From contig JACPQU010000002.1 in NCBI GenBank assembly GCA_016190305.1, positions 1 through 33,732 of the forward strand: DNA of 33,732 nt, in the 5' to 3' direction. The notes beneath the pieces were generated by a model, which was given only the letters and a program-made list of their open reading frames with translations, made no database searches and had not been told where the DNA came from. Positions within the stretch are counted from its first letter, which is position 1; each line of letters opens with the position of its first letter. A program made the translations under genes and the position numbers. The DNA comes from Bacillota bacterium. GTDB lineage: Bacteria > Bacillota > JACPQU01. Shown here one piece after another: positions 1 through 33,732 of this stretch.

Positions 1-860
1 TAGGAGATCAGCTTCTCCGCAGAATTCTTCCGGGCCGTTGTTTTTAAGATCCCGGCTCCGGCTACGTTGATCAGGGCTCCCAGATCTCCGCCCTGTGGAT
101 AGTAGTTCTTGGCGGCGAGGTTGCCTCCCTGCTGTTTCCGGACGTTGAAGAGATAGTAGTGATTCACGAAACCGGCGTCAATTTCGCCCTTGGCGGCGGC
201 TTCGACGATGGGAGTGTTCTTTGGATAGACACGGGGGTTGTTTGCTTGGATCCCCTTCAACCATTGCATGGTCGCTTCTTCTCCCAGTTTGACCCGCATC
301 CCGGTGATGAAGGCCTGGAAAGAAGCGTTGGTGGGTGCCCAGCCCAGACGGTCCTTCCACTTGGGGTCGGTGAACCCAAGGATAGACGCGGGCAAATCAG
401 ACTCTTTCAGCTTCTCCGTGTTATAAACCACCACGCGGGCCCGACCGGAGATACCGACCCAAAGGCTGTCAGGTGAACGGAATCGAGTTTCAACCTTATC
501 CAGGATCCCGGATGGGAGCTTGGTCAGGAAGCCCTTGCCGGCCACCGCACCGAGGGCTCCGGAGTCTTGCGCAAAAAAGACATCCGCGGGGCTGTTCTTG
601 CCTTCCTCCAGGATCGTTGCCGCCAGTTCAGCGGAGTCCCCGTAACGAACCTGAACCTTGATTCCGGTGTCCTTTTCAAAACTCTTCAGAATGGGTGCGA
701 CCAGCGACTCGCTTCGTCCGGAGTAGACGGTTACCGTGCCATCGTCCTTCCCCTTGGAACCGGTGCTGCAGGCGCTCAAGGCCAGGGCCAGGGCCAGCAA
801 CAGGATTATCCCGGTTTGGATGAGGCGACGGCCGGTCAGGGTGGAACACCTTTCTTGCAT
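1..860 (-). CDS. Fe3+ ABC transporter substrate-binding lipoprotein (FutA/FbpA-like), 3' end beyond window
   Basis: Own translation from ATG at 860: MQERCSTLTGRRLIQTGIILLLALALALSACSTGSKGKDDGTVTVYSGRSESLVAPILKSFEKDTGIKVQVRYGDSAELAATILEEG...; lipobox LSAC, and YSGRSESL...NHYY typical of iron(III)-binding periplasmic proteins. Missing from the ORF track because no stop lies inside the window. Confidence 0.88.
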   Translation of the reverse strand, partial: MQERCSTLTGRRLIQTGIILLLALALALSACSTGSKGKDDGTVTVYSGRSESLVAPILKSFEKDTGIKVQVRYGDSAELAATILEEGKNSPADVFFAQDSGALGAVAGKGFLTKLPSGILDKVETRFRSPDSLWVGISGRARVVVYNTEKLKESDLPASILGFTDPKWKDRLGWAPTNASFQAFITGMRVKLGEEATMQWLKGIQANNPRVYPKNTPIVEAAAKGEIDAGFVNHYYLFNVRKQQGGNLAAKNYYPQGGDLGALINVAGAGILKTTARKNSAEKLIS

Positions 861-1037
861 TGATCGTTTCCCGCCTTTCTTCATCGAGGATATAATCTTC
901 AAAGCTTAAGGATTGCATTGTACACGTTCATTTTCCTAATAAACCGATTCACCCGACTGCCGGTATGACTTAGTTCCCAGGGCAAGCTCCTTTTAAGGGA
1001 TAACCCCGTTACGGTCAATGGGTAAAACCGGGGATAT

Positions 1038-1056
1038 GAGAATGAATATCACTCTC
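1038..1056. promoter_or_regulatory. Candidate Fur box upstream of the iron-binding lipoprotein gene
   Basis: GAGAATGAATATCACTCTC matches the classic Fur consensus GATAATGATWATCATTATC at 15/19 positions by hand alignment; about 180 bp upstream of the start at 860. Confidence 0.5.
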
Positions 1057-1227
1057 AACCTCTATTTAATAATAAGTCTTTCGAAGTGTCAATAGGCATT
1101 CTCGGTTTTTCATGCTTGGTGTTGAAAAGACATGGAAGATGAAATCGGAAACGTGGATTAATAAAACGACTCTAACGCTGACGCTGGTTGATAATCCCCT
1201 GCAGATCAAACTTCGCTTTACAGGATA

Positions 1228-1254
1228 GAGCCAAGGTCAGAACGACCCTGGCTC
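1228..1254 (-). terminator. Hairpin at the end of ndk, possible terminator
   Basis: GAGCCAAGGTC-AGAAC-GACCCTGGCTC, 11-bp stem with one wobble; weak T-tract. Confidence 0.35.
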
Positions 1255-1708
1255 AAACCTTGGGGTAAATCCAGGTCTCGATAGAACGGCTATACTCCAC
1301 ACACTCGTTTTCGCTGAAAAAGATCCGCATTTCGATCTCTGCCCGGCCCGGTGAGTCCGAAGCATGGATGACGTTTCGATCCACGGCGATTCCCAGATCT
1401 CCCCGGATGGTCCCCGGCGCGGCTTCCTTGGGGTTGGTGGCGCCGTTCATAGCCCGAACCAGGGAAACCGCACCCTGCCCTTCCAAGACCATGGCCACGA
1501 CCGGTCCGGAGGTGATGTAGGAAAGAAGCGGCTCGTAGAAAGGCTTACCGACATGTTCCGCATATAAGTTCTCGGCGGTCGCGGCTTCGATCTTGATCAG
1601 CTTCAAGGCCACGATCTTCAGACCGCGATCCTCAAATCGTGAAATAATCCGGCCGACCAGACCCCGCTGCACGGAATCAGGTTTGATCATTACGAATGTT
1701 CGCTCCAA
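1253..1708 (-). CDS. ndk: Nucleoside diphosphate kinase
   Basis: LERTFVMIKPDSVQRGLVGRIISRFE...GTIRGDLGIAVDRNVIHASDSPGRAEIEM; catalytic NVIHASDS motif. TTG start at 1708 preceded by GGAGGAGG; the longer ORF to 1888 is an N-terminal overextension. Confidence 0.95.
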   Translation of the reverse strand: MERTFVMIKPDSVQRGLVGRIISRFEDRGLKIVALKLIKIEAATAENLYAEHVGKPFYEPLLSYITSGPVVAMVLEGQGAVSLVRAMNGATNPKEAAPGTIRGDLGIAVDRNVIHASDSPGRAEIEMRIFFSENECVEYSRSIETWIYPKV

Positions 1709-1862
1709 GTATCGGCCTCCTCCGGCAAAGTAGGTAAGACTGTTGAACCCTTTGAGAATTGGAGCCATCCGAATGGTTCGGCCCCCGGATTGCCGACTGT
1801 GTCGGCCGGGATATCCGGGGGCCGGTGTGAAACCCACATAATAACCGAGTCGATGGCCGGGT

Positions 1863-2240
1863 TCAGGCCGTGACGGCTTGAGCGACAATCGACTCCACGA
1901 GGCCTCGTTTCACCTCTTGGGCGGACATCTCCTCGGACATGAATCTCTCGGCCACGTAACGGCATGCTTTCCAAGGATCCACTTTTTCCCCGCACGTAAA
2001 AACATCCAGGGCCGCATATCTTAACTCGGGCCAGGTATGGATGGCCAGGTGCGATTCAGAGATTACCACTACACCGCTGACACCATGCGGACTGAATCGG
2101 TGGAAGACAACTTCCCGGACCTCCGCACCTGCTTCCAGAGCGGCATTCACCATAATCCGTTTGATGCTCTCGATATCATCGAGAATGGGCGCTTGGCAGC
2201 GGTAAATCTCCGCCAGAATCTGACGGCCCAGTGCCTGCAT
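1863..2240 (-). CDS. speD: S-adenosylmethionine decarboxylase proenzyme
   Basis: Conserved SESHLAIHTWPE self-processing region, FTCGEKVDPWKA, about 125 aa bacterial short form. Confidence 0.95.
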   Translation of the reverse strand: MQALGRQILAEIYRCQAPILDDIESIKRIMVNAALEAGAEVREVVFHRFSPHGVSGVVVISESHLAIHTWPELRYAALDVFTCGEKVDPWKACRYVAERFMSEEMSAQEVKRGLVESIVAQAVTA

Positions 2241-2307
2241 TTATCATTCCTCCTTCTGGAAACCCCCAAAAAATCACAATGACATTGTAACAGAAAGGGT
2301 CTTGATG

Positions 2308-2739
2308 TCAATTCTCGATCTGACCCCGGATGGCTTCCAGCATGGCTTCGCTGTTTTCTTTTACCTTCTTCTTGAGGATGGGATGGAGCAGCGGCGCGAG
2401 CATCGGAACCCCGAACTCGAAGTCGACGGTAAGGGTTACCCGGACCGTCTCTCCCTCGGGTTCGATGCGCCAAAATCCTTCGAACTTCTTCAAATCACCG
2501 GAGAGCAGGCGGTACTGGATCACCCGTTCACCGTCATTGAATTCATCCCGTTCGGTCCACTTGATTTTCCGGCCGTCGATGCTGGTCAACCAGTCGGTGA
2601 CGGTCCAGCCTTCTCCCGAATCAGTGATCCGGACACTTACGACGTCCTTCATGAACTTGGGATAGCTCTCCATATCCCTGACCGTGGCGTAGATGCGGTC
2701 CGGGTCACCCTTCATCAGCGTGGAAACCTCGACGTACGG
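2308..2739 (-). CDS. SRPBCC / aromatase-cyclase-like (START-like) protein
   Basis: MPYVEVSTLMKGDPDRIYATVRDMESYPKFMKDVVSVRI...; typical polyketide cyclase/SRPBCC pattern. Start chosen at the internal MPYVEV. Confidence 0.75.
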   Translation of the reverse strand, partial: PYVEVSTLMKGDPDRIYATVRDMESYPKFMKDVVSVRITDSGEGWTVTDWLTSIDGRKIKWTERDEFNDGERVIQYRLLSGDLKKFEGFWRIEPEGETVRVTLTVDFEFGVPMLAPLLHPILKKKVKENSEAMLEAIRGQIEN

Positions 2740-2938
2740 CATCGGACTTACCCCCTTTATCAGGCTGTACAATAAACGAAATCCAGATAAATAAACGAAA
2801 TACCAGACTTTGTTCGTGTATCTTCTGACTGTATATCTTTACATTGCATAACTTCAAATTTCAACGCTTCCCAGGCCTCGGCCCGTTTCCAAGCGCAGTT
2901 CGGTATCTTGACCCGCCATTCCCGGGTTCCACTCGTTC

Positions 2939-4213
2939 CTACAACTCGTCGATTACCTCCGCGGTGGAAGCGACCGCCTCGGAGAAAACCTCTATTGCCC
3001 TGGAGAGCTGCTCCCTGGTGATGACCAGTGGCGGTTCCAACCTGATGACCGTGGGATTGTTCAGGGTGTAAAAGGCCAGCACACGACGGCCAATGACCTC
3101 GGCGATGATCATTCCGCCAGCACCCGCTTTGGTTACCTCGAGCCCCACCAGGAGCCCGCGGCCGCGAACTTCTTTAATGACGGACGGATAGCGGGCCTGA
3201 AGGGCACGCAGTTCGTCCAGGAGGATCTTTCCGAGCTCCGCGGACCGTTCGGAAAGCCCTTCTTCAAGCACCACCTGGATGGCGGCAATCCCCGCAGTAC
3301 AAGCGAGGGGGTTCCCACCGAAGGTGGAAGTGTGGAGCAACGGAGCGGAAATAAATTTCTCCCATAGGGATGGCCTTGCGATGAAGGCCCCGACCGGCAT
3401 CACACCACCGCCCAAGGTCTTGCCGAGACACATGATATCCGGAGTCACACCGTAATGATCGCAAGCGAAGAGGCTCCCGGTCCGTCCGAAACCGGTCTGG
3501 ATCTCATCGGCGATCAAGAGGGCTCCCCTCTCATCGCATCGTTCACGCAGTCCAGGCAGGTAGTCATCCGGAGGGATGAAGACGCCTCCCTCGGCTTGGA
3601 TAGGCTCGATGATTACCGCTGCCGTGTCTGAACCGACGGCTTTTTCGGCCGCTTCCAGATCTCCGAAGGGGACATGGGTGAAACCCGGCAGGAGGGGTTC
3701 GAAGGGCTCCTTATAGACCTCCCTCCCGCTGGCGCTAAGGGCTCCAAGGGTCTTGCCGTGGAAGGCCCCGATCGTGGAGACAAAACCCTTTCTTCCGGTC
3801 GCCAGTCGAGCCAGCTTGAGGGCGCCTTCAACCGCCTCGGCCCCGCTGTTGCAGATGAAGGAGTATTGCAAGTCACCAGGCGTGATCCGTGCCAGGAGTT
3901 CGGAGAGATCAGCCATGGGCCTGGAAAACATGGCTCGGGAGGAAAGGGGCATCCGCTCCAGTTGCTCCCTCACCGCCTGGATCACCTTGGGATGAGCGTG
4001 TCCAGTTCCGAAAGCCCCCATGAGCCCCAGGCAATCAAGGTATTCCTCGCCCCGCACGTCGCGGACGATGCAGCCGTGGGCCTCCCATTCCGCTGTTTCG
4101 AGGCCCATGATCCGGAGAAGCCTCGCCATGGCAGGATTAACATACTTCTCGTACTTGGCCACCGTCTCCGCAATAAATTCGTCCACAGATAACCCAGTAC
4201 TGCCGGATTCCAT
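2939..4213 (-). CDS. Class III aminotransferase, putrescine/acetylornithine-like (PLP-dependent)
   Basis: CNSGAEAVEGALKLAR, IIEPIQAEGGV, LLIADEIQTGFGRTG, CLGKTLGGGVMPVGA (PLP lysine). ATG at 4213 (MESGSTGLSVDEFIAE); the ORF to 4507 is overextended. Putrescine specificity is inference, from similarity and proximity to speD. Confidence 0.88.
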   Translation of the reverse strand: MESGSTGLSVDEFIAETVAKYEKYVNPAMARLLRIMGLETAEWEAHGCIVRDVRGEEYLDCLGLMGAFGTGHAHPKVIQAVREQLERMPLSSRAMFSRPMADLSELLARITPGDLQYSFICNSGAEAVEGALKLARLATGRKGFVSTIGAFHGKTLGALSASGREVYKEPFEPLLPGFTHVPFGDLEAAEKAVGSDTAAVIIEPIQAEGGVFIPPDDYLPGLRERCDERGALLIADEIQTGFGRTGSLFACDHYGVTPDIMCLGKTLGGGVMPVGAFIARPSLWEKFISAPLLHTSTFGGNPLACTAGIAAIQVVLEEGLSERSAELGKILLDELRALQARYPSVIKEVRGRGLLVGLEVTKAGAGGMIIAEVIGRRVLAFYTLNNPTVIRLEPPLVITREQLSRAIEVFSEAVASTAEVIDEL

Positions 4214-4430
4214 AGCCCGCCCCCCGGGACAAGATTTTCTCGAGACTCCTGAACGAATGAACATCCTTGAACGAATGGATATCTTGGCATGAAAACGCGG
4301 CGCTTTATTCTCCACCCGCGCTGGAAATCCCTTGCTTAGCCGGCCAGGGCGGATCCGGGCGACCATGCCGAAAGTCCTGCGGATCGGATAGCAGTAGATT
4401 AAAAATGGATGATTCTCTTCTGAAGGCACC

Positions 4431-5048
4431 CTATCGGTTTCGGGGACGGATGGAGGTCGAACCCTCAACCGGGAGCAATCCGCCTCGCTCCACGGCAAGG
4501 GAGACATTCAAGATCCCGGATGGTCCGAAGTCGGCATGGAAAGCCGAAGCCGACTCCAGCAGGGGCACACCGCCGGAGGGCATCACTGAAAGGGAACCTC
4601 CTCCGTCGGGCTCCACCCTCCGAAAGATTGAAGATCCGATTCTATAATAGGTGACCACTTTTCCCGCGGACCGGAAGGCCAACCCTTGTTCAGCCAAGGC
4701 CACCTCCGAAGCGATTCTCAGCCCAGGGATGGCATCGGCTGTACCGATTCGGGAACCGTCGATCATCTCCGCGAGTAACTGGCGAACTTCCCTGGAGCTT
4801 TCGTTCTCCAGCCGTCCTTGCTTTTCTAGCCTGTTTCCATCTCTCATAAAAGAAATAACCAAACCGAAAACCGAAATGGTCAACGCTGCAGCGATGAGCA
4901 GTTCCAGCACGGACATTCCCCGTTGGCCAACGAACCCGTGGGCCGGCTCGTGGGGTTCAACGGAGGGTACTTCCCCTATTCGGCCCAAATCCTTCCGCCT
5001 CCCTGCCGAATGTTGCTCGACCAAACCAACGTTACGGCCCGTTTTCAA
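4431..5048 (-). CDS. Minor prepilin-like protein (type IV pilin N-methylation motif)
   Basis: QRG-MSVLELLIAAALTISVFGLVISFM: prepilin peptidase site with Glu5 and hydrophobic helix. Confidence 0.75.
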   Translation of the reverse strand: MKTGRNVGLVEQHSAGRRKDLGRIGEVPSVEPHEPAHGFVGQRGMSVLELLIAAALTISVFGLVISFMRDGNRLEKQGRLENESSREVRQLLAEMIDGSRIGTADAIPGLRIASEVALAEQGLAFRSAGKVVTYYRIGSSIFRRVEPDGGGSLSVMPSGGVPLLESASAFHADFGPSGILNVSLAVERGGLLPVEGSTSIRPRNR

Positions 5049-5463
5049 AAATCAGGAACGAACTTTCCGCCAGCGGTTTACCTCCGCTTCGACCAGCGGG
5101 ATAGATCCGTACCTCCACTCGTTTCACCCTTGGTTGGCCGTATTGATCGGGCATCTCCGCCAACAGGGTGACCTCCTGTTTCATTTCAAAACCGGGATGG
5201 TAAGACGGTGATGAGGATACACCCGGGGCCAGGGAGTCGTAGGGGGCCGCCTTGGCCTCCTCGGCAGCCCTTCGCCATAGGTTTGCTGCCTGCATCACCC
5301 TTCTCGCCGTTACGGTCCCATGCAGGCCTGCCTTAATTGCGTCAAAGGTAGGGAAAAGGACGGCTGCGATGACGGCGACGGCGATCAGCACCTCTACGAG
5401 GGCCGTTCCGTTTTGTCTGTTATTCCGGTTTTGCCTGCCCATCTCAGTCCACTCAGGTGTCAT
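5032..5463 (-). CDS. Minor prepilin-like protein (PilV-like)
   Basis: NG-TALVEVLIAVAVIAAVLFPTFDAIKAG: prepilin motif; overlaps the next gene. Confidence 0.75.
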   Translation of the reverse strand: MTPEWTEMGRQNRNNRQNGTALVEVLIAVAVIAAVLFPTFDAIKAGLHGTVTARRVMQAANLWRRAAEEAKAAPYDSLAPGVSSSPSYHPGFEMKQEVTLLAEMPDQYGQPRVKRVEVRIYPAGRSGGKPLAESSFLIFENGP

Positions 5464-5466
5464 GCG

Positions 5467-6429
5467 TTACTCCCAACTCCCCGGGTTCGCGATCCAGTCG
5501 AGTTCGGTTCCGGGAGGGTAACCGACTAAGGCAAGATCTGAATCGTAGGTGACCGAGGCGCCACCAGAAAGATTCACCGAAGAGCCGACCAGCGAACCGG
5601 TGACCGTTTGGCTCCCAACCACATCGATGTCGGCGCTGGGCGCATAGATGCCGCCGTAGAAAGCCCCGCCTCCCCGCAGATCGATCTCTACATCGGTATT
5701 ATCAGTAGGCACGAAGATGATCAGGTTCTCAGCCTGGAGGGTTGTGTTGATGATCCCAGTCCCCGTAATCTTGATATCACCCGCGATGTAAAGAGTTGTC
5801 CGCCCGGTCAGGATCAGGTTTCCGTTACCTGCCGAATCGATCTGATCATATAGGTAGGTTCCAGGTGTGATGGTTACATCCGTATCCCTGATCAGGAGTT
5901 GGCCGCTGCTCGCCAAGCCGGTGGGAAGGATGATGCGAGGATCGATAACCCCGCCGGACTCCACAAGGGCGCCCGGGAAAGGCAGCCCTTCTTCGGGTGA
6001 ACTGGTGATCTTCACCCTGCGGGTGGATCTGCCCACGGTGCCCTCAGAAACCAGGTGCTTCAGGTTTTCATTTCCGGGTTCATCCCAGACCCAGACCCGA
6101 TAACCGGCCGAGTCTCCAAGAAGCCCAGTGACACTGTTGAACGAAGGATCCTCGCCTGGATGAGTCCGCCCGGGTATCTGCTCGGAAGATCGGTATTTTA
6201 ATCGATACAGGGCTTCGGACAGCCCGGATTCGGCGGCATAAACGGCCGTTACCCGATCCCGCACCGTATTCTGAACCCGAAGAGAAGCGCCGCCGAGGGA
6301 TACGGCCGCCCCCGCGAGGGTCATGAGCACGAGGCCGCCCCAGAGGACAACCATTAAGACCGAGCCCGTATCCCTTCCCGCCCTGGGTCCAGCCTTCTGG
6401 ATTTGGAGGTCACCGTTCTCCATTGGCAA
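5467..6429 (-). CDS. PilX-like pilus assembly protein with a C-terminal polymer-like beta domain
   Basis: DTGSVLMVVLWGGLVLMTLAGAAVSLGGASLRVQNTVRDRVTAVYAAESGLSEALYRL (PilX N-terminal style), then LYIAGDIKITGTGIINT...GGGAFYGGIYAPSADIDVVGSQTVTGSLVG. Confidence 0.7.
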   Translation of the reverse strand: MPMENGDLQIQKAGPRAGRDTGSVLMVVLWGGLVLMTLAGAAVSLGGASLRVQNTVRDRVTAVYAAESGLSEALYRLKYRSSEQIPGRTHPGEDPSFNSVTGLLGDSAGYRVWVWDEPGNENLKHLVSEGTVGRSTRRVKITSSPEEGLPFPGALVESGGVIDPRIILPTGLASSGQLLIRDTDVTITPGTYLYDQIDSAGNGNLILTGRTTLYIAGDIKITGTGIINTTLQAENLIIFVPTDNTDVEIDLRGGGAFYGGIYAPSADIDVVGSQTVTGSLVGSSVNLSGGASVTYDSDLALVGYPPGTELDWIANPGSWE

Positions 6430-6605
6430 ATTTCACCACCTTAGATTATTCGCAGTCACCATCCGCAGCATGACCGAACACCGGCCAGATCTGGATCAAA
6501 ACAAACCCTTCTTGGAGAACAGACCGAAGGAGCCATTGGTGAAAGAGGGTGCAAACGGGCGGTGTTCAACAGCCGAAATTAGAACCTGGCGTCCGGCGCC
6601 TTGGA

Positions 6606-7403
6606 TCAGTCTTCTTCGGACTCGGATTCGGACTCGGATTCCAACCTTCGAAGCCGGGCTCGCGCCGCCACGGTTGAGACCACGATGCTGATCTCATACA
6701 GGATCCAGAGGGGTAAACCCATAACCAGTTGGGAGAAGACATCGGGCGGGGTGATCGCCGCTGCTACCACGGCGATGATCAGCAAGGCAAAACGACGTTG
6801 ACGGCGCAGGAGACCGGGTTCGATGATCCCGGCACGGGTAAGGCCCCAGGAGACCATGGGAAGCTGGAAGACAAGACCGAAAGGCACCGTCAGGGAGATC
6901 AGGAAGGAAAGGTAGTTGGCCACCGTGATCATGGGCTGGAGATCAGCGGCGGCGAAGCGGATAAAGAAATTATAGGTGACCGGGAGGGCTACCACGAACC
7001 CGAAGGTTACGCCTGCGGCGAACAGAAACGGTGCAAAGAAGAAAACGGTTGTGAGCAGCCTGCGTTCCGGTCCGCGTAAGCCCGGCCAGACGAAGACGGC
7101 GGTTTGGTGCAGGATCAAGGGAGAAGTCAGAAAAAGAGCCACCATCAGGGAAAGCTTGAGCTGGGTCATAAAGGCCTCCGCGGGAGCGGTAAAGATGAGC
7201 TTCCCCGCCGGGGCGGTGACAAAGGCCAGGATGTCGTCGGCATAACCGAAGGAGACCAGCGCCACCGCCACAATCCCGATGAGGATGACGATGATCCGTT
7301 TGCGGAGTTCTTCCAGGTGTCCGAACAAGCTCATTGGCCTGTCCGCCGGTTCACCTGTCGGGAGAACATCAGCTTTGTCCGCATTTCTTCGTTTCCAGAA
7401 CAT
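6606..7403 (-). CDS. tatC: Sec-independent protein translocase TatC
   Basis: SLFGHLEELRKRIIVILIG..., SPLILHQTAVFVWPGLRGPERR, six-TM pattern, ITPPDVFSQ; acidic ESESESESEED C-terminus. Confidence 0.95.
   Translation of the reverse strand: MFWKRRNADKADVLPTGEPADRPMSLFGHLEELRKRIIVILIGIVAVALVSFGYADDILAFVTAPAGKLIFTAPAEAFMTQLKLSLMVALFLTSPLILHQTAVFVWPGLRGPERRLLTTVFFFAPFLFAAGVTFGFVVALPVTYNFFIRFAAADLQPMITVANYLSFLISLTVPFGLVFQLPMVSWGLTRAGIIEPGLLRRQRRFALLIIAVVAAAITPPDVFSQLVMGLPLWILYEISIVVSTVAARARLRRLESESESESEED
6618..6641. repeat. 12-bp tandem duplication within the tatC 3' end
   Basis: GGACTCGGATTC x2, encoding the Glu-Ser tail. Confidence 0.9.
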
Positions 7404-7435
7404 AGGCTTGACCTCGTCCCCCCCCCTCCCACGGT

Positions 7436-8662
7436 TTACGTGGCTGCCATGCCCGGCTTACCTTGGCTGAATCGTCCCTGGACTTGTACCTCGCTGATTT
7501 CCGGATCGGTCAAGTAGCATGCCGGATCGGAAGCCCAGAAATCCCCTGTGAGCGCCTCCGCCCTGGTCCGCAGGTTGCCGTTGCAAGCCCACAGCCACGC
7601 ACAGTCCCGGCAGCGTCCCGTCAATAAGAAACGGCGGTTTCGAAGGTTCCTGAGCAGGTTATTCGACTCATCGCTCCAGATCTCCCCGAAACTGCGTTCC
7701 CGCACACAGCCCACCGGGAACCTGCGAGAAAACTGATCGGGGTATAAGTACCCATTTGGCCCGATAGAGGCGATGGCGATCCCCGAGCGGTTTCCACCGT
7801 TCCTCGCCAGGAGAGCGGTGATGGCATCCACGCGCTCTTCGGCCAGTTCCCGGGCCCGCAAAAGGATGTACGGGCCGTCGGCATGGTTGTCCACAGTGAG
7901 GACCTCCCGGAGCGTCCCACCCGGTTCAGATTCCAGAACCCACCTGATAATCTGCTCCATGACCCCTCTGGTTTCCTCCGGGAGCAGCCGGGCGGAGTGG
8001 TGATCACGCCCCCTGCCGGAAGGGACCAAATGATAAAAGCAGACTCGGGATACCCCTTCCCCGTCCGCAATTTTGAAAATGTCCTCGATTTGTTCCTTAT
8101 TGCTGGCCTGAATCGTGAAACGAACTCCCACTTTGAGTCCCGCCTTCACGCAGTTTCCAAGGCCATGCAAGGTCTCCTGAAAAGCCCCTTGACGGCCGCG
8201 GAAACGGTCGTGGCTCTCCTCAGTCCCATCCAGGCTGATGCCGACATAGGAGACGCCCTCCTCCTTCAGCTTTTCAGCCATCTTTTCGCTTAACGTGGTT
8301 CCATTGGTCGAGACGACCACCCTGATCCCGCGCCTGACAGCCCGCGAGATCAACCGGGGCAGATCAGGCCGCAGGAGCGGCTCCCCCCCGGAAAAGAGAA
8401 CCACGGGTACCCGGAAGTCGGCCAGTTGATCAACCACCCGCAGGGCTTCCCGGGTGTCCAGTTCCCCCTCCGTGGCACGGGGGACGGCTTCGGCGTAGCA
8501 ATGAACACAGGCCAGGTTGCAGGCTTCGGTCGTGTTCCAGACCACCACCGGACCCCGTTCCCCTGTAGAACCGCCAAGATCCGTCACCGGGCCGGAAGCG
8601 TATCTCAGTGAATCCCCAAAACTTTCATCGCCGCGCAGCAGCTTGGTCATGGACAGCATCAC
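7436..8662 (-). CDS. ahbC: Radical SAM protein of alternative heme biosynthesis (AhbC / NirJ1-like)
   Basis: MTKLLRGDESFGDSLRY N-terminus typical of AhbC/NirJ1; radical SAM CNLACVHC; SGGEPLL; C-terminal Cys-rich GRCRDCAWLWACNGNLR. Confidence 0.85.
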   Translation of the reverse strand: MMLSMTKLLRGDESFGDSLRYASGPVTDLGGSTGERGPVVVWNTTEACNLACVHCYAEAVPRATEGELDTREALRVVDQLADFRVPVVLFSGGEPLLRPDLPRLISRAVRRGIRVVVSTNGTTLSEKMAEKLKEEGVSYVGISLDGTEESHDRFRGRQGAFQETLHGLGNCVKAGLKVGVRFTIQASNKEQIEDIFKIADGEGVSRVCFYHLVPSGRGRDHHSARLLPEETRGVMEQIIRWVLESEPGGTLREVLTVDNHADGPYILLRARELAEERVDAITALLARNGGNRSGIAIASIGPNGYLYPDQFSRRFPVGCVRERSFGEIWSDESNNLLRNLRNRRFLLTGRCRDCAWLWACNGNLRTRAEALTGDFWASDPACYLTDPEISEVQVQGRFSQGKPGMAAT

Positions 8663-9870
8663 CCTACCTCCTCCCGGCTTTGCGACTTAAGTTTTCCGAT
8701 CTCAGCCGGTTCGGGAAAGAAATGCATGCTGGTCTTCTTGAACTCCCTGGTGCTGTAGAGCATCACGTATGAGTCAAGTCCAGTGTGCTCCGCAAATCGG
8801 GATGCCGCCTCCTCGCAGATCTCCCGGCGTTTCCCGTGAATCATGGCGTACAGGTTGTAAGGAAAATCCGGAAAGGGGGCCCTTTCATAGCAATGACTGA
8901 CCTGGGGGAAAGTTGCCAGCAGCATCCCGGCCTCTTCGATTCGATCCGGCGGAACCTCCCAGACAGTCATGGCGTTGGCTGAGAATCCCGCCTGGCGGTG
9001 CCTGATCACGGCCGCCACTCTCCGAAGCCAGCCCTTCTCCTTGTAATCCTGAAGGGCGTCGATAAAATCGCGCCCTTCGATCCCAATGGTTTCCGCAAAA
9101 AGATGGTATGGCTCCGGGACAAGCGGGATGTCCCCCTGCATCGCGCCGATGATCTTCTGGTCGAGAGGCGTGAAAATCGGGATCGGACGCTGTGTCAGGG
9201 CGGCATCAACAGGCCTTTGTTCATGCGGAATCCCTGATTTTGGATCAGGACATGGTTGTGGATTACGCCCCGTTTTAGGAAGGAACCTCGGTTTTGGAAG
9301 CATCCCCGGTTCGGCTGGACGCGAAACAGACGGTCCCGGTCTCTGATCCGGTCCCACTTCCGAGACCAAGTCGAACTTGGCCTCCAGCTTGAACCGGCGC
9401 AAGGAGGGCACCGGGTAAAGATCTTCAACCCCGGTCTTTTCCTTGATCTCTTCCATCAGCTTTTCGAGGGCGGACTCCCCCCCCGCGGCGAGGGTGAACC
9501 AGAGGTTGTACTTATGAGTACGCTCGTAGTTATGGGTTATCCCGGGATAAGCATTCAGGAGGGAAGCCGTTTCCTCCAACCGTGCGGGATCGACCCGGGC
9601 GGCTGCCAGAACGGTGGTAAAACCCAGGGCCCTCGTGTCGAAGATCCCTCCTAGGCGCCGGATGAACCCTTTTTCTTTCAAGCAGCCGATCCTTGCCAGG
9701 ACATCGGCGGCTTCCAGTTCCAGAACCCCGGCAATTTCCTCGAAGGGCTGTCGTACCAGGGACAACCCGTTTTGAATAAGGTTCAACAAGCACTGATCCA
9801 CCGGTGCAACGGGATTTTGCACATCGGGATAGATGTTGAGCCGCTGCGGATGTTCACGGCTGGTAGACAC
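8659..9870 (-). CDS. Fused siroheme decarboxylase AhbA-AhbB (two Lrp/AsnC-like domains in one polypeptide)
   Basis: First domain PVDQCLLNLIQNGLSLVRQPFEEIAGVL...YPGITHNYERTHKYNLWFTL (AhbA-like); second domain TPLDQKIIGAMQGDIPLVPEPYHLFAETIG...FPQVSHCYERAPFPDFPYNLYAMIHG...YSTREFKKTSMHFF (AhbB-like). GTG start at 9870 preceded by GGAGGAGG and overlapping the ahbD end; the ORF to 10188 is overextended. Confidence 0.87.
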   Translation of the reverse strand: MSTSREHPQRLNIYPDVQNPVAPVDQCLLNLIQNGLSLVRQPFEEIAGVLELEAADVLARIGCLKEKGFIRRLGGIFDTRALGFTTVLAAARVDPARLEETASLLNAYPGITHNYERTHKYNLWFTLAAGGESALEKLMEEIKEKTGVEDLYPVPSLRRFKLEAKFDLVSEVGPDQRPGPSVSRPAEPGMLPKPRFLPKTGRNPQPCPDPKSGIPHEQRPVDAALTQRPIPIFTPLDQKIIGAMQGDIPLVPEPYHLFAETIGIEGRDFIDALQDYKEKGWLRRVAAVIRHRQAGFSANAMTVWEVPPDRIEEAGMLLATFPQVSHCYERAPFPDFPYNLYAMIHGKRREICEEAASRFAEHTGLDSYVMLYSTREFKKTSMHFFPEPAEIGKLKSQSREEVG

Positions 9871-10990
9871 AGAAAGGTTCCTCCTCCAGGTAGTCGCCGG
9901 TGACGGCAAAAGCCCTGGCCCTGCACCCCATGCACTTTCTCCGGTAGCCGCAACGGCCGCACTTGCCCTTGAGCAGCGAAGGATCTCTGAGTAAGGCCAG
10001 GAGTTCGGATTCACGATAGATCCTGCTGAAAGGTTGTTCGGTAATCTTTCCGGCCAGCAGCGGCAGATAACCGCAGGGGAAAACCTCGCCGATATGAGAG
10101 ACGAAGCAGAACCCATTCCCGGCCATACAACCCCGGGGGTCGTGGATGGATCCCGAGGCGGCTTCAGTTTCCTTGCGCTGATCGACAACTCGCGTGAAGT
10201 GAGGCCCGCAGGTGACCTTCACGGGGATGGGGGCTGAAACAGCCTGGTCACGGAGCCAGATCAGGGCTTCCTCGTATTCGGAGGGAGTCACCTCGTCCTC
10301 CACTCTCCCTCGCCCGGTCGGGACGAGCATGAACACGTCCCAGGCAAAAGCTTTCAGGCTGAGAGCCAGGTCGAGGATGAAAGGCAGGTCATCCAGGTTG
10401 GCCCTGGTGAGGGTCGTGTTCACCTGGCATGGGATCCCGCCGGCAACCGCTTTCTTGATACCCTTGACGGCGGCTTCGAAGGCCCCGGGCGCTTTCCGGA
10501 ACCGGTCGTGGCGCTCGGAGGTAGATCCGTCGAGACTGATGGAAATACCCCTGAGTCCGGCTTCACGCATCCGCCGGACGGTTTCTTCCTCCACCAGGGT
10601 CCCGTTGGGGGACATCACCGCCGGAAGGCCGCGCTGATTCGCATAGGCGGCGACCTCGAAGACATCTTTTCGGAGCAACGGCTCCCCGCCGCTGATGATC
10701 AAGAGGGGTTTGCAAAAAGATGCCAAATCATCGATAAAGCCCATTACCGCGCCGGTTTCGAGCTCGTCGGGATGAGCCTGGTGACAGGCCTCCGCCCGGC
10801 AGTGGACACAAGCCAGGTTGCAAGCGCGGGTCGACTCCCAAACCACGACGCGGGGCTTGAAGTCTTTCAGATCGGAAGTCTTCATCAGAGCCGGAGTCCC
10901 TATATCCGGAGTTTTTTTACCCGGAGTGTTCAGGCCCTGGTTCACCCAAGACCCCTCCCGGCCCGGGGATTCCCTTGCAATCACAATCAC
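9854..10990 (-). CDS. ahbD: Radical SAM heme synthase-like AhbD (NirJ2-like)
   Basis: VVWESTRACNLACVHCRAEA, ISGGEPLLRKDV, C-terminal GKCGRCGYRRKCMGCRARAFAVTGDYLEEEPFC. Confidence 0.85.
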   Translation of the reverse strand: MIVIARESPGREGSWVNQGLNTPGKKTPDIGTPALMKTSDLKDFKPRVVVWESTRACNLACVHCRAEACHQAHPDELETGAVMGFIDDLASFCKPLLIISGGEPLLRKDVFEVAAYANQRGLPAVMSPNGTLVEEETVRRMREAGLRGISISLDGSTSERHDRFRKAPGAFEAAVKGIKKAVAGGIPCQVNTTLTRANLDDLPFILDLALSLKAFAWDVFMLVPTGRGRVEDEVTPSEYEEALIWLRDQAVSAPIPVKVTCGPHFTRVVDQRKETEAASGSIHDPRGCMAGNGFCFVSHIGEVFPCGYLPLLAGKITEQPFSRIYRESELLALLRDPSLLKGKCGRCGYRRKCMGCRARAFAVTGDYLEEEPFCVYQP

Positions 10991-11955
10991 TTTAGATCGA
11001 CCCGATCTGTGAGGTGCAGGGAATCCGCCGTCTTAGTCGCGCTGCGGTCGGGAAAAACCAGGGAAGCCACGGCGGTGACAACCAAAACCATGCCGATGAT
11101 TCCCAGGGAGATCCCGATGGGAATGGGCAGGAAACCCGAGATCAGCATCTTGAATCCCACGAAACAGAGAACCACCGCCAACCCCTGCTTCAGGAAACGG
11201 AATAGCTTCAAGGTGTTGGACAGCAGGAAAAAGAGTGAGCGGAGTCCCATGATGGCGAACACATTGGAGGTATAAACGATAAAGGGGTCTCTCGTAACCC
11301 CGAAAATGGCCGGGATGGAATCCACGGCGAAGACCAGGTCCGAGCTTTCAACCACCAGGAGGACCGGAAGCAGAGGGGTGGCCAGCAGGCGGCCGCCGAC
11401 CCGGGTAAAGAAGCGCTCTCCGTGGTAATCCCCGGCCATCGGAATCAAGCGGCGGGCGACACGCAGGATTGGATTGGTTTCGGGTTCGAGCCCTTTCTCC
11501 TTTTGCAGCCCGGTCTTGAACCCGGTAAAGATCAGAAAGGCGCCGAAAACGTAGACCACCCAGTGAAAGGCCTCGAAGAGGGCGACACCGACCCCGATGA
11601 AGAAAGCGCGCATGACCAGCGCGCCGAGAATCCCCCAGAAGAGTACCCGGTGCTGGTACGCTCCAGGAACCCGGAAGTAATTGAAGATGAGCAGGAACAC
11701 GAAGAGGTTATCCACGCTGAGGGATTCCTCGATGAGGTAGCCGGCGAAAAATTCCAGGGCCTTCTCCGAGCCTCTCAAGACGTAAATACCGGCTCCGAAA
11801 GCCAGAGCCAGGGAAACCCAGAAGACGACCCAGTACGCCGCCTGGCGGGTGGTCACCTCATGGGCCTTCCGGTTGACCACCCCCAGATCGAGGGCCAAAG
11901 CCCCGATGACGACAACAGCGAAGATCAACCACATCAACTGTTCCCCGGGAATCAT
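10987..11955 (-). CDS. TerC/Alx family membrane protein
   Basis: SLSVDNLFVFLLIF, VVESSDLVFAVDSIPAIFGVTRDPFIVYTSNVFAIMGLRSLFFLL: hallmark TerC motifs. Confidence 0.95.
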   Translation of the reverse strand: MIPGEQLMWLIFAVVVIGALALDLGVVNRKAHEVTTRQAAYWVVFWVSLALAFGAGIYVLRGSEKALEFFAGYLIEESLSVDNLFVFLLIFNYFRVPGAYQHRVLFWGILGALVMRAFFIGVGVALFEAFHWVVYVFGAFLIFTGFKTGLQKEKGLEPETNPILRVARRLIPMAGDYHGERFFTRVGGRLLATPLLPVLLVVESSDLVFAVDSIPAIFGVTRDPFIVYTSNVFAIMGLRSLFFLLSNTLKLFRFLKQGLAVVLCFVGFKMLISGFLPIPIGISLGIIGMVLVVTAVASLVFPDRSATKTADSLHLTDRVDLK

Positions 11956-12102
11956 CCATGGCCACCTTTCTCAAGGCTTGTCCAATTACGGGCTGATTAT
12001 AGCACAAATGGGGTTCATAACAGCGTAAAAGAGGCTTTGAAAACCGGAGCTTGAGTCGAGAAGCCGGGTGGGAAAGAGTTATCACTCATCTGAAGCCATA
12101 GG

Positions 12103-12825
12103 TCATTTGGAGAGGGCCCTCAGGTCGATGAGACGTTCCAGGGTGAACCGTGGAAGGTCGAACTCCTGTCCGGTCAGTCCGCCCACGTCGATGAGGTCGT
12201 CCTGCTTGAGGTCTACAATCGGGAGATCCACCTGCTCATCCCAAACATCGGCTTGTTCGAAAGGGAAGAAACCCAGGAGCAGGACCGTTCCGACATAGTT
12301 GCTGACCGCTTCGTAACGGACCGTGGGGTGGAGTTTGCGGGATTCCGGATCAAACCGATAGCTGATGGGGAGGTCCTTGAAGATCAGGGGGATCTGACCC
12401 TGCCCGCCTTTGGGGACGACCACCGGCGCTCCGGCTTCGCCGGAGTAGGTCCGGGTTTCTCCTTTTTCGAAAATGCCTTTCAAGGTTACGTCTTTGACCC
12501 TCACGGAGAAATTGCGGGTCCAATCGTTGATGATGTTCATATATACCGTCAGATCCACGTTGCCTTCCACCAAAAAGGGATTAAACTTGAGCGAGCGCAG
12601 GTCGGCTTTTTTGATGACCAAGGTGGTTCCGTCGTCCCACCGCTGCTCGATTTCGACCGCCAAGGTAGTGTCAATCACGGCGGAAATGGTCATCGGCTTA
12701 AGATTGATCCTGTCAATCTTGATCTCCCGCTCCATGCGGTACTGGGGATCCGCCGCGCAACCAGCCCAAAGAAAGATTGATAAGAACAGGATGACCAGCA
12801 CCGGTAACGGGCGGAGTATTACCAT
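12103..12825 (-). CDS. Putative lipoprotein of unknown function
   Basis: MVILRPLPVLVILFLSIFLWAGCAADPQY signal peptide with lipobox (WAGC). Confidence 0.6.
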   Translation of the reverse strand: MVILRPLPVLVILFLSIFLWAGCAADPQYRMEREIKIDRINLKPMTISAVIDTTLAVEIEQRWDDGTTLVIKKADLRSLKFNPFLVEGNVDLTVYMNIINDWTRNFSVRVKDVTLKGIFEKGETRTYSGEAGAPVVVPKGGQGQIPLIFKDLPISYRFDPESRKLHPTVRYEAVSNYVGTVLLLGFFPFEQADVWDEQVDLPIVDLKQDDLIDVGGLTGQEFDLPRFTLERLIDLRALSK

Positions 12826-12914
12826 GGTTGGGTTGCCGGAAAAGACAGGAAGCTTGGCCATACCTTGTGATCATATCCATTAGAACCGGGGTCGATGCTG
12901 AAAAACGTGACGGT

Positions 12915-13268
12915 TCAACCCAACTCGGCCGCCACCTGCTTCAACTCCGCCTTTTTAATCCGGTGATGAGACTCATTCCAGACTGCGCGCCCATCCTGAA
13001 CCAGGATCACCTGGGGAGATTCGTGACGAACGGTAAGCCTGGCGGCGATCTCGTTGGAAACAGGCCTGCTTTCAATGACTTTCACAAGTGAAAAGGCCAG
13101 CCCGTCTTCATTCACATGTTCCTTTATAAATTCCAGAAACTCCTGGAATGCGGCAGCACTGACGGGGCAAGAAGTGCTGTGCTTAAAAATAAGTTGAGGA
13201 ATGTTCCGGGAAGATTCCAGCACCCGGTCAAACTCAGCGAGGGTGGAAAGCTCTTTGACGAGTGTCAT
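12915..13268 (-). CDS. Monothiol bacilliredoxin YtxJ-like
   Basis: IFKHSTSCPVSAAAFQEF...VKVIESRPVSNEIAARLTVRHESPQVILVQDGRAVWNESHHRI matches the YtxJ/DUF2847 pattern. Confidence 0.85.
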   Translation of the reverse strand: MTLVKELSTLAEFDRVLESSRNIPQLIFKHSTSCPVSAAAFQEFLEFIKEHVNEDGLAFSLVKVIESRPVSNEIAARLTVRHESPQVILVQDGRAVWNESHHRIKKAELKQVAAELG

Positions 13269-13369
13269 CTCACCCGCTCCTTTCGACCTGCTTCAGTCCC
13301 GCCACCCACACCGGCTCAAAGGTCTCTTTGTCTAGTGGAAGCTTCTGAATCCGGGCCGTAGGGCTTGAT

Positions 13370-14068
13370 CTACTCTACCACGATTTCCATGATCATTCCC
13401 AACCGGTGATGGCTGTTGACGTCACAAAGGATCGGGAAGCGCCCCGACTGATCGAATGTGTAGAGCCAACTCTTTCCCATTCCCAAGATTGGAGAGGCGA
13501 ATCCCGCCCGGCCCTTCCCCAGGTCATCGGGGGAGGCCTGTACCACCCGGTGGCTGACCGGGTCGCGGTTGGTGAAGAGAACCTGCGAACCGACCGGAAC
13601 CACCAGTCGTGAGGGTGCAAAACGGACCGCCTGCATGTTCACGACGAAGTCGTGGGTCGGAGTAGCGCCTGCGTCATCCTTGGCGGCAGAGTTACCGCCG
13701 GTATCCCCGCCGGACAGGTTACCGTCGCCTGGAGGGTTTTCCGCCGAATCTGACGGGAAGCGGCCCATCATCCCGCCCATCATCTCCGCCATCCCCCGGC
13801 TGCCCATCATCCCGCTCATCATCGAGCCAGCCGTTCCACCGCCCATCATCCCGCCCGGCCAAGGTCCCGTTCCTCCCGGTCCTTTATCCGCAAAGGGATC
13901 ATTGCTGGGATCATTACCAGGATTATTGCCGGCGGTCGAATCAACGCTCCGCCATGTTCCTGAAAAGGCCTTCATGCCGGCCTCTCTCCAGGTAAGCGAA
14001 CCTGTCAGGCCGATGACCATTAGGGTAATCCCCAGGATCATCTTGATTCTGCCGGACACCTCCAACAC
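13370..14068 (-). CDS. Cupredoxin-domain protein with a Met/Gly-rich linker
   Basis: N-terminal TM; GPWPGGMMGGGTAGSMMSGMMGSRGMAEMMGGMMG; C-terminal cupredoxin with VSHRV...ILCDVNSHHRLGMIMEIVVE (likely type 1 Cu ligands His/Cys/His/Met). Confidence 0.78.
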   Translation of the reverse strand: MLEVSGRIKMILGITLMVIGLTGSLTWREAGMKAFSGTWRSVDSTAGNNPGNDPSNDPFADKGPGGTGPWPGGMMGGGTAGSMMSGMMGSRGMAEMMGGMMGRFPSDSAENPPGDGNLSGGDTGGNSAAKDDAGATPTHDFVVNMQAVRFAPSRLVVPVGSQVLFTNRDPVSHRVVQASPDDLGKGRAGFASPILGMGKSWLYTFDQSGRFPILCDVNSHHRLGMIMEIVVE

Positions 14069-14112
14069 CCCCTTGCTTGCTTGTTCGCCGTGCGTTCACG
14101 GATAACGTTGTT

Positions 14113-14322
14113 TCAACCGTGAAGCTCGTCCCGCATCCGCTGAAAATCCTCCGGAGAGATCTCACCCTTGGCATATCGTTCCCGCAGGATGCCCAGTGCC
14201 GTTTTTTCGGTTCCGGAACGGCGATCCGAATAGCCCCTGACCACCAGCACCAAACCAGCGATGATCATTCCCCAGAAGAGGAACATCATCAAGCCGGCAA
14301 AGGTTCCCGTACCCCACATCAT
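14113..14322 (-). CDS. SHOCT-domain small membrane protein
   Basis: MMWGTGTFAGLMMFLFWGMIIAGLVLVVRGY...ALGILRERYAKGEISPEDFQRMRDEL: TM plus SHOCT; ATG at 14322 with a G-rich ribosome-binding site. Confidence 0.82.
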   Translation of the reverse strand: MMWGTGTFAGLMMFLFWGMIIAGLVLVVRGYSDRRSGTEKTALGILRERYAKGEISPEDFQRMRDELHG

Positions 14323-14587
14323 CGTGATCCCCCCTTCCAACCTTTTGGTTGGTTCCTTCCCGCTCCAAGCGGGCGGTTGATCGATCTCCCTGCAGCCCGA
14401 GCATATCAAGGAACCAGCGTTCCTTGGTGAAGGGAAGGTAAGCTTCCAGTGAATTTTCGGTGAAATATGTGAATTGGAAATATGCGATTCAATCTCGTCA
14501 GCGTGAGGAAAGGAGAAAAGCGCTTGAGGATGCCGGTTCTAAGCGGGAAACTCGATCAGGCGCCGGGGGTTATTGCATGACAACCGC

Positions 14588-14806
14588 TTAGCCCCGTTCG
14601 AGAACACGGTTCAGGTCACGGAGAAGGGCCTCCAGGTTAACCCTGTGCATACGAGCGGCGGTGCCGATCTTGACCAGTTTGGCCAGTTGCTCCCGGAAGA
14701 CCGGATTTTTCAGCGGGGCAAAGCCGTGCTTGAGAAAAACATCAAGCAATTCGGGGTGCTCTTGAAGCAAGCGTCCCACATTGGTATCAGGATTGACCTT
14801 ATCCAT
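14588..14806 (-). CDS. DUF1858-type small protein
   Basis: MDKVNPDTNVGRLLQEHPELLDVFLKHGFAPLKNPVFREQLAKLVKIGTAARMHRVNLEALLRDLN; GGAGGTGG upstream. Confidence 0.72.
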   Translation of the reverse strand: MDKVNPDTNVGRLLQEHPELLDVFLKHGFAPLKNPVFREQLAKLVKIGTAARMHRVNLEALLRDLNRVLERG

Positions 14807-14960
14807 GTCCTTGAAGCCACCTCCAGGTTCTCTCGGACTCATTCCGGCCGGGCCCGGCTGTGCTGCAGGGTAATGGGGCCTGGCTGACCATCAGGGCTGG
14901 TCGGTAGGGCCAAGCGGTAGAACCGGGCAGCGTGGCCGGCAACACATCCAATCGGCCAGC

Positions 14961-15000
14961 ACCTGGACCCGGCGGTGAGATCCCGCCGCCGGGTCCAGGT
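14961..15000 (-). terminator. 15-bp perfect hairpin downstream of FAD oxidoreductase 1, terminator-like
   Basis: ACCTGGACCCGGCGG-TGAGATCCCG-CCGCCGGGTCCAGGT; no strong T-tract on the minus strand. Confidence 0.5.
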
Positions 15001-15031
15001 GTATTTTCTGAATAAGGTCTCGTAAAATTCC

Positions 15032-16315
15032 TCAGACCGCGAAGGCGTTAAGCAGGCCGAGCTCACCTATGCGTGCCTCCACGACCTTCTCGTCCACGGT
15101 GAACAGCCCCTTCTGGATGATGTGTTCCCAGAGTCCGCCCGTTCCCAGGAAGGAGTACTTCTTGTACTTGCCTTCCTCTGTCCGGATCTGCTCCTGGATC
15201 CAGGCCAGGCCCTCTCCCAGGGCGGTCTGCCGCGGCATCTCCAGCAAGGGCTCTCCGAGGGCCGCCCGGGCCGCGTTGTTGCCGGCGAGGAGTCCCGTCA
15301 CCTTGGCATCCATGATCCCGACCAGGTGCCCGGTTTTTTCACCGCCGCAGAAGAGGTTCGGGCGTTCGGCCACCTGGAGGCGGTTGTCCCTGGGGGCCTG
15401 GGCCAGAAAACGGATCGACTGGCCCCGGCCGGCCGCCAGGGGCTCGACGAAGTGGATGTTTTCGAAGTGAGGGATCCGTCGAAGAACCTCGTTGTTCATG
15501 TACGGCCTGGACAGGAACTTGATGGTCCCCACGTCCACGCAGACCAGGTAGTCCTCGTACGCCTCCTTGGAGAGCCACTGCTGAGTGCGGATCTTACGGA
15601 AGTGCTCGTAATCCGCCACGATCCCTTCCGGGGCCGGCACCAGGACACAGCCCTGGTTCTTCTCCATTTCAGCCAGGAACTCGGGACTCATGGACTCCTT
15701 GGCCGCCATGCACGCGTTGGTCATCGCCCCGAACTTTCCATCGCCGCGCTTGGCCATGGTTTCCGTTACCCCGCTCTTGGCCGTGATGCTGACTCTCGGA
15801 CCGTAGTTCGGGCAGCGGAGCGAGCAAAGGACGCAACCCATTCCGTACTTCTTGCACATCCCCTCCGGACCGGCCCCTCCGGTGGCATCCACGAAGGCAT
15901 CGGCCTCGATGACCTCTCCCCCGGCGAGCTTTACCGCCTCGATCCGGTCGCCCCGCATCCGCACATCCGAAACCGTATCCTCGAAGATCAGGTGGACGCC
16001 CATATCTTTCAACTTCTGCTTTACCGCCGTCTCCGCCTTGAAGTTGTCGTAGAGGTAGCCGTGTTTCTGGTGGGGCAGGTCGACCCGGTACTTGATCGCC
16101 GACTCCACCGCTTCGAAGATCTCGTTCCCGCCGAGAGCTTTGGCCTCCAGCATGATCGTGTAGCGACCGTTGTAGGCGTTGAGCCCCCCGTGGAAGCCCA
16201 CCCCCAGCAGGGTGTTAGTCCGCTCCACCAGGACCACCTCCACCCCCCGCTTGCGGGCGCCCACGGCCGCTCCACAACCTGCCCATCCGCCTCCGGCGAC
16301 GACGACGCGTTTCAA
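15032..16315 (-). CDS. FAD-dependent oxidoreductase with 4-Cys motif (paralog 1)
   Basis: MKRVVVAGGGWAGCGAAVGARKRGVEVVLVERT (Rossmann GxGxxG-type); DATGGAGPEGMCKKYGMGCVLCSLRCPNYGPR (C-x6-C-x2-C-x3-C); GidA/TrmFO-like NLFCGGEKTGHLVGIMDAKVTGLLAGNNAAR. TTG start. Confidence 0.85.
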   Translation of the reverse strand: MKRVVVAGGGWAGCGAAVGARKRGVEVVLVERTNTLLGVGFHGGLNAYNGRYTIMLEAKALGGNEIFEAVESAIKYRVDLPHQKHGYLYDNFKAETAVKQKLKDMGVHLIFEDTVSDVRMRGDRIEAVKLAGGEVIEADAFVDATGGAGPEGMCKKYGMGCVLCSLRCPNYGPRVSITAKSGVTETMAKRGDGKFGAMTNACMAAKESMSPEFLAEMEKNQGCVLVPAPEGIVADYEHFRKIRTQQWLSKEAYEDYLVCVDVGTIKFLSRPYMNNEVLRRIPHFENIHFVEPLAAGRGQSIRFLAQAPRDNRLQVAERPNLFCGGEKTGHLVGIMDAKVTGLLAGNNAARAALGEPLLEMPRQTALGEGLAWIQEQIRTEEGKYKKYSFLGTGGLWEHIIQKGLFTVDEKVVEARIGELGLLNAFAV

Positions 16316-16449
16316 AATCTGGGACCCCCCTTCGCCCCGTCAAGGGGCTGAATCAATAAAACCCGGTATCCCCGGCGAACTCAGGCCCGCGGGGATACCG
16401 GCAGGCTCAACCCAAAGATCCCTTCCCATTGCTGTCTATTGCTGCTTAT

Positions 16450-16494
16450 CCCATTGCCGGTAATCCCATTGCCGGTAATCCCATTGCCGGTAAT
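16450..16494. repeat. 15-bp x3 tandem repeat
   Basis: CCCATTGCCGGTAAT repeated exactly three times between the binding-protein gene and FAD oxidoreductase 1. Confidence 0.95.
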
Positions 16495-16533
16495 CCCACG
16501 GTTACTTCTGGACTGCTACCGACCGATCCATTG

Positions 16534-17571
16534 TTACTTCGTTCCGATCTCCTTCAGCACTTCATCCAGCAGGCTCCGATCGAAAAGCTGATCAGGTTTG
16601 GTTCCCTCGGGAAGTTGTTTCCCATTGACAAAGAACTCAGTGGTCTTCGCCTGTCCCTCCGGCTCCAGACCTCCGTTGACCGGGTAAAGCTCGTACTTGC
16701 GGTCCAGTTCGTGAAGGGCCTTCAAGACATCCTCTTCGGCACCCGGCAGGAACTTGGGCGCCTGCTCGACATAGTACTCGGGGTCTACGGCCATCCTGCG
16801 GTGCACTTCCAGGATCGCCTTGATCACTGCCTTCACATCCTTGGCATTGCTCTTGAGATAGTCGGTCCTGGCGAAGAACGGCACGGCCTGGAGCCAGGGA
16901 AGATCATCGGCGAAGGAGACGAGGACGTTGAACTCCCCGGGTTTGGCCATGCTGATCCGCACGATGTCGCCGAATTCCAGGGGCGTGGCGTCGATCTCAC
17001 CCCGCAACATCGCGTCGGCCCTGTTCTCGGAGCCCTGGATCAGCAGAACTTGCGGCTTGATGTTGGGGGCTTTCTGGGCGAAGACGATGTTGGTCATGGC
17101 GGTCGCCTGGGCGCCCGGGCTGTGATGGGCCAGCTTCTTCCCGTCCAGGGCCTCAAGTGTCTTGGTGGCCCCGCGCCCGGCCAGCACCCAGTTGTTCCGG
17201 TGCTGGAGGACGAACGCTTTCATAGGGGCTCCCTGAACGATGGCGGCATAGAGGGTCTGCCCCCCGGTGTTCCCGATATGAGCATCTCCCCGGAGAACCG
17301 CCTCCACGCCCAGTTCGGTCTTGGCGAAGAACTTGGGCACCACCTCGTAACCCTGCGCCCGCATGAGCTCCCAGGCAAGCAGGGACGGCACATCGCCGTT
17401 ATCCGCCACCGATGGGTACGAGACGATGATCTTCTTCAACTGGCCTTGTTTACCGGTTGTCTGTTTCTTGCACGCGGTCAGACCGACTCCGACCAAGAGT
17501 AAACCAACGATGAGCAGGATGAGCAACCTGGAACCGGTGAAACCCGATCGCTGAGCGCTTCTGCCGAACAA
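16534..17571 (-). CDS. ABC transporter substrate-binding protein, NMT1/SsuA-like
   Basis: Lipoprotein LLLVGVGLTACKKQ; KIIVSYPSVADNGDVPSLLAWELMRAQGYEVVPKFFAKTELGVEAVLRGDAHIGNTGG. Confidence 0.85.
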   Translation of the reverse strand: MFGRSAQRSGFTGSRLLILLIVGLLLVGVGLTACKKQTTGKQGQLKKIIVSYPSVADNGDVPSLLAWELMRAQGYEVVPKFFAKTELGVEAVLRGDAHIGNTGGQTLYAAIVQGAPMKAFVLQHRNNWVLAGRGATKTLEALDGKKLAHHSPGAQATAMTNIVFAQKAPNIKPQVLLIQGSENRADAMLRGEIDATPLEFGDIVRISMAKPGEFNVLVSFADDLPWLQAVPFFARTDYLKSNAKDVKAVIKAILEVHRRMAVDPEYYVEQAPKFLPGAEEDVLKALHELDRKYELYPVNGGLEPEGQAKTTEFFVNGKQLPEGTKPDQLFDRSLLDEVLKEIGTK

Positions 17572-17712
17572 TCGCGATCACCCCTCAGCAGTTAGTTTCT
17601 TGCCAATCTCTTCAAGCCTGACGACGGCCGGTGATCACCACACCCCCTTTGAACCTGCTCCCTTTGCTCCCTCCAGATTCCGCTGTTCAAATTCGTTGAT
17701 CGGCGGCGCGGC

Positions 17713-18510
17713 TCACTTGTCCCACGGCGCCAGGCGGCGATGTCCGAACCTGATCAGAGATGTGAACACCAGGGCCACGACCGTGATCGTCGCGATGATG
17801 GCGAAGAGGTACTCGCCGTTGAAGGTGTTTCCGTAGTGCATGACCATCGCGCCCAGCCCGACGACGGTGATCAGCATCTCTCCGTTGACCATCCCCTTGA
17901 TCGCCCTGCCCACACCCATCCGGATTCCGGCCATGATCAAGGGAAGGGCTCCCAGAAGCCTGATCTTCCAGAAAAGCTGCCCCTCGCTGGCCCCGAATGA
18001 GACGGCCATTTCCACCAACGCGGGATCCAGGTATCGAATCCCCGTGAAGGTATTCACCACGATCACCCAGAAGGCGAAGAGAAAGGTGACGGCCACCCTG
18101 GTGGCGTCACCAAGGCCGAAGAGAATGATCAGCAACGGGATGAAGGCGAGCATGGGAGCTGACATCCCGAGGTTGATCCAGAAATCCAAGGCATCTTCAA
18201 TCAACTGGTAGCGGGCCATCAGGGCCCCCAGGAGGATTCCGACGAATACGGCCAGGAAAAATCCTGCTGCGAAATAGCCCAGGCTCACCACGATATGAGG
18301 TCCCAGCTTACCCGAAAGGATCAGGTCGAACCAGGCCTTGACCGCTCCGGAAACCGTTGGGATGATCACGGAGATCTTCAACCGGCCGAGGATCTCCCAA
18401 AGGAGCACCGCACCGCCAAGGGCCGCCAGACGCGGGCCGAAAACAGTGAGGAATCCCCGTTTCCGGGATCGCACCGCTCCCACGAGAGGACTTGCCAGAT
18501 CGCCGTTCAT
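17713..18510 (-). CDS. ABC transporter permease, SsuC/TauC-like
   Basis: BPD-type permease loop VEMAVSFGASEGQLFWKIRLLGALPLIMAGIRMGVGRAIKGMVNGEML; about six TM segments. Confidence 0.9.
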   Translation of the reverse strand: MNGDLASPLVGAVRSRKRGFLTVFGPRLAALGGAVLLWEILGRLKISVIIPTVSGAVKAWFDLILSGKLGPHIVVSLGYFAAGFFLAVFVGILLGALMARYQLIEDALDFWINLGMSAPMLAFIPLLIILFGLGDATRVAVTFLFAFWVIVVNTFTGIRYLDPALVEMAVSFGASEGQLFWKIRLLGALPLIMAGIRMGVGRAIKGMVNGEMLITVVGLGAMVMHYGNTFNGEYLFAIIATITVVALVFTSLIRFGHRRLAPWDK

Positions 18511-18522
18511 CAGTTCACCCCC

Positions 18523-19329
18523 TTAATCCACGACGTTGATCTGGGTCCAGGTGATCAATCTTTTCTCAACCCTTTTCATCAGGGCCATGACCACCGCCGC
18601 CAGTCCGATGACGGTGATCAGGGTGGCGAAGGTGTAATGAGGTTTGAAAAGACCTGCGTACTCCAGGAGAAGGTAACCCAGTCCAACGGCTGTGACCAGC
18701 ATTTCCCCGGCAATCATCCCCACAAACGCTCTGCCGATCCCCAGCCGGATTCCGGCGACAATCGCCGGCGAGGCCCCCGGCAGAAGCACCTTGCGGAACA
18801 ACTGTGGATTGCTGGCTCCGAAGGAACGGGCCATCAGGATCAGGTCGTTGCTCACGGTCTGCACCCCGGTGGTGACATTGACCATAATAATCACGACCGC
18901 GAAGAGAAAAACGATCACGATGCGGGAAGCGAGGTTCAAGCCCAGAACCGCGATCACCACCGGCGCAACGGCCATCATCGGCAGCACCAGGAGAATGCTG
19001 ATGTATACATCAAAAGCCTGTTCCAGCTTCCTGAACCATCCGAGGGCCAAGCCCACGGTGCAGCCAAGCAGGATGGCGATGAGCAGTCCGGAAATCAGCG
19101 AAATCCCGCTGATCAGCAAGGCCATCGGGAGCCGCCCGCTCGCCATCAGTTCCACCCAGGCGGAGGCGGTACGGGTAAAGGTCGGAATGCTGAGGCTGTC
19201 CGAGGCTCGGCCTACCATTTCCCAGATGAGGATAACGGCCGCGATCGACACCCCCCTTACGAGCCCGGGGCGACGCTTGGAACTCCGGCGTGACTTCCAT
19301 GTCGGATAGGTAAGCTCGGGTACAGGCAT
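18523..19329 (-). CDS. ABC transporter permease, SsuC/TauC-like (second, paralogous)
   Basis: LMARSFGASNPQLFRKVLLPGASPAIVAGIRLGIGRAFVGMIAGEML. Confidence 0.9.
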   Translation of the reverse strand: MPVPELTYPTWKSRRSSKRRPGLVRGVSIAAVILIWEMVGRASDSLSIPTFTRTASAWVELMASGRLPMALLISGISLISGLLIAILLGCTVGLALGWFRKLEQAFDVYISILLVLPMMAVAPVVIAVLGLNLASRIVIVFLFAVVIIMVNVTTGVQTVSNDLILMARSFGASNPQLFRKVLLPGASPAIVAGIRLGIGRAFVGMIAGEMLVTAVGLGYLLLEYAGLFKPHYTFATLITVIGLAAVVMALMKRVEKRLITWTQINVVD

Positions 19330-19483
19330 TTGAAACCCTCCTGCAGTTCGGCGCTGTCAGATGAGCGTTGCGGGTCTGGATGATTGCTTGAGCGCCCGGA
19401 TCGTCGTTTTGGAGATCAGAGATTTGAGATCAGACAATTAAGTGAAACCGGCTTTGGTTGGACGGTTACGGTCCTTGGTTTTC

Positions 19484-19650
19484 ATTAAATGTTGGTTCGG
19501 TTGGCGGCCGGCGGTCCGTTGGGCGGTGGTTGGGTGGCTGGTGGTTGAGTGGCCGGTTGGTTGTGGTTGGTACTTGGTGGTGTGATGTGTTGATGGGTTG
19601 ATAAGTTGGGATAAGAGGATTGGTTGGTGGGCGGATGGGTGCTTCGGATA
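19484..19650 (-). promoter_or_regulatory. Strongly C-rich, G-poor transcribed leader on the minus strand; rut-like candidate
   Basis: Hand count of 19501-19620 on the plus strand gives about 58 G and 11 C, so the minus-strand RNA is C-rich and G-poor. Lies between a small ORF and the permease genes. Confidence 0.4.
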
Positions 19651-19653
19651 GGG

Positions 19654-19713
19654 TTAGTCGATTGATGTGTAGATCACAACAGTAATTTGGTGCCGTATCG
19701 GCAGCCTGGTCAT
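19654..19713 (-). CDS. Putative 19-aa leader peptide
   Basis: AAGGAGGGTAAT-ATG then MTRLPIRHQITVVIYTSID-stop; near-consensus Shine-Dalgarno on the same strand as the downstream permeases. Below the ORF-track length cutoff. Confidence 0.4.
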   Translation of the reverse strand: MTRLPIRHQITVVIYTSID

Positions 19714-20000
19714 ATTACCCTCCTTCCCCTTTTTTTCCGGACCACATGTCCTCGTAAAGGTGAGTGCATACACCTTCCATTACAAAGGATGCTTCCTGGT
19801 AGACGTAGGACCGGACTGGGGGTAACAACTATATCTTTAATTTAAAGACCTTCAACGCATTTACGTATTCTCCTCCCGCTTCGGGCAATTGCGATGAAAG
19901 AGGATCGCCTCGGTTTGGAAGCGAAAACGCTAGAACTGGCTGGAATCTACCCGGCTGACTAGAAAATGGGCCGGGTTCGACGGCCCCGGGGGGTCGAAAC

Positions 20001-21284
20001 TTGAAGAGGGTCGTAGTCGTCGGCGGTGGCTGGGCAGGATGCGGAGCGTCTGTCGGAGCCCGCAAGCGGGGGGTGGAGGTGGTCCTGGTGGAGCGGACCA
20101 GCAACCTCCTGGGTGTCGGATTTCACGGGGGAATGCACGCATATAACGGCCGGCACACCATCATGCTCGAGGCCAAGGCCCTTGGCGGAACCGAGATCTT
20201 CGAGGCGGTGGAGTCGGCTTTCAAGTACCGGGTCGATCTCCCTCATCAGAAGTATGGATATCTTTATGATAACTTCAAGGCCGAGGGGGCCGTCCGGCGG
20301 ATGCTGGAGAGGATGGGGGTGCACGTCCACTTCGAACGGACCGTTACCGACGCCTTGATGCAAGGTGAAAGGATCCGGGCGGTCAAGCTCAACAACGGTG
20401 AAATCATCGAGGGGGATGCCTTCGTTGACGCCACGGGAGGCGCGGGCCCGGAACGCCTCTGCAAAGAATACGGCCGGGGATGTGTCCTTTGCATCCTCAG
20501 GTGCCCTCACTACGGCCCGAGGATCAGCCTGACCGCCAAGACCGGGGTGAAAGAAACGATGGCCCGGCGTGGAGATGGGAAATTCGGCGGGATGTCCAAC
20601 TCCTGCGCCGTGGATCGGGAGTCGGTCACCCCCGAGTTCCTGGAGGAGATGAAGAACAAAAACGGTTGTGTCCTGGTCCCGGCTCCCGAGGGCATCGCCG
20701 AGGATTACGGCTACTTCAAGAAGGTCCGCACCCAGCAGTACTATTCCCAGGACGAATACGAGACGTACCTGGTCACGGTGGATGTCGGGGCGATCAAGTT
20801 CGTCTCGCGCCCATATGTGAATTACCAGGTCCTCCGGGAAATCCCGGCTTTCCGTAACGCCCATTTCGTGGATCCGATCGTCGGCGGCCGCGGCCAGGCG
20901 ATCCGCTTCCTGGCCCAGGCTCCCAGGTTGAACACCCTTCAGGTCAAGGAACGCCCCAATCTTTTCTGCGCCGGGGAAAAGGCCGGATACCTGGTGGGGA
21001 TCATGGACGCCAAGGTTACCGGTCTCCTCGCCGGGAACAATGCGGCCCGGGTGGCCTTGGGAGACCCGGTGCTGGAACTGCCCCGGCGGACCGCCCTGGG
21101 AGAGGGTCTCGCCTGGATCAATGAGGAGATCCAAACCGAGGCGGGCCAGTACAAGAAATACTCATTCGTGGGCACGGGCGGGCTCTATCAGCACCTGATC
21201 GATCAAGGACTCTTCACCGTGGATCCCAAGGTGGTCGAGGAGCGGTTGGGAGAGCACGGTTTGCTGAACGCCTTCACGGCCTGA
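20001..21284 (+). CDS. FAD-dependent oxidoreductase with 4-Cys motif (paralog 2)
   Basis: MKRVVVVGGGWAGCGASVGARKRGVEVVLVERT; ERLCKEYGRGCVLCILRCPHYGPR; same length (427 aa) as paralog 1; TTG start. Confidence 0.85.
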   Translation: MKRVVVVGGGWAGCGASVGARKRGVEVVLVERTSNLLGVGFHGGMHAYNGRHTIMLEAKALGGTEIFEAVESAFKYRVDLPHQKYGYLYDNFKAEGAVRRMLERMGVHVHFERTVTDALMQGERIRAVKLNNGEIIEGDAFVDATGGAGPERLCKEYGRGCVLCILRCPHYGPRISLTAKTGVKETMARRGDGKFGGMSNSCAVDRESVTPEFLEEMKNKNGCVLVPAPEGIAEDYGYFKKVRTQQYYSQDEYETYLVTVDVGAIKFVSRPYVNYQVLREIPAFRNAHFVDPIVGGRGQAIRFLAQAPRLNTLQVKERPNLFCAGEKAGYLVGIMDAKVTGLLAGNNAARVALGDPVLELPRRTALGEGLAWINEEIQTEAGQYKKYSFVGTGGLYQHLIDQGLFTVDPKVVEERLGEHGLLNAFTA

Positions 21285-21290
21285 GGGAGA

Positions 21291-22370
21291 TCAGCCTCCC
21301 GACATGCGCCGTTCCGCTGGCGGGGAAAGCTGCGAACCCCTCAGCTCGGCGACGGTCACCCCCGCCCGCTCCAGGAGGGCCAGAAGTTCGCGGTTGATCT
21401 GGTATGCGACCCGCCAACCCTGGTAGACCAGGGCGGTGACCAACTCGACACAATCGGCGCCTGCGGCGATGGCCCGGAAAGCATCCCTGCCGGAAAATAT
21501 GCCTCCCAGGGACTTGATCGCCAACCGGGCGCCGGTGACCTCGTAGAGTTCCCGGATAAAAGTCAGGTTGCGCTCCATGGTCGGCCTGCCGGAGATATTC
21601 CCTTCGCCCAGAGAGATCCGTCTTTCCGCCTGCAGGAATGAACCGGGCATGGTCACCCCGGACACCCCGTGGCGAAGGCAGACCCGGGCCAGTTCGAGCC
21701 GGCTTTCCCGCTGCTCGGGAGAAGCGTAGCTCCTGATCTTGACGAAGATCCCCTTGTCTCCACGTCGTTTCCCGATTTCCCGGAGCAGGAGATCCAGGTT
21801 CGCGGGGTCGAGGAAGTTCACACCCTCTCCCCGGGTGTTTGGACAGTGCAGGCTCAACTCAATGACATCGGTCAGGGGTTCCAGAACCTCGAAGCAACGA
21901 AGATATTCCTCCACGGTCATCCCCTGGATGTTAAGAATGAGGCCGGAGAAACCGGGCTTGCGGTTGGAAACGAACCTGCTGATCCTGCCTGCGCAATCCT
22001 CGACCCCCTTGCTGGGCAATCCCAGGCAGTTGATCAGGGCCTCCTGGGACGGGTATCGAAATATTCGGGGATGCCGGTTACCCGGCCGATATCCCGGCAG
22101 GATCGAGCCGATCACCAGGTATCCGAAACCCAGCCTGGACAGTCCGGGGAGATATTCGCCGTCCTTGTCGAATCCGGCGCCCAGGCCCACCGGGTTGGCC
22201 AGCTTTAACCTTCCTATCTTCACCTCCAGCCTGGGATCGCTCACCTCCAGGCGGTTGCCGAGGGTCTTCCATGGCCGCTCCCATCCCAGCGCGGTTCCGG
22301 CCAGCCTATGAGCGCTCTCCGCCGGGAGGCGGAAGAGCGCCGGACGCAACGCGCCGCGGTACAGATTCAT
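21291..22370 (-). CDS. Dihydroorotate dehydrogenase-like flavoprotein
   Basis: NPVGLGAGFDKDGEYLPGLSRLGFGYLVIGSILPGYRPGNRHPRIFR; LSLHCPNTRGEG; IKSLGGIFSGRDAFRAIAAGADCVELVTALVYQG: PyrD class-2-like scaffold. Start taken at MNLYRGALRPALFRLPAESAH. Confidence 0.8.
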   Translation of the reverse strand: MNLYRGALRPALFRLPAESAHRLAGTALGWERPWKTLGNRLEVSDPRLEVKIGRLKLANPVGLGAGFDKDGEYLPGLSRLGFGYLVIGSILPGYRPGNRHPRIFRYPSQEALINCLGLPSKGVEDCAGRISRFVSNRKPGFSGLILNIQGMTVEEYLRCFEVLEPLTDVIELSLHCPNTRGEGVNFLDPANLDLLLREIGKRRGDKGIFVKIRSYASPEQRESRLELARVCLRHGVSGVTMPGSFLQAERRISLGEGNISGRPTMERNLTFIRELYEVTGARLAIKSLGGIFSGRDAFRAIAAGADCVELVTALVYQGWRVAYQINRELLALLERAGVTVAELRGSQLSPPAERRMSGG

Positions 22371-22500
22371 CCGGTTCCCCCCTTCCCGCCGATCAAGCAA
22401 TCGTGAAGACGCCAAAACAGGGTCACGCATTTCGGATCAGCATTCTATAGTCGATACGGCAGAGTTTTGTTAGCCGGTACCTTTTTAACAGATTGGATAT

Positions 22501-23811
22501 TCAGGATGCCTTATTAAAGATCCCCGCCAAGCCCAGTTCAGCGATCCGGCCGGCCACGACCTCCCGCTCGGTGGTATAAAGCCCCTTTTCCTTGAGGCGG
22601 TCCCAAACCCCTCCTGTTCCTTGCATGGAGTACTTGTGATACCAGCCTTCCTCCGTCTGCAGGCGCTCGTTGATCCACGCCAGGGATTCCCCTACCGCGG
22701 TCCGGCGGGGGAGTTCGATCGGGGGTATGGAGAGGGCGTGACGGGCGGCGTTGTGTCCGGCCAGCAGGCCGCTGACGGTCACCGTATCCACGCCGACCAG
22801 GAGGAGCTTCTCTCCGGCGCAGAAAAGATTGGGCACCCCGGTGACCTGAAGCCGGTTATCGTGAGGGGCCACGGCCAGGAAACGCACTCCGTTGCCCCTG
22901 GTTCCCACCAGCGGGTCGAAGAAAGCCGCCCGCTCGAAACCCTTGACCCGGCGCAAGGCGTCCAGGTTAATCCAGGGACGGGACATGACCTTGACCATCC
23001 CGGTGTCCACGCAGACGAGGTTATCCTCGTACTCAGGTCGGGATAGGTACTGCTGGGTGCGGATCTTGCGGAAATACTCCCGATCCCCGAGTGCATCCGG
23101 CGCCGGGATCAGGGCGACGCCGCCGCCCGCTTTGATCCGATCCAAGATCTCAGGGGAGAGAGAACCCGGGATCAAGACACAGGCGTTGCTCATGCTTCCG
23201 ATCCCGCCCCCTCTTTGCCGGGCCTGTCCCTCCTTCACCCCTGCTTTCTCCGTGATGCTAACCCTGGGACCGTAAACCGGGCAGCGCAAAAGACAAAGGG
23301 TGCAACCCCGCCCATGCTTGCGGCACATGGCCTCCGGGCCTGCTCCGCCCGTGGCGTCCACGAAAGCGTCGGCCTCCAGCACCTCGTTCCGCCCCAAGCG
23401 GATGGCCGCCAGCTTTCCATCGCCCCAGATGACGTTTGTGGCGCGGGTGTTGAACCGCACCTCCACGTTCAACCTGTCAAGGAGGCGGCGCATGTTTTGT
23501 TCGGCCTTAAAAAGGTCGTAGAGAATCGAACCTTCCAGGTGAGGAATGGGGACGTTATGATACTTGACCGCGTTGCGCGATACCTCGAAGACCTCTCCCG
23601 CACCCATCTCCTCGCATTCCATGACCCCGACCCGCTCACCGTTGATGTCGCAGATACCGGCCATGTTTCCGACCCCGAGAAGGTAATCGGACTTCTCCAC
23701 CAGAACGGTCTCCACACCCATCTTGGCAGCGGTGACGGCGGCGGCACAACCGCTGAAGCCGCCCCCCACGATCACGACCCTTGGCAACGATCCGACCCCC
23801 TCCTGCCCCAT
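22501..23811 (-). CDS. FAD-dependent oxidoreductase with 4-Cys motif (paralog 3)
   Basis: RVVIVGGGFSGCAAAVTAAKMGVETVLVEKSDYLLGVGN; EAMCRKHGRGCTLCLLRCPVYGPRV; NLFCAGEKLLLVGVDTVTVSGLLAGHNAAR; start at MGQEGVGSLP. Confidence 0.85.
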   Translation of the reverse strand: MGQEGVGSLPRVVIVGGGFSGCAAAVTAAKMGVETVLVEKSDYLLGVGNMAGICDINGERVGVMECEEMGAGEVFEVSRNAVKYHNVPIPHLEGSILYDLFKAEQNMRRLLDRLNVEVRFNTRATNVIWGDGKLAAIRLGRNEVLEADAFVDATGGAGPEAMCRKHGRGCTLCLLRCPVYGPRVSITEKAGVKEGQARQRGGGIGSMSNACVLIPGSLSPEILDRIKAGGGVALIPAPDALGDREYFRKIRTQQYLSRPEYEDNLVCVDTGMVKVMSRPWINLDALRRVKGFERAAFFDPLVGTRGNGVRFLAVAPHDNRLQVTGVPNLFCAGEKLLLVGVDTVTVSGLLAGHNAARHALSIPPIELPRRTAVGESLAWINERLQTEEGWYHKYSMQGTGGVWDRLKEKGLYTTEREVVAGRIAELGLAGIFNKAS

Positions 23812-23842
23812 TTTGGAGCATCTATTTTTCTGGATATCAGCC

Positions 23843-24547
23843 TTATAACCAGAGACTTGTCTCCTCCCGGCCGGCAAGGTTCTTCCCGCAAAGCCGGAGC
23901 AGGTACCAGATCAGGGCCTGGTTGCTGCTGACCACCGGCTTTCCCAGATCACGCTCGAGATCACCGATCATCCGGATCACCGGTAGGTTGGTGCAACTGA
24001 TGAACAACCCGTCCGTTCCGGCAGGCAGTGCATGCATAGCGGCCCGCCGGACCAAAGCAGGATCCATCTCCGCCAGGGTGGGAACCCCTTCCGGTTTTGG
24101 ACAACGCCTCAACTCAACGACCTCAAGCTCCTTTTCCACCAGGAATGATCGCAGGCAGTTATTGGATTCTTCACTGTAGGGCGACACGACCACGACCCTG
24201 GCCATTCCCAGGTGACGCATCGCTTGAATCACCGCCTCCGCGGTGGTCGCCACCGGGACATCGACCAGTCCGCCCATGACCCCGCGGATCTTGTCATCGT
24301 AAGAAGACCCGCCGATGAAGCTGCCCGCCGTGCAGCCGAAGCCGATTGCATCAACGCGGGCCAGGGAAAGCTCCAGGCAAACCCTGGGAATGTCGTCGAA
24401 CATCCCTCGGAGATTAGACGGATCGCCGGTGGAAGCGCTTTCCGGATCGCCGGGCATTCTGGAAAAGTGGGCCGTGACCCATTCCGGAAGCAGGGCATAC
24501 GCATCCGGTTCGAGGGTGGTGTTGCGTGCGGGAACCGCAATCCCCAA
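23843..24547 (-). CDS. Maleate cis-trans isomerase / Asp-Glu racemase superfamily protein
   Basis: IAVPARNTTLEPDAYALLPEWVTAHFSRMP; GFGCTAGSF and FISCTNLPVI (two catalytic-type Cys). Confidence 0.82.
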   Translation of the reverse strand: MGIAVPARNTTLEPDAYALLPEWVTAHFSRMPGDPESASTGDPSNLRGMFDDIPRVCLELSLARVDAIGFGCTAGSFIGGSSYDDKIRGVMGGLVDVPVATTAEAVIQAMRHLGMARVVVVSPYSEESNNCLRSFLVEKELEVVELRRCPKPEGVPTLAEMDPALVRRAAMHALPAGTDGLFISCTNLPVIRMIGDLERDLGKPVVSSNQALIWYLLRLCGKNLAGREETSLWL

Positions 24548-24775
24548 CTTTACCCTTCCCAGGGCCGCACCTCCTTCCCCTCCACGCGATTCGGGCCCTC
24601 ATGGCTGGGTTAATAAGCAATTCGCGTGCCTCGATGGCGCGGAGGAATTCAGTCTCCCTGCTCTTCGCCAAGCGGACATCAATGGGAAGGAAAACCCTTC
24701 TTTCCGAAGAAAACCAAATCTCTGGTCGAATCGTTCCCTTCCACCGACCGATCATTCAAGAGAGAAGGCAACCTA

Positions 24776-25729
24776 TTGCCAGCCGAACTCCTTGGCTTAC
24801 TTTCCGGTGTGTTGATGGGACTTTCAAACTACACGAGCCGAGTAGGCTTGAAGGGTTCACACCCCAACGAAGGAGCCTTCTGGACACTGATCAGCGGGAC
24901 GACCTTCGTCCTACTGGTTTCCGGACTCCTGTTTATGGCGGGTTTTTCCCTTCCCTTCGATTACAGGGGAATCCCCTGGTTGGTCGTGGCCGGCTTGATG
25001 GCCGATGTGGCCGCCCGATTCGCCTTTTTTCACGCCATTCTGAAGATCGGAGTGGCCCGAACCTCCCAGTTCCGCGCCATAGACCCGGTGATCACGACCT
25101 TCATCGCTTTCTTTTGGCTCGGGGAGGTGCTCAACCTTCCGACGATGATCGGGATCCTCCTGGTCACCGTCGGGGTTTCCAACCTGGTTCTCGAGAAAGG
25201 CACCTCCGGAGCCCGGATGGAAGGTGCCGGAGGTCAGAAACCGTCGACGCCGCCGGGGCCGTCCGGAGCTTCCCCCGAAAGTGACGCTGCACGGCAGAAG
25301 TTGATCGGTATGGCCCTGGCCTTGCTCGCCGGTTTGTTCTACGTGGTCTCCAATCTTACCGCGAAGCAAGGGGTCGCCTATATCTCTCCTTACCTAGGTG
25401 TGGCCATCAGGAACACTTCCGGCCTGATCATTCTGATGGCCTATTTCCTGGTGACGAAACAGCTCTCCTCCCTGAAGATCACGTCCAGTGGATCGCTGCG
25501 TTTCTACATCTATTCCGGCGTCCTTTTAACAGCGAGTATCATGGCCTTCTTCCTGGGGATGGCCTCAGCGCCGGTTTCCACCGTCAACGCGCTGAAGAAT
25601 ACCAGCCCGCTTTGGACCACCTTCCTGGGGTTCCTTTTTCTCCGTGCCGAGGAACGGCTCACTATCCGCGTCGCGGGCAGCGCCCTGATCATCACGGCCG
25701 GAGTTTTCCTGGTGATCTCCTTCAGCTAG
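24776..25729 (+). CDS. DMT-superfamily (EamA) transporter
   Basis: Two EamA repeats: ...FRAIDPVITTFIAFFWLGEVLNLPTMIGILLVTVGV and ...VSTVNALKNTSPLWTTFLGFLFLRAEERLTIRVAGSALIITAGV. TTG start at 24776 preceded by GAGAGAAGG; the ORF to 24626 is overextended. Confidence 0.87.
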   Translation: MPAELLGLLSGVLMGLSNYTSRVGLKGSHPNEGAFWTLISGTTFVLLVSGLLFMAGFSLPFDYRGIPWLVVAGLMADVAARFAFFHAILKIGVARTSQFRAIDPVITTFIAFFWLGEVLNLPTMIGILLVTVGVSNLVLEKGTSGARMEGAGGQKPSTPPGPSGASPESDAARQKLIGMALALLAGLFYVVSNLTAKQGVAYISPYLGVAIRNTSGLIILMAYFLVTKQLSSLKITSSGSLRFYIYSGVLLTASIMAFFLGMASAPVSTVNALKNTSPLWTTFLGFLFLRAEERLTIRVAGSALIITAGVFLVISFS

Positions 25730-25822
25730 CGGTCAAGTCGGGGGGGCGGTGCGTTTTCGATAAGGGGGTTTCTTTAGCCGGAGGATTCTTCTTTAGGATC
25801 CTGGAGCCCTATGGAATTTAGG

Positions 25823-25855
25823 GCGGGCGGGCTCGTATTTCACTGGCCCGCCCGC
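25823..25855. terminator. 10-bp GC hairpin between convergent genes, bidirectional terminator-like
   Basis: GCGGGCGGGC - 13-nt loop - GCCCGCCCGC; no clear T-tract. Confidence 0.45.
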
Positions 25856-25868
25856 ATCTTGAAGGAGA

Positions 25869-26591
25869 TTATTGCACCACGAGCGTCGCTTCCATGTTGG
25901 AGTGAAGATTGCACTCGTAACTGTAATTACCGGCCTGGGTGAAGGTGCGGGTGTACGCCTGGCCCCTGGACAGCAAAGGACTGCGCCACCCGGAACCTTC
26001 GACGTCATGCTGGAACGAATCGAGGTTGATCCAAGTCACCCGTGCTCCGGCCGGAATAATTCCAGCCGAACCGAACTTGAGGTTATTGATCAAGATCACC
26101 CGGCCGATCCACGGGGCCTTGACGGTGACGGTTCGGGTCTGGCCGTTCCAGCCCACCGTGGCCCCCATTTGTTCGCTGACGAAACGGACCGGGACCAGCG
26201 TCCGGTTATTGGCATCGATAAAGGGTGCGGCGTCCAACGCAACCGTGGCGCCGTCAACCTTTGCGGTTTGCTGCCCGATCCAGAGTTCAATCCGCCGGTC
26301 TCCGGTCAGGTAAGTCACCTTCCGTTCGGTGCTGTTCCAGGTCACGTAGGCCCCCAGTTCCTCCCCGATAAAACGAAGGGGCACATAGGTTCGGCCGGTG
26401 CCGGACAGGATGGTCGGGGCGGTATCCAACGCCATATTTTTACCGTTGACAACCGCCGATGGGTTATCGATCCGGAGGGTGACCGTCGTAGAGACCGCCG
26501 CCTCGGCAGCAGCGGAAACAGCCATGGATACGATCAAGGTCGAGACCGCAATCAAGAAAAGGATGCGCACGCCTGCAGATAAACTCTTCAC
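25869..26591 (-). CDS. Secreted copper-amine-oxidase-N-type (stalk) domain plus cupredoxin domain protein
   Basis: Signal peptide; VVNGKNMALDTAPTILSGTGRTYVPLRFIGEELGAYVTWNSTERKVTYLTGDRRIELWIGQQTAKVDGATVALDAAPFIDANNRTLVPVRFVSEQMGATVGWN; C-terminal FQHDVEGSGW...YSYECNLHSNMEATLVV. GTG start at 26591 with GGAGCGAGG. Confidence 0.85.
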   Translation of the reverse strand: MKSLSAGVRILFLIAVSTLIVSMAVSAAAEAAVSTTVTLRIDNPSAVVNGKNMALDTAPTILSGTGRTYVPLRFIGEELGAYVTWNSTERKVTYLTGDRRIELWIGQQTAKVDGATVALDAAPFIDANNRTLVPVRFVSEQMGATVGWNGQTRTVTVKAPWIGRVILINNLKFGSAGIIPAGARVTWINLDSFQHDVEGSGWRSPLLSRGQAYTRTFTQAGNYSYECNLHSNMEATLVVQ

Positions 26592-26694
26592 ATTCCTCGC
26601 TCCTTTCACTCTGCTTTTTGTCAGGCCGTCCGGCACTTGCCGCGATCCTGGCGCCACATCCCCCATTTCTGCAGTCAAGGTTCAAAATAGAATG

Positions 26695-26718
26695 CTAGCT
26701 ATTACTCTAGCTATTACT
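26695..26718. repeat. 12-bp x2 tandem repeat in the upstream region of the cupredoxin gene
   Basis: CTAGCTATTACT CTAGCTATTACT, about 100 bp upstream of the GTG at 26591. Confidence 0.85.
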
Positions 26719-27002
26719 TATGCTTTAACGTACTTCGAAAGTTTCCTGCTCGTTGCGTCTGTAGAAGGTTATCAGTTATTACCATCACATTTAAGTTCGC
26801 TTTAATGAATCAATTGATCCCGGGGACTATGCAGATCTCCTCCAACTTTTCGCTACCGAATCACATGCACAATTGATCGGGGCGGGTCTGGTGAGTATTT
26901 TCATTTTGAATGAACGTGGCAGGAAAAGGTAAATATAGTAATGGCGTCCACTGGATCAGGATAAATTAGAACAAGCAGTCTTTCTCAAGGGAGGTTATCA
27001 GC

Positions 27003-27428
27003 ATGCTGGACCCCGAACAGATACAGGGGCAGTTGAAAGAAATTGAGGATAGTCTATCAAGGCTGGAGCAGAAGCGTTCCGGGTTGATTACCATGAAAGA
27101 AGCGCTCGAGAACTGGCTGCAGGTTCAGAGCAATGGGAAAAGGAGTGCGGACGGACCTAAACCAAGGGAGCCGAGAAAGCCCCGAGGCACGAAAAGCGAC
27201 CGCGGCATGAGCCTGCGGAGCGCGGCCGTGCAAGTGCTCATGGATGCCCGGGGGAAGGCTTTACATGTTTCAGAGATCTGGAAAAAAGCCCAGGCCCTCG
27301 GTGCGACCACCAGTACCAAACGGCCCGGCGGCGTGATCGACTCTTCCCTGCACCTTTACCGAAAGAAGGGCGGACCCGTGGAGAAGTCAGGCCCCGCCAC
27401 CTGGAAATGGGTGGACGCCCAAGGGTAA
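27003..27428 (+). CDS. Coiled-coil plus winged-helix (HARE-HTH-like) protein
   Basis: N-terminal coiled coil; basic linker; MSLRSAAVQVLMDARGKALHVSEIWKKAQALGATTSTKRPGGVIDSSLHLYRKKGGPVEKSGPATWKW. AAGGGAGG upstream of the ATG. Confidence 0.7.
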   Translation: MLDPEQIQGQLKEIEDSLSRLEQKRSGLITMKEALENWLQVQSNGKRSADGPKPREPRKPRGTKSDRGMSLRSAAVQVLMDARGKALHVSEIWKKAQALGATTSTKRPGGVIDSSLHLYRKKGGPVEKSGPATWKWVDAQG

Positions 27429-27439
27429 GGTACGGGGTT

Positions 27440-28840
27440 TTACTTGATCCCAACGACGGTGCCGGCCAAAGCCTTCAGGTCCGGCACCTTTTCAACCCCC
27501 GGAACCCGTGCGATTTCCGGAAAAGGTTCCTTGAAGGGCCTGGTAGCGTCGATAGCCATGCTGTCGTTGATCCCTTCCTGGGCGGAAGGATCCAGGGCCG
27601 CCAGGCAGTTATTCTCGATGATGATCACGTCCCGGCCGGGCCGGGAGCGGGTTGCTACCGCCCAGAGTACCTGGGTTTCATCGAAGACGTCCACATCCTC
27701 GTCACAAAGCACCACCATCTTGGGCTTCAGGTTGCTTCCCAGGGCGGAGGTCAGGATGCACCGACCTTGGTTCCGGTACCTGATCCCGGCCGATACGTAC
27801 GCGGTATAACGCGCGCATCCGGAAAGCGGGAGGTGAACTGCGCGCACCTCCGGGAACTGCTGCTTCAGGTCATAGTACAGCGAAGCCTCGAACGGTAACC
27901 CGCACAGGGCATGGTTTTCGGTGACGGGCGGGCCGGTGAGCCCGGCTTGCCACAAGGCGTCACGGCGCATGGTCACCGCCGTCACCTCCATTACCGGAGA
28001 CATGCTGCCGGGGCCATAGTAGCCGGAGAACTCTCCGAAAGGTCCCTCGGATTCCCGGTACCCCGGCAGGAGCCGTCCCTCGAAGACGATCTCGGCCCGG
28101 GCGGGAACCATCAGGTCCACAGTCCGAGCCTTGACCACTTCAACCGGTTCCCCGCGCAGGCCGCCCGCAATCCCCAACTCGTCGACCCCGTAGGCCGCCC
28201 GTACCTGGGAGGCCAGGAGCAGGGACGGTTCCAGACCCTGGATCACGGCTATTTCCAGGGCCTGTCCCCTGGATTCGGCCTTCTCAAACTGGATCTTGAT
28301 GTGCTTGTTGGCTGAAGACCAGAAGAACCCCAGGCGGTTTTTCCCCTTGACCTGCATCCGGTGGATGGCGGCGTTGGGAACTCCCGTGTCAGGATCCCTG
28401 GCGACCTGAACGGCCATCGTGATATAGGGCCCGCCATCCTGGGCGCAGTATGTGGGGGCGGGGAAGCGGGCCAGATCCACCTCCTCCCCTACGAGAACGA
28501 TCTCCTGGCAGGGGGCTTCGTCAATAGATACTCCCACAGGGGGAAGGGGGTTTCGGATCCCGTCCAGGAAGCGGTCCAGGGCGTTCTCCCTGGTGAAGCC
28601 CAAGGCTTCCACGACCCGATCCCGGGAATTGACCACACCGCCGACCACCGGCATCCGGTGTCCCTTGACATTCGGAAAGAGGAGGGCCGGGCCGGCGGTG
28701 TCACACGTTTTTCGAAGGTACGCGGCAATCTCGAAGACCGGGTCGATCTCGTCCTGGATGGTCAGAAGTTGACCTCTGGATTCCAGGTAAGCCAGGTAAT
28801 GACGTAAATCTCGAAATCCCACCTGCCCATCCCCTCCCAC
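27440..28840 (-). CDS. UbiD-family (prenylated-FMN-dependent) decarboxylase
   Basis: DLRHYLAYLESRGQLLTIQDEIDP, EGPFGEFSGYYGP, HALCGLPFEASLYYDLKQQFPEV, SRPGRDVIIIENNCLAALDPSA. Start may be GTG at 28822. Confidence 0.92.
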   Translation of the reverse strand: MGGDGQVGFRDLRHYLAYLESRGQLLTIQDEIDPVFEIAAYLRKTCDTAGPALLFPNVKGHRMPVVGGVVNSRDRVVEALGFTRENALDRFLDGIRNPLPPVGVSIDEAPCQEIVLVGEEVDLARFPAPTYCAQDGGPYITMAVQVARDPDTGVPNAAIHRMQVKGKNRLGFFWSSANKHIKIQFEKAESRGQALEIAVIQGLEPSLLLASQVRAAYGVDELGIAGGLRGEPVEVVKARTVDLMVPARAEIVFEGRLLPGYRESEGPFGEFSGYYGPGSMSPVMEVTAVTMRRDALWQAGLTGPPVTENHALCGLPFEASLYYDLKQQFPEVRAVHLPLSGCARYTAYVSAGIRYRNQGRCILTSALGSNLKPKMVVLCDEDVDVFDETQVLWAVATRSRPGRDVIIIENNCLAALDPSAQEGINDSMAIDATRPFKEPFPEIARVPGVEKVPDLKALAGTVVGIK

Positions 28841-28844
28841 CTTT

Positions 28845-31436
28845 TCAACGTCCCACCTTGGCCACCCTGACCTTCACGCAGGAATCGAGAGCCCCCGAAA
28901 GCGTATCCACCCGACGGACATCCTGGTGGATGAGGGTGTTGAAGTTGATCCCCTTCCCCTTCGCCACCGGCTGGCCCGCGGCCCAGTGACCCTGGGAGCC
29001 CATCACCGCCAGCACCTCCGGATGGATGCCTTCGGTCGTCGAGAGCCTTCCATGCACCCGGTATCCCTGGGGTGTCTCCAGGGTTACTTCGTCTCCGTCC
29101 CCAAGCCCCTTGTTCCTCGCGGTCCAGGGGTTGATCAGGATGTCCCTGGCCCCGGGGATCCGATCCGTCAGGTCGCCCAGCCAGGGGTTCTCGTAGGTAT
29201 AGGAATGAGCATGGTACGGCACCTTGTAGTTGATCACCCAGAGGTCGTAGCCGTCCCTGAGGTTGAAATCAGGACAGGGCTTCCAATCGGGCAGAGGATC
29301 ATAATCCGAAGTGTCCCACTCGAATCCCACCGTCTCCGCCACGCGGGCCACGTCCTCCCCCGCTCTCTTGAAAAACTCGTAGTACAGATGCAGCTTTCCG
29401 TCGGTGAACGGCATGGGGAAGACCTCTTCCGGCTTTTTAGGGATGGTGTGGAGCCCGGCCTCCTTGAAGTGAGTGAGCCCCAGTTCTCCACCCAGTTTCG
29501 ACTTGAAGCGGCGGTCGCTGACCTCCTCCACGCTGTAACGACGGTCCTTCTCCAACTGGTGTGGTTCCTTGAGCTGCAGCAGGGTGTTCAAGGCCTGGTT
29601 ATAGCGGTCGAGGATGCCCAGCCGGCCGGCCAACTCGCTGATGACCTCGGGCCAGTGCCGCACCCCTGGGGGCGGATCCACCACCGGCTGCCTGACGGCA
29701 TAGTACCAGTCGCTGGCATTGGCCATCACCCAGGAACGCGGGGCGTTGGGCATAGCGTCGGTCCGCTCCAGGAAATGGGTATCCGGAAAAACCACATCCG
29801 CCATCTCCACGCTGGCGTCAATGGTGAAGGCGATGGAGGCGATGAAACCGATGCGCGAGAAGGCCTCCGCCATCTGGGCAGGATTGGAGGTCTGCTGCAT
29901 GTAGTTGTTCCGCCAGTGCAGCATCGCTCCGATTTCATATGGAACCCGGTACTTTTCACCGTGGAGCAGCACTTCCGGGACAATCGACCTGGCGTAAACC
30001 GCCACCGGAAAGATCTCCACCAGTTCGGCGGTCTGGGGAGCGCGCACTTTCCGGGGGGGATAGGGCAGCAAGGAGTGGGCCGAATTCAACCCCGAGGTGG
30101 GTACGAGCATCCCGTCGGGCCCCGACTCCGGCTTCCAGGTTGGACCGGCCGCGCTGACCCCCAGGTGGCCGCCGGGCACGTTGACCGCGCCGATGATCGT
30201 GTTCAGGAGTTGAATGGCCAGTCCGGTGTGCAGGGCGTGCTTGTGGGCGATCGCACCGCGGCTCCAGTCGGCGTGAGCCGGACGAAAAGGCAGTTCGACT
30301 CCGTCGATGGTGATGGTGGAGCCTACCCGGGCGGCCGCTCCATACTCCCTGGCAATCACCCGAACCTGCTCCGCCGGGATGGTGGTGATCTCCTCCACCC
30401 GTTCGGGAGTGTAGGCGCGGACGTGCTCCCGCAGAAGGGAAAATGCCGGTTTGCACGGGGTCCCATGGACCTCGAAGGTTCCCTCCAGCGCCACGTCCCC
30501 TACGAGGGTATCGAAGGTGCGGGCTGCGCCTGCCGCCGGATCCCAGACCAGCGGCTTCCCGCTCTCCGGATCCCGGGCATAATTTCCCGCTGCTGTAATC
30601 AGGTAAGGACCATTCGTCTGATGCTTGATGAATCGGGCATCGTAGATCCCCAGTTCGTTCAACAACTGGTTCACCAGGCCCAGGGCCAGGGCGGCATCCG
30701 TCCCCGGCCTGATCGGGACCCACCGGTTGGCCTTGGAGGCCGCGTAGGAGCACATGGGGTCGATGGCCACGACCTTAAGTCCCTGGCGGCGGCGCTGGGC
30801 CATCTTGCGGGTGATCCCCAGGGCGTTGAGGTGAATGGGCACCCCCTGCTGGCTTCCGAAGAGCAAAAGGTACTCGCAATTGTCCACATCCGACTCGCAA
30901 TACCAGGCCCCGTGATGCAGCCAGAGCACCGAGTGAAGTCCGTTGCCGCAGAAAACCCCGGCAGGCCCGGCCGTGGTGTTGGGGGTGCCGAAGGCGGTGG
31001 CGAATGCTTCACCGAAGGTGCTCATCAGGTGGGCATCCCAGGCGGAAATCAACAAACCCCGCGGATCCTTGTCTTTCACCTTCCGAAAGGCATCGGCGGT
31101 GAGTTCCATGGCCTCTTCCCAGGTGATCTCCACCCATCCCGGGTCCACCCCGATCCCCTTCCGGGGATTGGTCCGCTTGAGCGGGGTCCTGATCCGGTAT
31201 GGATTATAAAGGCTCATGATCCCGGCGTTGCCCTTCGCGCAGACCGCGCCGAAGTTGTGCGGGCTGGCCGGGTTCCCCTCGATCTTGACCACCACGCCGT
31301 TCACGCGGTGGACCAGGACATGGCAGGCGTTGTAGCACATGTAGCAGGTGGTCGGAATCCAGGTGTGATCCGTCTTCTCTTCAGACGCGCTTCCGGATCG
31401 CGCAGGCTCGGGCGCGGTCAAAGGGACCCCCTCCAT
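28845..31436 (-). CDS. Molybdopterin (bis-PGD) oxidoreductase catalytic subunit with [4Fe-4S] motif
   Basis: TTCYMCYNACHVLVHRVNGVVVKIEGNPASPHNFGAVCAKGNAG (C-x2-C-x3-C-x27-C); VVAIDPMCSYAASKANRWVPIRPGTDAALALGLVNQL; NTIIGAVNVPGGHLG. Start may be TTG at 31421. Confidence 0.9.
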   Translation of the reverse strand: MEGVPLTAPEPARSGSASEEKTDHTWIPTTCYMCYNACHVLVHRVNGVVVKIEGNPASPHNFGAVCAKGNAGIMSLYNPYRIRTPLKRTNPRKGIGVDPGWVEITWEEAMELTADAFRKVKDKDPRGLLISAWDAHLMSTFGEAFATAFGTPNTTAGPAGVFCGNGLHSVLWLHHGAWYCESDVDNCEYLLLFGSQQGVPIHLNALGITRKMAQRRRQGLKVVAIDPMCSYAASKANRWVPIRPGTDAALALGLVNQLLNELGIYDARFIKHQTNGPYLITAAGNYARDPESGKPLVWDPAAGAARTFDTLVGDVALEGTFEVHGTPCKPAFSLLREHVRAYTPERVEEITTIPAEQVRVIAREYGAAARVGSTITIDGVELPFRPAHADWSRGAIAHKHALHTGLAIQLLNTIIGAVNVPGGHLGVSAAGPTWKPESGPDGMLVPTSGLNSAHSLLPYPPRKVRAPQTAELVEIFPVAVYARSIVPEVLLHGEKYRVPYEIGAMLHWRNNYMQQTSNPAQMAEAFSRIGFIASIAFTIDASVEMADVVFPDTHFLERTDAMPNAPRSWVMANASDWYYAVRQPVVDPPPGVRHWPEVISELAGRLGILDRYNQALNTLLQLKEPHQLEKDRRYSVEEVSDRRFKSKLGGELGLTHFKEAGLHTIPKKPEEVFPMPFTDGKLHLYYEFFKRAGEDVARVAETVGFEWDTSDYDPLPDWKPCPDFNLRDGYDLWVINYKVPYHAHSYTYENPWLGDLTDRIPGARDILINPWTARNKGLGDGDEVTLETPQGYRVHGRLSTTEGIHPEVLAVMGSQGHWAAGQPVAKGKGINFNTLIHQDVRRVDTLSGALDSCVKVRVAKVGR

Positions 31437-31506
31437 TCAGTCGGACATATTCCTTGTTGAACGACGGATGGGAGAAATCCTCCTGGAAAGCGGTTATAAG
31501 CCTTTC

Positions 31507-31728
31507 CTAATGCGGGCCTCCCGCCCGGGGCGGGAGGCTGGAGCAAAGATGCCATGCAAGGTGATGGAGCCGATCCAGGCTGTAGACCGTGAACACCTCT
31601 GCCTTACGCTCAACCAGGATCCGGTTCAATTTCCGGTACCCTTCCCCTCCCGGCATCCGGGGGGAAGCGGTTTCCTTTACCACTTCCACCAGGTCCGAGC
31701 CACGCTCGTAAGCTTTTCTCCTTTCCAT
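31507..31728 (-). CDS. Small hypothetical protein (73 aa)
   Basis: MERRKAYERGSDLVEVVKETASPRMPGGEGYRKLNRILVERKAEVFTVYSLDRLHHL; preceded by GGAGGATCTGG. Confidence 0.45.
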   Translation of the reverse strand: MERRKAYERGSDLVEVVKETASPRMPGGEGYRKLNRILVERKAEVFTVYSLDRLHHLAWHLCSSLPPRAGGPH

Positions 31729-31843
31729 CCAGATCCTCCGGCATTGCCGGTATAAATTTGGCGGGGTGTGGGGCGGGGGCCGGCCAAAAGACCAACCCCC
31801 GCCCTGACGTCGTGCCGCTTTGAAACAGCAACCTACAATCAGG

Positions 31844-32902
31844 CTACTTTCTCAGATCCCACGGGAAGAGAGGCACGTAGTCGCTGGGCGGCTCGGTGAA
31901 GTCGCCGTCATGGCGCACTTCCAGAACGTTGTGCTCCGCCAGGAATTCCTGGAGGGGAATCTGGGTGATGGCGATGTGCTGGGTGGTCGAATCCTTCTGG
32001 GGATTCCAGTGCTGGTGCCAGACGGCGGTGGGCACGAAGATGGTATCGCCCTCCTGCCACTCGTAGCGCACTCCGTCCATCAGGCTGTATCCCTTTCCCT
32101 GCAGGACGTAGATGATGGCTTCGTCATGCTTGTGGGTCTCGGTATGAGACTCGGGCGGCAACTGCTGCAGGTGCATCCGGACCACCTGGTTGGCGAAACC
32201 GTGGCCCTGGTCGGCGATCCCGACGATGAAGTCACCCTTGTGGACCGAACGCTCCAGCTGGACGTCGCGCCCGCGCATGATCGTCCGGGCATCCCGGATA
32301 TGCTGCTCCTGCCCTGCCACCCTTTCCCGCCGGCGCAACTCGACGATGCTCATCCACTTCTCTCCGCCGACCATCTCGATGGGCTTTTGCTCGTAGCCGA
32401 ACGGATGGGGCGGCACGTAGTCCTCCGGCGGGTCGCTGTAGGTATCCCCCTTGGGGACCACGGGCATAGGCTGGACGTAGTTGATCAGCGGCTCGTTGGT
32501 GGCCCAAAGGAAGTTGGCCGGCTCCTCGTCGCTGATGTTGAAGTGCTGGTTCCAGTAACCCGGCTTGATGTGCAGGGTGTCGCCGCGCTCCCACTCCACC
32601 CTCTCATCGTTGATGATGGAGTACCCGTGGCCGTTCAGGACATGCATCAGGGCCTCGGGGTTTCGCTGGGCCTCACCGTGTCCCCCGGGGGGAACGTGAA
32701 AGATGTCCAGGGACAAAATCCGGTTATCGAAGCCGATGTGACGGCGGATCACCGGAGCCACCATGAGCCCGCGGGTGGAGGAGAGCTCGAACCGGAGGTC
32801 CTCCCTTTTCGAGATTAACCTTAGATTGCGCAGGCGTTCCTTTTCGATCATCTCGTCCGCTCGCCGGGCCTTGTCGATACTTGACTGCCATTTCTCGTCC
32901 AT
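31844..32902 (-). CDS. Bicupin (two-cupin-domain) protein
   Basis: Cupin 1: NPEALMHVLNGHGYSIINDERVEWERGDTLHIKPGYWNQHFN; cupin 2: ESHTETHKHDEAIIYVLQGKGYSLMDGVRYEWQEGDTIFVPTAVWHQHWN. ATG at 32902 chosen; 32920 is possible. Confidence 0.87.
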   Translation of the reverse strand: MDEKWQSSIDKARRADEMIEKERLRNLRLISKREDLRFELSSTRGLMVAPVIRRHIGFDNRILSLDIFHVPPGGHGEAQRNPEALMHVLNGHGYSIINDERVEWERGDTLHIKPGYWNQHFNISDEEPANFLWATNEPLINYVQPMPVVPKGDTYSDPPEDYVPPHPFGYEQKPIEMVGGEKWMSIVELRRRERVAGQEQHIRDARTIMRGRDVQLERSVHKGDFIVGIADQGHGFANQVVRMHLQQLPPESHTETHKHDEAIIYVLQGKGYSLMDGVRYEWQEGDTIFVPTAVWHQHWNPQKDSTTQHIAITQIPLQEFLAEHNVLEVRHDGDFTEPPSDYVPLFPWDLRK

Positions 32903-32939
32903 GGTCAAGACTCCCCTCATGCTGAGTTAGACCTCTCCC

Positions 32940-33215
32940 CTACTTGCCGGTCGACCCTCCCTTGATCAAGGGCACCAGGGTGATCAGGTCACCATCGTGC
33001 AGCACCCGGTCGACTTCGGCCAGCTTGCCGTTGACCCGAAGCTCCATCCTGGCCGTGCTCAGGGCTGTTTGCTGCAACAACTGTCCGACGGTGGTCCCTT
33101 GGGCCACCGATTTCCGGAGCACCCCTTTGCCCAGTTGCACCAGGCGGACGCTCAGGGTTTGCCCTTGAACCTCTGCCTGATCCGAGCGCTGACCGGTACC
33201 GCTACCCTGCTTCAC
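32940..33215 (-). CDS. ThiS/MoaD-like ubiquitin-fold (beta-grasp) protein with a post-GG tail
   Basis: LSVRLVQLGKGVLRKSVAQGTTVGQLLQQT...MELRVNGKLAEVDRVLHDGDLITLVPLIKGGSTGK; GTG start at 33215 preceded by AGGAGGAGG; the longer ORF to 33260 is less likely. Confidence 0.82.
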   Translation of the reverse strand: MKQGSGTGQRSDQAEVQGQTLSVRLVQLGKGVLRKSVAQGTTVGQLLQQTALSTARMELRVNGKLAEVDRVLHDGDLITLVPLIKGGSTGK

Positions 33216-33283
33216 GTCAGTCCTCCTCCTGAGTCGCTTGATCCGAGTTGAGTTATCCAAGTTCCAAGTTGTCGAAGCAGCGT

Positions 33284-33732
33284 TTACTTGCTCTTCTGGG
33301 GCAAGCTTCTATTCACGGTTTCCACCCCGGCTTGCAGCAACCCCCTGACCTCTTTCTCCAGGCCCCCATGCCATTCCCGGTAGGAACGGGCTTCCTCCGG
33401 GAAAAGGATCTCCACCTCCACCTCGTCGCACCGCCGAGCCGGGTCATATTGGTCATAACGGGCCAGGAGGTCGCCCCACTTGTTCATGACCACCGAAAAC
33501 ATCCCGTTGTTTTGGAAGAGTTCAATCGTCTCGACGTCAGTATCGCTCCATAACACCGGCTCCAGACCGTGGCTGTGCCACCAGAACCTGATCTCCTCCG
33601 GGTTTTCACCTTTCTCCACGAGTTCCACCAGGAACCCGGCCACGGCCTCCGGGCTGAGGAAGGTGCTGTAGCGGCCGTACTCCTGGGGAAAAAGGAAGAT
33701 CTCCTCCAGGATCCACTTGCCCTGGTGATCAA
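33284..33732 (-). CDS. JAB/MPN (JAMM) metalloprotease-like protein, 5' end beyond window
   Basis: Extending the ORF-track frame to the window edge gives DHQGKWILEEIFLFPQEYGRYSTFLSPEAVAGFLVELVEKGENPEEIRFWWHSHGLEPVLWSDTDVETIELF...: H-x-H-x7-S-x2-D JAMM motif plus an upstream Glu (ILEEIFLF). Confidence 0.85.
   Translation of the reverse strand, partial: DHQGKWILEEIFLFPQEYGRYSTFLSPEAVAGFLVELVEKGENPEEIRFWWHSHGLEPVLWSDTDVETIELFQNNGMFSVVMNKWGDLLARYDQYDPARRCDEVEVEILFPEEARSYREWHGGLEKEVRGLLQAGVETVNRSLPQKSK

Follow-up and report, generated by a model that had tools for sequence, protein, structure and literature searches.

A gene for a JAB/MPN-type protease directly beside one for a ubiquitin-like protein (Ubl) raises the question of whether the Ubl serves as a sulfur carrier or as a protein modifier. 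The preliminary description of the 33,732-nucleotide stretch of DNA analysed here (the window), at whose end the pair is located, had allowed for both roles. The presence of an E2-like protein just upstream of the JAB protein argues for protein conjugation rather than for a sulfur carrier of the QbsD/QbsE type, which favours the modifier role and makes the other less likely. The cassette is likely a compact bacterial ubiquitin-like protein-conjugation module.

The E2-JAB-Ubl cassette and its contig junction

Read as open reading frames across the window and contig C85 of the same genome, the cassette has the order E2-JAB-Ubl(GG-STGK), followed by a bicupin gene. The window carries the C-terminal 148 of 185 amino acids of a JAB/MPN+ (JAMM) metalloprotease at 33284-33732 on the minus strand, assigned by frame, motif, homologues and predicted model; the frame is open from 33284 to the window end. 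The Ubl, a beta-grasp protein of the ThiS family with 91 amino acids, is encoded on the same strand (32940-33215), and its start lies 68 bp past the JAB stop, which confirms the direct pairing described before. Its reading frame begins with GTG, shortly downstream of a strong Shine-Dalgarno sequence (AGGAGGAGG), and matches Pfam ThiS (5.8e-07; 30.4 bits against a cut-off of 22.5). It is the only member of the cassette that Pfam recognises.

When the genome of the window was searched with the JAB protein, the right end of C85 proved to match the window's last 121 bases exactly (33612-33732). The truncated JAB frame runs on upstream into this contig (locus L003), which encodes the first 37 amino acids from a start at C85:4753, giving a full-length protein of 185 amino acids. 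The E2-like gene (191 amino acids; C85:4199-4774, which would be window 34395-33820) overlaps the JAB start by 22 bases. We infer this join from a draft assembly; the continuity of the frame, together with homologues that have the same E2-to-JAB order across the junction, makes it credible. A break of the JAB frame upstream, which the preliminary description had named as a reason to abandon its reading, is thus not seen.

The HxHx7SxxD motif noted earlier is present in the minus-strand JAB frame as WHSHGLEPVLWSDTD. The catalytic glutamate reported with it also exists (E29, in TEISGLG; P-x-E-I-S-G-L-G), but is encoded on C85, outside the window. Homologues from other phyla and a virus cover most of the protein (35% identity, E 5e-32), and E29, H89, H91, S99 and D102 are invariant between them and the JAB here. 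The JAMM glutamate and HxHx7SxxD are kept by all JABs of the family, and this conservation across phyla and a virus indicates more than a chance resemblance. An AlphaFold model, made like that of the E2 from a Chloroflexi homologue (L029) and with the window's partial JAB as one row of its alignment, has a pLDDT of 84.8, and its best Foldseek matches are RPN11, the COP9 signalosome, the Caldiarchaeum Rpn11-Ub complex and Pyrococcus JAMM1 (E down to 8e-09). The predicted fold is therefore confidently Rpn11-like MPN, and a lack of that fold, also named earlier as a possible objection, is not borne out. Together, residues and predicted fold support an MPN+/JAMM enzyme. A peptide-pattern scan of genome contigs with the JAB alone gave no match, as the protein is too divergent. 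Weak matches in the window's own phylum were judged to be chance, and a DUF4026_C match (E 0.009-0.02) was too weak to use.

The Ubl ends in LVPLIKGGSTGK, with the diglycine at 86-87 followed by the tail STGK, as first described. All 17 family Ubls have the diglycine. Seven end exactly there, nine carry a tail of one to six residues (STGK in the window, CA twice, AR, NR, RR, R twice and LPSSRR) and one runs off its contig. The preliminary description would have been weakened if homologous Ubls ended at GG and STGK were an artefact. The former is true of the seven, which means that not every member needs tail maturation; the latter is countered by tails in eight other intact Ubls, and the aligned sequences indicate that the tail is a recurring, fast-changing feature and not an error. 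An early impression that tail and JAB always occur together had to be dropped. Tails are found in four of six Ubls with an adjacent JAB (a count that includes the L096 Ubl, cut off by its contig end) and in 6 of 11 without, and so do not track the protease. For instance, the complete cassettes of L025 and L121 include a JAB, yet their Ubls already end at GG, while several tailed Ubls have no JAB beside them. Trimming is thus not the only job of JAB in this family, which probably also deconjugates the Ubl, as CsRpn11 does. The latter, a JAMM enzyme, removes nine residues after Gly-Gly, and activation by E1 depends on this removal (PMC6043591, PMC5654768).

The E2-like protein and the missing E1

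A coiled coil forms the N-terminal part of the E2-like protein, whose motif DHPHVQNGLPCLGN is similar to HPN...CL, the active site of E2 enzymes. DHPH...CLG is kept in 28 of 28 sequences, the first of which were found by the HPH motif itself and the rest by profile. Pfam E2 models match neither this protein nor its relatives. The model of the Chloroflexi homologue (pLDDT 89.5) places E2 enzymes (UbcH7, UbcH8, Ube2W) in nearly all top PDB positions with a probability up to 0.92, although by E-value (best 0.078; TM 0.39-0.48) they fall short of significance. In a profile alignment, HPH...CLG aligns with HPN...CL of UBE2L3 (P 0.0045), while the hhalign probability against UBE2L3/UBE2D2 is only 7.8%; both comparison sequences were entered by hand. 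The E2 profile found nothing among PDB sequences, so the argument for the fold rests on the predicted model. No viral predicted structure matched that model with E < 0.001. A plasmid match to the E2 was rejected, since it overlaps, in antisense, a gene annotated as hypothetical beside an IS3 transposase.

A DNA pattern for the E2 motif found three viral and 14 genome loci. The pattern demands V in HPHV, and members with HPHI outside the Methylomirabilota would escape it. L035 and L041 were chance matches with no E2-like protein. The coiled-coil family, the window's member included, is present on a 152-kb viral contig, in one Chloroflexi MAG and in several Methylomirabilota MAGs. Profile searches found it in 20 of 95 Methylomirabilota genomes and, among 399 genomes of the window's own phylum, in this one only. 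In the E2 tree, the window's member clusters with those from Chloroflexi and viruses, but on long branches, which make this placement uncertain.

Gene order varies across the family. The virus (L025) has Ubl-E2-JAB-E1 and four Methylomirabilota loci (L096, L097, L118, L121) have E2-JAB-E1-Ubl, while others have E2-E1-Ubl (L092, L094, L120, L122-L124, L126-L128, L130, L132) or E2-JAB alone (L089, L090, L091, L093, L125, L129, L131, with L108 and L119 at contig ends). No neighbour is universal across the 28 loci, and synteny is confined to close relatives. Six genomes (G404, G405, G443, G444, G445, G446) have two E2 paralogues, the first adjoining a JAB gene and the second an E1 gene; their second locus is E2-E1, with the Ubl included where the contig allows.

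Two further arrangements were seen in passing. In L025 (virus IMGVR 3300018080_004265, 1219-6504), the four genes are followed by two small genes and then a ClpA/ClpB-type AAA+ unfoldase (Pfam AAA_2 2.4e-63, ClpB_D2-small, Clp_N), possibly forming a tag-and-unfold unit. A second E2 subfamily combines the motif HPHV..G..CFG/CLG with a C-terminal half that is rich in Cys and zinc-finger-like, and may be an E2-E3 fusion. Its loci (L036, 537-3384 of Heimdallarchaeota CP070695.1; L019, L028, L034, L037, L039, L017) belong to Phycisphaerae, one Asgard archaeon and viruses, and most adjoin a JAB and/or a ThiF E1. Its members L019 and L036 have no Pfam match.

The E1 that stands beside the same E2, JAB and Ubl families in relatives is a protein of about 220 amino acids with no rhodanese domain, which keeps the nucleotide motif and, in six of six aligned sequences, the CT cysteine. 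Looking beyond position 33732 for E1-, E2- or rhodanese-like genes, as proposed earlier, yielded the E2-like gene on C85, but no ThiF/E1 or rhodanese gene was recognised. Neither Pfam nor the family profile finds a ThiF-type E1 in the window's genome, and the bin has no ThiF-family gene whatever. The absence of an E1 from the genome, an outcome that was to count against the preliminary reading, therefore holds for the available bin, which is only 79% complete. The missing E1 is the main gap in the conjugation reading.

This gap could also mean that the locus is an E1-less fragment, in which the JAB and an E2-like scaffold act on conjugates made by a general MoeB-like E1 or by another element, for instance a phage. 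Besides the lack of an E1 in the bin, this would fit the full set carried by a virus and the Chloroflexi case, where E2-JAB has neither an E1 nor a Ubl in its vicinity and the E1-like genes that were scored in the genome are of other ThiF types. However, the cassette here retains its Ubl gene, and E2-JAB loci of Methylomirabilota often coexist with a second E2-E1-Ubl locus. The six two-locus genomes show that it is normal for E1 to lie apart from an E2-JAB locus, and the locus lacking here may belong to the unassembled 21%. A fragment is thus very unlikely.

In the conjugation module that we favour, the JAB would cut the Ubl precursor (GG-STGK) after the diglycine, and a ThiF-type E1 encoded elsewhere would adenylate the exposed C-terminus. 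The invariant cysteine of the E2-like protein (DHPHVQNGLPC) would then carry the Ubl, to be passed to an amine of a target, such as that of a lysine; the choice of partner might fall to the N-terminal coiled coil of the E2-like protein. The same JAB could take the Ubl off again. We infer these enzymatic steps, the unlinked E1 and a protein as the target, possibly the bicupin, the Mo-oxidoreductase or the UbiD enzyme described below.

Metabolic neighbours

The bicupin gene (31844-32902, minus strand) begins 37 bases past the Ubl stop. About 400 bp beyond it lies the gene for a solitary Mo-bisPGD oxidoreductase with a 4Fe4S motif (28845-31436, minus strand), and 4 bp past that the gene for a UbiD-family decarboxylase (27440-28840, minus strand). 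On the other side of the cassette, upstream of the E2-like gene, C85 carries S15/CocE hydrolase, amidohydrolase and isochorismatase genes. A bicupin with 44% identity adjoins E2-JAB in the Chloroflexi MAG (L089), where related ABC transporter genes are also nearby. The bicupin is thus a possible functional neighbour of the cassette, judged by gene position; proof of a functional link would take more than two loci. The system might, for example, exert reversible control over a catabolic pathway by tagging the bicupin, the Mo-enzyme or the UbiD enzyme, and be co-inherited with the bicupin, a tentative idea that we regard as rather unlikely. In Haloferax, SAMP1 tags molybdopterin synthase (PMC4443979).

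The Mo-enzyme also bears on the sulfur-carrier alternative. As in QbsCDE or PdtFGH, the JAB would trim the Ubl, an E1 would make its C-terminal thiocarboxylate, and a small molecule or the molybdenum cofactor would receive the sulfur from it. This would suit a ThiS-family Ubl and a Mo-enzyme 1.5 kb away, and sulfur-transfer operons with JAB, ThiS/MoaD and E1 proteins are known (Iyer 2006, PMC1779556). It is at odds with the constant partner, an E2-like protein with an invariant Cys, and with short family E1s that lack rhodanese. Among the neighbours in the window, on C85 and at related loci, neither a rhodanese nor any other sulfur-transfer partner was recognised; next to the cassette this extends to cysteine synthase, AMP ligase and moa genes, and a comparison of neighbours across loci, with short ORFs annotated non-exhaustively, gave no shared partner. 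A sulfur carrier is accordingly unlikely.

The recurrence of the E2-JAB-bicupin neighbourhood in another phylum also argues against a module for anti-phage defence, or for counter-defence, that would resemble Bil/6A and have its metabolic neighbours by accident. Cassettes of E1, E2, JAB and Ubl do serve bacterial immunity (BilABCD; PMC11354881), and a related one is present in a viral contig. Nevertheless, PADLOC has no model that fits the JAB or the Ubl of the window; for the E2 it gives nothing beyond weak coiled-coil matches, and its E1-E2 models fit the related E1 only in part. Nor did the flanks of the cassette show a nucleotidyltransferase, a metallo-beta-lactamase or any further defence gene. 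A defence role is quite unlikely.

Elsewhere in the window, genes for three related FAD-dependent oxidoreductases (15032-16315, 20001-21284, 22501-23877) lie around genes for an ABC transporter of the taurine/nitrate type (16534-19329) and for an arylmalonate-decarboxylase/racemase-like protein (23843-24547). The protein encoded at 25869-26678 fuses copper amine oxidase N-terminal-like domains to a plastocyanin-like domain. At 7436-10990, two radical SAM/SPASM proteins flank a putative fused siroheme decarboxylase (AhbAB-type), a group that may represent an alternative heme pathway.

Significance and known systems

The locus adds a compact bacterial E2/JAB/Ubl family, in which the E2 is invisible to Pfam and the JAB barely visible. 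The family spans several uncultured phyla and a virus, and its Ubls range from ready-made GG ends to tailed precursors, so that the time at which JAMM maturation of ubiquitin precursors arose can be tested across close relatives. Small sets such as L097, with E2, JAB, E1 and Ubl in one operon, are suited to reconstitution. No description of this E2/JAB/Ubl family was found in the open-access literature searched; subscription papers may list it. The preliminary statement that the gene combination matched no nameable system still applies to the metabolic neighbours, but the core is of the E1/E2/JAB/Ubl kind, with bacterial modules known since Iyer 2006 (PMC1779556) and Bil operons reviewed in PMC11354881.

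QbsD/QbsE (quinolobactin) and PdtGH likewise place a JAMM protein beside a ThiS/MoaD-like one, but have no E2, and their neighbours are genes for a rhodanese-E1 and an AMP ligase (PMC1779556). The sporadic class 6 (6a-6e) and class 4 operons of Iyer, Burroughs and Aravind bring JAB, E1-like, E2-like and Ubl proteins together (PMC1779556). Here, in contrast, all are separate single-domain proteins. As in 6a, a conserved His and a conserved Cys are present in the E2, yet it is unfused to an E1, and neither the companion helical protein of 6d nor the rhodanese and sulfur genes of class 4 were seen.

BilABCD, an ISG15-like conjugation operon, follows the same four-part Ubl/E2/JAMM/E1 logic in bacteria, and its JAMM exposes the reactive glycine (PMC11354881). 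Its Ubl has two domains, whereas the one here is a single domain of 91 amino acids. The E2 motif is HPH...CLG here and CEHH in Bil, and the JAB and Ubl have no PADLOC match.

Compared with the ubiquitin operon of Caldiarchaeum subterraneum (CsUb, E1, E2, RING, CsRpn11), the cassette has no RING gene, its E1 is unlinked and not found in the genome, and its E2 has an N-terminal coiled coil and is unmatched by Pfam E2 models. Both systems nevertheless have a tailed pro-Ubl, an Rpn11-like JAMM and an E2-type enzyme or, here, an E2-like protein, and crystal structures of CsRpn11 with CsUb are among the matches of the JAB model.
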